From Aquipluma nitroreducens (GTDB taxonomy: Bacteria; Bacteroidota; Bacteroidia; Bacteroidales; Prolixibacteraceae), in contig NZ_AP018694.1 in assembly GCF_009689585.1 (NCBI RefSeq), positions 558,001 to 622,000 on the forward strand: DNA of 64,000 nucleotides, read 5' to 3'. Both the position numbers and the translations under genes were made by a program. Below, one piece after another: positions 1 through 64,000 of this stretch; position 1 is the stretch's first letter; every line of letters begins with the position of its first letter. The notes under the pieces are model-generated. The model saw only the letters and a program-made list of their open reading frames with translations. It ran no database searches and had not been told where the DNA came from.

Positions 1-743
1 TACCATTTCCGCTGATGCACATCGATTCAAAATGGAAGTTTAAGGAAATGGTTGAATTCCGCGACAATTATGCCCGCGAAAACGGTTGGAACCTGATTGT
101 TCATTACAACAAGGCAGCTTTCGAAGCCGGTGTTGGCCCATTTACCCACGGAAGTAAAGTGCATACCGATGTGATGAAAACCCAGGCTTTGCTCGAAGGA
201 CTAAGTCTTTACAAATTTGACGCTGCATTTGGTGGCGCCCGCCGCGATGAGGAAAAATCGCGCGCAAAAGAGCGGATCTTCTCGTTCCGCGATAAATTTC
301 ACCAGTGGGATCCAAAGAATCAACGTCCTGAATTGTGGGACATTTACAATGCCCGTGTTCACAAAGGCGAATCAATCCGTGTTTTCCCAATTTCAAACTG
401 GACAGAACTCGACATCTGGCAATACATCCGTCTGGAAAAAATCCCAATTGTACCGCTTTATTTTGCCAAGGAACGTCCGGTGGTAAACCAGGATGGTAAC
501 TTGATTATGGTTGACGACGACCGCATGCCGAAAGAAATAGCCGAAAAAGCCGAAATGAAAATGGTTCGTTTCCGCACGTTGGGTTGCTATCCATTGACTG
601 GTGCAGTTGAATCAGAAGCTGATACCATTGAAAAGATTGTGGAGGAAATGATGACCGTTACCGTTTCGGAACGCACCACCCGCGTGATCGACTTCGACCA
701 GGACGGATCGATGGAGCAGAAGAAGAGAGAAGGATATTTCTAG
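1..743 (+). CDS. cysD: Sulfate adenylyltransferase subunit 2 (CysD), 5' end outside window
   Basis: CysD is the catalytic PAPS-reductase-like subunit of ATP sulfurylase and makes APS from ATP and sulfate together with the CysN GTPase. The reading frame is open from base 3, before the first internal ATG at 15, and reads [16 protein letters not shown], which matches the family interior. About 55 N-terminal residues are therefore missing compared with the roughly 300-residue family. The family segments [19 protein letters not shown] and [14 protein letters not shown] are present, as is the C-terminal GYF tail. cysN follows on the same strand after 130 bp. Assignment is firm; only the start is unseen. 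Confidence 0.95.
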
Positions 744-754
744 TATTTACATTT

Positions 755-790
755 GATGTCCGTCACATGAATGTGATGGCAAAGGATATG
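755..790 (+). repeat. Dispersed hairpin repeat, copy 1, between cysD and cysN
   Basis: A hairpin with arms CCGTCACA and TGTGATGG and a TGAA loop (761-780) is flanked by ATGT on the left and CAAAGGATA on the right. The same flanks with a different but equally paired stem recur in inverse orientation at 37405-37440. Bases 779-790 also pair with 814-825 (ATATTCTTTGCC), so the whole cysD-cysN gap can fold. No T-run follows, so it is not an obvious terminator; it may be a processing or stability element in the cysDN mRNA. Confidence 0.45.
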
Positions 791-873
791 GCTCTTTCCA
801 AATTGAACGCTTATATTCTTTGCCGTTCGGCTTTAGCCAACCGAGATAGAAATAAAATCAAACAAGAAACAAA

Positions 874-2859
874 ATGAACAACAATAAACTTCAAAATACT
901 TCGACCGACAACTCGCCTTTTGGTGAATCAAGAGGAACGCTCGACATAAACGCATATTTGGATCAGGACGAGAAGAAAGACTTGCTTCGCTTGTTAACAG
1001 CCGGTTCGGTGGACGATGGGAAATCTACCCTAATTGGCCGTTTGCTGTTCGACAGCAAGAAGATCTACGAGGATCAGCTTTCGGCATTGGAACGCGACAG
1101 CAAACGCGTTGGTCATGCCGGCGAGGAAATCGACTACGCGCTCCTGCTCGACGGTTTAAAAGCCGAACGCGAACAGGGAATCACGATCGATGTGGCTTAC
1201 CGCTATTTCTCGACCAACAAGCGTAAATTCATCATCGCCGATACACCCGGACACACGCAGTACACACGAAACATGGTGACCGGCGCATCAACCGCCAACC
1301 TGGCCATTATCCTGATTGATGCTACCAAGGGCGTGATTACCCAAACACGTCGCCACACGTTTTTAGTTTCTTTACTGGGCATCAAACACGTGGTTTTGGC
1401 TGTTAACAAAATGGATTTGGTGAATTACGACCAGAAGGTGTTCGACGAGATTGTGGCCGACTACAAATCATTCATTACCCAGCTCGATGTTCCGGATGTG
1501 AACTTTATTCCTCTTTCGGCTCTGAAAGGTGAAAATGTAGTGGAACCTACAACTCAAATGGCTTGGTATCATGGTCCGAGTATGCTGGAGTTTCTCGAAT
1601 CGGTACACATCAGCAGCGACCGCAACTTCGACGACATGCGCTTCCCGGTTCAATATGTACTTCGTCCCGATCTCGATTTCCGCGGATTCTCAGCTCGTGT
1701 GGCTTCAGGAATTATCCGGAAAGGCGAAGAAATTATGGTTCTGCCCTCGCGCAAAACTTCGAAGATAAAAGAGATTATTACTTACGACGGAAACCTGGAC
1801 GAGGCTTTTCCGCCGCAATCGGTTACCATTACGCTGGAAGACGAAATCGATATTTCGCGTGGCGACATGATTGTTTATCCCGACAATCTGCCGCGGGTGG
1901 AGCGCCATTTCGAATCGATGCTGGTTTGGATGGACGAAAAGCCGATGGACCCCAATGTGCAGCTTTTCATTAAGCATGCCAACAACACGACCCGGGTGAA
2001 ATTCGACCAGATTAAATACAAGATCGATGTCAATTCACTTCAGAAATCTTCGATCGACCATTTCGAGCTGAACGAAATCGGACGCGTGGTGATGACTACC
2101 AACAAAGCCATTTTCTTCGATCCGTATAAGAAAAACCACAGCACAGGTTCGTTTATCCTGATCGACCCGATAACGAACAACACGGTAGCCGTGGGGATGA
2201 TTATTGATAAGCTTAATGCCGAAGACCTTCCATCGAAAATTGTGGACGAAAAAACACTGGAAGCCAACAAAAGCAGAATTGCCAAAGGCGAATGCCTGAT
2301 TCCGGATGCTCAGCGCGAAAAACGGTACAACCAGAAAGGCACCACACTTTGGATTACCGGGCTGCATGGTTCAGGAAAAAACGAACTGGCTTTTACGCTC
2401 GAAAAAGAGCTGTTTGATGCCGGGGCAACTGTTGTTCTACTCGACGGAAGTTCAATTCGTTTGGGACTTTCAAATGAGCTGGACTATTCGCCTGCCGACC
2501 GTGCCGAACATTTGCGCCGCGTGGCTCACATCAGCAAATTGTTGAACGATCAGGGAATCATCACCATTTGTTCATTCATTTCTCCTGACGAAAATATCCG
2601 CAAACAGGTGGTTCAAATCATCGGTGACGATCGCTTTAAGCTGATTCACATGGACGCAGATCTGGAATTCTGCAAGAAAAATAAACCGGAATTGTATGAG
2701 AAATTCGAAGAAGGATTGGTTGCCAATTTACCGGGCGCCGATTTACGATATTCGGTACCTGAGAATCCAACGATGGTTTTGAAGCCTGAGAACCGTGCCA
2801 CGAATACAAAAGCCATACTGGAATATCTGGCCGATCACAAGATTTTCCCGATTATTTAA
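874..2859 (+). CDS. cysN: Sulfate adenylyltransferase subunit 1 fused to an APS-kinase-like domain (CysN/CysC)
   Basis: This is a 661-residue fusion. Residues about 30-460 form the EF-Tu-like GTPase of ATP sulfurylase, with P-loop GSVDDGKST (44-52), DTPGH (123-127) and NKMD (178-181), followed by the beta-barrel domains. Residues about 489-655 resemble APS kinase (CysC), which phosphorylates APS to PAPS. The kinase domain departs from the family at key sites: the Walker A reads GLHGSGKN, with Asn503 instead of Ser/Thr, and the substrate loop reads DGSSIRLGL rather than DGDN.R.GL. The GTPase role is firm; kinase activity is doubtful. It acts with the upstream cysD in assimilatory sulfate activation in the cytoplasm. 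Confidence 0.93.
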
Positions 2860-2878
2860 GTGGAACATTATGATATTG

Positions 2879-3706
2879 ATGAAGAACCCATTTATGGATT
2901 CTTCATCAATTAAAAATGAACCTGAAATGAATAGTTTTAAGATATCAGGCATTCAAAAAATTGCAGCTGTACTCGTTGGCTTCGCAATTTTGTTTTCAGT
3001 TTACCATTTTCCGGAAATCCTGCAAAATCACTATCAAAAGCCACTCATTTTACTATTTGAGTCGTGTATGTTGCTGTTTACCTTTGTGGCATTTATCATC
3101 GGCAAACAGAAGTTTAAAAATGGGTTCAGGATGTACGGTCTTGGGGGATTTCGACAGCATCTGGGTAATCTGGCAAAAGGTTTAATCATCGGAATTGTCA
3201 TCTCTGTTTTGGCAAACCTGATACCAGTCTGGTTGGGTTGGAGCGAAATGTCTGTTCATTTGGATTGGAATCAAGTTCTGTTTCAAATATTGTTATTTGC
3301 GATTGGAACTTTATTGCCATCACTAGCCGAAGATATACTTACCAGAGGCTACCTGAAAGCTTTCTGGCCTGAAAGATGGAACACAAATCGATTGATTCTC
3401 TTGTCTGCAGTTGTTTACGTGCTTAATCACATTTTCAGGATAAATAAGCCAGATGTCATGTTGTATTTGTTTATTCTGGGACTGTTCCTGATGTGGGCGT
3501 TTATTGCAACAGGTAGCCTTTGGCTTACTTTAGGTATTCATTGGGGAAGTAATATCGCCTATCAATTTTTCACCAATGTGGTTACAACAGATTCATTGAA
3601 GGAAACCGGGATGGAGAATTATATTTTGGCAGGATGTTATGCTTTAGGTTTTGGCTTGGTTATCGTGCTTTATAAAAAGCATTTTTTCAATTATAAAACA
3701 GACTAA
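2879..3706 (+). CDS. CPBP family intramembrane metalloprotease (CAAX protease-like)
   Basis: The protein is strongly hydrophobic, with about seven or eight membrane segments. It carries the three CPBP motifs: an EDILTR box near residue 151, a His in VYVLNH, and GIHWGSN near the C-terminus. The family includes CAAX-type prenyl proteases and bacteriocin-immunity proteins; the substrate here is unknown. The reading frame stays open back into cysN (to 2795), but ATG codons at 2879 or 2927 after the cysN stop are more plausible; I chose 2879. The last 4 bp overlap the convergent peroxiredoxin gene. Function beyond membrane protease family is not inferable. Confidence 0.8.
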   Translation: MKNPFMDSSSIKNEPEMNSFKISGIQKIAAVLVGFAILFSVYHFPEILQNHYQKPLILLFESCMLLFTFVAFIIGKQKFKNGFRMYGLGGFRQHLGNLAKGLIIGIVISVLANLIPVWLGWSEMSVHLDWNQVLFQILLFAIGTLLPSLAEDILTRGYLKAFWPERWNTNRLILLSAVVYVLNHIFRINKPDVMLYLFILGLFLMWAFIATGSLWLTLGIHWGSNIAYQFFTNVVTTDSLKETGMENYILAGCYALGFGLVIVLYKKHFFNYKTD

Positions 3707-4167
3707 ACTTTCCCAAGAATCATCTTTAGCGCTTCTTTTACATGCTTCTCGGGCGACAACTGCGATTTAAATTCGCGGATTAATCGGCCTTCAGGATCGA
3801 AAACGTAGGTAACCCTGCCGGGAAGCAAACCGAACAAATCGGAAGGAACACCGAGTAGTTTACGTAACTCGCCACCGTTATCAGATAGCAACGAGAAAGG
3901 CAACCTGTATTTGGCTTTAAACTGAGCATGTGTATCTGGCCGGTCATTACTTACACCATAAACTACCGCACCTACGTCAACCAAATCCTGAAACGAATCG
4001 CGAAAACTGCAAGCTTCCTTAACACATCCGGGAGTGTCGTCTTTGGGATAAAAATAAATAATCAGGTATTTTCCTTTAAACATTGAAATATCAACCGGTT
4101 GGTGATTTTCATCGTTCAGAATAAAATGTGGAAGCTGGTCTCCAATTTGAAGTTTACGTTCTGCCAT
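3703..4167 (-). CDS. bcp: Thioredoxin-dependent peroxiredoxin, BCP/PrxQ type
   Basis: This 154-residue protein reduces hydroperoxides using thioredoxin. It has the BCP signature YFYPKDDTPGCVKEAC, with the peroxidatic Cys48 and a resolving Cys53 four residues later, as in the E. coli type. Length and the C-terminal helix are normal for the family. A thioredoxin gene lies 28 bp upstream on the same strand, so oxidant and reductant genes probably share a transcript. The 3' end overlaps the convergent CPBP gene by 4 bp. Confidence 0.93.
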   Translation of the reverse strand: MAERKLQIGDQLPHFILNDENHQPVDISMFKGKYLIIYFYPKDDTPGCVKEACSFRDSFQDLVDVGAVVYGVSNDRPDTHAQFKAKYRLPFSLLSDNGGELRKLLGVPSDLFGLLPGRVTYVFDPEGRLIREFKSQLSPEKHVKEALKMILGKV

Positions 4168-4195
4168 TTACTGTTAGGTTCGGTTCAAAAAATCA

Positions 4196-4495
4196 TTAAA
4201 GAATGTCTCTCAGAGCAATAGTGATGTCGCTAACTTGCTGCACTCCCTTTCCGCTCCAATGTATTTTACCATCCTGAAACAGCACAATGGCCGGAATGTT
4301 CTGAACTTTACAATTAGTAGCGATGTCGGGATAATGATCAACATTTACTTTGATGATGCGAACATGCTTCCGGAATTCCTCCTTCACCTCTTTCAGTATA
4401 GGTGGCATTAACCGACATGGCACACACCAATCGGCATAAAAATCGACCAATACAGGTCGCGAAGAGTTTACAATGCGATTAAACCGTTTTATCAT
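4196..4495 (-). CDS. Thioredoxin family protein
   Basis: This 99-residue single-domain thioredoxin fold has the redox motif WCVPC near residue 23 and the cis-Pro loop NIPAIVLF. The active site has Val in place of the usual Gly of WCGPC. The frame is open to a TTG at 4519, but the ATG at 4495 gives the usual short N-terminus (MIKRFNRIV) and overlaps the upstream DUF6132 gene by 17 bp, which suggests translational coupling. It is a likely electron donor for the peroxiredoxin encoded next to it, although that pairing is inferred from position only. Confidence 0.88.
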   Translation of the reverse strand: MIKRFNRIVNSSRPVLVDFYADWCVPCRLMPPILKEVKEEFRKHVRIIKVNVDHYPDIATNCKVQNIPAIVLFQDGKIHWSGKGVQQVSDITIALRDIL

Positions 4496-4700
4496 TTCCA
4501 GCCTCCCGTTTAACAACAAAATTTACAGATAAATCACCCAACAAATAACCCATTGCAGTTCCCCAAAGTGTCATTAAGTACCAAACCGATTTTATCGGAC
4601 AGGTACCGCTTGCACAGCCAATATATTTCCAATACAGAAATCCCCCAATTGCACCAATAATTGTAACCAGAAGTTTGTACCGAAAAACTTTACTTTTCAT
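4479..4700 (-). CDS. DUF6132 family small membrane protein
   Basis: This 73-residue protein has two membrane helices (about 9-27 and 40-60) separated by a conserved-looking CASGTCPI loop with two Cys. This pattern matches the DUF6132 family of Bacteroidota. The function is unknown. It is first in a three-gene minus-strand run with thioredoxin and peroxiredoxin, and the paired Cys residues facing a thioredoxin gene hint at redox or sulfur chemistry (inference). Confidence 0.75.
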   Translation of the reverse strand: MKSKVFRYKLLVTIIGAIGGFLYWKYIGCASGTCPIKSVWYLMTLWGTAMGYLLGDLSVNFVVKREAGNDKTV

Positions 4701-4856
4701 TGTTCTATGCTTGTTTTCTATTGAAACACCGCGTTTTCAGATATGTTCGGAGTATGAGAATAGATAATAGGTATCCACCATAGATATTATTGATACCTGT
4801 GAGAACCCCTTCTTCAAATAGCTCAAAGCTAAAAGGAGCAAAATATTCAAAAAAAT

Positions 4857-5195
4857 TTAGCGAATAAATTCCTGACGGATCGGATTAAAACTATCAATTA
4901 ACCGGGCTGTTGGCGATAAAATTTTAACGGTATGTTTTTGTCCGGAGGAGGCTGAGAACATATCGCCTGCATGAAGATGCCGTTCGGGTTCACCTTCGCA
5001 GTAGAATATGATTTCACCGGAAGCCACATAACTGGTTTGCTCGTGCAAATGCGAATGAAAAGGCTCTGCTTCTGCCCACGGACCATCCGTAAAATCAACG
5101 ATAACAGTCATTAAATTGGGAGTAGATATGATGCGTCGCTCCAGACCTTCGCGAACGATTTCCGGAGTACTTTCTGAGAATTTTAGAATGGCCAT
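4857..5195 (-). CDS. Cupin domain protein
   Basis: This 112-residue single cupin has motif 1 HSHLHEQTSYVASGE and motif 2 HAGDMFSASSGQKH, with the His and Glu residues that bind a metal in active cupins. Small cupins of this type bind or isomerise sugars or regulate. It lies 54 bp downstream of the DUF6807 gene on the same strand, at the end of a sugar-related cluster, so a role in carbohydrate metabolism is the best guess. The substrate is unknown. Confidence 0.82.
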   Translation of the reverse strand: MAILKFSESTPEIVREGLERRIISTPNLMTVIVDFTDGPWAEAEPFHSHLHEQTSYVASGEIIFYCEGEPERHLHAGDMFSASSGQKHTVKILSPTARLIDSFNPIRQEFIR

Positions 5196-5249
5196 GTTAC
5201 TAGTTATGAATTATAAATGATAAGTTATGAGTTTACCGTGCTGGACAAA

Positions 5250-6155
5250 CTATTTTACTGCTTTTTTGATTTGTTTTGGACTCATACTATCCTGATAAAC
5301 CAGCATTGAATATTTCAGAATTAATGGCTGATCGAACGGAATGGCAACGGGCTTTCGCCCCGGGAACGCTGCATTTTGCATACTGGCGGTTTTCCTAACA
5401 ATCCAGCTGGTTGATGGCTCTGGATTTGATGGATCACTCCAAATAGCAACTCCGCCTTGTTTCCCATCCCGCAGAAATGATCCACTAATATTCATCGAAT
5501 TGCCTGCTTCTATGGCTGTATTTATGGGTTCAATCGGCCCATTTGCACCCGAGAAGGCTACATCGGAAGGTAATTTCAAGCGGACTGAAAATCCACCGTA
5601 ACCCTTTCCATCGTCGGAGCCGCCAATACTCAACCGATCGGTCAGTGCTTTCAGGCGAATTTCAAAATCAATTCGGCGGTAATTTCCGGTCTTGGGATGA
5701 ATGATGATCCGGGTATCTTCCTTCAGGTAAGCGTTCTCACCATTGTCCCACAAAGGCGATTTCCATTCTACCGTAGCATTCATTAAGCCAACTCCTTTTT
5801 GAAGCCTAAATTCAAAATTGGTCACTTTTTGCTGAAAATTCTTCAAATCCCAACCATCAGAAATTTGCCTGTTATCGATTAATATCTGATGCCAAGCCCA
5901 GAAGACGCCACGGTGATGCAGGTGATCGGTTGGGAAATCTTCGGTAAGTCTTAAGCCATCAGCACCGTAGATCGGATGAATGTAATTACAGCGGCTATAT
6001 TCTCCATTTTTATCTTTTGGACTTTTCTGATAGAAAAAGATGCTGTCTTTGCCTTCCATAAAAAGAAACCCACCAGGCTTCACAACCATATTGATTTGAG
6101 CATTTCCGGTAAACGAAAAGAATATCAACAAGGCAATCGTTATCAATTTTAGCAT
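5250..6155 (-). CDS. DUF6807 (PmoA-like) secreted protein
   Basis: This 301-residue protein has a cleavable signal peptide (about 1-20, ending in GNAQ). The HLHHRGVFWAWH stretch near residue 80 and the GGFSVRLKLP stretch near residue 190 are typical of DUF6807, a family annotated PmoA-like by historical error and found in Bacteroidota and Planctomycetota sugar-degradation loci. No reaction has been firmly established that I can name. It sits between the Tat-type oxidoreductase gene (upstream) and the cupin gene, separated from the former by a terminator-like hairpin. Confidence 0.8.
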   Translation of the reverse strand: MLKLITIALLIFFSFTGNAQINMVVKPGGFLFMEGKDSIFFYQKSPKDKNGEYSRCNYIHPIYGADGLRLTEDFPTDHLHHRGVFWAWHQILIDNRQISDGWDLKNFQQKVTNFEFRLQKGVGLMNATVEWKSPLWDNGENAYLKEDTRIIIHPKTGNYRRIDFEIRLKALTDRLSIGGSDDGKGYGGFSVRLKLPSDVAFSGANGPIEPINTAIEAGNSMNISGSFLRDGKQGGVAIWSDPSNPEPSTSWIVRKTASMQNAAFPGRKPVAIPFDQPLILKYSMLVYQDSMSPKQIKKAVK

Positions 6156-6192
6156 TCGTTTAGTTTTAGTCTATTAGCGTCACGAAAATATC

Positions 6193-6230
6193 AAAAAAAA
6201 GAAAACTCCCCGAATGAATCAGGGAGTTTA
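6193..6230 (-). terminator. Intrinsic terminator after the Gfo/Idh/MocA gene
   Basis: On the minus strand the arms AAACTCCC and GGGGAGTTT enclose an 8-10 nt loop and are followed by a run of T. It lies about 30-65 bp after the stop of the oxidoreductase gene and before the DUF6807 start, so the two genes may be separate or partly attenuated units. Confidence 0.7.
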
Positions 6231-6258
6231 TGCAATTTATAGAATTACAGATTAGTTC

Positions 6259-7605
6259 TTACAACTTCGGTTCCCATCCTTTTTGGTATTCCCGATCCCA
6301 AAGTTTCATCGCATCATTGTCTAAAATATGGCCATCAACCGTATTTACCTTAAAAGGTTTGTTCGTACGATAAGCAATGTTTGAATAGTGAACCAACATT
6401 TGACTGATAGCGCCTTCTTCGATAGGAGAATTTAACTTGCTTTCTTTTCCTCTGATTACATTAAAGAAATTGGCCACATGCGTGTCTGTCATATCACCGC
6501 CGCCACCTAAAGCAGTACCAGCTTCACTACCCGATGATTTATTGTCCTTGACCTTTTTCCCCATCCGGTCGTAGAGCGTATAACCATCGCGATTAACGAA
6601 AACAGTTCCTTCGCTTCCATAAATGATCGTTCCACGATCGGATCCGTAGGTATTATACCCTTCGCGGCTCTTTCCATCCCATTCAATAATTTTATTTCCC
6701 GGAAAGCGAAACCTTGCATCCATGGTATCATACATCACCCAACCGTCATTCTTGAAATGTCGTTTAGCAGCTTCAACTTCCACATATTCAGGATATTTAA
6801 CTTGAAGTGCCCAACGTGCAACATCTAATTCATGTGTAGCATTGTTTCCGGCTTCGGCAGTTCCCCAGATCCAGCCGTACCAATGCCAGTTGTAATCCCA
6901 GGTGTTATCGTTATATTCCACATGAGGAGCCGGACCCTGCCAAAGTTCCCAATCCAGACCTTCCGGAACCGGAGCCTTTTTGGCAACAGGCACTTCACCA
7001 CGGTTATTCGAATAAAAAGCAACTGCTTTGTACACGTCGCCAATGGCACCTTTATGAATTTCTGAGATAATTTCCTGTGATTCTTTAGCCGAACGTTGCT
7101 GATTTCCCATTTGAACGACCTTTCCGTACTTTTTCTGAAAAGCGACTAGCAACTCACCTTCGCGTGGATTGTGGCTGCATGGCTTTTCAATGTAAACGTG
7201 CTTCCCGGCTTGCATGGCCATCCAGGTTCCCGGAGCGTGCCAGTGGTCGGGGGTTGCGTTGAATATGGCATCAACACTCTGGTCGTTCCAGATTTCATGA
7301 ATATCGCTGACCAGAGTAGCTTTTCCAGAAACTTTCCCATCCAGATGCTTCCCTACCCTTTCGCGTTGCTTTTTCATTACATCGCAGATATAGGCCACAT
7401 CAACATTGTTATTTTTGTCCTGCAAAGCGGCGTAATAAGCGCCAACCCTGCGGCCACAGCCCATCAACGCCACATTTAGGCGGTCGTTGGCTCCAACAAT
7501 CCGCGAATAACTTTTTGCACTGAAGCCGGAAGCAACGCCTCCAATACCAATTCCGGCAGCGCCAACCGCAACATTGCGGATAAATTCCCTACGATTTGTA
7601 CTCAT
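6259..7605 (-). CDS. Gfo/Idh/MocA family oxidoreductase with Tat signal
   Basis: This 448-residue protein opens with a twin-arginine signal (NRREFIRNVAVGAAG), so it is exported folded with its nucleotide cofactor. The Rossmann region follows (VALMGCGRRVGAYY near 45-58) and the family EKP motif is at 140-142. The C-terminal half is the usual alpha/beta dimer domain. Relatives oxidise sugars, including C3 oxidation of glycosides. It is 20 bp downstream of the double-DUF1080 gene on the same strand, a pairing known for 3-keto-glycoside pathways. The exact substrate is unknown. Confidence 0.9.
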   Translation of the reverse strand: MSTNRREFIRNVAVGAAGIGIGGVASGFSAKSYSRIVGANDRLNVALMGCGRRVGAYYAALQDKNNNVDVAYICDVMKKQRERVGKHLDGKVSGKATLVSDIHEIWNDQSVDAIFNATPDHWHAPGTWMAMQAGKHVYIEKPCSHNPREGELLVAFQKKYGKVVQMGNQQRSAKESQEIISEIHKGAIGDVYKAVAFYSNNRGEVPVAKKAPVPEGLDWELWQGPAPHVEYNDNTWDYNWHWYGWIWGTAEAGNNATHELDVARWALQVKYPEYVEVEAAKRHFKNDGWVMYDTMDARFRFPGNKIIEWDGKSREGYNTYGSDRGTIIYGSEGTVFVNRDGYTLYDRMGKKVKDNKSSGSEAGTALGGGGDMTDTHVANFFNVIRGKESKLNSPIEEGAISQMLVHYSNIAYRTNKPFKVNTVDGHILDNDAMKLWDREYQKGWEPKL

Positions 7606-7624
7606 GATTCTATTGATTTAGTGG

Positions 7625-8965
7625 TTATAATTTTCTGATTTTTAAACTCCTGAATTTAACCTGATCGTTGTGGTATTGCAACATGATGGGAGATTCTTTT
7701 ACCATTCCGAAATCTTTGAATTCGGCATATTTACTGCGGGCTACCAGCGCCTTGTAAATATTCGATCCACGAACGTATTCAACGACTTTCATGCCATTCA
7801 GCCAATGTTCGATGTGATTATCCGGATAAACCACAATGCGGCCAATGTTCCATTCGTTGGCGCCTTTGGTAAAACGTTCCTGCTTGTCTGCAGGAATTAA
7901 ATCGTAAAGCGAACCCATGGTGCGGTTTCCAACAACACCGGCCTTGGCGTCAGGATGCCTTTTGTCGTCGAGCACCTGATATTCGAGTCCAATGCCTGGA
8001 CCACCATTGCCAAGGAAATACTTCACTCCGCTATTGGCACCTTCAGCAAAATTGAATTCAAACTGAAGTTCGAAAGCTGAATATTTATCAACGGTGACGA
8101 TATCGGTTCCTTTTACAGGTGTCTCCGGGCGATTTGGCATTGTCATCAGGGTGCCATCAGTTACTTTCCAGCCTTCAGCAGGGAATTGATCCTGATTGAC
8201 TGCTTTCCATCCATTGCTTGTCTTTCCGTCGAAAAGCAAACTCCAGCCTTGTGCTTTTTCAGCTGAACTCAAATTGTTTGGCAATAAATTAACCACGAAA
8301 ACATCAGGAGTTTCAGTTGCTTTCAAATCAGTTGTTTTGATGCGTATATTTTTCCAGCGAATTTGCTTTCCAGGCTGATCGTCTTTACCGATTGCGTGAA
8401 CCTGAAGGGCAATTAATCCGCTTGGAGTCATGTCGTCGAGCACATAGGCAACCGGAACTCCATTGAGCCAGGTTCGAATGCTATTACCCACACATTCAAT
8501 GCGGTAATGATTCCACTGTTCCAATTTAAAAGCGGGTTTGGCTGCAGGGTTCAATTCGCCGGTGTAAAGCCATCCACGGCGTGCTTCGTCGTAAATACCA
8601 CCGCTCCAGGCACGTGCCGATGGGTCGACTTCGCACTGGTAACCGTGTACCCGGCCATTCATAACGTCGGGCTTGCTGATACTACGGAACTGAATACCTG
8701 AATTCATTTCGTTGGCAACGAGCAAATCGAGTTCAAGAATAAAATCGCCATAATCTTTATCAGTAGCAAGGAAGGAATTTGGGGTATCCGAAACGGTAGT
8801 TCCAACAATTTCGCCCTTCTCAACATGGTATTTAGCCTGACCATTCAGTTGATGCCAGCCGGTCAGATCTTTCCCGTTAAAAAGGGAAACCCATCCGTCG
8901 TTATTTTTTGCCGAACCCACTGAAACGAGCAGTAATAAAGCAGAAAGAATTTGAATTTTTCTCAT
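7625..8965 (-). CDS. Secreted protein with two DUF1080 (3-keto-disaccharide hydrolase-like) domains
   Basis: A signal peptide (about 1-19) is followed by two laminin-G/jelly-roll DUF1080 domains, each opening with the family phrase: WVSLFNGKDLTGW near residue 25 and WSLLFDGKTSNGW near 240. DUF1080 proteins cleave 3-keto-glycosides produced by glycoside 3-dehydrogenases. The immediate downstream Gfo/Idh/MocA gene could supply that oxidation in the periplasm. Two domains in one chain may mean binding plus catalysis. Family assignment is firm; reaction is inferred from family and neighbours. Confidence 0.88.
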   Translation of the reverse strand: MRKIQILSALLLLVSVGSAKNNDGWVSLFNGKDLTGWHQLNGQAKYHVEKGEIVGTTVSDTPNSFLATDKDYGDFILELDLLVANEMNSGIQFRSISKPDVMNGRVHGYQCEVDPSARAWSGGIYDEARRGWLYTGELNPAAKPAFKLEQWNHYRIECVGNSIRTWLNGVPVAYVLDDMTPSGLIALQVHAIGKDDQPGKQIRWKNIRIKTTDLKATETPDVFVVNLLPNNLSSAEKAQGWSLLFDGKTSNGWKAVNQDQFPAEGWKVTDGTLMTMPNRPETPVKGTDIVTVDKYSAFELQFEFNFAEGANSGVKYFLGNGGPGIGLEYQVLDDKRHPDAKAGVVGNRTMGSLYDLIPADKQERFTKGANEWNIGRIVVYPDNHIEHWLNGMKVVEYVRGSNIYKALVARSKYAEFKDFGMVKESPIMLQYHNDQVKFRSLKIRKL

Positions 8966-9017
8966 TTGATTTTATTGGTTTAAGTTTGAATATATGTTTC
9001 CGTGTACGATAACGGAT

Positions 9018-9025
9018 CAAATTTA
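9018..9025 (-). promoter_or_regulatory. Bacteroidota -7 box upstream of the DUF1080-Gfo operon
   Basis: The minus strand reads TAAATTTG, a perfect match to the Bacteroidota TAnnTTTG -7 consensus, about 55 bp before the DUF1080 start. I do not see a clear -33 TTTG at the ideal spacing. Confidence 0.35.
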
Positions 9026-9219
9026 GAAATTTTAGCGATTGTTGATGCAATGTTTTTGAACACAAGTAACTGTTGACTAAAATCTCTTAATGTAATTACT
9101 TCAATCTGCCGAAATTAAATCGTTCAGAAAAATCTCTATTCTTGGAAGTTTCTTTTATCCGGCTAAAAATTTACAACTTTACGGCTGTTCAATTTGATTC
9201 AAACTTTGTTTCTGTCAAC

Positions 9220-10557
9220 ATGAAGTCTATCATCCTGATTGTTTACGCATTGGCTTTATTCCTTATCGGAATATACTCATTTCTGAAAGTCAAAACGCCG
9301 TCAGATTATTTTCTGGCAGGGAAAAAACCCGGAATCTGGCAAATTTCAGGCAGTCTGCTTGCTACTATCTTGGGTGGATCGGCTATTTTGGGAACCATCG
9401 GATTGGCAGAAGTTCAATCGTGGGCATCGGCATGGTATATTCTGGCAGCCAGTTTGGGATTGTTCGGATTGCTTCCAATCGTTAAAAAGGTATATTCAAA
9501 AGGGAAATTCACTCTGCCTGAACTGATTGGTCAATACTATGGCGAGTCGGCACGAAAAGTGACTTCGCTAATCATACCGGTTGCGTGGTTGGGTGTTGTA
9601 GCTGCCCAGATTATTGCCGGAGCGCAAATTTTGGTCAGCTTTTTCGATTTGGAATATCCTTCAGGAGTTTTACTTACCGGAACCATTTTCATCGTGTACA
9701 CCTACATTGGGGGACAAGTGTCGATTATGAAAACCGACTTGTTTCAATCATTCTTTATTCTCTGCGGGGTAATACTGACGGCGATAATGATCCCGACATC
9801 AAAACTGCCGGAATTACCTCCATTCGCCAGTGTCTTCCCATTTAACTTCCGCTTTTCACCTTTAGATTTATTTATTCTCGTGCTGACATTTTCAAGCACA
9901 TTCGTTGTTGGACCCGATATTTATTCGCGTGTTTTTTGCGCCAAAGATCAGAAAACCGCTTTCCGTAGTGTTTGGGTTGTAGCCCTGATTCTGATTCCGT
10001 TTGGATTTGTTCTTTCGTATGTTGGAATTTATGCCACTACATTTCATTCCGGAGCACAAAACAGCTCTAGTTTAGTCAATCTGGCCAACAGCATTTTACC
10101 AGAATGGGCAACCGGCATTCTGGTTGCAGCGCTTATTTCTGCGGTTTTATCGACTGCCGCAACTACCCTTTTGACCGCATCAATGATTATCAGCGAACTT
10201 TTCAATAAGGACATCGACAATCAAAAGTCGTTCAGGCAAACCAAATTCTTCATTATTGGGGTGGGCATTTTGAGCATGATTATTTCATTAAAAATAACTT
10301 CCATCGTTTCGTCTCTTTTGCTGGCACTTTCGTTCTATTCAGGCGCATTTATAATCCCCATGGTGGCAGCGCTTTTCAATCTGCGATACAACAAACGGTT
10401 GGGTATAGTTGCCATGGTTTCCGGAGGTTTTCTTGCACTTTCAGGTAAATTACTGATGACTTTTAAACATCCTGAGATTGGTTCTGCTATTCTTATTTCA
10501 GGATTTGCATTGAATGCATTATTGATTTTTTTACCTTTCCATAAAAAATGCAAATAG
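9220..10557 (+). CDS. Sodium:solute symporter (SSS family)
   Basis: This 445-residue protein has about 12-13 membrane helices with the SSS hallmarks KTPSDYFLAGKKPG near the N-terminus and LLATILGGSAILGTIG in the second helix. The frame is open to a TTG at 9142, but ATG 9220 begins directly with the first helix as is usual. SSS carriers bring in sugars, sialic acid, amino acids or other organic solutes with Na+. Position between the DUF1080/Gfo operon and a dehydrogenase/Gfo pair makes a sugar or keto-sugar substrate likely (inference). Confidence 0.87.
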   Translation: MKSIILIVYALALFLIGIYSFLKVKTPSDYFLAGKKPGIWQISGSLLATILGGSAILGTIGLAEVQSWASAWYILAASLGLFGLLPIVKKVYSKGKFTLPELIGQYYGESARKVTSLIIPVAWLGVVAAQIIAGAQILVSFFDLEYPSGVLLTGTIFIVYTYIGGQVSIMKTDLFQSFFILCGVILTAIMIPTSKLPELPPFASVFPFNFRFSPLDLFILVLTFSSTFVVGPDIYSRVFCAKDQKTAFRSVWVVALILIPFGFVLSYVGIYATTFHSGAQNSSSLVNLANSILPEWATGILVAALISAVLSTAATTLLTASMIISELFNKDIDNQKSFRQTKFFIIGVGILSMIISLKITSIVSSLLLALSFYSGAFIIPMVAALFNLRYNKRLGIVAMVSGGFLALSGKLLMTFKHPEIGSAILISGFALNALLIFLPFHKKCK

Positions 10558-10612
10558 TCATTAGTCATTCGGAAAGTCGCTAAAAAAAATTCCTAATGAC
10601 TATTGACTTTTT
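10553..10612 (+). terminator. Probable terminator after the symporter gene
   Basis: Arms AATAGTCATTAG and CTAATGACTATT can pair across a loop of about 30 nt and are followed by GACTTTTTCC. The left arm includes the symporter stop codon. AGTCATTAGTCATT is also a short direct repeat, a wording often seen in spacers of this group. Confidence 0.45.
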
Positions 10613-10675
10613 CCTGCTACTTAAAAGCCAATAACGAAGAGAAAATTAAAATACATAACAAGCTAAACTAATTCA

Positions 10676-11707
10676 ATGAAAGCACTTGTTCTTGAAAAAT
10701 ATAACGAATTTGTCCTTCAGGAAACCGACATTCCAGAGTTAAAACCCGGATGGGTGCTGATTCAGGTTGAAGCTTGTGGCATTTGTGGAAGCGATGTTCA
10801 CGGCATGGACGGAAGTACCGGACGTCGCCAGCCGCCGGTTATTATGGGGCACGAAGCCGCCGGAACTATTCACCAGATTGCTTCCGATGTGATGGGTTGG
10901 AATGTTGGCGATCGTGTCACTTTTGACTCGACTATTTCATGCGGCGAATGCTTTTACTGCAAGCGAGGCGATATCAATTTATGCGACAACCGTCGCGTTT
11001 TAGGTGTTTCGTGCAACGAATACCGTCAAAATGGAGCATTTGCCGAATATGTAGCTGTTCCGTCCCATATTCTTTATGCCATTCCTGAAAATATCAGTTT
11101 TGAGCAAGCCGCCATGATTGAAGCCGTTTCGGTTGCTGTACACGCCGTTGCAATCAGTTCGGTTCAGGCTAATGACACGGCCGTTGTTATTGGCTGTGGA
11201 ATGATTGGCTTACTTTGCATTCAGGCCTTAAAAGCTACCGGATGCGGAAAAGTTATCGCGATTGACCTGATCGACGAAAAGCTGAAGATGGCTGTTGAAT
11301 TGGGCGCTGATCAGACGATTAAATCAAACAATCCGTATTTAATTAAACTTGTACTGGGAGAAACCGAAAATCGTGGCGCCGATCTGGTTCTTGAAGTGGT
11401 TGGAATTGAACAAACTGTCAATCTGGCTATTGATTGTACCCGAAAAGGTGGAACAGTTACGTTGGTTGGTAATTTATCTCCGGAAGTTAAATTTTCGCTT
11501 CAGAAAGTGGTGACCCGACAACTGAAAGTTCAGGGCTCGTGCGCTTCGGCAGGCGAATACCCGCTTTGCCTGGAATTAATTGCTTCAGGAAAGATAAAAG
11601 TTGACCCACTAATAAGCAAAGTTGCAGCCCTGGAAGAAGGAAATGAATGGTTTCACCGCCTTTACAACAAAGAAGCCGGATTGATGAAGGTGATTCTAAA
11701 ACCGTAA
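10676..11707 (+). CDS. Zinc-dependent alcohol dehydrogenase (MDR superfamily)
   Basis: This 343-residue medium-chain dehydrogenase has catalytic zinc ligands Cys37 and His59-Glu60 (MGHEAAG), four structural-zinc Cys at 89, 92, 95 and 103, and an NAD-binding loop VIGCGMIGLLCIQALK near 171. It resembles sorbitol/threonine/galactitol-phosphate dehydrogenases, and the substrate is most likely a polyol or sugar alcohol. A Gfo/Idh/MocA gene follows on the same strand, consistent with one sugar-oxidation operon with the upstream symporter. The exact substrate is undetermined. Confidence 0.88.
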   Translation: MKALVLEKYNEFVLQETDIPELKPGWVLIQVEACGICGSDVHGMDGSTGRRQPPVIMGHEAAGTIHQIASDVMGWNVGDRVTFDSTISCGECFYCKRGDINLCDNRRVLGVSCNEYRQNGAFAEYVAVPSHILYAIPENISFEQAAMIEAVSVAVHAVAISSVQANDTAVVIGCGMIGLLCIQALKATGCGKVIAIDLIDEKLKMAVELGADQTIKSNNPYLIKLVLGETENRGADLVLEVVGIEQTVNLAIDCTRKGGTVTLVGNLSPEVKFSLQKVVTRQLKVQGSCASAGEYPLCLELIASGKIKVDPLISKVAALEEGNEWFHRLYNKEAGLMKVILKP

Positions 11708-11814
11708 AAAAGTGTTACGAGTTGCGAGATCCGGGTTAGAAGAAACACGTAACTCGGAACCCGAAACAAATACTTAAACTTGAAACAGGAAAACTATAAC
11801 CCAAAATAATAACC

Positions 11815-12930
11815 ATGCCCATCAATGTTGCCATTATCGGTTGTGCTAAAATTGCACATTTACACGCCAAAGCCATTATCCAAATTCCTGAACTGAGTTT
11901 TAAAGCGGTTTGGAGCCGCACTCCTGAATCAGCTCAGAAATTTGTTGACGAATACGGAGTTAAATCCTATGCTTCAATCCCAGAAATGATCCACGCAGAA
12001 AATATCCAGATGGCTGTTATTTGTACGGCTCATCCTTACCATGCTGATCCGGCCATTCAGGCTATGGAAGCCGGAGCGCATGTGTTGATTGAAAAACCAC
12101 TTGCATCAACCTTGCAGGATTGCGACCGGATTATTGAGGCTTCACACCGAACCAGACGAAAAACCGGAGTAATCAGTCAGCGGCGATATTACCAACCCAT
12201 TGTGCGCATGAAAAAAGCCATTGACGAAGGCAAAATCGGAACGCCAGCACTGGGAACTATTCAGATGTTGGGATGGCGAGACCGTTCGTATTTCGAAAGC
12301 GATGCATGGCGCGGTTCTTGGACAATGGAAGGCGGCGGCGTAATGGTCAATCAGGCTCCTCACCCACTCGACCTGTTGCAATGGCTGATGGGCGACATCG
12401 ACGAAGTTTTTGGCTATTGGAGCAACCTGAACCATCCGTACATTGAAGTGGAAGACACTGCCGTTGCTGTAATCCGGTTTAAAAACGGTGGGTTGGGAAA
12501 TATTTTGGTCAGTAATTCGCAAAAACCTGGTATCTACGGAAAAGTACATATTCATGGCAGCAATGGCGCCACGGTTGGCGCTCAACCCGAAGGCGGCGCC
12601 ATGTTTATTGCCGGAAAGACAACCATTGCTGAACCTCCGAAGCTCGATTTATGGACGGTTCCGGGCGAGGAGCACCTGATGGAAGAATGGAATAAAGCAG
12701 ACAGTGACGAATTCCACTCGGTTGACTCAATGACCTGGTATTTCAAACAACAGTTAATCGATTTTGCTGAAGCTATTCAATACGATCGCCAACCAATTGT
12801 TACTGCTGAAGAAGGCCGCAAAACAGTTGAATTGTTCACTGCCATTTACCGCTCTCAGCGCGATGGGAAACCAATCAAATTTCCTCTTCAGCCTGAATAT
12901 GACAGGGATGATATGGATGGAAGATTGTAA
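11815..12930 (+). CDS. Gfo/Idh/MocA family oxidoreductase, cytoplasmic
   Basis: This 371-residue NAD(P)-dependent sugar dehydrogenase-like protein has the Rossmann start INVAIIGCAKIAHLHAKA, EKP motif in HVLIEKPLAST near residue 95, and the C-terminal dimer domain. It has no export signal, unlike the paralogue at 6259-7605, so it probably acts on the sugar after uptake. It lies 107 bp after the zinc dehydrogenase gene. Substrate unknown; myo-inositol, glucoside or keto-sugar oxidation or reduction are all possible. Confidence 0.88.
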   Translation: MPINVAIIGCAKIAHLHAKAIIQIPELSFKAVWSRTPESAQKFVDEYGVKSYASIPEMIHAENIQMAVICTAHPYHADPAIQAMEAGAHVLIEKPLASTLQDCDRIIEASHRTRRKTGVISQRRYYQPIVRMKKAIDEGKIGTPALGTIQMLGWRDRSYFESDAWRGSWTMEGGGVMVNQAPHPLDLLQWLMGDIDEVFGYWSNLNHPYIEVEDTAVAVIRFKNGGLGNILVSNSQKPGIYGKVHIHGSNGATVGAQPEGGAMFIAGKTTIAEPPKLDLWTVPGEEHLMEEWNKADSDEFHSVDSMTWYFKQQLIDFAEAIQYDRQPIVTAEEGRKTVELFTAIYRSQRDGKPIKFPLQPEYDRDDMDGRL

Positions 12931-12937
12931 GTGGATA

Positions 12938-12972
12938 TATTGAGGGGGTGACTTGGAGTCACCCCCTCAATA
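12938..12972. terminator. Bidirectional terminator hairpin between convergent genes
   Basis: A perfect 16-bp stem (TATTGAGGGGGTGACT and its complement) encloses a TGG loop in the 49-bp gap between the stops of the Gfo/Idh/MocA gene (+) and the phosphoesterase gene (-). T-runs are weak, but symmetry and position support termination from both sides. Confidence 0.75.
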
Positions 12973-12979
12973 ATATTTA

Positions 12980-14125
12980 CTATTCATCAAATTTCAGTTT
13001 GAAAACTACCACTTCAGGTCGGTTTCCAATACGGACAGACGGTCCCCAGGTTCCATAACCGGATGAGACATAAAAGTTTGTATTTCCCTTTTTAAGATAA
13101 CCCCAACTGAGTTCAAACATCGCTTGAGTGATGTAGTTCATTGGCCACATCTGACCATGATGAGTATGTCCGGAAAGATGAAGATCAACATTGGCATCAG
13201 CGGCCTCCTGTAAGTTAAATGGTTGATGATTCATTACAATCACTGGCTTAGTTCGATCGATTCCGGAGAGCAATTCGGCAAGTGGTTCCGGAGCTTTGGC
13301 TCCTCGTCCTGAAGAACGATCATTTCTTCCAACAAGCTGAATGCCGTCAGGTAAAGTTACCGTCTCATCAATCAATACTTTAATGTTAATGCTTTCCAGG
13401 TAAGGCAAGGTCTTGTCGATTCCGCCAATGTATTCGTGATTTCCCAAGATGGCATAAACGCCAAGTGGAGTTCTGATTTCCTGAAGGTGACGACCGAGAT
13501 TCTTTCGTAAAACCGGAGCTATTTCACCGTCAATTAGGTCGCCGCAAAGCAAAACCAAATCAGGCTTTTGCTCACGAACAATATCGAGCAGTCTTTTTTC
13601 GCGCCGTTCGCCAATTAAGGCGCCTAAATGAATATCCGAAGCCATCAGAATTTTAACTTCAGGAGAACCTGTGACTTTTTTGTGGATTGTTAATGGGATT
13701 TCCTTCACATTGATCCACAAAGCATTAATATGGCCACCAATAACGATCAAAGAAACGACTGAGAAAACGATCAGACCTAACCGAAATCTCATTATTTCCG
13801 AAAATTGTGGTAAAAAATGAAAGAAATAATTCAATATTCTTACCATATCGATCAAAATGACAGCCATCCCCAAATAGAGCATATAGGCAATCCAGAACGA
13901 TCCAATCCGGTAAATCCACTCACTGAGAACAGATGAGGCCAGGCGCTCTAAAAAATTACCAGCGATAAAACAAGCAGCTACAGTCCAGAAAATAACAATA
14001 AACCAACGCCGGTAGGATTGAGTAAGCGAAAATGCCTTAAGTCCGCGCACAAAAAGATAATAGTTGGCAGAGGAATAAATCAGCATAACAATGCCGAAAA
14101 ATATCAAAAAGGAAATGCTACGCAT
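12980..14125 (-). CDS. Membrane-anchored metallophosphoesterase (YaeI-like)
   Basis: This 381-residue protein has four or five N-terminal membrane helices (about 1-150) followed by a calcineurin-type phosphoesterase domain. The metal-binding motifs appear in order: MASDIHLG, CGDLIDG, GNHEY, NHQP and LSGHTHHGQ. Relatives include lipid-linked phosphoesterases such as YaeI and LpxH-like enzymes; a membrane lipid or phospho-substrate is plausible but not shown. It is transcribed alone and converges on the sugar operon. Confidence 0.9.
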   Translation of the reverse strand: MRSISFLIFFGIVMLIYSSANYYLFVRGLKAFSLTQSYRRWFIVIFWTVAACFIAGNFLERLASSVLSEWIYRIGSFWIAYMLYLGMAVILIDMVRILNYFFHFLPQFSEIMRFRLGLIVFSVVSLIVIGGHINALWINVKEIPLTIHKKVTGSPEVKILMASDIHLGALIGERREKRLLDIVREQKPDLVLLCGDLIDGEIAPVLRKNLGRHLQEIRTPLGVYAILGNHEYIGGIDKTLPYLESINIKVLIDETVTLPDGIQLVGRNDRSSGRGAKAPEPLAELLSGIDRTKPVIVMNHQPFNLQEAADANVDLHLSGHTHHGQMWPMNYITQAMFELSWGYLKKGNTNFYVSSGYGTWGPSVRIGNRPEVVVFKLKFDE

Positions 14126-14272
14126 AATTCAATGGATAAACAGAAACCATATGGTTCTTTGAATAGTGAGACGAATAAGTCAACATCTTATTTTAGACTA
14201 AAGGAAAGAAATTGAATTTCAACCTTTACTTTGGCAAAATCTTATTCTTCTTGCAGAAGATCCAATTTGTGG

Positions 14273-14917
14273 TTATTCCTCTGATTCAGTTACATCATCG
14301 TCTTCCTCATCAATTTCAACAACTTCCTGAACATTCATAAATGCATCAGCAAAACGCTCAATCCATTCATTGATATGAGTCGCAAACACTACCCGCTGAG
14401 CTTTAGGCATACTTTCCGACAAACGGTCGATTTGGGCATAATTAATACTTCGGATCACCAGTTCGGCATTATCAATGGCAAATATTTTCACTACACCCAG
14501 ATTGAGAGCATAAAGTGAATAAACCTGATTCAGGCGTTTGGCAGTTCCAATAACCACATCAGATCCCATGTAGATCTTATCCTTTTGATCGCTGATTTTC
14601 TCATCATCACAGGCGGTCTGAACGCGCAGATCGGTGTATTCGCCCAAACGTTCAAATTCAGCCTTCATTTCCAAAGCACGATCTTTGTTTTGAACAACAA
14701 TGATTGCCCGTGGATTATCGTCCAACGAAGCTTTCAGTCGCTGAAGAACGCTAACCACAATGGTGCTTGTTTTGCCGCTACCATCGGCAGCAATACACAA
14801 CAAGTCGCGACCACTCTTTATTTTGGGAATGCAGATTTGCTGCAACGGTGTCGATTCTGTAAATCCATTTTCTCTCAGGACTTCAATGAGCTCAATATCT
14901 AATTTTTCGTTAATCAT
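14273..14917 (-). CDS. Single-domain DEAD-box helicase-like protein, degenerate
   Basis: This 214-residue protein holds only the first RecA-like domain of a DEAD-box RNA helicase. A Q-motif-like start (GFTESTPLQQICIP) and a Walker A AADGSGKT are present. The DEAD box itself reads DNAE, SAT reads ATH, and the whole second helicase domain is absent; an acidic tail (IDEEDDDVTESEE) replaces it. ATP binding is possible, unwinding is unlikely. A TTG at 14953 would add 12 residues; the ATG at 14917 is preferred. It may be a regulatory relic or partner of a full helicase; nothing in the neighbourhood tells which. Confidence 0.75.
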   Translation of the reverse strand: MINEKLDIELIEVLRENGFTESTPLQQICIPKIKSGRDLLCIAADGSGKTSTIVVSVLQRLKASLDDNPRAIIVVQNKDRALEMKAEFERLGEYTDLRVQTACDDEKISDQKDKIYMGSDVVIGTAKRLNQVYSLYALNLGVVKIFAIDNAELVIRSINYAQIDRLSESMPKAQRVVFATHINEWIERFADAFMNVQEVVEIDEEDDDVTESEE

Positions 14918-15038
14918 CTGTTTGTATGTTGTTTTTATAGAAGCCCCCTCCAATTCCCCCGAAGGGGGAGAGAAAAATGCTTCGATTAATTTTTTTCATA
15001 CTCTAAATTTCTACAATGTTCACTAATGCAATTTTTAC

Positions 15039-15231
15039 GGAGGTTGTATCAAAAGTCAAAATTTCACAAATGCAACTTTCAAATTGTAAGTTCACCTTCA
15101 TTTCACCCCTCCAAACCTCCCCTGAAGGGGCGGCTTTGAAGTCCCCTTCAGGGGATTTAGGGGTTTTACAGTGTCGGTACTTTCAAATTGTAAGTTTTTG
15201 AAAAAACATAATCACTTTTGATACAGCCTCC
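15039..15231. mobile_element. MITE-like 193-bp element between the DEAD-box-like gene and mutS2
   Basis: Terminal inverted repeats of 18 bp with one mismatch (GGAGGTTGTATCAAAAGT at 15039-15056; complement at 15214-15231) bound the element. Inside are two identical 18-bp direct copies of ACTTTCAAATTGTAAGTT (15075-15092, 15179-15196), each itself nearly palindromic, and a central hairpin with arms CCCCTGAAGGGG and CCCCTTCAGGGG. There is no coding capacity. The ends resemble those of transposons ending in GGCTGTATCAAAAGT. I see no clear target duplication. The rest of the 329-bp spacer (14918-15246) holds another CCCCCGAAGGGGG palindrome at about 14956-14968. Confidence 0.6.
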
Positions 15232-15246
15232 TTGGGGGAGACTTCC

Positions 15247-17739
15247 CTATCCGATTTCAACAATCGTAATTCCGGCGCCACCAAACTGAACATGTTCGTC
15301 GCGGAAAGACTTAACGGCAGGTTCGGTTTTCAGGTAATTCCGGATCATTTCTTTCAGAATTCCATTTCCCTTTCCATGCAAAATCCGCAATTCGCTAAAA
15401 TCGAGCATAATGGCATCGTCAATCCACGACCGGATCAGTTGCAATGCTTCTTCGGCACGCTGGCCGCGAACATCAACTTCGGTCTTAAAGGTAAGGCGTT
15501 TTTCGCTCATTCCTTTATTTATATTCGGCATGGTCTGATTGTAGGTACGCTGTATCTTCTTTGCCTCGTTATTCGTAATTTTCTGCAACTTCTCGCGACT
15601 CACCGATGTTCGGATATGGCCGAATGCCACAACCGCATTTTTTTCGTTCAGTTCCAGGATTTCACCAACATTTGTATTTCCGTCCATGACAACCTTATCG
15701 CCTGCTTTCCAAACGTCAGGTTCAACAATCTTCTCTTTTTCTTTTTGCTCAACAGTTTTCTTTTCCGACCGTTTTCGGTTTCGGTGCGATTCTTTTTCCT
15801 TTAGCTTCTGAATTTTCTGATTGATCAGATCGTCCTGATTGTTGGCAGAATCTTCAACTTCCTGTTTAAATTCGACTAATTTAGCCCTGATTTGTTTGGT
15901 CTTTTCCTTATCAGCCTGACTTTCACGAATTTCGCGAATCGTATTTTCAATTCGCTTGTTGGCTTCATTCAAAATTTGATCGGCTTCCTGACGGGCTTTC
16001 TGAATAATCTCTTTCCGTTGCTTATCGAGCGAACCCAGATCAGTTTCATATTTTTCGGCCAGATCATCCAGTGATTTCTCCACTTTGCGGATTTTCTGCC
16101 GCTTGGTTTCCCAATATCGTTTATCGCGCACAATGTCGCGCAAATGCTTGTCGAAATTGATGTGGTCTTTCCCGATTTTTTCAGTCGCATCTTGAAGAAT
16201 ATTCTCCGGAAGGCCAATCTTTCGGGCGATTTCGAAGGCAAACGAACTACCCGGCTTCCCAATATCCAACTGAAACAACGGTTCCATTTTGGATGAATCG
16301 TACATCATGGCAGCATTCTCAATTCCTTCAGAAGAAGATGCGAAATGCTTCAGGTTGGTATAATGGGTCGTAATTACTCCAAACGTTTTCATTTCATTGA
16401 GCTGAGTCAGAATCGATTCGGCAATAGCACCACCTAACATCGGCTCAGTTCCGGTTCCAAATTCATCAATCAGAACCAGTGTTTTTTCGTTCGAATTCTT
16501 CAGGAAAAACTTCATGTTCATCAAATGCGAACTGTAGGTACTCAGGTCGTTTTCAATCGATTGTTCGTCGCCAATATCAATAAACAGCTTATCAAAAATT
16601 CCGGTTGCGCTGCTTTGCCGAACAGGAATCAACAAACCACACTGAAGCATGTATTGCAGCAAACCAACTGTTTTCAGGCAAACCGATTTTCCACCGGCAT
16701 TTGGACCCGAAATCAGTAAAATATGCTTATTGGCCGTTAAGGTAATGTTGAGCGGAACCACTTTTCGGTTTTCGCGTCGTAAAGCCAGCATCAACAATGG
16801 ATGCACGGCTCCCTCCCACTCCAGTTGGCATTTATTTTCGAGGTATGGTTTAATTCCATCAACATCGATGGCATAAATGGCTTTGGCTCGGATAAAATCG
16901 ATTTTACCCAAGAACCCATAGGCCAGCAATAAATCGGGCAAATACGGACGAATATCGTTTGAAAAAACAGTCAAAATCTTAACAATCTCGCGCAATTCGG
17001 CATATTCCAGTTCACGGATCTGATTGTTCAGTTCAACCACCTCTGCAGGTTCGATGTACGAGGTTTTTCCGGTCGACGATTCATCGTGCACGATACCGTT
17101 CAACTTGCGTTTAAAAGCCGAAGTAACCGGAATAACCGCACGCCCATCGCGCATGGCAACAGAGGCATCTTCTTCAACCAAGCCATCGTCCTGAGCTTTT
17201 TTCAGGATAACCTGAAGGCGTTTTGAAACTCCGGATTGCTTGCTCAGCAATTCCTTCCGTATTCGAGATAATTCTGGAGAGGCGTTGTCTTTAATTTTAC
17301 CGTATTTATTCAGGATATTGTCAATGCGTTCAATCACATACGGATAAACCTGAACGCCGGCAAGTAATCGCTTTAAATAAGGAAGTTGATCTTCTTTGGT
17401 TTGTTTCAGGAAACGGACAATTCCTGAAATCGTTTCAAGCGAACGTTTCAGGTCGAATAATTCTTCAACTTCCAGAAAACGGCCTTCAATACGGATTTTT
17501 GCCAATGCCTCGCGGAGGTCGAAGTAATAGCTGGTCGGGAAATTCTCCATTTCCTGAATAATGGAAACAAATTCGCTGACCAACGAAAGATCTTCAGTCA
17601 GTTTTTCAAAATCGCTGCAAAAACGAATTTCATCAACCAGTTCTTTGCCCAAAGCACTTAAACATCGGCCATTAAGCAATTCGCGGATTTTATCAAAACC
17701 GATCTTCGATTCAAAATTTTCAGGATATACCAAGGTCAT
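15247..17739 (-). CDS. mutS2: Endonuclease MutS2 with C-terminal Smr domain
   Basis: This 830-residue protein has the MutS core and ATPase domains, with Walker A ISGPNAGGKS near residue 345 and LVLIDEFGTGTEP as Walker B. A long charged coiled coil runs through about 510-640, and the final 75 residues are an Smr nuclease domain (DVRGQRAEEAL, then LRILHGKGNGILKE). MutS2 proteins suppress recombination or rescue collided ribosomes rather than repair mismatches. Length and domain order are normal. It is probably monocistronic, with its promoter in the 332-bp AT-rich spacer upstream. Confidence 0.96.
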   Translation of the reverse strand: MTLVYPENFESKIGFDKIRELLNGRCLSALGKELVDEIRFCSDFEKLTEDLSLVSEFVSIIQEMENFPTSYYFDLREALAKIRIEGRFLEVEELFDLKRSLETISGIVRFLKQTKEDQLPYLKRLLAGVQVYPYVIERIDNILNKYGKIKDNASPELSRIRKELLSKQSGVSKRLQVILKKAQDDGLVEEDASVAMRDGRAVIPVTSAFKRKLNGIVHDESSTGKTSYIEPAEVVELNNQIRELEYAELREIVKILTVFSNDIRPYLPDLLLAYGFLGKIDFIRAKAIYAIDVDGIKPYLENKCQLEWEGAVHPLLMLALRRENRKVVPLNITLTANKHILLISGPNAGGKSVCLKTVGLLQYMLQCGLLIPVRQSSATGIFDKLFIDIGDEQSIENDLSTYSSHLMNMKFFLKNSNEKTLVLIDEFGTGTEPMLGGAIAESILTQLNEMKTFGVITTHYTNLKHFASSSEGIENAAMMYDSSKMEPLFQLDIGKPGSSFAFEIARKIGLPENILQDATEKIGKDHINFDKHLRDIVRDKRYWETKRQKIRKVEKSLDDLAEKYETDLGSLDKQRKEIIQKARQEADQILNEANKRIENTIREIRESQADKEKTKQIRAKLVEFKQEVEDSANNQDDLINQKIQKLKEKESHRNRKRSEKKTVEQKEKEKIVEPDVWKAGDKVVMDGNTNVGEILELNEKNAVVAFGHIRTSVSREKLQKITNNEAKKIQRTYNQTMPNINKGMSEKRLTFKTEVDVRGQRAEEALQLIRSWIDDAIMLDFSELRILHGKGNGILKEMIRNYLKTEPAVKSFRDEHVQFGGAGITIVEIG

Positions 17740-18071
17740 ACCAAATAATTAGATGCGCAAAAGTACAAAGGAATTTTTGATTCCTGATTTCTAATTTTAA
17801 GTGTAAGTCTTGCGAGTAAATTACAAAAAATCTTCAAGCTCAATATCATCTTGAAAGAGAGAGGCTGGTTCAATTTACCAACACTTATCACAAACACTTA
17901 TCTTATTTGAAAACAAATATTTACATTCTTCAAATCACTAAACTTTAAGCGGAATATATCCCCAAAAAAAAGCTCCAGAATCGAAAGATCTTAGAGCTTT
18001 TAACATTCAAATCACGTCATTTATCCAAACACGCACACATTAAATATTGCCGAAATACTAATAGTTTCACC
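17740..18071. other. 332-bp spacer with mutS2 upstream region and a minus-strand terminator
   Basis: AT-rich, no ORF of note. It holds the presumed mutS2 promoter region near 17750-17900, where I cannot point to a clear -7 box, and the terminator of the upstream secreted-protein gene at 17964-18003. Confidence 0.5.
17964..18003 (-). terminator. Intrinsic terminator of the secreted repeat protein gene
   Basis: Read on the minus strand, arms AAAGCTCTAAGATC and GATTCTGGAGCTTT pair at 13 of 14 positions around TTTC and run into eight T. It lies about 70 bp after the stop at 18072. Confidence 0.8.
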
Positions 18072-19082
18072 TTATCTTAGAGTTAAAGAACAAGCAGAAC
18101 TTACATTTACCTTATAAGCCTTACCTGGTTTAAAATTCCCAATACCATTTTTCCAACCACCATATCGTTTTAAATTCTCAATTGAATTTCCAAGTTCATC
18201 CTGAACCTTTACCAACTTATTCTGATCGATTAACGATTGAACAACAGTCATTGCATTCTGCTCAGTTAAACTTGGAAATGAAATAAAATTCCAACCTGCA
18301 TTCAATGGAATATCAAGAGGAAGATCAATCATCTGACCATTTATCTGCACTGAACAATTTGAGCTTACACTGACTAAATAACCTTCCGTTTTTTTGATGG
18401 ATCCAATGTTATTGACCCATCCACCGGTCTTTGTTGGTGCCAATGTATTCCCGACTTCATCCTGTATTTTGAGTAGTAATTTACTATCGCAAAGCGATTT
18501 AAAAACTACACTTAAGTCAGGATTCGTTGGAATTATATAGGTCGAAAAAAGGTTATTTCCTTTTATAAATTGAATCGTTTGTGTCAACTCTGTATTATGG
18601 GTAATTTCAACAACTGAAGTTGCACTGGCGCTAAATCGTCCGGTGGTGAGCCAGGTCGAAATATCTTTCCGGTAAACAACCGATTTAGCCACTACTTCTT
18701 TTAAGTTTTTATTGTCCCAAATCTTGAAGATAACTGTGTCATTTTCGGTGAACCCATTACCGGAGCCGTCGTCCTGCGATGCTGATAGGCTTAGAAAAGT
18801 TGTTTTATCCGCTGGATTAATAGCTTTTGTCAGTTTCGCAGCGCCAACACATTTTGTTCCGCTAAAAACGGCCAATTCATCATCAACCGAAAGTGGCTGA
18901 TTCTCCAATACTGCTGAAACAATCATGAAATTCATATGATTCTGACCATTCTGACCCTGCCAAACTGTTGTGAAGTGGTTAGCTGCTGACAACCGAATAG
19001 CACCCGAAATACTTATCACCATAAAGAATAAAAGAAAGACAATAAAAAAATTTCTTCTATTGGGTTGGTAAAATCGCTTCAT
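18072..19082 (-). CDS. Secreted protein with two internal repeats, unknown function
   Basis: This 336-residue protein has a basic N-terminus and a hydrophobic signal segment (about 14-34). Residues 35-160 form a beta-rich domain with FTENDTVIFKIWD and a metal-binding-like DDGSGNG. Two repeats follow (about 200-255 and 285-336), each with a KxQDExGN motif, a GGWxNxIG motif and a C-terminal VSS.CS. I do not recognise a named family and there is no clear T9SS tail, although the C-terminal repeat might serve in anchoring. It is probably on the cell surface or in the periplasm. Confidence 0.7.
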   Translation of the reverse strand: MKRFYQPNRRNFFIVFLLFFMVISISGAIRLSAANHFTTVWQGQNGQNHMNFMIVSAVLENQPLSVDDELAVFSGTKCVGAAKLTKAINPADKTTFLSLSASQDDGSGNGFTENDTVIFKIWDNKNLKEVVAKSVVYRKDISTWLTTGRFSASATSVVEITHNTELTQTIQFIKGNNLFSTYIIPTNPDLSVVFKSLCDSKLLLKIQDEVGNTLAPTKTGGWVNNIGSIKKTEGYLVSVSSNCSVQINGQMIDLPLDIPLNAGWNFISFPSLTEQNAMTVVQSLIDQNKLVKVQDELGNSIENLKRYGGWKNGIGNFKPGKAYKVNVSSACSLTLR

Positions 19083-19555
19083 TTTCTTCTGTGTTTAAAT
19101 TAATAATTATTGAATAATCTCTCTCTGTTTCTAATCTTCCCTACAATTTATTCTTCAAATTATAGATCTAAATAAAGTTGTTCCCATTTATATAATCTCT
19201 CCGAAATTTCAACCTTCCATTTCCAGAAGTTACTCTTATGACCCGAAAAAATCAAAATCATTTTAATTTTTCAAACGGCATACCAAGAAATCCTTATCGC
19301 AGAAAATCACACAACTAAAACACTGATAAACTTCAACTTACAACATTTAAAGAACTCACACATTGAAAACATCAACCCAAAAAGAAATAAAATTCATTAG
19401 CTTTAATGCAAAATATCGCACATTTGTGCGTTAAACAATTTACTGAAGAATTTCAGCTTAAACATGAATAAATCCCCCGTATTTAACCTATTTCATATCC
19501 TGATTGTTATACTTTTTCTTATAGAAGATATATTCGCATTTATAAATTTTTTGAT
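19083..19555. other. 473-bp AT-rich spacer between divergent genes
   Basis: No ORF or clear hairpin. It must carry both promoters. A TATATTCG box at 19529-19536, close to the TAnnTTTG consensus, lies 20 bp before the DUF819 start and probably belongs to it. On the minus side I see no unambiguous box. Confidence 0.4.
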
Positions 19556-20722
19556 ATGTCGTTAATCTCACCTGAAAATAATCTGGTATTATTCGCTGTA
19601 ATTGTAGGCGCAGCAGCACTTGGCATATGGTCAGAACACAAAAAATGGCTTGGTCAAGTCTCCGGAATTCTGGTTACCATGATCCTGATGTCGGTTTTAT
19701 CCATGTCGGGAGTAATACCTGTCGCATCGAACCCGAAGATCAAAGTCGAGGTTTACGATTTGATTTTCAGCTATTTCATCCCCATGTCAATTCCGATGAT
19801 GTTAATGGGATCGAACATTACCCGAATCATTCGCGAAGGAGGCAAATTGCTTGTAGCTTTTCTGATTGGAGCTCTTGGTGTTATTCTGGGTAGCTTTCTG
19901 GCTTTTTATATTATAAATCTGGGAGATGACTCCGGGAATACGGCAGGCGTAATTGCCGCTACTTTAATTGGTGGAAGCATGAATTTCATTGCTACCGGCG
20001 AAATCCTGAACTTCAGCACACACCCGCTGTTTTCAGCAACTATAGCAGTTGACAACTTTGCAGCAAATGCCTATATTCTGCTGATGTTTGCTGTACCATC
20101 AATGACTTTTTTGGCTCGCTTCTTTGTAAAACCAAAAGTTGAAAATACGCAAGCCATTGAAAAGAATCTGCACGACGAAACCTATCCGATTACCATGGAG
20201 CGAATTGCAATTTCGGTGCTGATTGCTGCAGTGATTGCCAGTGTGGGAGGCCTAATTTCGGATATCATTCAAAAAGTGTATTCAACACGGATGAGTACAA
20301 GTATCTTAATCATTACAGTTCTTGCGGTTTTAGTAGCCAACCTTTTCCCCAAAAAACTCAAAAAACTAGAAGATACCGCCTTTTCAATCGGACTTTGGAT
20401 GATGTATGTTTTTTTGGCTGTGATAGGCGCTTCAACCAATTTATCAGATATGTTGCATGTTGGTCCGGCAGTTCTGGCTTTTTACCTGATCATCATGTTC
20501 TTTCATTTCATTTTTCTGGTTTCGCTATCCAAGCTTTTTAAACTTGATGTATATGAAGTCATTATTTCATCGGCAGCGAACATTATGGGGCCATCGGTTG
20601 CAGCGCCAATGGCAGCATCGCTTGGGCAGAAAAAGTTGATCACTCCAGCAATTTTAGTAGGAATACTTGGATATGTAATCGGTACTTTCATCGGAGTTTC
20701 AATTGCGATGGCGCTAAACTGA
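19556..20722 (+). CDS. DUF819 family membrane protein
   Basis: This 388-residue protein has about 10-11 membrane helices. The IGGSMNFIATGE stretch near residue 145 and the SAANIMGPSVAAPMAA stretch near 345 look like the paired re-entrant motifs of the DUF819 (YjcL-like) family, related to bile-acid/sodium-type carriers with two inverted halves. The transported solute is unknown. It is expressed alone; the next gene is convergent and starts only 25 bp after its stop. Confidence 0.85.
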   Translation: MSLISPENNLVLFAVIVGAAALGIWSEHKKWLGQVSGILVTMILMSVLSMSGVIPVASNPKIKVEVYDLIFSYFIPMSIPMMLMGSNITRIIREGGKLLVAFLIGALGVILGSFLAFYIINLGDDSGNTAGVIAATLIGGSMNFIATGEILNFSTHPLFSATIAVDNFAANAYILLMFAVPSMTFLARFFVKPKVENTQAIEKNLHDETYPITMERIAISVLIAAVIASVGGLISDIIQKVYSTRMSTSILIITVLAVLVANLFPKKLKKLEDTAFSIGLWMMYVFLAVIGASTNLSDMLHVGPAVLAFYLIIMFFHFIFLVSLSKLFKLDVYEVIISSAANIMGPSVAAPMAASLGQKKLITPAILVGILGYVIGTFIGVSIAMALN

Positions 20723-20746
20723 CAGGGAACTATCAACTGATCGCAC

Positions 20747-21580
20747 TTACAACAAAACAACAATCGGACTTTGACGTGAAGTTTCGTTCCGGTATTTCAC
20801 TTTCGGATAACCAACCAACAGCGAAGCATAAACTTTGTGGTTTGCAGGCACCTTAAACTGCGGATTCAATTTGCTTTTCTTCCCCATCGCTTTCACAATA
20901 AATCCGTTGAAACACGTATTCAATCCCAAAGTGTTGGCGTAAATCGAAGTATAAGTCGCCCAGATATTGGCATCAGCTTCAGCCATTCCTGTTTTCGAAA
21001 CTTCGCCATGAAAAAGAATAACCGCCGGCGCATGGTGGCAAATCTGCGAATCGTTTAATTCCCTATTCCTGACAAACGACTCTTTGTAACGTTTCAGTTT
21101 TTTGATGTTGATGGAAGGAACAAACACCCGGATGAAAGAACTAACCACAGGAGAACAAATGAAACTGAACATCTTAATCAACGCTTCTTCTGTCAGGTCA
21201 TTCAGCAGTTTTACCTTTTCTTTTGAACGAACAATCGTTATTTGCAAAGGGCGCGCATTGCTTGCCGACGGGTAATGCTTCATATTATCAATCAACTGAA
21301 GCAAAACGGCATCCGGAACATCTTTCTGTAAATAGCTTCTGCAAGATCGTATTTCTGAAGTCAAATTTTTGAAATCTTTGGGAGTCACTGCATGTGGCTG
21401 AAGCAGAAAAACATCACCAAAATCGGGGCGCACAGCCATTTCAGGACAAATAGCCACACAATGCCCGCAATGAATACAGGAATCAGCAATTTCACCAGTT
21501 TCGATGGTAATGGCATTGGCTGGACAATCCTTCACACACTTCAGGCATCGGGTACATTTTTCGAGTTTAATGAATGGCAT
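20747..21580 (-). CDS. Nitroreductase family protein with N-terminal 2[4Fe-4S] ferredoxin domain
   Basis: Residues 1-60 carry two CxxCxxCxxxCP clusters (CTRCLKCVKDCP and CIHCGHCVAICP). The remainder (about 80-277) is an FMN nitroreductase fold, with RNARPLQITIV-like binding region (SASNARPLQITIV) and a C-terminal dimer helix. Such Fe-S nitroreductases are anaerobic flavin reductases of unknown physiological substrate. The fusion suits an anaerobe or facultative anaerobe. No operon partner is apparent. Confidence 0.88.
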   Translation of the reverse strand: MPFIKLEKCTRCLKCVKDCPANAITIETGEIADSCIHCGHCVAICPEMAVRPDFGDVFLLQPHAVTPKDFKNLTSEIRSCRSYLQKDVPDAVLLQLIDNMKHYPSASNARPLQITIVRSKEKVKLLNDLTEEALIKMFSFICSPVVSSFIRVFVPSINIKKLKRYKESFVRNRELNDSQICHHAPAVILFHGEVSKTGMAEADANIWATYTSIYANTLGLNTCFNGFIVKAMGKKSKLNPQFKVPANHKVYASLLVGYPKVKYRNETSRQSPIVVLL

Positions 21581-21801
21581 AACAATCAGATTTTGATGCT
21601 CAAAGGTACAAATAAAGTGCGGAGTGCCTAGAGTGAGCTAAAGTTCGGGGTAGAAAAAAATTGTGCGTTCCGGAGTGTACAATTGTTTGATAGCTGAATT
21701 GTTAAATTGTTGTTTGCTCATTTTAACCATTTAACCCATCATCTCTATTTTTAAATCTCCAAATTACATCATGTACGACTGAACATTGCTCTTAATTAAC
21801 T

Positions 21802-22602
21802 CTACACCTCCATGCGCTTCTTAAGCTCCTGAATTTCAGTTGTCAATATTTTCAATTGCAAAGCGATCTGACTCTCGGTTAGTTGCGGTTCAGCCACTTC
21901 CCTGCTGATGTAATGCACAAATTTCCAGATCTCACGGATCTCGGTTGCGGCCAATTCGTAAGGTTCATAGGCTTTATTGAGCGAAATCAGTTGAAAACAC
22001 CCACGTTCGGCCAATTCGTTTTTCAGTTGCTTGAAAACCAGTCCTTCGTTTAAAGTGAGTACAATATACAGTCCGCCGGTTTTAATTTCGTTCCAGTCCT
22101 GAACAAATTCACCGGTAATCCAGGCGGCATCCGGAATGGGCAGCATCGAATCGCCGCTAATCTGGAAGGTTCGGTATTTCCGCTCGGAAGATAAAAACGG
22201 AAGCTGGAAAACGGGTAATTCAGAAATATACTCCGGATCGGAAAACCCGTTGGTGTAGCCAGCTTTGGCTTTTTCCGAAACCAGTTCGATATTGTCGCGG
22301 TTCATCCGGTCAACAGTAGTGGCCATCACACGTAAATTGCTGCCTTTCAGAAAAACATCCTGCCCATGCTCCAGCTCGTAAAGCTGGCTTTCGCGCAGCT
22401 TGGCCAGATCGACCCGCAGCAACGTATCAATCGCTACATGAAAATAATCCGACAACGTAACCAGCGATTGAATGCTTGGCCCTGAAATTCCATTTTCGTA
22501 ATTATTCAGTGTTGATCGTTTGATATCCAGAGCAACAGCCAACTGATCCTGAGTCAACTTCTTTCGGGTTCGCAAAAATTTAATGTTCGAATCGAAATAC
22601 AT
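21802..22602 (-). CDS. XRE-type repressor with LexA/S24 self-cleavage domain
   Basis: This 266-residue protein has an N-terminal Cro/C1 HTH (about 5-62: LTQDQLAVALDIKRSTLNNY) and a C-terminal S24 peptidase domain. The catalytic pair is visible: Ser152 in ISGDSM and Lys191 in LVFKQLK. An Ala114-Gly115 bond (KAKAG) precedes the domain at the spacing used for RecA-stimulated autocleavage. A short coiled coil ends the chain. It is divergent from dinB and dnaE2, so it is the likely repressor of that DNA-damage cassette; this is inference from motifs and position. Confidence 0.88.
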   Translation of the reverse strand: MYFDSNIKFLRTRKKLTQDQLAVALDIKRSTLNNYENGISGPSIQSLVTLSDYFHVAIDTLLRVDLAKLRESQLYELEHGQDVFLKGSNLRVMATTVDRMNRDNIELVSEKAKAGYTNGFSDPEYISELPVFQLPFLSSERKYRTFQISGDSMLPIPDAAWITGEFVQDWNEIKTGGLYIVLTLNEGLVFKQLKNELAERGCFQLISLNKAYEPYELAATEIREIWKFVHYISREVAEPQLTESQIALQLKILTTEIQELKKRMEV

Positions 22603-22608
22603 ATTTGG

Positions 22609-22622
22609 TAGTTTAAATACTA
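22609..22622. promoter_or_regulatory. Candidate operator next to the XRE/S24 repressor start
   Basis: The dyad TAGTTTAAATACTA (arms TAGT and ACTA six bases apart) starts 7 bp from the repressor start codon. This would suit autorepression. I see only this one copy in the divergent region, so the assignment is tentative. Confidence 0.35.
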
Positions 22623-22725
22623 TTGATTAATTTACAATCTTATAATTTGACTAAAATACAATCAAATATATAAAATTGGTTTTAAATGACAAAAAATATA
22701 GTGAGGATTTTTTCTTAGCAATATT

Positions 22726-22907
22726 GAACCCTCTCCGGGGTTCCGGATAATTGGAGTTCGCATACCTCCGGTTTCACCGGAGGTTATTCAGATTAAAGTC
22801 CTTCGGACTTTTTCTTTCGGAAAACCCTGAATAGGGTTTGATTTGAATAACCGTGGGTGTAACCCACGGAAGATGCAGTGAAATCTGGCACAACCCTGAA
22901 AGGGTTG
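22726..22907. repeat. Cluster of six short palindromes (REP-like) upstream of dinB
   Basis: Six hairpins follow one another in 182 bp: 22726-22743 (GAACCC/GGGGTTC), 22764-22785 (CCTCCGGT/ACCGGAGG), 22795-22811 (AAAGTCC/GGACTTT), 22821-22839 (AAACCCT/AGGGTTT), 22851-22869 (CCGTGGGT/ACCCACGG) and 22891-22907 (CAACCCT/AGGGTTG). Loops are 3-5 nt. Stem words differ, unlike a simple repeat. The cluster fills the spacer (22603-22965) between the repressor and dinB. Similar palindrome sets accompany IS200/REP-type transposases in Bacteroidota, as far as I recall; no transposase is present here. Confidence 0.6.
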
Positions 22908-22965
22908 AATATTAACACAAAAAAATAATTCTGAAGGAAACCGAAACGCAGGGAGGATAAACGCC

Positions 22966-24162
22966 ATGAACTATCAAAACAACACCATCGTACATCTCGA
23001 TCTCGACACCTTTTTTGTGTCGGTTGAACGACTGATGAATTCTGCGCTAATCGGCAAACCCGTTATTATCGGTGGCCTTTCCGATCGTGGAGTGGTAGCC
23101 AGTTGCAGCTATGAAGCCCGGCGATACGGTGTTCATTCAGCCATGCCCATTCGAATGGCCTTGAACCTCTGCGGCGATGCCACAGTTATTCGTGGCGACA
23201 TGGATCAATACAGCAAATATTCGCGCCTCGTTACCGATGTGATTGCCGATAGTGCTCCGGTGTACGAAAAAGCTTCGATCGACGAGCATTACATCGACAT
23301 TTCGGGAATGGATCGTTTTATCGGTTCGTATAAATGGACGCATGAATTACGAAACCGCATCATCAGCGAAACCGGGCTACCCATTTCGTTCGGGCTGTCG
23401 GTGAATAAAACTGTTTCGAAAATTGCTACCGGTGAGGCCAAACCCAACGGAGAAAAAGAAGTGCCACGCGATTTAGTAAGGCCTTTTCTGAACCCGTTGC
23501 CAATCAAAAAAATCCCCGGGGTAGGCGAAAAGACCTGTCATCTGCTGCATTCGATGGGCGTATTCACCATTCATACGCTAAGTGACATTCCTCCGGAAAT
23601 GATTCAACATGTGCTCGGAAAATCTGGAATTGACATCTGGAAGAAAGCAAACGGCATCGATTTCTCGCCGGTAATTCGCTATTCGGAAGAGAAATCGATC
23701 AGCACTGAGCGTACATTTGATACGGATACCATTGATATTCAGATGCTGGAACGATTGCTGATTCACATGGTCGAAAAGATAGCCTTTAAAATGCGCAAAA
23801 AGCAAAAACTGGCTTCGGTGATTACCGTCAAAATCCGATATGCCAATTACGACACACACACGCTACAAAAGAAAATTGCCTACACTTCGTTCGATCATAC
23901 CCTGATGGACACCGCACTTGAATTATTTCGACGATTGTACGAACGACGAATGCTGATACGGCTGATTGGTGTGAAGTTGGGTGGACTGATTGGCGGCGTA
24001 CAACAACTCGATTTGTTCGATAACAACGACAAAATGATCAAACTCTACCTGTCGATGGATCAGATCAGGCTTCGATACGGTTCCGAAGCCATTCACCGTG
24101 CCTCGGGAGTTGAAAAGAAAGAGAAAGTTGCCAGTCGCAGTGTTCAGTCTCAGATGACCTAA
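22966..24162 (+). CDS. dinB: DNA polymerase IV (Y family)
   Basis: This 398-residue translesion polymerase has the palm motif HLDLDTFFVSVE (metal Asp at 11 and 13), SYEARRYGV, and SIDEHYID with the second catalytic Asp-Glu. The helix-hairpin-helix thumb (IPGVGEKTCHLL) and the little-finger domain follow. A GGGAGG-like element 7-12 bp before the ATG is an unusually good ribosome site for this group. It lies upstream of the DnaE2-like gene on the same strand and divergent from an S24 repressor, so induction by DNA damage is likely. Confidence 0.94.
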   Translation: MNYQNNTIVHLDLDTFFVSVERLMNSALIGKPVIIGGLSDRGVVASCSYEARRYGVHSAMPIRMALNLCGDATVIRGDMDQYSKYSRLVTDVIADSAPVYEKASIDEHYIDISGMDRFIGSYKWTHELRNRIISETGLPISFGLSVNKTVSKIATGEAKPNGEKEVPRDLVRPFLNPLPIKKIPGVGEKTCHLLHSMGVFTIHTLSDIPPEMIQHVLGKSGIDIWKKANGIDFSPVIRYSEEKSISTERTFDTDTIDIQMLERLLIHMVEKIAFKMRKKQKLASVITVKIRYANYDTHTLQKKIAYTSFDHTLMDTALELFRRLYERRMLIRLIGVKLGGLIGGVQQLDLFDNNDKMIKLYLSMDQIRLRYGSEAIHRASGVEKKEKVASRSVQSQMT

Positions 24163-24311
24163 TTTGAAATTGCTATAAGATTGAATGGTTAAATTGCTAA
24201 ATGGGTTCATGGTTGATAACAATTTATCAATTAAACAATTTCCCAACTCCGAACTTTAGGCACTTTGAACTCAAAACTCGTAACCCGAACCTCGTAACAA
24301 TTTAGTTTAGC

Positions 24312-27248
24312 ATGTACCTCAATTGTCACTCATACTACTCCCTTCACTACGGAACGCTCAGCATTGCGGAATTGCTCGATTTGGCTATTCAAAACAATGT
24401 CGGAACGATTGCCCTAACCGACATCAATACCACCATGGGTATTCCGGAATTCGTGAAAGAAGCGGAGTTGAAAGGCATCAGACCCATTGCCGGATGCGAG
24501 TTCCGCAATGAGGATGACTTGCTTTATATTGGTCTGGCCAAAAACCGCGAAGGCCTGAAAGAGTTGAACGACTGGCAAACGGAACACAACCTTCAGCAAA
24601 AATCATATCCTACAGATGCTCCTGAATTTAAGCACGTGTATGTGATTTATCCCTTCGGAAGAAAGTTGCCCAACGAACTGCGCGAAAACGAATTTACCGG
24701 AATAAAAGCCAGCCAACTGAATAAACTACTAACCTCCGAATACCTCAAACATCCGGAGAATCTGGCTGTTTGGCAGCCGGTTACTTTTAAAAATAAGGAA
24801 GGTCAGTTTCTGCACAAAACCCTTCGGGCGATCGATTACAATGTACTGATCAGCAAACTTCAGGAAAACCAGTTTGCCAGCCAACCTGAAACCATCGATT
24901 ATAACGATTTAGTGAACCAGTTTCGGGACTATCCAGAGATTGTACAAAACACCGAAAAAATGATGGAGGCTTGCAGCATAAGCTTCGATTTTAAATCGGT
25001 CAAGAATAAAAAATTGTTTGGACAATCGGCTTATGACGACAGACTTTTGCTCCAAAAACTGGCGCTCGACGGCATGGTTTATCGCTACGGAAAGAGCAAT
25101 CAAGAAGCAAAACAGCGAATTGCTCACGAACTGGAAATCATCGACAAACTTGGGTTTTCGTCGTATTTCCTGATTGCCTGGGACATCATCCGCTACAGCA
25201 TGTCGTGCGGATTTTACCACGTCGGGCGAGGAAGCGGAGCCAACAGCATTGTGGCCTATTGCCTGAAAATTACTGATGTTGACCCGATTAAGCTGAACCT
25301 TTATTTTGAGCGGTTCCTGAACCCCAAACGCACTTCCCCGCCCGATTTCGACATCGATTATTCGTGGCGCGACCGCGAGCAGGTTCAGGATTACATTTTT
25401 AAACGTTACGGACGCGACCACACGGCTTTGTTGGGCGCAACATCCACGTTTAAAGACCGTTCCATTTTCCGCGAACTGGGCAAAGTTTTTGGCCTCCCGA
25501 AAGAAGAGATTGACATGCTGGTTGACAACCCGAACGACGAACGGAATTCGAACAAGATCACGCGGCTCATCAAAATCCTTTCCGAACAGATGGTTGATTT
25601 CCCCAATCTCCGAAGTATTCATGCCGGTGGCATCCTGATTTCGGAAGAACCCCTCACCTACTACACCGCGCTCGATTTGCCGCCCAAAGGCTTTCCGACC
25701 ACGCAATGGGACATGTATATGGCCGAAGATCTGGGGTTCGAAAAGCTGGATATTTTGAGTCAGCGGGGCATTGGGCACATCAAAGAGGCGGTGGATATCA
25801 TCTACGAAAATCAGGGCGAAGTGGTCGATGTGCATCAAGTGGAGCGTTTTTTTCAGGACGAACAGGTTAAACTTCAGTTGAGAACAGCAGAAACCAATGG
25901 CTGTTTTTACATTGAAAGCCCTGCCATGCGCGGTTTGCTGACCAAATTACATTGTGATAATTACCTGTCGCTGGTAGCTGCCAGTTCCATTATCCGGCCC
26001 GGGGTAGCCAAATCAGGAATGATGAAGCAGTACATTCAGCGGTTTCATCGTCCGGAAACCATCCAATATCTGCATCCGGCGATGAAGGAACAGCTCGAAG
26101 AAACCTACGGCGTGATGGTTTACCAGGAAGATGTAATTAAGGTGGCACATCATTTTGCCGGACTCGATCTGGCCGAAGCCGATGTACTGCGCCGCGCCAT
26201 GAGCGGGAAGTTTCGCTCGAAAGTTGAGTTTCAGCGCATCGTCGACAAGTATTTCAGCAATTGCCGCGAGCGTGGTTATTCCGACGAAATTGCCCGCGAA
26301 GTGTGGCGGCAAATCGAGTCGTTTGCTGGGTATTCGTTTTCGAAAGCGCATTCAGCTTCGTATGCCGTCGAAAGTTTCCAGAGTTTATTCCTGAAAGCGC
26401 ATTATCCGCTCGAATTTATGGTGGCTGTAATCAACAATTTCGGTGGATTTTACCGCACCTGGGTGTATTTTAACGAAGCGCAACGCTGCGGAGCTAAAAT
26501 CGAATTGCCCTGTGTGAACCGAAGTCGCCCCGAAACCCGGATTTCAGGAAAGGTAATTTTCATTGGTTTTGTGCATGTGCAAAACCTCGAACAGTCGGTC
26601 ATTTCAGGAATTGTGAACGAACGGCAGCAACATGGAAGCTTCAGTTCGCTATCAGATTTTATTGAGCGAACGGCCATTACCAAAGAGCAATTGGTGATCC
26701 TAATTCGGCTGGGCGCATTGCGTTTCACCGGAATATCAAAAGCCGAACTGTTGTGGAAAGCACACATGCTCCTGAATAAAACAGTTCCGGTTGCCAAAAC
26801 AAAAGCTCTATTCGAAGCAAAGCCACGCGAATTCAACCTTCCGAAGTTGGAGCAATCAGTGTTGGGCGATGCCTGGGACGAAATTGAACTGATTGGGTTT
26901 CCGGTTTCGCTAACTGCTTTCGACCTGCTCCAAACCAATTTCAGAGGCGAAATTACGGCCAAAGAAATGATGAATCACCTGGGAAAAACGGTTCGGATGC
27001 TGGGCCGTTTGGTCACTATTAAATACGTTCGCACGATCAGGAATGAGATTATGCACTTCGGAACGTTCACCGATGTTCAGGGTGAATTCTTTGATACTGT
27101 ACATTTCCCGCCATCGCTAAAAAATTATCCGTTCAGGGGCGATGGAATTTACCTGGTTTTAGGCAAAGTGGTTGAAGAATTTGGGTTTCCGAGCCTCGAA
27201 GTGGAAAAGATGGCAAAGATGCCGTTTCAGGCAAACCCAAAGGCATGA
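24312..27248 (+). CDS. dnaE2: Error-prone DNA polymerase III alpha-like (DnaE2/ImuC type)
   Basis: This 978-residue C-family polymerase is shorter than replicative DnaE (about 1160). The catalytic PPDFDIDYSW motif lies near residue 342, and KLDILSQRGIGHIKEA carries the third Asp. The HhH and OB (VRMLGRLVTIKYVRT) regions are present, and the tau-binding C-terminus is missing. The N-terminal PHP domain is degenerate: YLNCHSYYS lacks the first His, LHYG replaces LDG, and TDI replaces TDH. With Pol IV encoded 150 bp upstream it recalls ImuB-DnaE2 mutasomes. The spacer holds only low-complexity words. Replicative function is unlikely. Confidence 0.88.
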   Translation: MYLNCHSYYSLHYGTLSIAELLDLAIQNNVGTIALTDINTTMGIPEFVKEAELKGIRPIAGCEFRNEDDLLYIGLAKNREGLKELNDWQTEHNLQQKSYPTDAPEFKHVYVIYPFGRKLPNELRENEFTGIKASQLNKLLTSEYLKHPENLAVWQPVTFKNKEGQFLHKTLRAIDYNVLISKLQENQFASQPETIDYNDLVNQFRDYPEIVQNTEKMMEACSISFDFKSVKNKKLFGQSAYDDRLLLQKLALDGMVYRYGKSNQEAKQRIAHELEIIDKLGFSSYFLIAWDIIRYSMSCGFYHVGRGSGANSIVAYCLKITDVDPIKLNLYFERFLNPKRTSPPDFDIDYSWRDREQVQDYIFKRYGRDHTALLGATSTFKDRSIFRELGKVFGLPKEEIDMLVDNPNDERNSNKITRLIKILSEQMVDFPNLRSIHAGGILISEEPLTYYTALDLPPKGFPTTQWDMYMAEDLGFEKLDILSQRGIGHIKEAVDIIYENQGEVVDVHQVERFFQDEQVKLQLRTAETNGCFYIESPAMRGLLTKLHCDNYLSLVAASSIIRPGVAKSGMMKQYIQRFHRPETIQYLHPAMKEQLEETYGVMVYQEDVIKVAHHFAGLDLAEADVLRRAMSGKFRSKVEFQRIVDKYFSNCRERGYSDEIAREVWRQIESFAGYSFSKAHSASYAVESFQSLFLKAHYPLEFMVAVINNFGGFYRTWVYFNEAQRCGAKIELPCVNRSRPETRISGKVIFIGFVHVQNLEQSVISGIVNERQQHGSFSSLSDFIERTAITKEQLVILIRLGALRFTGISKAELLWKAHMLLNKTVPVAKTKALFEAKPREFNLPKLEQSVLGDAWDEIELIGFPVSLTAFDLLQTNFRGEITAKEMMNHLGKTVRMLGRLVTIKYVRTIRNEIMHFGTFTDVQGEFFDTVHFPPSLKNYPFRGDGIYLVLGKVVEEFGFPSLEVEKMAKMPFQANPKA

Positions 27249-27379
27249 AAAGGCATTAATAGCTCAATTTGCACAATCAACTATGGGTTGTTTGGACAAT
27301 TTTTACCGCATTTTCAGTATGATCAGCATTATTTCGAACTTTTCTCTTTAATTTGTAAAAAAAAGAATCTGTTTCCCCC

Positions 27380-27886
27380 ATGGCAAGCTTGGCAAAGCAT
27401 ATTCGTTTAGTAATCATTAGTGTAATTGATTATTTCTACGTCCCCTTCCGAAAGTTCATCCCTTTGGAAACCTTCAGATATGCTGCAACCGGAGGGTTCA
27501 ATACCGTACTTGATATCACACTTTATTTTATTTGCTACAATTTTGTTGTCGATAAACAAGTCCTTGATTTGGGTATCGTTTCTATTAGTCCGCATATTGC
27601 TGCCTTTCTGATTGTATTTCCAATTACATTCTTCACCGGATTTCTTTTTGCCAAGTTCATCACTTTTACCAATTCTCCGGTACAAGGACGAACCCAGTTA
27701 ATTCGATACATGATTTCTGTCTCAGGTTCCATTTTCCTGAACTACGTTTTCCTGAAAGTTCTGGTCGAATTTGCCGGTCTATGGCCAACAATGGCAAAAG
27801 TAATTACAACCGGTATTGTTGTTATTTACAGCTATTTTGCACAGAAATTTTTCACCTTCAAAACGGCAGGACTGGCCACTTCGTAG
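27380..27886 (+). CDS. GtrA family membrane protein
   Basis: This 168-residue protein has four membrane helices and the GtrA phrases FRYAATGGFNTVLDITLYF near residue 32 and YFAQKFFTFK at the C-terminus. GtrA-like proteins move or position undecaprenyl-linked sugars for wall or lipopolysaccharide glycosylation. No glycosyltransferase gene is adjacent, so its partner is elsewhere. The start at the first ATG (27380) is natural. Confidence 0.85.
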   Translation: MASLAKHIRLVIISVIDYFYVPFRKFIPLETFRYAATGGFNTVLDITLYFICYNFVVDKQVLDLGIVSISPHIAAFLIVFPITFFTGFLFAKFITFTNSPVQGRTQLIRYMISVSGSIFLNYVFLKVLVEFAGLWPTMAKVITTGIVVIYSYFAQKFFTFKTAGLATS

Positions 27887-27977
27887 TTTGCACACGCGCT
27901 TCGCTTGTTAAATTTTCAGGATTATTTAACCTGAATTTTGCTCCTGAATTTAATTTTGATTTATCTTAGCCGCCGAA

Positions 27978-28134
27978 ATGGTGATGCTGATTTTAAGCAT
28001 CAAGAGGGAATCCGGTTCAATTCCGGAGCTGTACCCGCAGCTGTAAACTCTGAATATTTTTTGCAACTCATGCCACTTTTCGTAGTCAGACGGATGGGAA
28101 GGCCGCAAAAATGGAGTAAGCCAGAAGACCTGCC
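27978..28134 (+). ncRNA. Cobalamin riboswitch upstream of the DUF4465 gene
   Basis: The aptamer is recognisable by its conserved blocks in order: AAGAGGGAATCCGGTTCAAT with its paired CCGGAGCTGTACCCGCAGC, then CTGTAA, ATGCCACT (the B12-box side), TGGGAAGGCC and finally AGTAAGCCAGAAGACCTGCC. It precedes ATG 28262 by 127 nt. The frame of the downstream gene runs open through the aptamer, which is why an upstream start (27938) must be rejected. It should repress the DUF4465 gene when B12 is plentiful. Confidence 0.92.
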
Positions 28135-28152
28135 ATTCGTGCTACAATATTC

Positions 28153-28175
28153 AAAGCTTTCGGGAGAAAAGGCTT
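28153..28175 (+). promoter_or_regulatory. Hairpin shared with the second cobalamin riboswitch
   Basis: AAAGCTTTCGGGAGAAAAGG followed by CTT folds with AAGCTTT against AAAGGCTT. It begins about 19 nt after the aptamer. The same motif (AGCTTTCGG..GAAAA.GC) follows the minus-strand riboswitch at 50066-50047. It is a likely part of the expression platform. Confidence 0.5.
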
Positions 28176-28261
28176 GGAGTAACCAAATCCAGTATCCAAT
28201 CGGTTATTTCAGCAGTTTTGCGTATTGTAAATCTTTTGAAACCATTCAAAATTTTTACATA

Positions 28262-29884
28262 ATGAAACAAATCTACATGATGGCATTGCTTGCCGCTTTT
28301 ATCGTATTTAATGCAACGGCACAAACAGTTGCCAAGTTTGACGACCTGAGTCTGGCTCCGGAAACATTCTGGAACGGCTCCGATTTATCGGGAAGTTTCA
28401 AAAGTTCGGGGATAACTTTCTATAATGCTTATACCAAAAGTACATCCGGCGATTATTGGAATGGTTTTATTTACTCGAATTCGACTGATGCAACAACAGC
28501 CGGTTACGACAACCAGTACAGTGCAATTACCGGGAAAGGCTATGAAGGAAGTGCCAACTATGCAGTTTGTTATCCATCACCTTCGGCTGAACTTGAATTA
28601 AAAGCTTCAGCTCAAACCACGGGATTCTACGTTACAAACTCAACCTATGCCTATCTCTCGATGAAGAACGGGGATGCGTTTGCCAAGAAATTTGGCGGAG
28701 AAAGTGGAAACGATCCCGATTATTTCAAGCTAATGATTGAGGCTTTGGATACTAACGGAAAGCCTGTTGATACAGTTTATTTTTACCTGGCCGACTTCCG
28801 TTCAACCGACAATTCGAAAGATTACATCCTGAATAAATGGACATGGGTTGACCTTAGCCAACTGAAAGAAGCAAAAAAGCTTCGTTTCAGCCTCAGTTCG
28901 AGCGACAATAGCTACGGATTCATGAATACTCCCGGATATTTTTGCATGGATGATTTTAATGGAGAAAAGCCATACAACTATCAACCTGTTACTTCTGCCA
29001 GTTTCGAAAATCTGAATCTGGGTACTCAAGGCTTTTACAATGGCAGCGATGGCAAAGGAGGATTTGCCAGTGGAAATTTCCGTTTCTTTACCGATTATAC
29101 AGCCGATTGGGATAGCTGGTCGGGATTTGCCGCTTCGAATAAAACCGATGTAACCACACCGGGATACATCAATCAGTACAGTGCGATTACAGGCAAAGGT
29201 GTTAACGGAACAACCAATTATGCTGTAGGTTATCCATACCCCGTCTCTAAAATAACCTTTGCTGACACCATTGTTTCTGGCTTATATGTGACCAACAGTA
29301 CGTACGCGTACCTTTCGATGAAAAACGGAGATGGATTTGCAAAAAAATTTGGTGGAGAGAGCGGGAACGATCCCGATTGGTTACTGTTAACTATTCAGGG
29401 ATTCGATTCGGATGGCAAATCAACCGGTGAAGTCAGTTTTAATCTGGCCGATTTTGCTTACAGCAATAATGCCAACGATTATATCCTGAATACCTGGAAA
29501 TGGGTTGACCTCAAAAAACTCGGTCGCATCTCGAAACTTGAATTTTCATTACGTTCGACTGATAACAATGACTTTGGGATGAAAACACCCGGCTATTTTT
29601 GCATCGACAACCTGAATCGTGAAATTGTGACATCAACTTCTGAATTGCACCAAATTCAGGCAAACGTTTTCCCCAATCCGTTCGTCGATAAAATTGTAAT
29701 TTCAGGAATAATCGGAACAGCTAAGGTTTCAATCTCCGACATTTCAGGAAGAAAAGTTGCTGAATACCTTAATGTATCAAACAATCAAACGATTACCAAT
29801 CTCGATCAATTAACTTCAGGAGTATATATCCTGAAAATTGAAGAAGGCAAGAATCAATTTACGACAAAGCTGATCAAAAAATAG
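28262..29884 (+). CDS. DUF4465 protein with two repeats and T9SS sorting domain, B12-controlled
   Basis: This 540-residue protein has a signal peptide (about 1-21, ending ATAQ) and two homologous DUF4465 domains (about 25-240 and 245-445). They share phrases such as NQYSAITGKG, TNSTYAYLSMKNGD and FAKKFGGESGNDPD. The C-terminal 75 residues are a type A T9SS tail (VFPNPFVDKIVISG to KLIKK). The cobalamin riboswitch upstream implies a role in capturing or using B12 at the cell surface; DUF4465 proteins are known near such riboswitches, and BtuH-like corrinoid binders are the closest functional idea. The start at 28262 is fixed by the signal peptide and the riboswitch. Confidence 0.88.
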   Translation: MKQIYMMALLAAFIVFNATAQTVAKFDDLSLAPETFWNGSDLSGSFKSSGITFYNAYTKSTSGDYWNGFIYSNSTDATTAGYDNQYSAITGKGYEGSANYAVCYPSPSAELELKASAQTTGFYVTNSTYAYLSMKNGDAFAKKFGGESGNDPDYFKLMIEALDTNGKPVDTVYFYLADFRSTDNSKDYILNKWTWVDLSQLKEAKKLRFSLSSSDNSYGFMNTPGYFCMDDFNGEKPYNYQPVTSASFENLNLGTQGFYNGSDGKGGFASGNFRFFTDYTADWDSWSGFAASNKTDVTTPGYINQYSAITGKGVNGTTNYAVGYPYPVSKITFADTIVSGLYVTNSTYAYLSMKNGDGFAKKFGGESGNDPDWLLLTIQGFDSDGKSTGEVSFNLADFAYSNNANDYILNTWKWVDLKKLGRISKLEFSLRSTDNNDFGMKTPGYFCIDNLNREIVTSTSELHQIQANVFPNPFVDKIVISGIIGTAKVSISDISGRKVAEYLNVSNNQTITNLDQLTSGVYILKIEEGKNQFTTKLIKK

Positions 29885-30057
29885 CCTGAAACGGATGACC
29901 ATCAGATCAGAAAATGGTAAAAACTCTTTCGAACGACTAAACCAAAGGCTGTTTCTGATGTTATCTTTAACTAACTGAAATGAATGGCTGTATACTTTTT
30001 GTATTATCCACTTATTTTATTTCTTTGTACAATTATTAAAAATTAAAACAAAAGGCT

Positions 30058-30666
30058 ATGAAAATAGGAAAAAACAAAATGGTTTCCCTGACATACGATT
30101 TACATTACGATGATGCAGAGGGGGAATTGATTGAGCAGGCAACAAGCGAGAAACCATTGAGTTTTGTGTTTGGCGCAGGATTGATGCTTCCAAAATTTGA
30201 ATCATCTTTGGAAGGTTTCGAAGTAGGAAATCCATTCGAAATTAGCTTGCAGGATGTTGACGCTTACGGCGAATTGGATGAAAATGCAATTGTTGATCTT
30301 CCAAAACACCTTTTCTTTATCGATGGTGAGTTTGATGAAGAAATCGTCTCAGTTGGAGCTACTGTTCCGATGATGAGCACAAGCGGTCAACGCTTGAATG
30401 GTTTGGTTTTGGAAATTACCGACGATATTGTAAAAATGGATTTTAATCATCCATTGGCTGGCGAAAACCTTTTCTTTAAAGGTCAGATCACTGAAGTAAG
30501 AGAAGCTACTGATGACGAACTTGCTGCTTTAGTTAGCGGTGGTGGTTGTGGTTGCGGAAGCGGCGGTTGCGGAAGTGGTGATTGTGGTTGCGACGACGAA
30601 GAAGGTTGTGCTGAAGGCGCATGCAGCACCGAAGGCAAACAAGGTGGTTGCGGATGCGGCTGCTAA
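30058..30666 (+). CDS. FKBP-type peptidyl-prolyl isomerase, SlyD-like, with Cys-rich tail
   Basis: Residues 1-155 are a SlyD-like FKBP with inserted flap (KMVSLTYDLHYDDAEGE, then PLSFVFGAGLMLPKFE). The C-terminal 42 residues hold ten Cys among Gly, Asp and Glu (GGGCGCGSGGCGSGDCGC and similar), which parallels the metal-binding tail of SlyD but uses Cys instead of His. It probably aids folding and binds Ni, Zn or Cu. It is monocistronic, with a strong terminator 25 bp after the stop. Confidence 0.88.
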   Translation: MKIGKNKMVSLTYDLHYDDAEGELIEQATSEKPLSFVFGAGLMLPKFESSLEGFEVGNPFEISLQDVDAYGELDENAIVDLPKHLFFIDGEFDEEIVSVGATVPMMSTSGQRLNGLVLEITDDIVKMDFNHPLAGENLFFKGQITEVREATDDELAALVSGGGCGCGSGGCGSGDCGCDDEEGCAEGACSTEGKQGGCGCGC

Positions 30667-30690
30667 TCAGCTCTCACAGATAATTTAAAG

Positions 30691-30731
30691 ATGTTGTTTC
30701 AAAATTTCGTATTTTGGGACAACATTTTTTG
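30691..30731 (+). terminator. Terminator after the FKBP gene
   Basis: Arms ATGTTGTTTCAAAAT and ATTTTGGGACAACAT pair fully with two G-U pairs around TTCGT and run into six T. It is a textbook intrinsic terminator. Confidence 0.88.
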
Positions 30732-30861
30732 TTTCATCATTTTTTTAACACAAAGACACGAAGGCACAAAGTATTTAGAACTGTTTTTACGAGAGTAACC
30801 CAGAAGCAGTCTTGACCTTTTCCTTTTTTTACTTTTGCCTTTTTACTTTTTACTTGACTCT

Positions 30862-31935
30862 ATGAATAGCTTTGGACAAATTTTCAGGTTAACTTCTTTT
30901 GGCGAATCGCACGGGAAAGCCATTGGAGGAATCATCGACGGCTGCCCTGCCGGTTTGGAAATCGATCTGGATTTTATCCAGAATGAGTTGAACCGACGGA
31001 AACCCGGTCAATCAAAGATTACAACTCAACGCGACGAAAGTGATCAGGTTGAATTTTTATCCGGAATATTTGAAGGAAAAACGCAGGGAACACCGATTGC
31101 CTTTCAAATACGGAACAAAGATCAGCATTCGTCGGACTACAACGACCTGAAAGATGTTTTCCGCCCATCGCACGCCGATTACACCTACATTCAGAAATAC
31201 GGAACCCGCGACCATCGTGGAGGCGGTCGGTCATCGGCACGCGAAACCATTGCTCGTGTGGTGGCGGGAGCGGTAGCCAAATTACTTCTGAAAAGAGTTG
31301 GTGTTTCCATTCAGGCTTATGTTTCGAGAGTTGGTGAAATTCAACTCGGCAAACCCTATACTGAACTTGATTTAAGCCAGACCGAATCGAACATTGTTCG
31401 TTGTCCGGATGTCGAAACTGCCAATCGAATGATTGCCCGGATTGAAGAAGCAGGTCGCAATCACGATACCGTTGGCGGTGTGGTAACCGGCGTTATTCAA
31501 GGCGTTCCTGCCGGTTGGGGCGAACCTGTATTTAATAAACTTCATGCCGACATGGGTTTTGCCATGCTTGGAATCAATGCCGTTAAAGGCTTCGAATATG
31601 GATCAGGTTTCGACGGAACGCGCTTATCGGGCTCGGAACACAACGATGTTTTCATCAAGACTGAAACCGGTGTGCGGACCAAAACCAATCATTCAGGAGG
31701 GATTCAGGGCGGAATTTCGAACGGTGAAGACATTTATTTTAACGTAGCGTTTAAACCGATTGCTACCTTGCTAAAAGAACAAAATACAGTCGATCGTGCC
31801 GAAAACGAAGTGACTATCAATCCCAAAGGTCGTCACGATCCTTGCGTGCTGCCGCGAGCAGTTCCGATTGTTGAATCGATGGCCGCCATTGTGTTGGCCG
31901 ATCATTATTTGCTGAATAGAATCAATCAACTATAA
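30862..31935 (+). CDS. aroC: Chorismate synthase
   Basis: This 357-residue enzyme makes chorismate from EPSP with reduced FMN, the last shikimate step. The signatures [18 protein letters not shown] (N-terminus), [18 protein letters not shown] (near 120) and [12 protein letters not shown] (near 280) are intact. The frame is open to 30835 (TTG), but ATG 30862 gives the normal [18 protein letters not shown] start. Gene stands alone with its own terminator. Confidence 0.97.
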
Positions 31936-31973
31936 ACAGTAAAGGCCGGAGAAATTCGGCCTTTACTGTTTTA
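31936..31973 (+). terminator. Terminator after aroC
   Basis: ACAGTAAAGGCCG pairs with CGGCCTTTACTGT around GAGAAATT directly after the aroC stop, followed by TTTATTT. Confidence 0.88.
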
Positions 31974-32036
31974 TTTCATCACCTCGACATTGACAATCAC
32001 CTTCAACTCAATTTTGCATCAAAAAGCAGGTCGTTG

Positions 32037-32744
32037 TTATTTTCCCATCAGGGTTATCATTATCACTCCATTTGCGGCTTTCGAACCATAAATAGAAGCA
32101 TCAGAACCGGTAAGAATACTAATCGAACGAACCGTTTGTGGAACGATTGCCCCCAGTGATTCGACCTTTACCTCAACGCCGTCAACAAGGATCAAAGGAT
32201 CACTTGAAGCATTGACGGTGCCAATACCTCTGATTGTTATACTATTTCCAGCCACCTGAACTCCAGGAACTTCACCTTTAATCACATCAAAAATACTATG
32301 ATACGATGCAAACTTTTTATTTTGCCCATCGATATTACCTACGCTGCTTGCCAGGTCTTTCTTTTGCACCGAACCATAACCAATATTTACAACTTCATTA
32401 TCCGGGTTCTCCTGCATCACCACTTCCTTAGGAGGCATTGCCTCGCTAAGCGAGAAATTGATTACCGTTCGTCCATTAATTTCTTCTTTCATCAGGGCTC
32501 CTGATAAATTGAGAACAGATATTTGAGCGGCATCGGCGTTTACCCGAACCTTATACATGCCTTTATCGTCGGTAACAACATCAGAGCTTTTGTTGTCGAT
32601 TAACACCATTGCGCCAGATACAGGCTTGTTGTTCACATCAAGAACCTGTCCCGTGAGGTAATACTTCCTACCTGATTTGAGCGCAAAAGAGCTGACGGAT
32701 AAAGACAGAAGAAGAATTGTTAAGACCAAAATTTTACATTTCAT
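32037..32744 (-). CDS. Orphan carboxypeptidase-like plus TonB-plug domain protein, no barrel
   Basis: This 235-residue protein has a signal peptide (about 1-21), a carboxypeptidase-regulatory-like domain (YLTGQVLDVNNKPVSGAMV, 28-100) and a SusC-type plug domain (about 130-232: GEVPGVQVAGNSITIRGIG, DPLILVDGVEV). The chain ends at GVIMITLMGK, where the beta-barrel of a SusC transporter would begin. It is thus the exported N-terminal part of a TonB receptor without the channel. It may be a free-standing plug regulator or a truncated relic; intact signal and stop favour the former. It is preceded by leader copy C. Confidence 0.8.
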   Translation of the reverse strand: MKCKILVLTILLLSLSVSSFALKSGRKYYLTGQVLDVNNKPVSGAMVLIDNKSSDVVTDDKGMYKVRVNADAAQISVLNLSGALMKEEINGRTVINFSLSEAMPPKEVVMQENPDNEVVNIGYGSVQKKDLASSVGNIDGQNKKFASYHSIFDVIKGEVPGVQVAGNSITIRGIGTVNASSDPLILVDGVEVKVESLGAIVPQTVRSISILTGSDASIYGSKAANGVIMITLMGK

Positions 32745-32748
32745 CTGT

Positions 32749-32820
32749 TTAGATTTTGTTTTTTATTTGCCAGATGCAACTCCCAACAGTCATCCTCCCG
32801 TGTGAGAAAAGATTTCTCAT
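32749..32820 (-). CDS. Leader peptide uORF, copy C (23 residues)
   Basis: The peptide begins MRNLFSHGRMT and ends CIWQIKNKI, with the stop exactly 4 nt before the start of the plug-domain gene. It shares SHxRMT and IWQxKNK with copies B (33437-33523) and A (41629-41745). The longer start used in those copies (MKRA) lies at 32831 here but is out of frame by one lost base. The opening codons form a hairpin TGAGAAA-TCT-TTTCTCA. No Shine-Dalgarno is seen. Whether it is translated is inferred. Confidence 0.5.
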   Translation of the reverse strand: MRNLFSHGRMTVGSCIWQIKNKI

Positions 32821-32911
32821 GGTCGTTTCATCGCTTAAGTTATTTAAAATTAGCAATACTAAATTCAGATTTAAGGTTTGTAACTAACCTTTGCAGACAA
32901 TTCCGACCCGG

Positions 32912-32963
32912 GCGGAAAGATGCACACCAAGAACCACTGCTGCCGCAAGGGTAGCTGATGCTA
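32912..32963 (-). repeat. Cassette-spacer repeat R1
   Basis: This repeat is about 75-80% alike to R2 (33669-33726). Shared words on the plus strand are GCGGAAAGATGC, CACC, AACCACTGC, GCCG and GGGTAGCTGA. Both also have GTTAGTTA (minus strand) further on. The repeats sit behind short same-strand genes, an arrangement resembling integron cassette arrays. Confidence 0.5.
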
Positions 32964-32997
32964 GCGGCGGTAATTTTACATTTTAGTCCAATTCGTG

Positions 32998-33432
32998 TCA
33001 ATTTTTATCTTTTATTAATTTACTAAATATCTCACGCATAGTGTCTGTGTCAATTGCTTCCATGTCTACAAGTCGTAACGATTTAACCATTTTAAGAGTA
33101 GTGGTTTTATATTTCAGAAAATGCGGTGTCTCCAAATGCGACTTATAGGCTTCTCTATTTGCATAAATTTCCAGGATTCTCACCTGAGTTGGATTATCCT
33201 TCTGAAACATGGGGTAAATTGAAATGACACCTGGTTCTAATAATACTGAAGCCTTAGCTTCTTCTTTCAGAATTGCTTTATATTCCTCAAGACTTTGAAA
33301 ATCAATTTCTATTTCAGAGATGCGAATCATCAAATCTTTCATATCTGTATCTGTTTTTTTGTGTTGTGAAATACTGCAAGAATTAGCTAGTAAAACCATA
33401 AAAGTTATGAAAACTAAATTAATCAATTTCAT
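32998..33432 (-). CDS. Lipoprotein with ABM (quinol monooxygenase-like) domain
   Basis: This 144-residue protein has a lipoprotein signal with lipobox LLANSC (Cys19). The remaining chain is a ferredoxin-like ABM/YgiN fold (IRISEIEIDFQSLEEYK, then VRILEIYANREAYKSHLETPHF). ABM domains monooxygenate aromatic or quinol compounds without cofactor, but membrane-anchored exported forms have no assigned substrate that I know of. It lies between repeats R2 and R1 on the minus strand, like a cassette, and is preceded by leader copy B. Confidence 0.8.
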   Translation of the reverse strand: MKLINLVFITFMVLLANSCSISQHKKTDTDMKDLMIRISEIEIDFQSLEEYKAILKEEAKASVLLEPGVISIYPMFQKDNPTQVRILEIYANREAYKSHLETPHFLKYKTTTLKMVKSLRLVDMEAIDTDTMREIFSKLIKDKN

Positions 33433-33436
33433 CTGT

Positions 33437-33523
33437 CTATAATTTGTTTTTTAATTGCCAGATGGAACTCGCCTGAATAGTCATTCTCTTGTGTGAAAAA
33501 TAATTCCTCAGGGCTCGTTTCAT
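33437..33523 (-). CDS. Leader peptide uORF, copy B (28 residues)
   Basis: The peptide reads MKRALRNYFSHKRMT at the start and SSIWQLKNKL at the end, stopping 4 nt before the lipoprotein start. Its hairpin is TGAGGAA-TTA-TTTTTCA. The ten extra codons in copy A and one fewer in copy C are all in-frame differences, which supports coding. The sequence begins ATGAAACGAGCC, identical to copy A. Confidence 0.5.
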   Translation of the reverse strand: MKRALRNYFSHKRMTIQASSIWQLKNKL

Positions 33524-33668
33524 ATGTATATCAATTTGTAGTAATTACATCGGTGTCAATTGACTGCCTATTATTCTAACTAACGTAGGATACCATACGT
33601 AGGTGCTGATTGCGGGCGATTTGGCTATCGTAGATTTTCAATTCCTGTCAAGCCGAAAAGCAGCTTGA

Positions 33669-33726
33669 GCGGAAAGATGCCCACCGAAAACCACTGCCGC
33701 CGAATTTGGGGGTAGCTGAAGTTATG
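33669..33726 (-). repeat. Cassette-spacer repeat R2
   Basis: This is the partner of R1. It is followed (minus strand) by a CAAGC...GCTTG hairpin and by CCTACGTTAGTTAG. The 309-bp gap between the two small genes at 33433-33741 is made entirely of leader B and this repeat block. Confidence 0.5.
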
Positions 33727-33741
33727 GGCTGGGTTCATTTT

Positions 33742-34200
33742 TTAATCTTTATCAAACAATTTATTAAATGTCGGCTGAAGCAAAAATGCTCCAAGTATTA
33801 ATGTTGAAAGCACAATAAACCTCCCTACTTTTTCTGCAAAGCCTGAACTATGTTTCTTTTTGTTTTCCACCTTACATGTCAATTTCGTAATGTAAAAGTC
33901 AACATAGATAAAACATAAATAGATTGGCCAGAAAATATAGTTAAAGTACTTGTCAAAATCGAGAAACTCACCAAAAACTAACGTTGAAAAAGATAGCGTA
34001 ATTCCAAGAGAAAATATAACCAAAAGAAATCTGAATAAGTAATCAGGTTTTAACGATAATTTTCTCTCTGAAAGCTGTCCAACTTTGAAAAGCCAAATAA
34101 AAAATAGAATGGGAATGAATATCATTAAAAGTAAAAGGTTGCCAGGTGAAGTCCGAACCAACCAGTCAAATTCCCAAAAGTTGTCTCTGTTTACTTTCAT
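33742..34200 (-). CDS. Hypothetical four-helix membrane protein
   Basis: This 152-residue protein has four predicted membrane helices (about 18-40, 50-72, 82-105, 128-148) and a short basic loop (KLTCKVENKKKHSSG). I do not recognise the family. It is in the cassette-like region, minus strand, upstream of repeat R2, and has no leader copy of its own. Codon usage is more AT-rich than the neighbouring housekeeping genes, which fits acquired DNA. Confidence 0.6.
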   Translation of the reverse strand: MKVNRDNFWEFDWLVRTSPGNLLLLMIFIPILFFIWLFKVGQLSERKLSLKPDYLFRFLLVIFSLGITLSFSTLVFGEFLDFDKYFNYIFWPIYLCFIYVDFYITKLTCKVENKKKHSSGFAEKVGRFIVLSTLILGAFLLQPTFNKLFDKD

Positions 34201-34368
34201 TATTTTATTTCTCTCTCTTAGTTGTGACTGCCCAATAACCTTGCCACATAACTAGTATATACTACCAAATATAGGGTACTTTTTTCAGATATTATTGATA
34301 ATCAGTATTTTTATTTTAACTGATTTAACTACATTTCACACCGCAAAATCCCATCCCTACCCGTCCGG

Positions 34369-35358
34369 TCAGTAAACAAACTCAATGTTGTCGACCCAAA
34401 AAACCGATTCGGGAGAGCCCTGGTACAGGATTCCCTGGTAGCTCGATGTAAAATAAAAAATCAGGTGTGTAGGAACATCTTCGGGGTTTCCCCAGCCGGT
34501 TTCGACCAGTGGCACCATTTTATTTTTCGAATTCCTGACATAAACCTCTCCAGCTCCAGGAATTAAGCCCATCGTTTTAGCATCGTATTCAGGCAAACGG
34601 GTACAATCGCCATAAGTTACCGGAAATGTGGCACCATTGACCCATTGACTGACCGTTCCGGTAAAAAACCGACGGGCGCCTCCAATGCGGGTAGCAAACA
34701 CGTTCCCATTCTGATCCTCCCATCGTTTCTGAAGAATGACACAAAACTCAGCCTTGTCAGGCCCTTCAACCGGATCGATGCTATAAACGGCTTTTACCCG
34801 CTGATTTCCAACACGATATTTATAGTCGAATTTTACCGCTTTGGGCTTTTTACTAAATGCTATTCCCTGATTGACATTTTTCAGCGGATCTTTTAAACCC
34901 CGAACCGGCTCGTTCAATTCCCCAACGAATAAAGTTCCGGCAATCAAAACTTCAACTTTAAGCCCGGCAATGTTGTCCTTTCGTATCGCTGTTTCCAACC
35001 GGCAACAAGAACCATCGCCTCTTTTTTCAGGATAAACTCTCGTGTTTCCCACATCAAGAACCATTTTCGAATAAACGTTTGAGGTTGCCCAGGGCGATTT
35101 CGGATCTTTCAACTTGGTGTCGTAAAAATCAGATTGGGGACTCACCACTCCCACCCCATATAAATCGATGGTTTTACCACTCAACAAAATGGATTCCTTC
35201 ACTTTACGCGCATACCAAAAATCGAGCGACGAATAATTGAGCTGCCCTTGTTTGTCGAGGTATGCTGAAGGATCAATTTGGGAAAAAGCATCCGATGCGC
35301 AAAAACACAGAAACCAAATAACTACTGCTACTGGGCGGTATGGTAAGAATTTTTTCAT
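34369..35358 (-). CDS. PCMD domain secreted protein (putative carbohydrate metabolism)
   Basis: With the ATG at 35358 the protein has 329 residues and a signal peptide (about 1-27, ending DAFSQ). The body matches the PCMD pattern: AGTLFVGELNEP, PKAVKFDYKYRVG, and a C-terminal SSYQGILYQGSPESVFWVD box. PCMD proteins are beta-rich extracytoplasmic proteins of Bacteroidota glycan loci; no enzyme activity is established. The frame is open to 35424 but an earlier start would spoil the signal. It is divergent from fucI. Confidence 0.8.
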   Translation of the reverse strand: MKKFLPYRPVAVVIWFLCFCASDAFSQIDPSAYLDKQGQLNYSSLDFWYARKVKESILLSGKTIDLYGVGVVSPQSDFYDTKLKDPKSPWATSNVYSKMVLDVGNTRVYPEKRGDGSCCRLETAIRKDNIAGLKVEVLIAGTLFVGELNEPVRGLKDPLKNVNQGIAFSKKPKAVKFDYKYRVGNQRVKAVYSIDPVEGPDKAEFCVILQKRWEDQNGNVFATRIGGARRFFTGTVSQWVNGATFPVTYGDCTRLPEYDAKTMGLIPGAGEVYVRNSKNKMVPLVETGWGNPEDVPTHLIFYFTSSYQGILYQGSPESVFWVDNIEFVY

Positions 35359-35614
35359 CGTAATGTGACTCTGATTATCAATAGGCACAAATTTAGCGCA
35401 ATTATCAGACCTAAATCGCTGCAATTACTTTTCGCACGAAAAAGATAAAAAGAACAGCTACTGAGATCCATCAACTGCCTGAAGTATTTCATTCCAAAAA
35501 TTCCTGAAATGTGTTCCTCAACACTTCCGAATTTAAAAAAAAGCACTTACTTAGCAGCACAGTACAGGACAACACGAAATTCATATAAATTAAAACTTAA
35601 AAACTGACTCTACG

Positions 35615-37402
35615 ATGACTCAAAACAGCAGATTGATAGGCCGTTTGCCTAAAGTTGGCATCCGCCCTGTGATTGACGGAAGAGAAATGGGCGTGCGCGA
35701 ATCGCTCGAAGTGCAGACCATGAACATGGCCAAAGCTGCCGCAAAATTTATTGAAGAAAACCTGCGTTTCCCAAGTGGCGAAAAAGTGGAATGCGTAATT
35801 GCCGACACCACCATTGGCGGTGTTGCCGATGCCGCTTATTGTGCCGATAAATTCGAAAAAGAAGGCGTTGGCGTATCGCTGACTGTTACGCCATGCTGGT
35901 GTTACGGAACCGAAGTGATGGACACCCACCCTTCGATGCCCAAAGCAGTATGGGGGTTCAACGGCACCGAACGTCCGGGCGCTGTTTATTTAGCAGCCGC
36001 ATTGGCCGGATATTCGCAAAAAGGACTTCCGGCATTCGGAATTTATGGCCGCGATGTTCAGGATGCAGGCGACACCAGCATTCCTGCCGATGTTCAGGAA
36101 AAATTGTTACGCTTCACCAAAGCGGCTCTGGCTACTGCTCAAATGAAAGGAAAATCGTATTTATCAATCGGTTACTCTTCCATGGGTATTGCCGGTTCGA
36201 TGGTCGATCCCGATTTCTTTCAGGAATATCTTGGAATCAGAACTGAATTTGTTGAATCGGTTGAGCTAATTCGCCGGATTGAAAAAGGCATTTTTGATCA
36301 GGAAGAATATGCAAAGGCAATGGCATGGACTAAAGCCAACTGTAAAGAAGGAGCCGATTTAAACTCTGCCGAACTTCAGTCGGATCGCAAACGGAAAGAC
36401 TGGGAGTGGGAAGTTGTGGTGAAAATGACTTTAATTGCCCGCGACCTGATGGTTGGAAATCCAAAATTAAAGGCAATGGGTTTTGGCGAAGAATCGAAAG
36501 GCCGGAATGCCATTTTGGGAGGTTTCCAGGGACAACGCCAATGGACCGATTATTACCCGAATGCTGACTTTACTGAAGCTATCCTGAATTCGTCGTTCGA
36601 CTGGAATGGAATTCGCGAAGCCTTTGTGTTTGCAACTGAAAACGATAGCCTAAATGGAGTTTCCATGTTGTTTGGCCATTTACTGACCAACACCGCCCAG
36701 ATTTTCTCGGATGTGCGCACATTCTGGAGTCCTGATTCAGTGAAAAGGGTAACCGGTAAGGCGCTAACCGGAAAAGCAAGTGGTGGTATCATCCACCTAA
36801 TCAATTCAGGATCGACAACACTGGATGCAACTGCCCGGCAAAAAGATGCCAAAGGAAATCCGGTGATGAAAGCATTCTGGGACATTACCGCTAAAGATGT
36901 GGATGCTTGCCTCGAAAATACGCAATGGCCACCGGCAAACAAAGGTTATTTCAGAGGTGGAGGTTATTCATCGCTGTTTAAAACAGCCGGCGAAATGCCG
37001 GTTACCATGTCGCGGTTAAATCTGGTAAAAGGGATTGGTCCTGTTTTACAAATTGCTGAAGGATGGACTGTTGAACTACCCGATGAGATTCACACTGTTT
37101 TAGACAAACGTACCGATCCAACCTGGCCAACTACCTGGTTCGTTCCTCGTTTGGCTGATAACGATGCCTTCAAAGATGTGTACAGCGTAATGGCTAACTG
37201 GGGCGCTAACCATGGTGCAATTTCGTACGGACACATCGGCGCCGACCTCATTACTTTGGCTTCGATTCTTCGCATTCCGGTAAATATGCACAATGTTAGC
37301 AGCGACCAGATTTTCAGGCCAAGTGCCTGGTCGGCTTTCGGAACCGACAAAGAAGGTGCTGATTACCGTGCCTGTGCCACCTATGGCCCTTTGTATAAGT
37401 AA
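35615..37402 (+). CDS. fucI: L-fucose isomerase
   Basis: This 595-residue Mn-dependent enzyme interconverts L-fucose and L-fuculose (also D-arabinose/ribulose). Family length and motifs are complete: [13 protein letters not shown], the [10 protein letters not shown] segment with catalytic Glu near residue 342, and a C-terminal [13 protein letters not shown] with catalytic His. The GntR-type regulator follows after a terminator, and there is no adjacent fuculokinase or aldolase. It is the first gene of a minimal fucose locus. Confidence 0.96.
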
Positions 37403-37404
37403 AG

Positions 37405-37440
37405 GTATCCTTTGCCGTTCACTTCAGTGAACGGACATAA
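37405..37440 (-). repeat. Dispersed hairpin repeat, copy 2, after fucI
   Basis: The hairpin CCGTTCAC-TTCA-GTGAACGG (37415-37434) is flanked on the minus strand by ATGT on one side and CAAAGGATA on the other, exactly as around 761-780, but the stem bases differ while pairing is kept. It lies just after the fucI stop. Confidence 0.45.
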
Positions 37441-37476
37441 TGCAATATTTGCTATCTTCGCAACTGATATAAGTTG

Positions 37477-37511
37477 AAAGCCTGAATTGTACTTGCAGTT
37501 CAGGCTTTTTC
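37477..37511 (+). terminator. Terminator between fucI and its regulator
   Basis: AAAGCCTGAA pairs with TTCAGGCTTT and runs into TTTTTC, 13 bp before the regulator ATG. A TATCTTCG box (37453-37460) just upstream could start a transcript that meets this hairpin at once, so it may attenuate the regulator gene. Confidence 0.7.
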
Positions 37512-37523
37512 AAAACAATCAGG

Positions 37524-38519
37524 ATGGAACAATTTACATTTAAATTAGACGCAAGTTCTTCTCAAACCAAGATACAGCAATTGATTCATGCTGTTAGCGA
37601 AGCAATTAATCTTGGAATTTTAAAAGATGGTGATTTTTTGCCCTCAGTCAATCAGTTAAACCGTGAAAGTGGGATCTCGCGCGACACCATCTTTAAAGCC
37701 TATTCGATTTTAAAGCAACGAAGCATCATTTCCTCAACTCCAACCAAGGGATATTTTGTTTCCTCCGAGTCGTACCGGGTATTTATTCTGTTAGACGATT
37801 TCAGTGCCTTTAAGGAACAACTCTACAAATCGTTGAGGGCAAATATTCCTGATACGTATTCGATTGACCTTTTATTTCACCACTACAACCCCGAAATTTT
37901 TAATCAGCTTATTCTGAACAGCCTGGGTCGTTACAGCATGTATATTGTGATGAATATCGACAACAAAAGTCTGGAAGAAGTGGTCCGAAAAATTGATCCG
38001 AAAAAACTGTTGATCCTTGATATGGGATTTGATCCTAAAAATGAGGTTTCCAGTCTCACCCAGGATTTTAATCAGGCTGTTTACGATTGTTTAAGTTCAG
38101 GGCTGGAACTTATTCAGAAATACCAGGAATTTATACTTGTTTTCCCAAAAAATACTCCGCATCCCATTGAAACCATCGATGCATTCAACCGGTTTTGTAC
38201 CGAACACCAACTGAAACACAATGTACTGGAGAATATTGACGACCGCGAAGTTCAGCCGGGACAAGCCTATCTGGTCATCAAAGATTCAGATTTGGTTAAG
38301 ATTGTGAAAGATTGCAAGAAAAACAGTTATCAAATTGGGAAAGATGTAGGCATAATTTCTTATAATGATTCTCCGATGAAAGAAATTGTTGGCTCCGGGA
38401 TTACAGTAATCTCTACCGATTTTATTCGATTGGGTAAAGATTGTGCCAACTTCATTGTTAATAAAGAGCGAGTTAACGCTGTTATGCCCACCCGGCTAAT
38501 CATTCGCAGTTCGCTGTAA
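37524..38519 (+). CDS. GntR-family regulator with sugar-binding-protein-like C-terminus
   Basis: This 331-residue regulator has an N-terminal GntR winged helix (about 15-80: LPSVNQLNRESGISRDTIFK) and a LacI/periplasmic-binding-like effector domain (about 85-330). This architecture is used by fucose and arabinose regulators of Bacteroidota. Its place directly after fucI suggests it senses fucose or a derivative and controls fucI. The ligand is inferred from position. Confidence 0.88.
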   Translation: MEQFTFKLDASSSQTKIQQLIHAVSEAINLGILKDGDFLPSVNQLNRESGISRDTIFKAYSILKQRSIISSTPTKGYFVSSESYRVFILLDDFSAFKEQLYKSLRANIPDTYSIDLLFHHYNPEIFNQLILNSLGRYSMYIVMNIDNKSLEEVVRKIDPKKLLILDMGFDPKNEVSSLTQDFNQAVYDCLSSGLELIQKYQEFILVFPKNTPHPIETIDAFNRFCTEHQLKHNVLENIDDREVQPGQAYLVIKDSDLVKIVKDCKKNSYQIGKDVGIISYNDSPMKEIVGSGITVISTDFIRLGKDCANFIVNKERVNAVMPTRLIIRSSL

Positions 38520-38603
38520 GCGTTTTGTTGTGCAACTATCAGGCATAATATTTGTCTATACTAATAATCACAATTAAACGTTTATTCAGTAAATAAAACA
38601 GCC

Positions 38604-39194
38604 ATGAAAAAACTTACAATTCTTATCCTGTTGGCTATAGTTGCCATAACAGGGAATGCTCAGGACTTTTTTGATTTTGGCCCAAAAATCGGGATGAATA
38701 CGTCTAAGATTTCGACACATATGTCTGATTATAATGCAGAAGCAGTAAACAGTTATCAATTTGGTGCTTTTGCACGCTTTAATCTTGGACGGCTTTACCT
38801 TCAGCCTGAAGCCTATTCAAATTCAAAAAAAGGTAAAGTGATAAGCGCCAGTGATCTTGGTCTTTCAACCATCAATTCGTTTGATCTGAAAACCATTGAT
38901 GTTCCAGTTCTGCTTGGACTTAAAATCATTGATCAGAAAGCCTTGAATCTTCGTGTTTTGGCTGGGCCAACATTCTCATTCTTAACCGATAAAAGTGTTA
39001 AAGGTCAACTTACCGAAGACAATCTGAAAAATAGTTTCTTTGGATGGCAGTATGGCGTGGGTATTGATTTCCTTTTCCTGTCGCTGGATGTCAGAAAAGA
39101 GTCATTCAGTAACAATCTGTACGACACACCAAACTTTGATTTTGACACCAAAAACGGAACGTTTGTAATCAGTTTGGGAATGAAGTTATTTTAG
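38604..39194 (+). CDS. Outer-membrane beta-barrel protein (PorT-like domain)
   Basis: This 196-residue protein has a signal peptide (about 1-19, ending GNAQ) and alternating amphipathic strands: FDFGPKIGMNTSKI, FGAFARFNLGRLYLQPEAY, LLGLKIIDQKALNLRVLAGPTFS and a C-terminal VISLGMKLF ending in Phe, as outer-membrane barrels do. It belongs to the outer-membrane beta-barrel domain group. No specific function can be given. A hypothetical gene follows after 23 bp on the same strand. Confidence 0.82.
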   Translation: MKKLTILILLAIVAITGNAQDFFDFGPKIGMNTSKISTHMSDYNAEAVNSYQFGAFARFNLGRLYLQPEAYSNSKKGKVISASDLGLSTINSFDLKTIDVPVLLGLKIIDQKALNLRVLAGPTFSFLTDKSVKGQLTEDNLKNSFFGWQYGVGIDFLFLSLDVRKESFSNNLYDTPNFDFDTKNGTFVISLGMKLF

Positions 39195-39217
39195 AATCAA
39201 TAAACTATATTTACCGT

Positions 39218-39760
39218 ATGAAACGGTTTATTTTTTCCCTGATTTCCTTTTGTGCAGTACTTTTTAGTTATGCACAAAAGGAAATCCGTTTAGATAGCAT
39301 TCCACAGATTCATCAGGAAGATCGATTGAAAGAACTCAACCTGGAGAAACCTTTGCTTTTTGAGAATTCGTTTTCGATGGGAGAAATAAATTTGCCCGAT
39401 AAATCCATGTTTAACCAGCCACTTCTACCCGATTACAGTAAAAATCTGGACATTAAAAAATACCTCAATTCTTCCAAATCAACAACTGAGTCCTTTTCGA
39501 CGAACGGATTTATAGTTTCACCTTTTTATACCAATGGAGCGGTTTTTAATCAATCGACTTACCGTGTAAGCGATAAGTTTTCGTTTGGTGGAAATAGCTT
39601 TGGAGCACAATCTGTTTTCGATCGGCCTGCGCTAAATCCGGCCATCCAAAATATGAGTACCAAAGGCGCATCCATGTTTATGCAATACAAGGTTTCCAAA
39701 AACTTTAAAGTCGAAACACGAGTTAGTGTATCTACCCACAAATCGCCCTGGGAACCCTAA
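39218..39760 (+). CDS. Hypothetical exported protein
   Basis: This 180-residue protein has a signal peptide (about 1-19, ending SYAQ). The remainder is polar and Asn/Ser/Phe-rich, with no domain I recognise, ending abruptly at SPWEP. It is 23 bp after the outer-membrane barrel gene and may be co-transcribed. It may be a periplasmic or surface partner of that protein, which is speculative. Confidence 0.6.
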   Translation: MKRFIFSLISFCAVLFSYAQKEIRLDSIPQIHQEDRLKELNLEKPLLFENSFSMGEINLPDKSMFNQPLLPDYSKNLDIKKYLNSSKSTTESFSTNGFIVSPFYTNGAVFNQSTYRVSDKFSFGGNSFGAQSVFDRPALNPAIQNMSTKGASMFMQYKVSKNFKVETRVSVSTHKSPWEP

Positions 39761-39879
39761 ATTACCATTCGCTTTATTCGCAAAGTTGATCAAAATCAGA
39801 CCGATATTCCTTATTTACAACGGATTGACATGACCTGTGAATCTTTTCATTTGTCACAAAAATTAATCAACATTTCGAC

Positions 39880-39887
39880 TAAATTTG
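39880..39887 (+). promoter_or_regulatory. -7 box upstream of the Cys-cluster gene
   Basis: TAAATTTG matches TAnnTTTG, 26 bp before the ATG at 39913. The -33 element is not clear. Confidence 0.35.
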
Positions 39888-39912
39888 GTGCACTTTTACG
39901 AAAAGTAATTTT

Positions 39913-40530
39913 ATGCTCGAAAAGATCAGAAAAATTGAACGGGTTTTTAAACAATTAGACAGAGAAACCCAAAAATTTGGGAACCAATCGAACCTGAAGT
40001 GTTTGACAAATTGCAACCTGTGCTGCTTAAAGAAGGGATTGGAAGCCAATGTTCTCGAATTCCTGCCACTTGCCTATCATCTGGTCCAGAACAACTTACA
40101 CGAAGCCGCTCTTGATCTTTTGGACACCGAACCCGAACATTGCATCAACCTGGCGAAAAATCCAGCGCTTGGACAAACAGCGGGTTGTGGCGCCTATGAA
40201 CAGCGTGGACTTATTTGCCGACTTTTTGGGTTTTCTGCGGTTCGCGATAAGAACTCGAAATTAGCGGTTTACACCTGTACTCACATCAAACACGAATACC
40301 CTGAAGAATTCAAGCGAGCATCTGAACTTATTAACGCCAAAGGAATGAATATCCCGTTGGTAACTGACTTTTATTACCAGATCTACTTCATCGACACGCA
40401 AATGGCTAACGATTACAACCCGATCAATGTGAGTATCAGGAAAGCCATTGAGCATGTTGCCTATTATTATTCGAATCGGCCCATTCGAAAACCAAACAAG
40501 AAGTTGAATCCTCAAATTGGAAATAAATAA
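39913..40530 (+). CDS. YkgJ family cysteine cluster protein
   Basis: This 205-residue protein has the cluster CLTNCNLCC (Cys30, 34, 37, 38) and further Cys in GCGAYEQRGLICRLFG and VYTCTH. This is the YkgJ-type zinc or iron-sulfur binding fold, whose function is not established. It is 3 bp upstream of the peptidyl-tRNA hydrolase gene, so the two are co-translated. Confidence 0.82.
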   Translation: MLEKIRKIERVFKQLDRETQKFGNQSNLKCLTNCNLCCLKKGLEANVLEFLPLAYHLVQNNLHEAALDLLDTEPEHCINLAKNPALGQTAGCGAYEQRGLICRLFGFSAVRDKNSKLAVYTCTHIKHEYPEEFKRASELINAKGMNIPLVTDFYYQIYFIDTQMANDYNPINVSIRKAIEHVAYYYSNRPIRKPNKKLNPQIGNK

Positions 40531-40533
40531 TAA

Positions 40534-40950
40534 ATGCCGGAACTTACAGTAAATATTCCTGATCTCTCCGCTGAATTTCAATTCTTTACATCGCGCAGCA
40601 GTGGCCCTGGCGGTCAAAATGTAAACAAGGTGAATTCGAAAGTTGAACTTCGGTTCGACATTCAGAACTCCGACTTGCTGTCTGAAGATCAAAAGAATAT
40701 ACTTCTGATCAAACTGGCATCAAAAATTACTTCTGAAGGAATATTGAGCGTTGTTTCTCAGCGCGACCGCTCGCAACTCTCGAACAAGGAAGATGCCATT
40801 GAAAAGCTGTATTTACTTATTTCAAAAGCTCTGACGCCGGTTAAACCCAGAAAAAATACCAGACCAACAAAAGGCTCAATAGAAAAAAGATTGGCCACAA
40901 AGCGAATTAAGTCTGAGATAAAGCAAAATCGCCAGAAATTCGACGATTAA
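40534..40950 (+). CDS. arfB: Alternative ribosome-rescue factor / peptidyl-tRNA hydrolase (ArfB)
   Basis: This 138-residue protein carries the release-factor GGQ motif (residues 26-28, in SSGPGGQNVNKVNSKVELRF) and a basic C-terminal tail (KRLATKRIKSEIKQNRQKF) that in the family enters the mRNA channel of stalled ribosomes. The size is right for ArfB/YaeJ. It starts 3 bp after the Cys-cluster gene and is followed by a GNAT gene in the same direction. Confidence 0.9.
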   Translation: MPELTVNIPDLSAEFQFFTSRSSGPGGQNVNKVNSKVELRFDIQNSDLLSEDQKNILLIKLASKITSEGILSVVSQRDRSQLSNKEDAIEKLYLLISKALTPVKPRKNTRPTKGSIEKRLATKRIKSEIKQNRQKFDD

Positions 40951-40997
40951 TCATTCATCGGCTCATTCGTTCAATTGAGATTTCAGCATAAAACTTT

Positions 40998-41570
40998 ATG
41001 ATACAATTACATCCGGTAAAAAATTCCGATAGACTAAATTCTGATTTTAAAGAAATTTATGAGACTTCATTTCCTGACGATGAACGAAGGGAATGGACGC
41101 AGTTACTTGAAATACTGGACAATAAACAATTTATTCTGAATGAAATTTACGATCAGCAAAAATATCTGGGCTTCATTTCGATCTGGAATCTGACAGAATT
41201 CAATTTCATTGAACATTTTGCCATTCGCACTACCGAGCAAGGAAAAGGCTACGGAACTCAAACAATGGAGCATGTTCTCTCTACAAATTCAAAACCGATC
41301 GTACTTGAAATTGAAGAACCGCTTACCGAGACTGCCCGTAAACGAATGGAATTTTATGAGCGGCTAAACTTTACAGTAAACGACTTCAGTTACTTTCAGC
41401 CACCCTATTCTATCGGGAAAAGCAGCGTTAAATTGTTATTAATGAGCTATCCTGCAAAAATAAAACCTGAAGATTTTGAAAGAATCAAAGATCAAATCTA
41501 TCATTGGGTGTACGGGCATAACAATGAAGCTCTGGAATCAGAGACTATTGAGGATTTTCTGACAGACTAA
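40998..41570 (+). CDS. GNAT family acetyltransferase
   Basis: This 190-residue protein has the acetyl-CoA loop EQGKGYGTQTMEHVL near 90 and FYERLNFTVNDFSYF near 125. The C-terminal extension of about 40 residues is unusual for a minimal GNAT. Substrate unknown. It is 47 bp after arfB and probably in the same transcript. Confidence 0.82.
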   Translation: MIQLHPVKNSDRLNSDFKEIYETSFPDDERREWTQLLEILDNKQFILNEIYDQQKYLGFISIWNLTEFNFIEHFAIRTTEQGKGYGTQTMEHVLSTNSKPIVLEIEEPLTETARKRMEFYERLNFTVNDFSYFQPPYSIGKSSVKLLLMSYPAKIKPEDFERIKDQIYHWVYGHNNEALESETIEDFLTD

Positions 41571-41577
41571 AAGTTTT

Positions 41578-41585
41578 TATTTTTG
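41578..41585 (+). promoter_or_regulatory. -7 box upstream of leader copy A and mscS-like gene
   Basis: TATTTTTG matches TAnnTTTG. A start near 41592 would place the whole leader peptide (41629-41745) in the transcribed 5' region of the channel gene. Confidence 0.4.
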
Positions 41586-41628
41586 CACATAGAATAAATT
41601 TTTAAAATTCATATCTCACTTATAATCA

Positions 41629-41745
41629 ATGAAACGAGCCATGAGAGCGATACTCTCACACACGAGGATGACTAATATGGCGAATTGTAGCGAAGCGGAA
41701 ATCCCCGAAGGGAATTCCATCTGGCAATTAAAAAACAAATTATAG
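41629..41745 (+). CDS. Leader peptide uORF, copy A (38 residues)
   Basis: The peptide opens MKRAMRAILSHTRMT and ends NSIWQLKNKL, with the stop 4 nt before the channel start at 41750. Its hairpin TGAGAGC-GAT-ACTCTCA has the same 17-nt length as in copies B and C with compensating base changes. A 30-nt in-frame insertion relative to copy B contains CCCCGAAGGG. It is a candidate translated leader controlling the next gene by coupling. Confidence 0.5.
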   Translation: MKRAMRAILSHTRMTNMANCSEAEIPEGNSIWQLKNKL

Positions 41746-41749
41746 AAAG

Positions 41750-43018
41750 ATGAAATCACTTTATTTATTACTGAACGACGTATTCCGCGACCTCGACTTT
41801 CTGGAATTGTACGCCCGGCTTACGGCTGTAATGGTTACCATAGTAGCCCTTTTCGTAATCGCGATGATCGTTCATTGGATAACCAAAATTCTGACCGTAA
41901 AAATCATCCATCGATTGGTTGAGAAATCAAAGACAGATTGGGACGATTATCTGCTGAAGCGCAAAGTGTTTCAATCGATGTCGCACCTCACTTCTGCTTT
42001 GGTTTTTTATTATTCAAGTAACTTTTCTGAGATTCCTGAAGTCACCCGAATTCTAACCATATTCACGAATATCTATTTTGTGGTTATTTTCATTAAAGTG
42101 GTTTCCGGAGTATTAAAGGCCTCGAATGACATCTATCTGACTACCCCATACGCATCGACACGTTCGATCAAAGGATACATTCAATTGGTAATGATTCTGG
42201 TTTATTTCATTGCCGGAATCTTCATCATTGGCATCATCTTCGACAAATCGCCACTTTATTTGCTTGGAGGTTTAAGCGCCATTGCTGCCGTACTTTTATT
42301 GGTATTTAAAGACACAATACTTGGTCTGGTTGCCAGTATTCAGCTCTCAGCCAACAAGATGTTAAAGCCTGGCGACTGGATTGAAATGCCCAAACACAAC
42401 GCCAATGGAACCGTCATCGATATTTCATTAAACACGGTCAAGGTTCAGAACTTCGACAAAACCATATCTACCATTCCGACCTACTCGTTAGTTGCCGATT
42501 CGTTTCTAAACTGGTCGGGCATGGAAGAATCAGAAGGCAGAAGAATCAAGCGATCGATAAATATTGACATGAAGAGTGTTCAGTTTTGCGATGAAGAAAT
42601 GCTCGAACGATTCAAAAAACTTCACTTAATACAGAGCTATATTTCTGATAGACAAAAAGAAATAACCGACCACAATAAAAAACTTGGTATTGAAGACGAA
42701 TCATATCCGAATGGGCGTCGACAGACGAACCTAGGCATTTTCAGAAAATACCTGGAAGAGTATTTAAAAAACAACCCACACACTAACAACAATATGACAT
42801 TGCTGGTCAGGCATTTGCAACCGACGGAAACAGGGCTGCCAGTCGAAATATACATGTTCAGTAAAAACAAAGACTGGGTTGATTATGAAGGGATTCAAGC
42901 CGACATTTTTGATCATATTTTGGCAATTATTCCAGAGTTTAAACTCCGGGTTTTTCAGGCTCCTTCGGGCAGCGACATTAACGATTTATCTGAAAAACTT
43001 GCGAATCGGATGAACTAA
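41750..43018 (+). CDS. Mechanosensitive ion channel, MscS type
   Basis: This 422-residue protein has five N-terminal helices (the extra ones before the pore helix being typical of YbdG-like channels), the pore-lining segment GLSAIAAVLLLVFKDTILG (about 180), and the beta-domain PGDWIEMPKHNANGTVIDIS. The C-terminal cytoplasmic part is longer than MscS, as in YbdG. It probably opens under membrane tension. It is preceded by leader copy A. Confidence 0.9.
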   Translation: MKSLYLLLNDVFRDLDFLELYARLTAVMVTIVALFVIAMIVHWITKILTVKIIHRLVEKSKTDWDDYLLKRKVFQSMSHLTSALVFYYSSNFSEIPEVTRILTIFTNIYFVVIFIKVVSGVLKASNDIYLTTPYASTRSIKGYIQLVMILVYFIAGIFIIGIIFDKSPLYLLGGLSAIAAVLLLVFKDTILGLVASIQLSANKMLKPGDWIEMPKHNANGTVIDISLNTVKVQNFDKTISTIPTYSLVADSFLNWSGMEESEGRRIKRSINIDMKSVQFCDEEMLERFKKLHLIQSYISDRQKEITDHNKKLGIEDESYPNGRRQTNLGIFRKYLEEYLKNNPHTNNNMTLLVRHLQPTETGLPVEIYMFSKNKDWVDYEGIQADIFDHILAIIPEFKLRVFQAPSGSDINDLSEKLANRMN

Positions 43019-43177
43019 GCAAGAAGGAGAATAAATACCATATTCTCAAATGGAAAAAATCACTTACATTTGCCAATCTATTTTATTCGTTCATTAGTGA
43101 ATTTGATAATTTAACTTTCAGTTCATTACAATCATGATGTTTTTAAACAAGAATAATTGAAGATTATCATTTTTTTG

Positions 43178-43185
43178 TACTTTTG
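43178..43185 (+). promoter_or_regulatory. Promoter of the first AsnC gene
   Basis: TACTTTTG (-7) with ATTG at 43156-43159, spacer 18, forms a good Bacteroidota promoter. It lies 39 bp before the start codon. Confidence 0.5.
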
Positions 43186-43223
43186 AGTTTCAATTTTTAA
43201 AACGACAGTTATAACTATAGATT

Positions 43224-43703
43224 ATGAATGATCTGCATATTGAGCCACTTCCGAATATCGACGAATTGGATGAAAAAATTCTGAAATTGATTACGAAAAA
43301 TGCCCGGATTCCATTTTTAGAGGTTGCCCGCGAATGTGGAGTTTCCGGAGCCGCAATTCATCAGCGAGTACAGCGTTTACTCAATTTAGGTGTCGTTTCG
43401 GGAAGTGAATTTATAGTCAATCCTCAAAAAATGGGGTATTTTACTTGTGCGTATATGGGTATTCATCTCGAAAAAGCCAAATTTCACAAGCAAGTAGTTG
43501 CCGAACTAACAAAAATTCCTGAAGTTGTTGAATGTCATTATGTAACAGGAACTTATGCCATTTTCATTAAAGTTCAGACAAAAACAAATAAGCACCTGAA
43601 GAAATTAATTGACGAAGATTTACAGGAAATAGAAGGAATTGCCAGTACTGAAACTTTTATTTCGCTCGAAATGGAGTTTAAGCGTCAGGTTCCAATAAAG
43701 TAA
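43224..43703 (+). CDS. Lrp/AsnC family regulator, first of tandem pair
   Basis: This 159-residue regulator has an N-terminal HTH (IPFLEVARECGVSGAAIHQRVQRLLNLG) and a C-terminal RAM/AsnC effector domain (GIASTETFISLE). It resembles the next gene along its full length. Such regulators sense amino acids or small effectors. A strong hairpin terminator separates the two, so they are independently transcribed paralogues. Effector unknown. Confidence 0.92.
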   Translation: MNDLHIEPLPNIDELDEKILKLITKNARIPFLEVARECGVSGAAIHQRVQRLLNLGVVSGSEFIVNPQKMGYFTCAYMGIHLEKAKFHKQVVAELTKIPEVVECHYVTGTYAIFIKVQTKTNKHLKKLIDEDLQEIEGIASTETFISLEMEFKRQVPIK

Positions 43704-43715
43704 CAATATACTTTT

Positions 43716-43765
43716 GCTAAAAAAATAAGGGTGCCGTTGTTGAACGGCACCCTTATTTTTTTAGC
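43716..43765. terminator. Perfect 23-bp terminator between the AsnC genes
   Basis: GCTAAAAAAATAAGGGTGCC continues to a 23-bp stem around GTTG, ending in an A-rich/T-rich flank on both strands. It is one of the strongest terminators in the window and works in either direction. Confidence 0.9.
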
Positions 43766-43854
43766 AATTTTCCATTTTTCGCAACTATTGTGACTATTAT
43801 CTGACATATTGAATTAATATACCGTGTTAATTACCAAAATAATCAAATTTTAGC

Positions 43855-43862
43855 TAATTTTG
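43855..43862 (+). promoter_or_regulatory. -7 box of the second AsnC gene
   Basis: TAATTTTG matches TAnnTTTG, 33 bp before the ATG at 43895. Confidence 0.4.
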
Positions 43863-43894
43863 AAACATTAAATTTATACAATCAATATACCGTC

Positions 43895-44359
43895 ATGACG
43901 TTACGAAATCAATTGGATGATATCGATTTGAACATTCTGGACATTATCTCAAAAAATGCACGTATTCCATTTAAAGATGTAGCTGCCGAAGTTGGCGTAT
44001 CAAGAGCTGCCGTTCATCAACGAGTCAACCGAATGATCGACCTGGATGTGATAACTGGTTCTGGCTATCACATCGACCCAAAGAAAATTGATTTCAAGAC
44101 CTGCACATACATTGGCATCTTTCTCGAAAAAGGGAGTCTATATTCTACTGTCGCTGAAAAGCTTAAAATGATACCTGAAATTGTAGAGTGTCACTATACA
44201 ACTGGGCAGTATGCTGTATTTGCTAAGGTTTATGCCAAAGACAACGAGCATCTCCGTGATATTCTGAGTGATAAAATTCAAAAAATTGCTGGCGTCGCCA
44301 GTACCGAAACATTCATTTCGCTTGACGAAACATTTAAACGCGAAGTCCCAATCTTTTAG
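43895..44359 (+). CDS. Lrp/AsnC family regulator, second of tandem pair
   Basis: This 154-residue protein is paralogous to the preceding gene: same HTH (IPFKDVAAEVGVSRAAVHQRV), same IVECHYTTGQYAVFAKVYA and GVASTETFISLDE effector region. Duplicated AsnC genes may sense different amino acids. It converges on the BtuG-like gene, whose stop is only 7 bp away. Confidence 0.92.
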   Translation: MTLRNQLDDIDLNILDIISKNARIPFKDVAAEVGVSRAAVHQRVNRMIDLDVITGSGYHIDPKKIDFKTCTYIGIFLEKGSLYSTVAEKLKMIPEIVECHYTTGQYAVFAKVYAKDNEHLRDILSDKIQKIAGVASTETFISLDETFKREVPIF

Positions 44360-44365
44360 CAACTG

Positions 44366-45550
44366 TTATTCGGTTTTAAAACCAAAATTTCCGGGCGATA
44401 TTCCTACTTTAAATTCATTGATTAGTTTTCCGGATGGAGAATACCGGTGAACAAGACCGTTTTGCCTGTGATCTATGGCATCACCAACATAAATTTCAGA
44501 GCTTAACGGATCAATACCAAGGCTATAAAATCCTCCATATGAACTGGAATAATCGGAATTGATAAACGGCTGTTCGGGTATTCGCGTATCGGTGACCGAC
44601 ATTCGCCAGACATGCCTGTTTAAATAATAAATGGTATCACCGGTAGTATTTATGCAAAGCTTTAGTGGATGATCGCCAAGTGCAAAGCGGAACGACCGCT
44701 CAATCTCCCGTGTCTCAGCATCAATTTTCAACAAACCAGGCTGTTCGTATCCATACGGACTCCCATCAAAACCTCCATCGGTCAGCACCCAAATCTTATT
44801 ATACTTATCGAGAACCATACTGTTGGGCTGTTTAAACACCTCTATTGAATCAACCAATTGATCAGTGTTCGAATCAATGACCAAAATTTTATTATCATAC
44901 GACCAACAGTTGACAAAAACCAGATTCTTAAATTCGAGCATTTGTTCAGTGGGATGCTGGTTGAATTCCGATTTCGGATTATTAACCGCGATTTGGCCAG
45001 TTATCTGGAATGTTTGCGGATCGAAAACAGTAATTTTCCGTGCATAAAGATCAGTCACGTAAGCTTTATGCGAATCGACAACATGTACATATCTGGGAGA
45101 ACTTAAACCAGAGATGCTCCCTTTAAACTCAGCCGTTTGGCTATCGATCACATATATTTTGCCCGAATTATTTACCACAACAAAAGCCATGTGATTCCAA
45201 ATTGTGACTGATTGGGCCACATCACCCAATGGAGCGCTGTTTCTGGCCTGAAATACGTCATTGTAAACCCTTTTTGCCTCAGGATCATAAAACGACAACG
45301 ATGAGTTGCCATACATGAAATTACCCTCATTAACGATATAAACACCTTTATTGCCTGAAAAATCAAAAAATACAGTATCCAGCGGATTTTTAGAACAAGA
45401 AAAAAACAATTGAGTCGCTAAAACCCATAGCAATATACCCCAAGCACAATGCCCTTTGCTCCATGCCCCATGCTCTATGCCCCAAGCCTTTTGCCTTCGG
45501 TCAGCGGTCTCCGGTCTCCGGTCTTCTTCCATTTTCTTATTTCCTTTCAC
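44366..45550 (-). CDS. BtuG-like surface lipoprotein, beta-propeller (DUF5074/YncE)
   Basis: This protein of up to 394 residues is a YncE-type beta-propeller (repeating GKIYVIDSQTAEFKGSISG and KITVFDPQTFQITGQIAV segments) with a lipoprotein signal ending LFFSC. It resembles BtuG, a surface protein that binds B12 and hands it to the BtuB receptor. The GTG at 45550 overlaps the stop of the receptor gene (GTGA). The residues before the signal, including AWGIEHGAWSKGHCAWG, are encoded by a low-complexity GGGGCATGGAGCA-type DNA repeat (45438-45489), so the real start is uncertain. Third gene of the B12 operon. Confidence 0.82.
   Translation of the reverse strand: MKGNKKMEEDRRPETADRRQKAWGIEHGAWSKGHCAWGILLWVLATQLFFSCSKNPLDTVFFDFSGNKGVYIVNEGNFMYGNSSLSFYDPEAKRVYNDVFQARNSAPLGDVAQSVTIWNHMAFVVVNNSGKIYVIDSQTAEFKGSISGLSSPRYVHVVDSHKAYVTDLYARKITVFDPQTFQITGQIAVNNPKSEFNQHPTEQMLEFKNLVFVNCWSYDNKILVIDSNTDQLVDSIEVFKQPNSMVLDKYNKIWVLTDGGFDGSPYGYEQPGLLKIDAETREIERSFRFALGDHPLKLCINTTGDTIYYLNRHVWRMSVTDTRIPEQPFINSDYSSSYGGFYSLGIDPLSSEIYVGDAIDHRQNGLVHRYSPSGKLINEFKVGISPGNFGFKTE
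45438..45489 (-). repeat. Low-complexity GCTTGGGGCATAGAGCAT repeat inside the BtuG-like signal region
   Basis: Variants of GCTTGGGGCATAGAGC and GGGGCATGGAGC recur in this stretch, followed by GACCGGAGACCGGAGACC at 45506-45522. Such words recur in Bacteroidota spacers. Here they encode the start of a lipoprotein signal region. Confidence 0.6.
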
Positions 45551-47538
45551 TTCTTATAGCTTATTTGGATGGTTAATGAATAATACCGACCAGGCATTGG
45601 CCGCCACAAAATAGCCATGTAGTCTGAATTTGTGAGATTTTCAATATTGGCAACCACATCCATCACGAAAGGTTTAAAATCGATCTGTCGGCCAACACTC
45701 ATATCGAGCAACCAATAAGGATTCAGTACTTTTTCATAGTCCGATTCCACGTTATTGCTTGAAGTGTATCGCTTCCCGGTAAAAGGAGCATTTAATTTCA
45801 GGTAATATTTTTTGTAATCGGCTTCTGCAAACAAGTTCGCTTTATCTTTTGGTATGTAAATCAACTGTTTTCCGCGCGACTCGTCAACCGATGGAACCGC
45901 ATCGATGTTCGATGTGGCTGAATGCGAATAATTCCCTTTCATATCAAAAGTGAGATTATGCGAAAATTGAGAGTGAACTGAAAGCTGAACTTCGGCGCCC
46001 CGCGCGAAAACCTTACGAAGATTATTTGCTTCCCAATAGGATGCGCCACTTGACGACGGTTGCCATACAATCCAGTTATCGATTAGCGAAGCAAATCCGG
46101 TAATTTGTCCTGAAAGAATAACCTTGTCGCTGCGTTTCGAATACGAAATGGCCAGATCGCCCGAGGAACCATCTTCTGGTTTTAAACTGGAATTTCCGCC
46201 TGGAAACCAATACAAATCGTTCAAGCTGGGTTGATGATAATTGCGTGAAACATTCAATTTTAAAGCAACATCTTGCTTTTTATCCACCAAATATTCGGCC
46301 CCAAAAGAAGGAATAAACCCGATTAACTTGCTATCGTATAAATCGGTCCGGAATAAAAAAGAAAACAACCATTTGGGATCAGGCTGAAAATGAACTGCAT
46401 TCAACAGTGAAAATTCAAGCCGGTCGTGGTCGTAGCCAATCTTCTGTGCCCGATCAAAAACTGAAACCTGATGATAGCCCGAATTAAGCGACCAATCCAG
46501 GCTCAGTTTCTCTTGAGGTTTCCAGTCAAAATTTAGGTTTGCGGTATAACTCTTCTCCTTACTGCGACTATCAAAATTCACAAAATTAGCTTCACTACTC
46601 GACCTGAAATAGTTTAGTTGATTCCGGTTCAATCCTACAAGCAATTCCAACTTACTTTTTTCCGTCAGGTATTTCCACGAACCAACTGCCCGAACATTCC
46701 AATCATTCTGAGTTTCCTTTCGCACATCGCCTTCAAACGACATCAATTGAGGCAAATCACGATCACTCTGATAAGCCCACAATTTAGCCGAAAGAGTATG
46801 TTTCGCCAACCGGCAATACAGCTCCTGAAGCGCACCCAGCTTTGCGTATCCGGCATTCTTCTGAACCGACTCGTGCATGGGCAAAACACCATAATTGAAA
46901 TACGGAAAATCATTCTTGCTTTGGTCAGAAAACAAACGTGTTTTCAACTGAATCCGGCCATTTCCAAAACCGACATTCAGATATTCTTTGGCGGTAGAAA
47001 AACTTTCCAGCGTTTGTACATAGCGAACGCTAAACCGATCAGTCCAATCGGGTTTATTGTTGATCAAAACACTCCCACCTAGCGCTCCTGAGCCCGACTG
47101 CAAAGAACTTCCACCGTGAAATAAACTAATATCGTCAATGAAATAAACCGGGAACAACGAAAAATCGACATCGCCACGCATAGGCGAATTTAGTTTCATT
47201 CCGTTCCAAAACACTTGTGTATGCGATGGGGCAGTTCCCCGAAACGAAGCTGTTGCAGTTGAACCTCTTCCATAAGATTTCATAAAAACCGGAGAATACG
47301 ACGATAACAATTCCGAAATCGTTTGTGTTTTCATCAATTGAAGGGCCAGTGTATCAATGTGAGTAACCATCGAACCGGCCTCCTCAATTTTCCGTTTACC
47401 AAACACCTGAACTTCCTGAATACGAATTGTATCAGTTAATTTCTGTGCTGAAGTTTCATCAGAGAAATAAATCAGGAACAGGATACAAAGCAGCACTTTG
47501 AATTTGATACGGATGAGATTTCTCGTTTTTGCTCCCAC
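45547..47538 (-). CDS. TonB-dependent outer-membrane receptor, BtuB-like
   Basis: This 663-residue receptor has a signal peptide (about 1-31, ending TSAQ), a TonB-box/plug region (VQVFGKRKIEEAGSMVTH to VLINNKP, about 43-170) and a 22-strand barrel ending in ISYKK. The small size and cobalamin riboswitch upstream fit a BtuB-type corrinoid transporter. The start is GTG, 4 nt after the upstream stop, and the stop overlaps the BtuG-like GTG, so the operon is tightly coupled. Confidence 0.88.
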   Translation of the reverse strand: MGAKTRNLIRIKFKVLLCILFLIYFSDETSAQKLTDTIRIQEVQVFGKRKIEEAGSMVTHIDTLALQLMKTQTISELLSSYSPVFMKSYGRGSTATASFRGTAPSHTQVFWNGMKLNSPMRGDVDFSLFPVYFIDDISLFHGGSSLQSGSGALGGSVLINNKPDWTDRFSVRYVQTLESFSTAKEYLNVGFGNGRIQLKTRLFSDQSKNDFPYFNYGVLPMHESVQKNAGYAKLGALQELYCRLAKHTLSAKLWAYQSDRDLPQLMSFEGDVRKETQNDWNVRAVGSWKYLTEKSKLELLVGLNRNQLNYFRSSSEANFVNFDSRSKEKSYTANLNFDWKPQEKLSLDWSLNSGYHQVSVFDRAQKIGYDHDRLEFSLLNAVHFQPDPKWLFSFLFRTDLYDSKLIGFIPSFGAEYLVDKKQDVALKLNVSRNYHQPSLNDLYWFPGGNSSLKPEDGSSGDLAISYSKRSDKVILSGQITGFASLIDNWIVWQPSSSGASYWEANNLRKVFARGAEVQLSVHSQFSHNLTFDMKGNYSHSATSNIDAVPSVDESRGKQLIYIPKDKANLFAEADYKKYYLKLNAPFTGKRYTSSNNVESDYEKVLNPYWLLDMSVGRQIDFKPFVMDVVANIENLTNSDYMAILWRPMPGRYYSLTIQISYKK

Positions 47539-47542
47539 CTTG

Positions 47543-49969
47543 CTATCTTTTTACAATTTTCTGCTGAAATACCTGATTCCCGGACTTTACCCGAAGAACG
47601 TATAAACCCGCAGCTAAATTCCCTAAATTCAATTCTGTTACCGATCCTTGCTGAACAAGAATCAAAGCACCTTCTATTGTAAACAGTTCCACCGAATCAA
47701 TGGGCGATGAGCAATTTATTTTAACCGATTCGGTAAACGGATTCGGATAGATAGCACACCATTGAGGCACTTGCTGTAGCGAATTTGCTCCGGTAACCAT
47801 CTTCACAATCAACCGCGAGGAATCAATTCCTGAATGAATCAGGTATTCGCCCGACAGGTCTGCTGTGAAAGACGCTTTTCCAAATTCATCAGTGATAAGT
47901 GATACCTTTTTGGCCTCATCAACATTGGGTGTAGCAACAACCAACTGATTGGCAATGGCTTCAGACGAATTAATTGCCACATTTCGATTGGCATCCATAG
48001 TACAATAATATTTTTTCAACTGAACTTCAACAGATTGACCAACCTTGACGGTATCAGCTCCCGTGGTCAACTGAGTTACTGTCCAAGCCAGATTATTATC
48101 AGTGATGTGATAAATCAGAATTTCATCATCGTTATTTACTTTAATCTTGTCGGAACCTGAAACAACGGGCTGTTGATTGAGCATTACCACCCAGGTTTTC
48201 CGATAGGAATCCGCAGTACGCGAACCACCATACCCAAACGTGTAAACCGTCGAACCATCTTCAATCGCCGGAACTTTCCACAAATACAAAGCAGATCCGC
48301 CTTCCGCATCATCGCGAAAAGCCCAGTCTCCATCAAATCCGGAAGCTTTAAAAACTGAAGCAACGGCATGTGCAAGTGAAACAAAGCTGATCTCCGTCAA
48401 CCCATAGTTTTTTTGATTCCGGTCAACTTTTGTTGTCAGATCAACTTGTTCAACCCAAACCGATTGCCGTGGAATAACCGTTTTTTCACTTGTCTTTACC
48501 GAAATGTAAACTTTCTTCAGCTCCGATTCGGGCAAAACCTCAATCTGTACCGAATCACTAATCAACTGATTATCGGAGACTTCAAAATGAAGCCAACATT
48601 TCCCAACCTGTTTCCCTTTCAGATAGTATTTCCCGTCTAAATTTACAATTTCAGCAATCTGAGCATCATCAATTCGCCACGAAGTATTAATTCCAGTCAG
48701 GACAGCTCCATTCTGATCAGTTAATTTTCCTGCAAGTTCCAGTTTATCATTGACTTTCAGGCTTGTTGACTGGATGGTTATTGAAGCTTTTCCAACCGAA
48801 AAAATCTCAATTTCCTTTTCAGAATAAAGATCAGGATTTGTTGCTAATGCAGCCCGCAATCGAATTGTTCCGGTTTTTTTTGCCACCAGTTTTCCGTTGG
48901 TTATTGTAGCCAATTGCGTATCGCTGACACTCCAAACAATCGCAGCATCGGCTCGCCTGATCCCGCTTTCAAAAAGAATTGCATTCAAATCGAGGCTTTG
49001 GCCAACTCCTATTTTCTGCGCCATTTCCTGGATAACAATCACCGATGTAGATCCGGTGACAGAGGCTGGTTCAACATCACGTATTCCGGTAATTTCAGTC
49101 GATATTTCGCCCAGCCATCCGGCAAGGGCATTCATTCCGGTATAAATCCGGATAAAGTGAATTTCGTCAAGTGCGACAGGCTTTTTATCCTGTTCAACGG
49201 CCCAACTGATGTCAATTGCATCGCCGCCACTTCCTTCAATTGCTGAAGTGTATGGATTATCGGGCAATTTTTCAGTTAACGATTTAACCGGAGTATTGTC
49301 GGCATAACCAAACATTTTTCGATACGAGATAACCGATCCGGGTGTCGACACATCAATTGGATTAGTTAGCCTTGTACCTTTAAGCGTGTAATTGTCCGTA
49401 GCAACATTCGGGAACAAATCAACTTTGGGATAATAGGTTTGCGCATGATAACTATTTTCAGGAATAACACCTGCACCTCCCAAATTATCAGACCAATGAA
49501 TGTCGCTGGCTTGATTTAAGCCAGAATTCTGGTAAGTGACCTCATAGGATGATGTTGTTGTGTTCCAGAAATGCTCGCTTCCGGCTATTTCGTACCAGGT
49601 TTCGTCCGGAATGCCATTATGGTTTTCATCTTTCATCACCTGAATAATTCCGGGTTCAGACCAGGTGAGCGTTGAATTTCCATAGATCGTGAAATCAACA
49701 CCATAAGGATTTGCCGGATCGTTTTGAATGCCCTGAGCAAAATAAACGGTAATTGATCCGCCAAAAGCGCCCAGACTAACCATGCCTTTATTGGTTCCAA
49801 CAATTGAATTAGCCGCAGATGGCGTCCCAATAAAATCGGAATTGGTATATTGACCCGGTGCTGGCAAATAGTCCAAAACTTTGGAAACAAACTGGGCCTC
49901 CACTCGTCCGGTCAAAAACATCAGCACACTGATGATGAATAACTTGTTTATGTGTTTAAATCGAAACAT
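47543..49969 (-). CDS. Surface protein with Ig-like domains, DUF4430-like domain and T9SS tail, B12-controlled
   Basis: With the ATG at 49969 the protein has 808 residues and a signal peptide (about 1-26, ending VEAQF). An N-terminal domain (about 27-290, with PGQYTNSDFIG and IQVMKDENHNGIPDETW) is of a type seen with cobalamin riboswitches. Two Big2-like Ig domains (about 300-480), a DUF4430-like region (about 490-640) and a T9SS type A tail (IYPNPFTESVKINC onward) follow. DUF4430 occurs in transcobalamin-like proteins, so corrinoid binding is a sensible guess. First gene after the riboswitch; 4 nt before the receptor GTG. Confidence 0.82.
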   Translation of the reverse strand: MFRFKHINKLFIISVLMFLTGRVEAQFVSKVLDYLPAPGQYTNSDFIGTPSAANSIVGTNKGMVSLGAFGGSITVYFAQGIQNDPANPYGVDFTIYGNSTLTWSEPGIIQVMKDENHNGIPDETWYEIAGSEHFWNTTTSSYEVTYQNSGLNQASDIHWSDNLGGAGVIPENSYHAQTYYPKVDLFPNVATDNYTLKGTRLTNPIDVSTPGSVISYRKMFGYADNTPVKSLTEKLPDNPYTSAIEGSGGDAIDISWAVEQDKKPVALDEIHFIRIYTGMNALAGWLGEISTEITGIRDVEPASVTGSTSVIVIQEMAQKIGVGQSLDLNAILFESGIRRADAAIVWSVSDTQLATITNGKLVAKKTGTIRLRAALATNPDLYSEKEIEIFSVGKASITIQSTSLKVNDKLELAGKLTDQNGAVLTGINTSWRIDDAQIAEIVNLDGKYYLKGKQVGKCWLHFEVSDNQLISDSVQIEVLPESELKKVYISVKTSEKTVIPRQSVWVEQVDLTTKVDRNQKNYGLTEISFVSLAHAVASVFKASGFDGDWAFRDDAEGGSALYLWKVPAIEDGSTVYTFGYGGSRTADSYRKTWVVMLNQQPVVSGSDKIKVNNDDEILIYHITDNNLAWTVTQLTTGADTVKVGQSVEVQLKKYYCTMDANRNVAINSSEAIANQLVVATPNVDEAKKVSLITDEFGKASFTADLSGEYLIHSGIDSSRLIVKMVTGANSLQQVPQWCAIYPNPFTESVKINCSSPIDSVELFTIEGALILVQQGSVTELNLGNLAAGLYVLRVKSGNQVFQQKIVKR

Positions 49970-50046
49970 TTGCTGTAAAATCTGATTCTTAGTTTGGATT
50001 TTGCAGCTTTTCAGAATTGAAAAATGAAAAGGATACACGGTTTTTT

Positions 50047-50066
50047 GCTTTTTCGCCGAAAGCTTC
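50047..50066 (-). promoter_or_regulatory. Hairpin after the second cobalamin riboswitch
   Basis: Minus strand GAAGCTTTCGGCGAAAAAGC folds GCTTT against AAAGC, 18 nt after the aptamer end. It matches the hairpin at 28153-28175 in sequence and spacing. Confidence 0.5.
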
Positions 50067-50084
50067 AAAATCCAGATTTGTAAA

Positions 50085-50262
50085 GGCAGGTCTTCTGACT
50101 TATCCCCTTTTTAACGCCTTCCCGTTTCCCGAGTTGGAAAACAGTGGTTAACTGCTAAAAAGTTATTCAGGAATTACAGCAGCGGGAACTGTACAGGAAT
50201 TACCATTAGCCGGATTCACCTGTTTCCCTTTTAATTCTCAATGAGAAACCTATTCGGCTACA
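50085..50262 (-). ncRNA. Cobalamin riboswitch of the receptor operon
   Basis: On the minus strand the conserved blocks appear in order: AAAGGGAAACAGGTGAATCC, GTACAGTTCCCGCTGCTGTAA, AACCACTG, GGGAAGGCG, then TAAGTCAGAAGACCTGCC. It lies about 115 bp upstream of the surface-protein start. The rest of the 529-bp spacer (to 50498) holds the phoH promoter at 50465-50472. It should shut off the three-gene operon at high B12. Confidence 0.93.
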
Positions 50263-50464
50263 AAGTTATACAAAAGAACGGAAGAATAATTTCTTAGTCA
50301 ACCAGATTGCACCTCTAGTTCATAAAATGCCATACTATGAAATCAATCTTGGGAACATACCACTGATTAACAACACAATAAACAACAACACCAGTCAAAA
50401 ATTGATTGTTAACAATTCTTCTCCTGAAACCCTGAATTCGCACTGGAAATATCTTAAAAGTGTT

Positions 50465-50472
50465 TAATTTTG
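50465..50472 (+). promoter_or_regulatory. -7 box of phoH-like gene
   Basis: TAATTTTG matches TAnnTTTG. The transcription start near 50478 rules out the upstream ATG at 50460 and supports ATG 50499. Confidence 0.45.
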
Positions 50473-50498
50473 CACCTCATACAAAGCTGCAATCATTT

Positions 50499-51509
50499 AT
50501 GTTTGAAAAGCTAATTCATCTCGAAGGAATTGATCCACTGGAATTCTTCGGCGTTAATAATGCCAAAATGAACCTGATCAAATCTTTTTTTCCGAAACTA
50601 ATTATCGTCTATCGAGGCAACGACGTGATCATCAAGGGTGACGACGAAGAAATCCTGAGGTTCGAATCCAAGTTTCATTTAATCATCGACCATTACAATC
50701 AATTCAATGTACTGCCTGACGATGTGATTAACCAGGTATTCCTGAACGAATCAGAAGGAATTTCAGAAACACTGGATGAAGATAAGGATGTCTTGCTTTT
50801 CGGGATCAATGGGAAAGCCATTCGTGCCAGAACGCCCAATCAGCGGCTTTTGGTTGAAGCCAGCAAAACCTCTGACCTCATTTTCGCCATGGGTCCAGCA
50901 GGGACAGGAAAAACGTACACGGCCATTGCCCTAGCAGTCAAGGCGCTAAAAAACAGGGAGATCAAACGAATTATTCTGAGCCGCCCGGCTGTTGAAGCTG
51001 GTGAAAGACTTGGATTTCTTCCGGGAGATTTAAAAGAAAAAATTGATCCGTATTTGCAGCCGTTATACGATGCCCTTCTGGATATGATTCCGGCGAAAAA
51101 ACTGGACGAATTCATGAAGGACGGTACGATACAGATTGCACCACTGGCATTTATGCGCGGGCGAACATTGAGCAATGCTTTTGTTATCCTTGACGAAGCT
51201 CAAAATGCCACCGTTCTCCAACTAAAAATGTTTTTGACTCGTATGGGACTCAACACTAAATTTGTAGTCACCGGCGACGAAACTCAAATTGATTTGCCCT
51301 TCCAGAGTCCGTCTGGATTAATTCTGGCAAAAAAAATTCTGAAGAACATTAAATACATTTCCTTTGTTCAGTTTGATGTAAAAGACATCGTCAGACACCG
51401 GTTGGTGCGCGACATTGTTTTGGCTTACGAAAAACATCATGCACATGAACTTATGAGGAAAGAAAAAGGAAAAGAAAATTTAAACACAGATAAAACAGAA
51501 GAAAAATGA
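50499..51509 (+). CDS. phoH: PhoH family ATPase
   Basis: This 336-residue protein has the PhoH-type N-terminal RNA-binding-like segment, Walker [12 protein letters not shown] (about 132) and Walker [11 protein letters not shown]. PhoH proteins are ATPases linked to RNA metabolism and often sit with ybeY; here the next gene is purC with a 4-bp ATGA overlap. The frame is open to 50460 but the promoter lies between, so the ATG at 50499 is chosen. Confidence 0.93.
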
Positions 51510-52453
51510 GCAAAGCATTAACCCGTACCGATTTTGATTTTCCGGGACAGAAAAGTGTTTACCACGGAAAAGTGAGAGATGTGTACAACATCGACAATGA
51601 ATATTTAGTTATGGTGGTCAGCGACCGCATTTCGGCCTTCGACGTGGTACTGCCCAAAGGAATTCCTTACAAAGGGCAGGTATTAAACCAGATAGCAGCT
51701 AAATTTCTGGATGCTACCAGCGACATTGTGCCGAACTGGAAAGTGGCAACTCCCGATCCGAACGTAACGGTCGGTCACCACTGCGAACCATTCAAAGTAG
51801 AAATGGTTATCCGTGGCTATCTTACTGGTCATGCATGGCGCGAATATAAAAGTGGCAAACGTACGCTTTGTGGAATCGCACTTCCTGAAGGGATGGTTGA
51901 AAACCAGAAATTTCCGGAACCAATTATTACTCCTACCACTAAGGCTTCTGAAGGGCATGACGAAGACATCTCCAGAGAAGAAATTATTGCACAAGGTATT
52001 GTGCATGAGCATGATTATGAATTGCTTGAGAAATATACCCGCGAAGTATTTCGCCGTGGTACTGTGATAGCTGCCGAAATGGGATTGATTCTGGTTGATA
52101 CCAAGTATGAATTTGGAAAAAAAGATGGAAAAATCTACCTGATTGACGAAATCCACACTCCCGATTCTTCGCGCTATTTTTATTCTGAAGGGTACGAAGA
52201 ACGTTTAGCGAAAGGCGAAAGTCAAAAACAACTATCGAAAGAATTTGTGCGCCAGTGGCTGATTGAAAATGGCTTTCAGGGCAAAGAGGGACAAGTAATT
52301 CCTGAAATGGACGAAGCTTTTGTGGCTTCAGTATCTGATCGATACATCGAACTATTTGAAAATATAACAGGAGACAAGTTTGTGAAATCAGATTTATCCG
52401 ACATTCAGGGACGAATCGATAAAAACGTCAGAAATTTCCTGAATAACTTATAA
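51506..52453 (+). CDS. purC: Phosphoribosylaminoimidazole-succinocarboxamide synthase
   Basis: This 315-residue enzyme condenses CAIR with aspartate in purine synthesis. Signatures: [45 protein letters not shown], and [13 protein letters not shown]. The protein is longer than the E. coli form (about 237) and of the type with a C-terminal extension, normal for Bacteroidota. It overlaps phoH by 4 bp and ends at a strong terminator. Confidence 0.97.
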
Positions 52454-52458
52454 AAAAA

Positions 52459-52493
52459 GATGGCTGCCTTAATAAACCAAGGCAGCCATTTTC
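52459..52493 (+). terminator. Terminator after purC
   Basis: ATGGCTGCCTT pairs with AAGGCAGCCAT around AATAAACC and leads into TTTTC, a few bases after the purC stop. Confidence 0.85.
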
Positions 52494-52532
52494 AATAATA
52501 TAGAACACCGAACGATTGATTTTTAGGTTGAA

Positions 52533-53129
52533 TTAGAACCTTGCGGAGATTGATATTGAAGGTAAGTTTACCAAAGCATATCCTCTTGGTGATAGTTGAA
52601 AATATAAATCTCCATTTCTGAAAAAGGCATTCCCATTTACATAAACTCTTTCGCAACGAACAGGAAGCTCTCTGAAATAGACATCACGAGGAGCATCAAC
52701 TACACAATAACCAACTCCTCTGCGATAGCTGTAAAAGTGATTGCCATAATAGTAGTAGTCGTCACGATCATGGTGAAACACTACAGGATTTCGGTCAAAT
52801 CGCTGATAAACACGTCCGTATCTAGGATGTTCGTAATAATCAGAATCGTAGTGTTTATATTTATTGGCATATTTTGGGCGATATTCCCTATTGTTTTCAC
52901 AACTATTCCAGTTTTTCCGTTCGTAATAACCACCCCGGTCATCTCTCCTGTTGTTATACGCAGACCGGTCATCGTCATGACGTGATTCCCGATATTCCTT
53001 CCGTTCGTGTCCGTTTCCTTTTTTCCCTTCTCTGTTATCCTCGGCTTTTGCTTCAATTGTAGAAGCTACCATTGCTGTCGCAAGTACTAAAACTGGGAAA
53101 TATGTTCTAAAATTATTTAAAGTTTTCAT
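52533..53129 (-). CDS. Secreted Tyr/Arg/Asp-rich protein, unknown function
   Basis: This 198-residue protein has a signal peptide (about 1-28) and a long low-complexity charged segment (residues 29-95: many Arg, Asp, Glu, His, Tyr, Asn). A folded C-terminal part includes YYYYGNHFYSYRRGVGYCV and VNGNAFFRNGDLYFQL, weakly like DUF6515 cell-envelope proteins. I cannot name a function. It stands alone, convergent with purC. Confidence 0.65.
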   Translation of the reverse strand: MKTLNNFRTYFPVLVLATAMVASTIEAKAEDNREGKKGNGHERKEYRESRHDDDRSAYNNRRDDRGGYYERKNWNSCENNREYRPKYANKYKHYDSDYYEHPRYGRVYQRFDRNPVVFHHDRDDYYYYGNHFYSYRRGVGYCVVDAPRDVYFRELPVRCERVYVNGNAFFRNGDLYFQLSPRGYALVNLPSISISARF

Positions 53130-53327
53130 GACTTTTCGTTTTAAGGTGAATCAATAATTGTTTGAACTTTACCGGTAATTGATTAGGTTAAAACAAAGCT
53201 TGTGCCAAAATGAAAGGATATCAAAAGGAAAATATATCACATTGAAAGCGTGGAATTTAATTTTACAAAATCATCCAGATTAATACTTCTTATTCTCAAA
53301 TCGGAAACTTTCTTATTCAAAAAGTAC

Positions 53328-53335
53328 TATTTTTG
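53328..53335 (+). promoter_or_regulatory. -7 box of the ruvX operon
   Basis: TATTTTTG matches TAnnTTTG; transcription would start around 53342, leaving a very short leader before GTG 53353. Confidence 0.4.
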
Positions 53336-53352
53336 CGACAAAATTGAACCTT

Positions 53353-53775
53353 GTGGGACGAATATTAGCCATCGATTACGGAAAAAAACGTGTTGGAATT
53401 GCGGTTACAGATCCGATGCAGATGATTGCAACACGTTTAACTACTGTTTCGAGTCATGAAATCTGGATCTTCCTGAAAGACTACTTTGCAAAAGAAAGTG
53501 TCGAAAAAGTAATTGTAGGATATCCGATGCAAATGAACAATCAGCCCTCCGAAGCCGTTCTGTATATCAATCCGTTTCTGAAAAAGTTTCAGAAAGATTA
53601 TCCAGACATGCCTTTGGAACAGGTTGACGAACGATTTACATCTAAAATGGCATTTCGGACTATGATCGATGCCGGATTGAAAAAGAAAGACAGGCAGAAT
53701 AAAGGAACAATTGATGGGGTTAGCGCCACCATTATTTTACAAAGCTATTTAGAACAAAAAAATTACATTAAATGA
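53353..53775 (+). CDS. ruvX: Holliday junction resolvase-like RuvX (YqgF)
   Basis: This 140-residue RNase H-fold protein has RILAIDYGKKRVGIAV with the first catalytic Asp, IVGYPMQMN, and VDERFTS and DGVSA for the remaining acidic residues. The family acts in 16S rRNA maturation and possibly junction resolution. No ATG is available: TTG at 53344 or GTG at 53353; the GTG gives the usual M.RILAIDYG start. It overlaps def by 4 bp. Confidence 0.93.
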   Translation: MGRILAIDYGKKRVGIAVTDPMQMIATRLTTVSSHEIWIFLKDYFAKESVEKVIVGYPMQMNNQPSEAVLYINPFLKKFQKDYPDMPLEQVDERFTSKMAFRTMIDAGLKKKDRQNKGTIDGVSATIILQSYLEQKNYIK

Positions 53776-54323
53776 TTTATCCGGTTACCGTATTTGGCGA
53801 TCCAGTGCTTCGAAAAAAAGCACAACCAATTACAAAAGATTTTCAGGATCTGAAAGGTTTTATACAGAACATGTTTGACACTATGTACAATTCGGATGGT
53901 GTCGGGTTAGCTGCGCCTCAGGTTGGGCAAGCTGTCCGCATTTTTGTAATTGACTCGGATGTTGATGATGAAGATGAACTTCCCGGAATAAAAAAAGCGT
54001 TTATTAATCCAGAAATCGTCGAGAAATCAGGCGAAGAGTGGGTTATGAACGAAGGCTGCCTAAGTTTACCTGAAATTCGCGAAGACGTTCTGCGTCCTGA
54101 AACGGTAAAAATTAAATACGTGGACGAAGAATTCAATGAACACATTGAAACATACAGTGGATTTACCTCGCGGGTAATTCAACACGAATATGATCATTTG
54201 GAAGGTGTAATGTTTGTTGACTATCTTAATCCACTAAGGAAAAGGATTCTGAAGAGCAAATTATCAGCGATTTCCAAAGGAAAGGTCATTCCAAAGTATC
54301 GTATCAAAGTTCCCGGAAAATAA
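53772..54323 (+). CDS. def: Peptide deformylase
   Basis: This 183-residue enzyme removes the formyl group from nascent proteins. The three motifs are complete: GVGLAAPQVG (43-52), EGCLSLPE with metal Cys96, and QHEYDHLEG with His138, Glu139 and His142. It is translationally coupled to ruvX (ATGA overlap) and followed by comEC after 122 bp. Confidence 0.97.
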   Translation: MIYPVTVFGDPVLRKKAQPITKDFQDLKGFIQNMFDTMYNSDGVGLAAPQVGQAVRIFVIDSDVDDEDELPGIKKAFINPEIVEKSGEEWVMNEGCLSLPEIREDVLRPETVKIKYVDEEFNEHIETYSGFTSRVIQHEYDHLEGVMFVDYLNPLRKRILKSKLSAISKGKVIPKYRIKVPGK

Positions 54324-54445
54324 AACAAGACCGTTTCATTAGTAAAAAAAGGCCATTCGTGTAAAAAATCGGACATTCAGAAAAATTTAACTTTTCAGAA
54401 AAAACCAAACATAAGTTTCTGGCGTAACTGGTAAAAAAGTCAAAA

Positions 54446-56434
54446 ATGCCAGTTACAAGAAGCTTTTTCCAGAAGATTCCTTTTATTCGTATAACCAGCC
54501 TTTTTCTGATTGGCATTCTGGTCAATCATTTCTTCATTCTTGATACACGCCTGATTGCCATTGTTCTGGCGATCCTGATTTCGACACTGATTTTATTCTG
54601 GCATAATAGTAATTTTGTTTCCATCCAGATTCAAAATGCAATACTTGCGCTAACCATAGCACTTTTGGGAGCTTTTTATCCGAATCATTCCGTCCAAGAA
54701 AAAGATCTTGATTTTAGCAGAAAAGACTATTATTTGGCTGAAGTTTGCCAAAAGCCAGGAGAAAAAGCAAAGACTTTCCAAACCATCCTGATCATTCAAA
54801 ATGATAAATTAAAAGCGCCCGAAAAAGTCATTGCCTATTTCAGTAAGGTCGGATTTGATTCAACAATAACTACCGGAAATCAGTTAATTATCCTCGCCAA
54901 ACCGCAAGCGATCAAGAATGCCGGTAATCCGTTTGAATTCGATTATCAGTCATTGATGCACCAGCGAAACATATGGTTTTCTGTTTACCTAACAAATGGA
55001 ATGTATTTAAAGACTGGCCACCAGATTACTCATATTCGCAATTTATCCGAAAAAGTTCGGGATCGCCTGATTGCGATATTGAATGAAGCTTTGCCCAACA
55101 AGGAAGAGCGATCAGTGGTTTCGGCGCTGACTTTGGGATATCGGACAGAACTTGCCCAGGATACTCTTGATTATTTCGCATCGACAGGTGCAATGCACGT
55201 ATTGTCAGTTTCAGGATTACATGTAGCCTTAATTTACATGATTCTCGGATTTCTGCTGGCTTTTCTGAAACGGGGAAAAATTGAACCAATTATATTCTCG
55301 GTGGTCATGATTTCGTTTTTGTGGATTTATGCCTTTATTTCAGGATTTTCACCGCCAGTTCAGCGGGCAACGGTAATGTTTACCTTTGTTATTATTGGAA
55401 ATGGAATCAGAAGGCCTGTTAATATTTATAATTCGCTTACCGCTTCTGCCCTATTCCTGATTTTGCTAAATCCAAACGTTCTTTTTGATGTTGGATTTCA
55501 ACTCTCATACCTCGCCATATTGGGGATAGTCCTTATCCAACCGGTACTATACAATATTCTTGAGCTAGCTAATCCAATTCTAAAATGGACATGGAGCTTA
55601 TTTACAGTTTCTGTAGCGGCACAGCTCATGACTTTTCCACTGGGATTATTCTACTTTAATCAATTTCCGAACCTGTTTTGGCTAAGCAATTTTATAGTCG
55701 TTCCAGTTACAACTTTTATTATGTGGTTTGGTATTGCCTTTTTTATATTCAGTCCTTTTCATAGCCTTGGTTTATTCATTGGTAAAATCATTCAAAAGCT
55801 AACATACGCAATGCTTGCGGCGCTTAAAGAGATGGATGCACAGCCAATTGCTGTTTCTAAAGGAATTATTATATCAACATCACAAGTATGGCTTCTGTAC
55901 GGTGCAATAGCGATGCTTTTAATTTACGTATTCTCGAAAAAGAAACAATGGTTGTTCTATGAACTTTTCCTGATCATAGCGTTGCAATGCTCGGTACTGG
56001 TAACGAATTTCAAGTTCCTGAACCAGAAGCATATTTTTGTTTATAACACCCGAAATACCATGATCCACCTGATAAACGGGCGCAACAATTACCTGATAAC
56101 AAATGGTTCAAAAATTCCTGAAAATGATTTAAAAATGACACAAAAAGTTATGGCTCAACTAAAACTTAATAATCCGGTTATTCTTGATAAATCCAGCATT
56201 AACAATTTCCATTCGGTTGATTTAATTCTGGATGGGAATAATCTTCAATTTCTAAACTACCTAATCAGCTTTAAAGCTCAATCAAAATTTCGAAACTCCG
56301 ATATTATATCATTCCGAACACAAGATAAAAACATAAACATTTCCACCGGGTATTCAAATTCCAAAGTAAATCAGGAATTTACGATCAATTCTTACATAAA
56401 ATCAGATGGTGCATATATTCTTAATTTGAAATAA
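54446..56434 (+). CDS. ComEC/Rec2 family membrane protein
   Basis: This 662-residue protein has an N-terminal helix bundle, a DUF4131-like OB region (about 85-180), and the central competence domain with AMHVLSVSGLHVALIYM and GFSPPVQRATVMF. About ten helices follow. The metallo-beta-lactamase-like C-terminus of full ComEC is absent, replaced by about 150 residues without recognisable motifs. It could still form the DNA-uptake channel. It follows def in the same direction. Confidence 0.85.
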   Translation: MPVTRSFFQKIPFIRITSLFLIGILVNHFFILDTRLIAIVLAILISTLILFWHNSNFVSIQIQNAILALTIALLGAFYPNHSVQEKDLDFSRKDYYLAEVCQKPGEKAKTFQTILIIQNDKLKAPEKVIAYFSKVGFDSTITTGNQLIILAKPQAIKNAGNPFEFDYQSLMHQRNIWFSVYLTNGMYLKTGHQITHIRNLSEKVRDRLIAILNEALPNKEERSVVSALTLGYRTELAQDTLDYFASTGAMHVLSVSGLHVALIYMILGFLLAFLKRGKIEPIIFSVVMISFLWIYAFISGFSPPVQRATVMFTFVIIGNGIRRPVNIYNSLTASALFLILLNPNVLFDVGFQLSYLAILGIVLIQPVLYNILELANPILKWTWSLFTVSVAAQLMTFPLGLFYFNQFPNLFWLSNFIVVPVTTFIMWFGIAFFIFSPFHSLGLFIGKIIQKLTYAMLAALKEMDAQPIAVSKGIIISTSQVWLLYGAIAMLLIYVFSKKKQWLFYELFLIIALQCSVLVTNFKFLNQKHIFVYNTRNTMIHLINGRNNYLITNGSKIPENDLKMTQKVMAQLKLNNPVILDKSSINNFHSVDLILDGNNLQFLNYLISFKAQSKFRNSDIISFRTQDKNINISTGYSNSKVNQEFTINSYIKSDGAYILNLK

Positions 56435-56737
56435 TGATTCAATTTCAGGCCGGTTTACCTTGACTTAGGCCCGCAAAACATCAAAAGAAGTATCGCGCAA
56501 TACGAAAACAGAAACAATCTATATCACAAACTATTTTTTTTTGAATCCTGAAGAATACATCTTTTGAAGTTTAAACGAAATGAATTTGATTGAAAAGAAA
56601 TAAACAACTGATTTACTTCAATTTGAACCTAACACCAAGACCATCAACTTAACAAACAGGAAACATTACACAAACAAATTAATGTTTTTCAGCACATTTA
56701 TTAATGTTCGATTAACACCTATCTCATCTCAACAGTC

Positions 56738-56745
56738 TATCTTTG
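56738..56745 (+). promoter_or_regulatory. -7 box of the candidate small RNA
   Basis: TATCTTTG is a strong match to TAnnTTTG. The region holds no gene on this strand; the -33 element is weak. Confidence 0.45.
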
Positions 56746-56751
56746 TAACGT

Positions 56752-56864
56752 TATCACATTTCATAAGTTAGGTTTGATTAGTTTTATTGGTTTAGTTAGT
56801 TTAGTTAGGTTTAGTTAGGTTTAGAGAAAGGGTAGATTAGAGAATCTATCCTTTTTTCTTTTTT
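56752..56864 (+). ncRNA. Candidate small RNA with C-free repeat body and intrinsic terminator
   Basis: The 485-bp spacer 56435-56919 holds no ORF but has a -7 box (56738-56745), a roughly 80-base stretch with no C at all (from about 56766) made of GGTTTAGTTAG-like units, and a hairpin AAGGGTAGATT/AATCTATCCTT followed by TTTTCTTTTTT. The order promoter, body, terminator is that of a small RNA of about 110 nt. C-freeness means the body cannot form G-C pairs internally and stays open, like a titration or anti-sense platform. No homology claim is made. Confidence 0.45.
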
Positions 56865-56919
56865 AGCGACCGACACTTCAGCCGATAATCCAAATTAATC
56901 TCAAGGCAATCTCCTTTTA

Positions 56920-57483
56920 TTAACGATTGTCCGGATGGCAAAAACAACTCACCAAATGGTCATTAATTACACCGGTTGCCTGCAAATGTGAATAAACAAT
57001 GGTAGATCCCACAAACTTGAATCCCCTTCGTTTCAAATCATCGCTAATACGATCGGAAAGTTCCGTTTTAGCTGGTATTTCTGAGAGTTTAGCCCAACAA
57101 TTAACAATTGGCTGATAATCAACAAAACTCCACATGTACGAGTCAAAACTTCCAAATTCTTCAACCACCTCAAGAAAACGCCTGGCATTATTAATACTTG
57201 CTTCAATTTTCAATCGGTTTCGGATAATTCCTGAATTCAACATCAATTCTTCAACTTTTTGCTGATCAAAACCAGCCACTTTGTCAACATCAAAATTTTC
57301 GTACGCAATCCTGAAAGCTTCCCGCTTTTTTAGAATAGTTATCCAGCTTAAGCCAGCTTGCATACCTTCTAAAATCAAAAATTCAAACAACTTTTGATCA
57401 TCATGCAAGGGTTTTCCCCATTCTTCATCGTGATAGTTTGAATAAATCTCATTCTTTTGTGACCACTCGCATCTGTATAGCAT
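56920..57483 (-). CDS. tag: DNA-3-methyladenine glycosylase I
   Basis: This 187-residue base-excision enzyme removes 3-methyladenine. The N-terminal zinc ligands Cys5 and His18 (YRCEWSQK, NYHDEEWGKPLHDD) and the C-terminal HLVSCFCHP pair are present, as is the LEGMQAGLSWITILKKR segment with catalytic Glu39. The size is normal. It is transcribed alone on the minus strand. Confidence 0.96.
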   Translation of the reverse strand: MLYRCEWSQKNEIYSNYHDEEWGKPLHDDQKLFEFLILEGMQAGLSWITILKKREAFRIAYENFDVDKVAGFDQQKVEELMLNSGIIRNRLKIEASINNARRFLEVVEEFGSFDSYMWSFVDYQPIVNCWAKLSEIPAKTELSDRISDDLKRRGFKFVGSTIVYSHLQATGVINDHLVSCFCHPDNR

Positions 57484-57636
57484 AACAATTTGATTTCTTA
57501 AATATTCATATTCTGATAATTATAAACAATATAGGAAATACAATCAAAAAAAGATTGTATTGGCGATTGTATATCAAGGTTAATCTTTTCAAAAAATAAT
57601 TAAATTCCCAAAAGAAATCCATTTCGGGTAAAATAT

Positions 57637-57644
57637 TATTTTTG
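57637..57644 (+). promoter_or_regulatory. -7 box and long leader of the TPR protein gene
   Basis: TATTTTTG matches TAnnTTTG. The transcript would have an untranslated leader of about 155 nt up to 57808. It contains TATCTGTG...CACAGATA, a perfect 8-bp stem with a 15-nt loop (about 57752-57782). I see no uORF family member there. The 325-bp spacer holds nothing else. Confidence 0.4.
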
Positions 57645-57808
57645 CTATGTATAAATTGCACCGCCTGAAACGTACGAGCCATAGCGCTTTTCGTTTAAAA
57701 TGGCAGCACAAATAAATGAATTAAAAGTAATTTCGAAGTGGAAGCCTCCCTATCTGTGAGTTCCATAAGAACGCACAGATATACAATACATTAACACCAT
57801 ATCGTCGA

Positions 57809-59767
57809 GTGAAAAAACTGATATTTATACTTTTCATACTAAGTTCAAATCTGACTTTCAGTCAGTTGAACATCAGCTATTACATGGAAGTAGGCGAAAC
57901 GCGCATTCAGATCGGTAATTATGTTGGGGCCATCGAAAATTTCAATATTGTAATTCGGTTTAGGCCACACTTACCCGAGCCTTATTATTTCAGAGGAGTT
58001 GCTAAACACCAGCTTGAGGACTTTCGCGGCGCTATTAAGGATTACGACAAGGCCATTGAAATAAAACCTTTCTATCCTGACGCATTCATGAACCGTGGAT
58101 TAGCTTACTTACAAATTAATGATTTTGCAAAAGCTATTGCTGATTACGACCGGGCAATTGAGCTCAATCCCAACGATGCAAACATTTACAACAACCGGGG
58201 GATTGCCAAAATTTCGATGAAAGATATTGATGGAGCGATTGCTGATTACAACAAGGCGCTGAAAATCAATCCGAAATTTACGAATAGCTTCATCAACAGA
58301 AGTAATGCGCTTTTGATGAAAAATGACATTAAAGGAGCAATTAAGGATTTAAATCAGGCTATTATAATCAGACCTCATTATGCAAACGCCTATTTATTAA
58401 GAGGTTTAGCCCGATTCGAGCTAAATGATTATGCTTCGGCGCTGCGCGATTTTGATCAGTGTATTAAACTTGACCCCCAAAACGCGAATGCGTTTAATAA
58501 CCGCGGTATTGTAAAGCAAAAACTTGAAGACTTTAAAGGGGCCATAAACGATTATAATCTGGCATTACAACTTGATCCGACAATGGCAAATGCCTATATG
58601 AACCGCGGAATTGCCAAAGAAAATCTAAAAATTCAAGGCTTTGAGCAAGATTATGCCATTGCAGCCAAACTCGATCCCAAATTTGCATTCAATCCGAAAG
58701 ATGTTGATTATAGTGCTTTAGCTCAGGCAAATAATAAATCAGGACAACCTGCACAACAAAATCAAGCTCAGGCACAAGCGACATCTCAAAGTCAGGCCCA
58801 AACAACTCAAAATCAAAACACAACGGGGCAAAATACCGGCACTACAGCACAAAAGTCTGATCCTGATGAAAATGCAGAACCTAAAAAAGAAACCAAGGAA
58901 GAAAGAGACCGAAGACGGTACAAATTGTCGCTTGCCGATACACGCGATTTACCCTCAGCAAAAGAAGAAGTGGTTGATGATGGCCGCATTCAGAACAAAA
59001 ATATTGTGATCGATTTACAACCCATATTCGTCCTCTCGTCGCATAGCAAAAACTCTTCAGATTATGACCAGATTCAATATTATAACTTTGAGCTGGAAGC
59101 TATTAATAATTACAACAATTATGATCCGGTGGTTACAATCTCCAATAAACCAGCCATTGATCAGACAAACAATTATAAAAACTACATTTTATACTTCAAC
59201 GAGCGAATAAAAAACAACAGTCAGGAAAGTATGAATTTTTTGAGTAGAGGTATTTTTTATTGCCTGATTGACGATTATACCAGCTCGATGAACGACCTGC
59301 AAAAAGCCATTAATCTGAATGGCAAAAATGCACTGACCTATTTTTCAAGAGCCAATTGCAGAATGAAAATGGCCGATCTGGTTGAAGTGATCAAGCAAAC
59401 GTCTGATGCAATTAAAGTTCCGTTAAAAAGCAATCCAAAGCAAAAAAACGAAACTACAACAGAGACGATAACAGATTACACCGATGTTTTGAACGATTAT
59501 GCAAGCTGTCTCCAGATTAACCCGCAATTTCCGTATGGTTATTTCAATCAGGCATTTGTGAAATGCAAATTACGCGATTATCAAGGCGCTTTGGCCGACC
59601 TGAATAAAGCGATTGAAATTGAAAAAGATTTCGCTGAAGCATACTTTAATCGTGGATTAACTAAAATTTATCTGGACGATGTTGAAGGCGGTGCCATGGA
59701 TTTAAGTAAAGCCGGTGAACTGGGAATTCAGGATGCCTACAATATCATTAAACGGTATTGCAATTAA
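57809..59767 (+). CDS. Secreted tetratricopeptide-repeat protein
   Basis: This 652-residue protein starts with GTG and has a signal peptide (about 1-19). Seven or eight TPRs (about 25-285, phrase PYYFRGVAKHQLEDFRGAIK and relatives) are followed by a Gln/Thr/Ala linker (about 310-350), a charged region, and a second TPR block (about 475-650). The two blocks separated by a flexible linker suggest a periplasmic scaffold. Partners are unknown; rarA follows on the same strand after 40 bp. Confidence 0.88.
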   Translation: MKKLIFILFILSSNLTFSQLNISYYMEVGETRIQIGNYVGAIENFNIVIRFRPHLPEPYYFRGVAKHQLEDFRGAIKDYDKAIEIKPFYPDAFMNRGLAYLQINDFAKAIADYDRAIELNPNDANIYNNRGIAKISMKDIDGAIADYNKALKINPKFTNSFINRSNALLMKNDIKGAIKDLNQAIIIRPHYANAYLLRGLARFELNDYASALRDFDQCIKLDPQNANAFNNRGIVKQKLEDFKGAINDYNLALQLDPTMANAYMNRGIAKENLKIQGFEQDYAIAAKLDPKFAFNPKDVDYSALAQANNKSGQPAQQNQAQAQATSQSQAQTTQNQNTTGQNTGTTAQKSDPDENAEPKKETKEERDRRRYKLSLADTRDLPSAKEEVVDDGRIQNKNIVIDLQPIFVLSSHSKNSSDYDQIQYYNFELEAINNYNNYDPVVTISNKPAIDQTNNYKNYILYFNERIKNNSQESMNFLSRGIFYCLIDDYTSSMNDLQKAINLNGKNALTYFSRANCRMKMADLVEVIKQTSDAIKVPLKSNPKQKNETTTETITDYTDVLNDYASCLQINPQFPYGYFNQAFVKCKLRDYQGALADLNKAIEIEKDFAEAYFNRGLTKIYLDDVEGGAMDLSKAGELGIQDAYNIIKRYCN

Positions 59768-59807
59768 CTGTATCTTCGGCTGAGGATAAAAATCAACTCG
59801 AAACACT

Positions 59808-61091
59808 ATGCAATTTGCCAACCAACCTCTTGCCGAACGCTTGCGACCCGCAACTTTAGACGATTATATTGGGCAGGAACACCTGATTGGTGAAGGAGCT
59901 GTTTTGCGCAAAATGATTGAATCTGGCAAAATCTCATCCTTTCTTTTATGGGGACCTCCGGGTGTTGGCAAAACAACTCTGGCAAAAATTATTGCCAATA
60001 CACTAAACAGACCATTTCATACATTAAGTGCCATTAATTCAGGAGTTAAGGACATTCGGGATGTGATTGAAAAAGCGCAGCGAAATCAATTTTTCAACCA
60101 GCCAAATCCTATCCTTTTTATTGATGAAATTCACCGTTTCAGCAAATCGCAGCAAGATTCGTTACTGGGGGCTGTAGAACAGGGAATTGTTACACTGATC
60201 GGTGCAACAACCGAAAATCCATCTTTCGAAGTGATTTCGCCACTTTTATCGCGTTGCCAGGTTTATGTACTTAAACATCTGGATAAAAAAGACTTGTTAA
60301 AAATCGTTGAAATGGCCTTGACCAAAGATCCTTATCTGAAAACAAGGAAGATCGAAATCAGGGAAGATGAAGCTTTGCTGCGTTTCTCGGGCGGCGACGC
60401 CCGCAAGTTGCTCAATGTGCTTGAACTGGTCGTAAATGCTGATGAAAACGAAAATACAATCATTACCAACGACATAGTCATTGACAGGCTTCAGAATAAC
60501 ATGGCTATTTACGATAAGAACGGGGAAATGCATTACGACATTATCTCTGCCTTTATCAAAAGTATGCGTGGAAGCGACCCTGATGCTTCGGTTTACTGGC
60601 TTGCCCGCATGATTGATGGTGGTGAAGACGTAAAATTCATTGCCCGGCGGATGTTGATACTTGCAGCGGAAGATATTGGACTTGCCAATCCCAATGCTTT
60701 ACTTCTGGCGCAAAGTACCTTCGATGCTGTTCATAAAATCGGTTATCCAGAAGCCCGGATCATACTTTCGCAATGCGCCATTTACCTAGCCACTTCAGCA
60801 AAAAGCAATTCAGCATACATGGCCATTGATGACGCGCTTGCTCTTGTAAAATCAACTGGCGATCTACCTGTGCCACTGCATATTCGCAACGCTCCAACTA
60901 AACTTATGAAAGAGCTGGGCTATGGAAAAGATTACAAATACGCCCATTCGTTCGAGAAAAATTTTGCTGAACAAGATTTTCTGCCTCAGGAAGTTAAAAC
61001 GCACCGATTTTACACTCCCCAGAATAATCCCCTTGAAATAAAAATACTAGAACGTTTAAAAAGCCTTTGGGGAAAACGTTACAGCAAATAA
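59808..61091 (+). CDS. rarA: Replication-associated recombination protein A (RarA/MgsA)
   Basis: This 427-residue AAA+ ATPase acts at stalled forks. The Walker A is LLWGPPGVGKTTLAK (49-57 core), Walker B LFIDEIHRF, sensor ATTENPSFE, and the C-terminal MgsA tetramerisation region (RGSDPDASVYWLARMI, GLANPNALLLA) are all present. The start after MQFANQPLAERLRP is typical. Confidence 0.95.
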   Translation: MQFANQPLAERLRPATLDDYIGQEHLIGEGAVLRKMIESGKISSFLLWGPPGVGKTTLAKIIANTLNRPFHTLSAINSGVKDIRDVIEKAQRNQFFNQPNPILFIDEIHRFSKSQQDSLLGAVEQGIVTLIGATTENPSFEVISPLLSRCQVYVLKHLDKKDLLKIVEMALTKDPYLKTRKIEIREDEALLRFSGGDARKLLNVLELVVNADENENTIITNDIVIDRLQNNMAIYDKNGEMHYDIISAFIKSMRGSDPDASVYWLARMIDGGEDVKFIARRMLILAAEDIGLANPNALLLAQSTFDAVHKIGYPEARIILSQCAIYLATSAKSNSAYMAIDDALALVKSTGDLPVPLHIRNAPTKLMKELGYGKDYKYAHSFEKNFAEQDFLPQEVKTHRFYTPQNNPLEIKILERLKSLWGKRYSK

Positions 61092-61342
61092 GGGTCTAGC
61101 AAGAATCACCGCAAACAAAAAAATCGGGGTATCCTAGTTTTCTGATTTTTAACGGGATATTACAAATCGATTAAAATATCTTGGCAAGAAAAGTAGGGTC
61201 ACAACTTGCATTCTCGGATTTGTAAATGTAGAACAATTGTGCAGCTATGATTCCGCATATAATCAAGAAATGATTAATTAGAATTAAAACATTATTACAA
61301 TAAAAAAGAAAAAGAGTAGTTTCGTACAAGCTAGACCAAACG

Positions 61343-62098
61343 ATGAACTTAATTCAAAATACCATACAATCCTTTAACAAAGTGGCTTTGGCTGATTTGG
61401 ACCAAGTTAAACTCATGAACAGGATTGATCAAAAGTTTTGTTTACATATAACATATTTACCAGCTATTTTAGATGCAATTCGGAGTCATTATTCGGTTTT
61501 AGCCATCGAAGGTGAAACTATTTTCGAGTACGACAATACATACTTTGACACGGTAGATGATCAAATGTTTCTCAGCCATCAAAATGGCAAACTAAACCGA
61601 TTCAAAATCAGAATCCGAAAGTACGTGCAAACCAACAATAACTTTCTGGAAGTAAAATTCAAAAATAACAAAGGACGGACAATCAAAGAACGCATGGAAC
61701 GATCAAATTTTGAGTCGAATTTTACGCACGATGAACTGAGCTTTATCAGCAAAACAACATCATGCTATTCGGGTCTGAAAATCGAGCCTAAAATCAGAAG
61801 CTATTTTAATCGACTCACATTGATCGATAACGAATTTACGGAACGGATAACTATTGACTTCGTCCCAGGATTCAAAAACGACGAAAGAGAAATAACTCTT
61901 AACAATCTGGTTATTATTGAAATAAAACAAAGCAAAACGGCGAAACCAACATTAATTATTAACGCTCTGAAAGAAAATAAAATCAGGAAGCAAGGGTTTA
62001 GTAAATATTGCATTGGGCGCGCCTTACTCGAAGAAAATATCAAGAAAAATAATTTTAAACCACTTCTGATTAAGATCAGAAAAGACTATTACAACTAA
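61343..62098 (+). CDS. VTC domain polyphosphate-polymerase-like protein
   Basis: This 251-residue protein is a VTC tunnel-fold domain (LMNRIDQKFCLH, NTYFDTVDDQMFLSH, RFKIRIRKY, EVKFKNNKGRT, VIIEIKQSKT) that in relatives polymerises or binds polyphosphate. The basic and Glu residues lining the tunnel are conserved. It is followed by DUF4956 and DUF2490 genes in a tight operon, a combination repeatedly seen with VTC domains in bacteria. Confidence 0.88.
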   Translation: MNLIQNTIQSFNKVALADLDQVKLMNRIDQKFCLHITYLPAILDAIRSHYSVLAIEGETIFEYDNTYFDTVDDQMFLSHQNGKLNRFKIRIRKYVQTNNNFLEVKFKNNKGRTIKERMERSNFESNFTHDELSFISKTTSCYSGLKIEPKIRSYFNRLTLIDNEFTERITIDFVPGFKNDEREITLNNLVIIEIKQSKTAKPTLIINALKENKIRKQGFSKYCIGRALLEENIKKNNFKPLLIKIRKDYYN

Positions 62099-62108
62099 AC
62101 AATCAATT

Positions 62109-62780
62109 ATGCGCTTATTGAACGTGGTGTTACAAATTGTACAGAGTTCCGAAGAGTTAAAATTTTTCGGCATCAAACTAATTAATATGGAAGACTTCTT
62201 GTCGTTATTGATAAGGTTTTCGCTTAATCTGCTCGTAATAGTTGCCATTGTAGTTGGCTTATATGCAAAAAACAGCAAACGCAAAGACTTCTACTTCAGC
62301 TACATTGCGGTAAGTATGGTTATATTTTTGCTTTGCTTTCTGTTGGTCAGTGTAAAAATTGAGTTGGGCTTTGCGCTCGGGCTTTTTGCGGTTTTTGGAA
62401 TTATCAGATACCGAACAGATGCCATTCCTATCAAAGAAATGACCTATCTGTTTGTCGTAATTGGGATTTCAGTAATCAATGCGCTTGCCAATAAAAAAAT
62501 CAGTTATGCCGAGTTGATTACAACCAATCTGTTAATTGTTGGTGGTTTATATATTCTTGAGAAAATTCTCCATCTGCGACAAGAAATCTCTTACCGGGTT
62601 ATTTACGAAAAGATTGAAAATGTTCAGGCAGGAAAAGACGATGAATTACTTGCCGACCTAAAACTAAGAACTGGAAAAAACATCAAACGATTTGAGATAG
62701 AACGTATTGATTTTCTGAGAGACGTTGCTTACATCAATATTTTCTTCGATATTAATGGCAAAAACAAATCAGACCTATGA
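62109..62780 (+). CDS. DUF4956 family membrane protein
   Basis: This 223-residue protein has four or five membrane helices (about 30-145) followed by a cytoplasmic domain (about 150-223, LRTGKNIKRFEIERIDFLRD). It belongs to DUF4956, commonly paired with VTC proteins and suspected to form the membrane partner for polyphosphate handling. A start at 62187 is also possible but would lose the conserved FFGIKLIN. It overlaps the DUF2490 gene by 4 bp. Confidence 0.85.
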   Translation: MRLLNVVLQIVQSSEELKFFGIKLINMEDFLSLLIRFSLNLLVIVAIVVGLYAKNSKRKDFYFSYIAVSMVIFLLCFLLVSVKIELGFALGLFAVFGIIRYRTDAIPIKEMTYLFVVIGISVINALANKKISYAELITTNLLIVGGLYILEKILHLRQEISYRVIYEKIENVQAGKDDELLADLKLRTGKNIKRFEIERIDFLRDVAYINIFFDINGKNKSDL

Positions 62781-63439
62781 GAATCAGAATCTACCTACTC
62801 CTACTAGCCATTCTATTCAATTTCGTTAGCTATGCACAAACCGATCCTTCAACCTGGATTGAACTGGGTTTTAGTAAGAAGGTTGTTAAAAACCTGAAAG
62901 TTGAATTTAATCCGGAATTAAGGCTGTTTTGTGATTTTAAGATGGATACCTACATTTTGGAAGGTGGGCTTTCATACAAACTTCACAAATACCTCACTAT
63001 TGCAGGATATTACCGGTACGAAAAAGAATGGGATTATAAAAAAAGTACCGGTGCTTATAAAGGTCAGGTAGCATCAAACCGAATAGCCTTTGACGCAAAA
63101 TCTGGATTTGATTTAAATCGATTCGATTTCCAATTCAGGTTAAGATACACCAATGGCGCTGACTTTGACCAAACCACTGATGACAAAGCGTCCTATTTCA
63201 GATACCGTGCAAAAATCGACTATGATATTAAAGGGAGTAAATTTGCTCCTTATTTTTCAGTTGAAGCTTTTCACGATTTGATTTTAGATCATGTTGACAA
63301 AGTTCGATATACAGGTGGATTGAGTTATCCGATAAATGACCGCCATGAACTTGGCTTGTTCTACAGATTTCAGGATTATTCTGAAGCAGATAAATCTGGT
63401 ACAAATATCATCGGAATTGGCTACAGCTTGAAATTTTAA
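62777..63439 (+). CDS. DUF2490 outer-membrane protein
   Basis: This 220-residue protein has a signal peptide (about 1-20, SYAQ) and alternating beta-strands, with KNLKVEFNPELRL and a C-terminal GIGYSLKF typical of DUF2490 barrels. It is the third gene of the VTC operon (ATGA overlap), giving a cytoplasm-inner membrane-outer membrane set. Transport of a phosphate polymer or phospho-compound is a possible theme. Confidence 0.85.
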   Translation: MRIRIYLLLLAILFNFVSYAQTDPSTWIELGFSKKVVKNLKVEFNPELRLFCDFKMDTYILEGGLSYKLHKYLTIAGYYRYEKEWDYKKSTGAYKGQVASNRIAFDAKSGFDLNRFDFQFRLRYTNGADFDQTTDDKASYFRYRAKIDYDIKGSKFAPYFSVEAFHDLILDHVDKVRYTGGLSYPINDRHELGLFYRFQDYSEADKSGTNIIGIGYSLKF

Positions 63440-63517
63440 TCACTAAAATCCAATAACCCGGAAAGACAAAACAGAAAACGGCTTCCATTTTTATTTGAAA
63501 TGAGCAGTTAAATGAAT

Positions 63518-63525
63518 TATCTTCG
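63518..63525 (+). promoter_or_regulatory. -7-like box of kdsA
   Basis: TATCTTCG, one base from TAnnTTTG, lies 17 bp before the kdsA ATG. The same variant precedes the fucose regulator. Confidence 0.3.
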
Positions 63526-63541
63526 TGAAAAATATACGACA

Positions 63542-64000
63542 ATGATCCCAAGATTAAAATACGAAAATTCCAATTTTCTTCTGTTGGCCGGACCCTGTGC
63601 CATTGAAGGCGAACAAATGGCAATGGAAATTGCTGAAAAAATCGTTGCGATTTCAGAGAAGCTTCAGATACCCTATATTTTCAAAGGCTCGTACCGAAAA
63701 GCCAACCGGTCAAGACTCGATTCATTCACAGGAATTGGTGATGAAAAAGCGCTTAAAATTCTCAGGAAGGTGAGCGAAACTTTTGATATCCCAACAGTAA
63801 CAGATATTCATACAGCACTTGAAGCCTCGATGGCTGCTGAATATGTTGATATGCTGCAAATACCGGCTTTTTTATGTCGCCAGACTGATATTTTGGTTGC
63901 TGCGGCTGAAACAGGCAAAGCCGTTAACATTAAAAAAGGCCAGTTTTTATCGGCCGAAGCCATGAAATTTGCGGTTAACAAAGTTCGTGAAAGCGGCAAT
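63542..64000 (+). CDS. kdsA: 3-deoxy-8-phosphooctulonate synthase (KdsA), 3' end outside window
   Basis: The frame runs from ATG 63542 to the window end without a stop (153 codons). KdsA condenses PEP with arabinose-5-phosphate to Kdo-8-phosphate for lipopolysaccharide. It shows LLAGPCAIEG, FKGSYRKANRSRLDSFTG, VTDIHTALEA, MLQIPAFLCRQTDIL and NIKKGQFLS, matching the first 55% of the family. Cys19 in GPCAIE is the metal ligand of the metal-dependent class II enzymes (E. coli has Asn there). About 115 residues lie beyond the window. Confidence 0.95.
   Translation, partial: MIPRLKYENSNFLLLAGPCAIEGEQMAMEIAEKIVAISEKLQIPYIFKGSYRKANRSRLDSFTGIGDEKALKILRKVSETFDIPTVTDIHTALEASMAAEYVDMLQIPAFLCRQTDILVAAAETGKAVNIKKGQFLSAEAMKFAVNKVRESGN

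Follow-up and report, generated by a model that had tools for sequence, protein, structure and literature searches.

How does one and the same sequence come to lie directly in front of unrelated genes? The window, i.e., the whole stretch of 64,000 nucleotides of Aquipluma nitroreducens that was analysed, holds three related sequences, A, B and C, each of which ends at the start codon of a gene. The genes encode an MscS channel, an ABM-domain protein and a TonB plug-domain protein, respectively, and are unrelated, as the earlier note had recognised when it described the three sequences at the places where we find them. It read them as leader peptides with an RNA structure on top, and considered a translational control device or a mobile leader. 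The three sequences are indeed homologous (genome-wide E values of 5e-24 for B, 2e-21 for A and 2e-17 for C, all three being members of the set from which the search model was built). They are, however, no leader peptides: A, B and C are copies of one structured mobile repeat of about 95 nt that lacks a conserved reading frame. The best explanation of the whole, to which we assign a probability of roughly 0.75, is that this structured repeat spreads as a mobile element throughout the Bacteroidia, inserts mostly at start codons, uses a guide and is mobilised in trans.

Table 1. Positions, in the window, of the three copies, their guides and the genes that follow them
Feature	Positions	Strand	Remark
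Copy A, both ATGAAA repeats included	41629..41755	+	At mscS start codon; site empty in genomes G017 and G003
Left ATGAAA of copy A	41629..41634	+	Place of the single ATGAAA in the sister's empty site
30-nt palindromic repeat nested in copy A	41685..41714	+	
Guide CATCTG of copy A	41718..41723	+	5/6 pairs with AAGATG 41747-41752; family covariation
Right partner of copy A guide	41747..41752	+	Ends in present mscS start ATG 41750-41752
mscS-type channel gene, start codon is the target	41750..43018	+	PF00924; orthologues share start
Copy B, both ATGAAA repeats included	33427..33523	-	
Guide CATCTG of copy B	33459..33464	-	Pairs with CAGATG 33430-33435, holding ABM gene start codon
ABM-domain gene, downstream of copy B	32998..33432	-	
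Copy C, both ATGAAA repeats included	32739..32831	-	
Guide CATCTG of copy C	32771..32776	-	Pairs with CAGATG 32742-32747, holding plug-domain gene start codon
TonB plug-domain gene, downstream of copy C	32037..32744	-	

The search model was built from 20 sequences, A, B and C among them. It finds at least 46 copies in the own genome at E ≤ 1e-5, among 53 matches at E ≤ 1; the other seven were dropped, save one that was kept as the 47th place in the sister comparison described below. Three of the 46 are absent from one query set, and in one locus listing 34 matches correspond to 30 loci. All 22 other members of the genus that were searched give matches, as do 59 of 395 genomes, or 32 of 197 genera, in a class-wide sample that includes the own genome. 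With copy B as query, phages and plasmids yielded no match at blastn sensitivity. The exact right-end pattern of the element is present in one IMG/VR contig. No structured RNA family of Rfam matched the element: at the gathering threshold the 64-kb window contains just two cobalamin riboswitches, and the region of copy B gave a single match with E 6.7. A literature search of partial coverage revealed no description of a start-codon element of this type.

By comparison of filled and empty sites, the element is a mobile genetic element. Where the sister genome G017 has ATGAA(A) once, the own genome has ATGAAA, the element and again ATGAAA. Out of 47 own places compared with G017, 30 could be classified, the remaining rows being dropped; 16 are filled and 14 are empty. 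At ten of the empty sites a single ATGAA stands where the own genome has two, three have one base changed after the ATG (ATGAGA, ATGATA, ATGGA), and one is unclear. The target thus is the pentanucleotide ATGAA, mostly as ATGAAA, which is found at both ends after insertion; the junction of tandem copies, too, is ATGAAA. The idea of a mobile leader is thereby borne out, since the empty sites in sister genomes demonstrate precise insertion at start codons. The mscS site is a case in point (Table 1): no element was detected in the 130 nt upstream of 18 MscS loci (out of 25 found), nor did the 25 MscS loci from named records, Sunxiuqinia and Mangrovibacterium included, match the structured model. 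Likewise, 18 parsed kdsB loci of relatives are free of the element. In most genus members read, kdsB starts with ATGAAC or ATGAAT; a change of codon 2 from ATGGA to ATGAA, made by the element, was considered, the comparison not being polarised. The palindromic repeat nested in copy A recurs in the own copy at 2467670 and is missing from the G017 orthologue of the latter.

The targets are mostly start codons. The old start becomes the left end, and the ATG at the right end, which follows an A-rich stretch of the element, is the new start of the gene. As the start codon is duplicated by the insertion, the gene keeps a start and gains a new folded leader. In the own genome 34 of 46 copies end at the ATG of an open reading frame of at least 60 amino acids, versus 3 of 36 for intergenic ATGAA sites of the window that are not gene starts (P about 1e-10, given 14 gene-start sites among 50 available). 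Outside the own genome the figure is 90 of 109. It is composed of 17/20 in the genus (this count scores locus L214 as a miss due to a wrongly parsed ATG, while by eye L214 precedes murG), 23/30 in one set of other genera and families, and 17/19 and 33/40 in two sets of other families; the latter two were found with the structured model and hold repeated sites in related genomes (L232 = L236; L247 = L268). The same 60-amino-acid rule leaves 12 copies in the own genome (of 46) and 19 elsewhere (of 109) without a start at their end. In our own sorting, 43 of the 46 own copies are found at a start, within a sense leader or next to another copy in tandem. Start codons are no absolute requirement, since a weak, longer match lies within a coding gene of genome G005. 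The downstream genes have no evident function in common; among those that were named by eye from their translations are the housekeeping genes kdsB, ackA, rpmJ, pheT and purA.

What, then, about the peptide? Its selection had been proposed from in-frame indels, a shared end and the fixed spacing of 4 nt between the stop and the ATG that follows. Copy C, however, has a 1-nt deletion (GACC for GAGCC) in a block common to A, B and C; read from its homologous ATGAAA it stops after four codons, and the C leader of the earlier note, at 32820, uses a later ATG. Of the 33 copies whose left ATGAAA is intact, 9 have a start-to-start distance of 0 modulo 3, 17 have one of 1, as do A and B, and 7 have one of 2. 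Out-of-frame copies (16/33) are thus as common as those in the A/B frame (17/33), which is what the note itself had named as refuting the coding reading. The stop 4 nt before the ATG is there in A, B and C as the note read them; family-wide it occurs in 5 of 35, a count that leaves out two tandem copies also having it and that enters the copy at 4227511, without a stop in the stretch read, as -120. With frames so distributed and the stop position so rare, the peptide reading fails. The apparent peptide results from the anatomy of the element: its ATG AAA combines the old start with the target repeat, IWQLKNK is what one frame makes of the A-rich right end, and the TAG sits in the same fixed right end.

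What the element does conserve is structure, namely a left and a right helix. The left one joins AAAC-GA-GCC with GGC-GA-GTT, the tandem G-A being present in 76 of 86 and 75 of 84 cases. In copy C both its sides are one base shorter, because GAGCC of the left block is reduced to GACC and GGCGAG of the right one to GGGAG. The right helix, CATNNG/CNNATG, includes the new start codon. Its two variable (N) pairs are both formed in 81 of 99 copies, versus a mean of 32.9 and a maximum of 46 in 2000 shuffles (99 of 103 rows were used; in the other-family set 38 of 40 were parsed for pairing). Doubly changed cells number 75, versus 19.6 in shuffles, and none of 500 shuffles reaches this value in a test that ignores the kinship of the copies. 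Both helices were spotted by eye first and counted afterwards; count and covariation test alike used an alignment to a model of sequence only. The z score of the folding energy averages -2.2 (70 copies), and in 12 folds the right AUG is paired in 11 and the left one free in all. RNAalifold, applied to the first 20 copies, gave almost no consensus structure (3 pairs, -0.17 kcal/mol). In an older copy that is shared between the own genome (at 1687721) and G017, the pairing is lost in both. The selected RNA structure of the earlier note is supported for two helices that it did not name. The early hairpin that it did name reaches a mean of -3.97 kcal/mol in 24 copies, parsed by a rule demanding TGAG at the start, which beats halves re-dealt among copies (200 rounds; average -3.16, best -3.83 kcal/mol); its support is weaker than that for the two helices.

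A mechanism can be proposed from this anatomy. The GTTNCATNNG block would act as a guide. Its partner could be either ATGAAAC, the target copy on the left, or CNNATG on the right, but only one of them at a time, since both require the same CAT. An enzyme acting in trans would recognise the folded strand and cut after ATGAA. Such a mobilisation would resemble that by single-strand transposases of the IS200/IS605 type, though the enzyme need not be one of them. Insertions at start codons might be in excess because they are tolerated, the element rebuilding, on this view, both the start and the region of initiation; transcribed 5' ends might, in addition, be reached more readily or retain the element more often. 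In the RNA, the right helix may lower the translation of the gene that follows. Selection for an RNA regulator would, of course, produce the same covariation as the putative guide. A bolder version has the class-wide element home to start sites by pairing, one CAU guide serving as target choice, end recognition and translational switch, and has it moved by something other than a known Y1 transposase or an RVT_1 reverse transcriptase; we are inclined to doubt it. The search for a mobilising enzyme, which covered Y1 and RVT_1 genes, identified none.

The strongest competitor is a non-autonomous IS200/IS605 or REP derivative for which the host supplies the Y1 (HUH) transposase. It is a real possibility, if short of an even chance. 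PATEs are small derivatives of IS200/IS605. Like both, the element inserts beside a fixed pentanucleotide (ATGAA in ten of the 14 empty G017 sites) and lacks terminal inverted repeats (of 20 positions, 2 match in A, 5 in B and 7 in C; in the region of copy A no inverted repeats were found), and its folds contain internal stretches complementary to both ends. Moreover, Y1 genes occur in 16 of 17 element-bearing genomes versus 7 of 14 without a detected copy, a difference confounded by ancestry. Yet genome G255 has 11 element matches and no Y1 match, its copies being too diverged to prove recent activity. The regions examined contain neither a Y1-bearing relative with the ends of the element nor a REPtron arrangement: around the six own Y1 genes the model finds nothing, and other repeats are there instead; in 12 of the many Y1 regions from other genomes copies are seen only at a distance or, weakly, inside the gene. 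In the 17 sources of Y1 regions together, two have copies at least some 2.5 kb off, one a weak in-gene match and one a chance-level hit. Nor is there the replication-strand bias that transposition on the lagging strand should leave, with 25 of 46 copies co-oriented with replication and the origin placed solely from the GC skew of fetched stretches. Unlike IS200/IS605 and PATEs, the element strongly prefers start codons, and its single putative guide block, placed between the ends, would serve both.

IS200/IS605 is described as having a fixed short insertion sequence, no terminal inverted repeats, folded ends and guides within the element to which the cleavage sites base-pair (PMC6006769). Such a guide lies just 5' of a hairpin foot (PMC6006769). 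That of the present element is found instead on the 3' side of the left helix, before the A-rich loop. Bacteroidetes have a Y1 subclass, 2.6, with "atypical secondary structures", of which copies occur elsewhere in the genome (PMC6006769). REP/BIME sequences, which go with TnpA-REP (RAYT), share with the element that they are short, structured, dispersed, non-autonomous and intergenic; insertion at start codons is not reported for them in the passages compared (PMC6006769), and the element, unlike the REPs of a REPtron, does not flank the Y1 genes examined. MITEs of DDE transposons are likewise short, non-autonomous and numerous, with short direct end repeats. They differ by terminal inverted repeats, which the element lacks, its direct repeat being ATGAA(A).

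A translational control device is unlikely. Here the helix would close the downstream start, a signal or upstream translation would open it, and the copies would be kept as useful regulators that spread by mobility. The compensatory changes in the start-bearing right helix, the paired right and free left AUG in the folds, and the placement of 43/46 own copies, as sorted above, fit this. Neither the upstream frame nor the stop position is conserved, however, and the downstream genes, housekeeping ones included, have no evident function in common. The element is, moreover, often missing from orthologous sites (14/30 in G017 and the 18 parsed kdsB loci), and the older copy shared with G017 has lost the pairing.

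Very improbable is an RNA-mediated spread via reverse transcriptase, akin to that of group II introns. It would account for sense insertion at transcribed 5' ends, as seen in the same 43/46 copies. Group I and II introns carry a guide that base-pairs at the two junctions of the inserted sequence, and the guide of the element could do likewise. The element is far smaller than known self-splicing introns, though, and RVT_1 has no match in the own genome (G000, one contig, 99.7% complete), which carries copies absent from the sister, nor in six others of the 17 element-bearing genomes tested (G291, G400, G070, G359, G211, G255); the enzyme may have been lost. Hardly credible any more is a leader peptide with a conserved amino-acid sequence, be it an attenuator or an upstream ORF: A, B and four other own copies do encode an IWQLKNKL or IWQIRSKL end with the stop at -4, and their frame class is the commonest, but frame and stop position are not conserved, many copies stop after 2 to 16 codons, and the compensatory changes track base pairing.

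The mobile start-codon element shows how a mobile sequence can occupy a highly constrained spot of a gene without breaking it: it duplicates the start and brings along a new initiation region. Rickettsia palindromic elements and the byp elements of yeast mitochondria are small, mobile, structured inserts, too, yet they lie inside reading frames and are tolerated there by the genes, whereas the present element mostly occupies the start codon, where it takes the place of the leader. In the own genome the 5' leaders of dozens of genes, housekeeping genes among them, have been rewritten. Bacteroidia are a major group in which Shine-Dalgarno signals are rarely used. With leaders rewritten and an occurrence throughout the Bacteroidia, the element is therefore relevant to the evolution of leaders, the annotation of start codons and gene expression. 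If the guide reading is true, it would also represent a short base-paired addressing system for ATGAA.

The three sequences on which the earlier note was built are indeed present: A precedes an mscS-type channel gene, B an ABM-domain gene and C a TonB plug-domain gene. A search of the host genome (5.71 Mb) for their start pattern, ATGAAACGAGCC, gives 20 occurrences; 19 are copies of one dispersed sequence of ~95 nt and the remaining one (in stretch L009) is an ordinary gene start. A sequence-only model trained on 20 copies, A, B and C among them, finds 53 places in this genome at E ≤ 1, 46 of these at E ≤ 1e-5. Tandem copies are joined to their neighbours at ATGAAA; by their first bases, L258, L261 and L270 from other families are arranged likewise.

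Features of the window, with strand and basis
Feature	Position	Strand	Basis or remark
Element copy C	32739..32831	-	incl. both ATGAAA repeats
Element copy B	33427..33523	-	incl. both ATGAAA repeats
Element copy A	41629..41755	+	incl. both ATGAAA repeats
GCGGAAAGATGC..CACTGCCGC repeat	32900-33000		on one side of two small genes
GCGGAAAGATGC..CACTGCCGC repeat	33581-33755		on the other side of the same genes
Cobalamin riboswitch	27962-28151	+	Rfam gathering threshold
Cobalamin riboswitch	50068-50268	-	Rfam gathering threshold

The idea of a mobile leader was borne out by a sister genome, G017, in which most sites lacking the element have a single ATGAA. Copy A's two flanks, at 35488-41634 and 41750-45000 of the window, align there to adjoining stretches with a 6-base overlap, which is ATGAAA: G017 has ...cttattttcaATGAAATCACTT... 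where the host genome has ...cttataatcaATGAAA[element]ATGAAATCACTT.... The MscS protein of the window shares 97% identity with its counterpart in a Prolixibacteraceae MAG, and no element stands upstream of mscS in the 18 loci, out of 25 found, that were displayed with 130 nt of upstream sequence. The host also has a copy at kdsB, and none is seen at kdsB of relatives in 18 parsed loci (up to 130 nt displayed, one locus partly masked). Orthologous stretches were taken from G017 and from another relative, G003. Of 47 places compared with G017, 30 could be classified, 14 as empty and 16 as filled. Ten of the empty sites have one ATGAA (for one of them, 5311734, the matching stretch is 74% identical and could be a paralogue), three have ATG followed by one altered base, and one is unclear. 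That the element moves, and that ATGAA then stands at both of its ends, is shown.

At two filled places, 1793148 and 5113645, the orthologous G017 sites carry elements of another hairpin or subfamily, suggesting that copies have exchanged sequence or that the place was hit by insertion more than once. The GCGGAAAGATGC..CACTGCCGC repeat of the window is a different dispersed sequence. The region that holds it has for the most part no match in G017 or G003 and resembles a cassette-type island; more hits of the repeat lie at 788241 and 5096141 of the host genome and in other members of the genus.

The preferred target is a start codon. Thirty-four of the 46 host-genome copies end at an ATG opening an ORF of 60 aa or more, as do only 3 of 36 intergenic non-start ATGAA sites of the window, one of these three ORFs probably being a gene truncated by the window end. 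A census of ATGAA in the window, based on hand-chosen ORFs of at least 100 aa, counts 14 at gene starts, 13 intergenic within 150 nt upstream of a gene of the same direction (three of which mark the left end of an element copy) and 26 at other intergenic sites. If insertion were even over start and intergenic ATGAA sites, 28% of the copies would be expected at starts; 74% are observed (P about 1e-10). The other 12 copies, sorted by hand, comprise nine that lie within a sense leader or form a tandem with a second copy, and three elsewhere. By the same 60-aa rule, starts account for 17 of 20 copies in the rest of the genus, 23 of 30 in a set drawn from other genera and other families, and 17 of 19 and 33 of 40 in two further sets that represent other families; of the seven copies in the last set that fail the rule, three apparently run into another copy and one precedes the 38-aa ribosomal protein L36, assigned by eye. 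Exceptions exist: G005, the genome with most matches, has a weak one (140 nt, 22.8 bits; L290 4572-4711, contig C73) at an internal ATGAA inside the 3' end of its sole Y1 transposase gene.

A conserved leader peptide with a fixed stop spacing, as had been proposed for A, B and C, does not hold as a general property of the copies. In the 33 copies that keep the left ATGAAA intact, the ATG-to-ATG distance modulo 3 is 0 in nine, 1 in 17 (A and B among them, C not) and 2 in seven. The frame of the left ATG stops 4 nt before the right one in 5 of 35 copies, and in two tandem copies outside this set; in 29 it ends anywhere from 85 nt before to 101 nt after the reference point, and in one no stop is met. 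The indels had also been taken to be in frame. The left block of C, however, is one base shorter, so that its peptide requires a start codon other than that of A and B.

This shortening makes structural sense. Copies with a left block GACC, such as C, have GGGAG in place of GGCGAG, whereby both partners of one left-helix pair are lost; the coupled change recurs in L042, L045 and L046 and in other families (L231, L245, L265 and L266, for example). In the left helix, AAAC-GA-GCC is paired with GGC-GA-GTT. The tandem G-A mismatches of this helix are conserved (76 of 86 and 75 of 84 cells); six rows show a joint change of C-G to T-A. In the right helix, CATNNG is paired with CNNATG, whose ATG is the present start codon. 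Of 99 gap-free rows in the sequence-only alignment, 81 have both variable pairs (mean 32.9, maximum 46 in 2000 shuffles), and eight fully matched combinations occur: CT/AG, AT/AT, GT/AC, AC/GT, CC/GG, TC/GA, TT/AA and CA/TG. Over all 12 named pairs, 94.1% of cells are paired, against 23 to 33% when columns are slid by 1 to 3, and 75 cells are doubly changed (19.6 in shuffles; none of 500 as high). The view of the earlier note that an RNA structure is selected is supported for these two helices, which it had not named; the inner hairpin that it did name fares less well. The predicted RNA fold is stabler than dinucleotide shuffles (mean z -2.2, 70 copies), and in 12 displayed predictions the left AUG is unpaired in all, the right AUG paired in 11.

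Nested palindromic inserts occupy two positions, the junction between the helices and the apical region. Palindromic repeats of several kinds are found in A, L010, L018, L019, L022, L023, L052 and L055; orthologous copies can have differing inserts or none.

The structured model (E ≤ 1e-4) finds matches in 59 of 395 sampled genomes of the class and in 32 of 197 genera, the host included; no more than 10 candidates were scored per genome, so the copy numbers are minima and weak matches could have escaped. In G005, 86 matches reach E ≤ 1e-3. About 40 are 102-104 nt long with close scores, and ten score exactly 64.4 bits, two of which, when compared, are one base apart. Such near-equal lengths and scores suggest a recent burst. 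Rfam has no corresponding family, and the literature, as far as covered, no description of such an element. An exact search of IMG/VR for the right-end pattern yielded one viral contig only, L330 (IMGVR_UViG_3300033562_001108), at position 205, near the contig end, which is possibly host DNA. The broad kind, small non-autonomous mobile elements, is already known; of REP, IS200/IS605, MITE and RVT_1 elements, some of the defining features tested are absent.

As to the enzyme, a DDE-type MITE is unlikely because A, B and C lack terminal inverted repeats. RVT_1 is absent from the host and six other element-bearing genomes. Of 17 tested genomes that bear the element, 16 have genes for Y1 (HUH) transposases, as do 7 of 14 in which no copy was detected; the bearer G255 has 11 matches and no such gene. 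No copies flank the Y1 genes examined, and orientation is not biased with replication (25 of 46 host copies co-oriented). The host itself has IS200-like copies of ~570 bp, 95% identical, at 281739 (L114, with a stop codon within the Y1 domain) and 380218 (L115), a more distant third at 388475, and three Y1 genes that we read as RAYT-like, two of them adjoining REP-like repeats.

Each end of the element has a complement in the block GTTNCATNNG: GTTNCAT pairs with ATGAAAC on the left, usually with an A-C mismatch (72 of 84 rows), and CATNNG with CNNATG on the right, the same CAT serving both. It might be a guide that holds each of the two target copies in turn, an anatomy as expected in single-strand transposition or in the guide pairing of introns. 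The anatomy would equally suit a switch between two start codons, as one CAT is shared by the pairings with the old and the new start. The element would be moved by an enzyme, with GTTNCATNNG as its guide, and may affect the translation of the genes whose starts it occupies.
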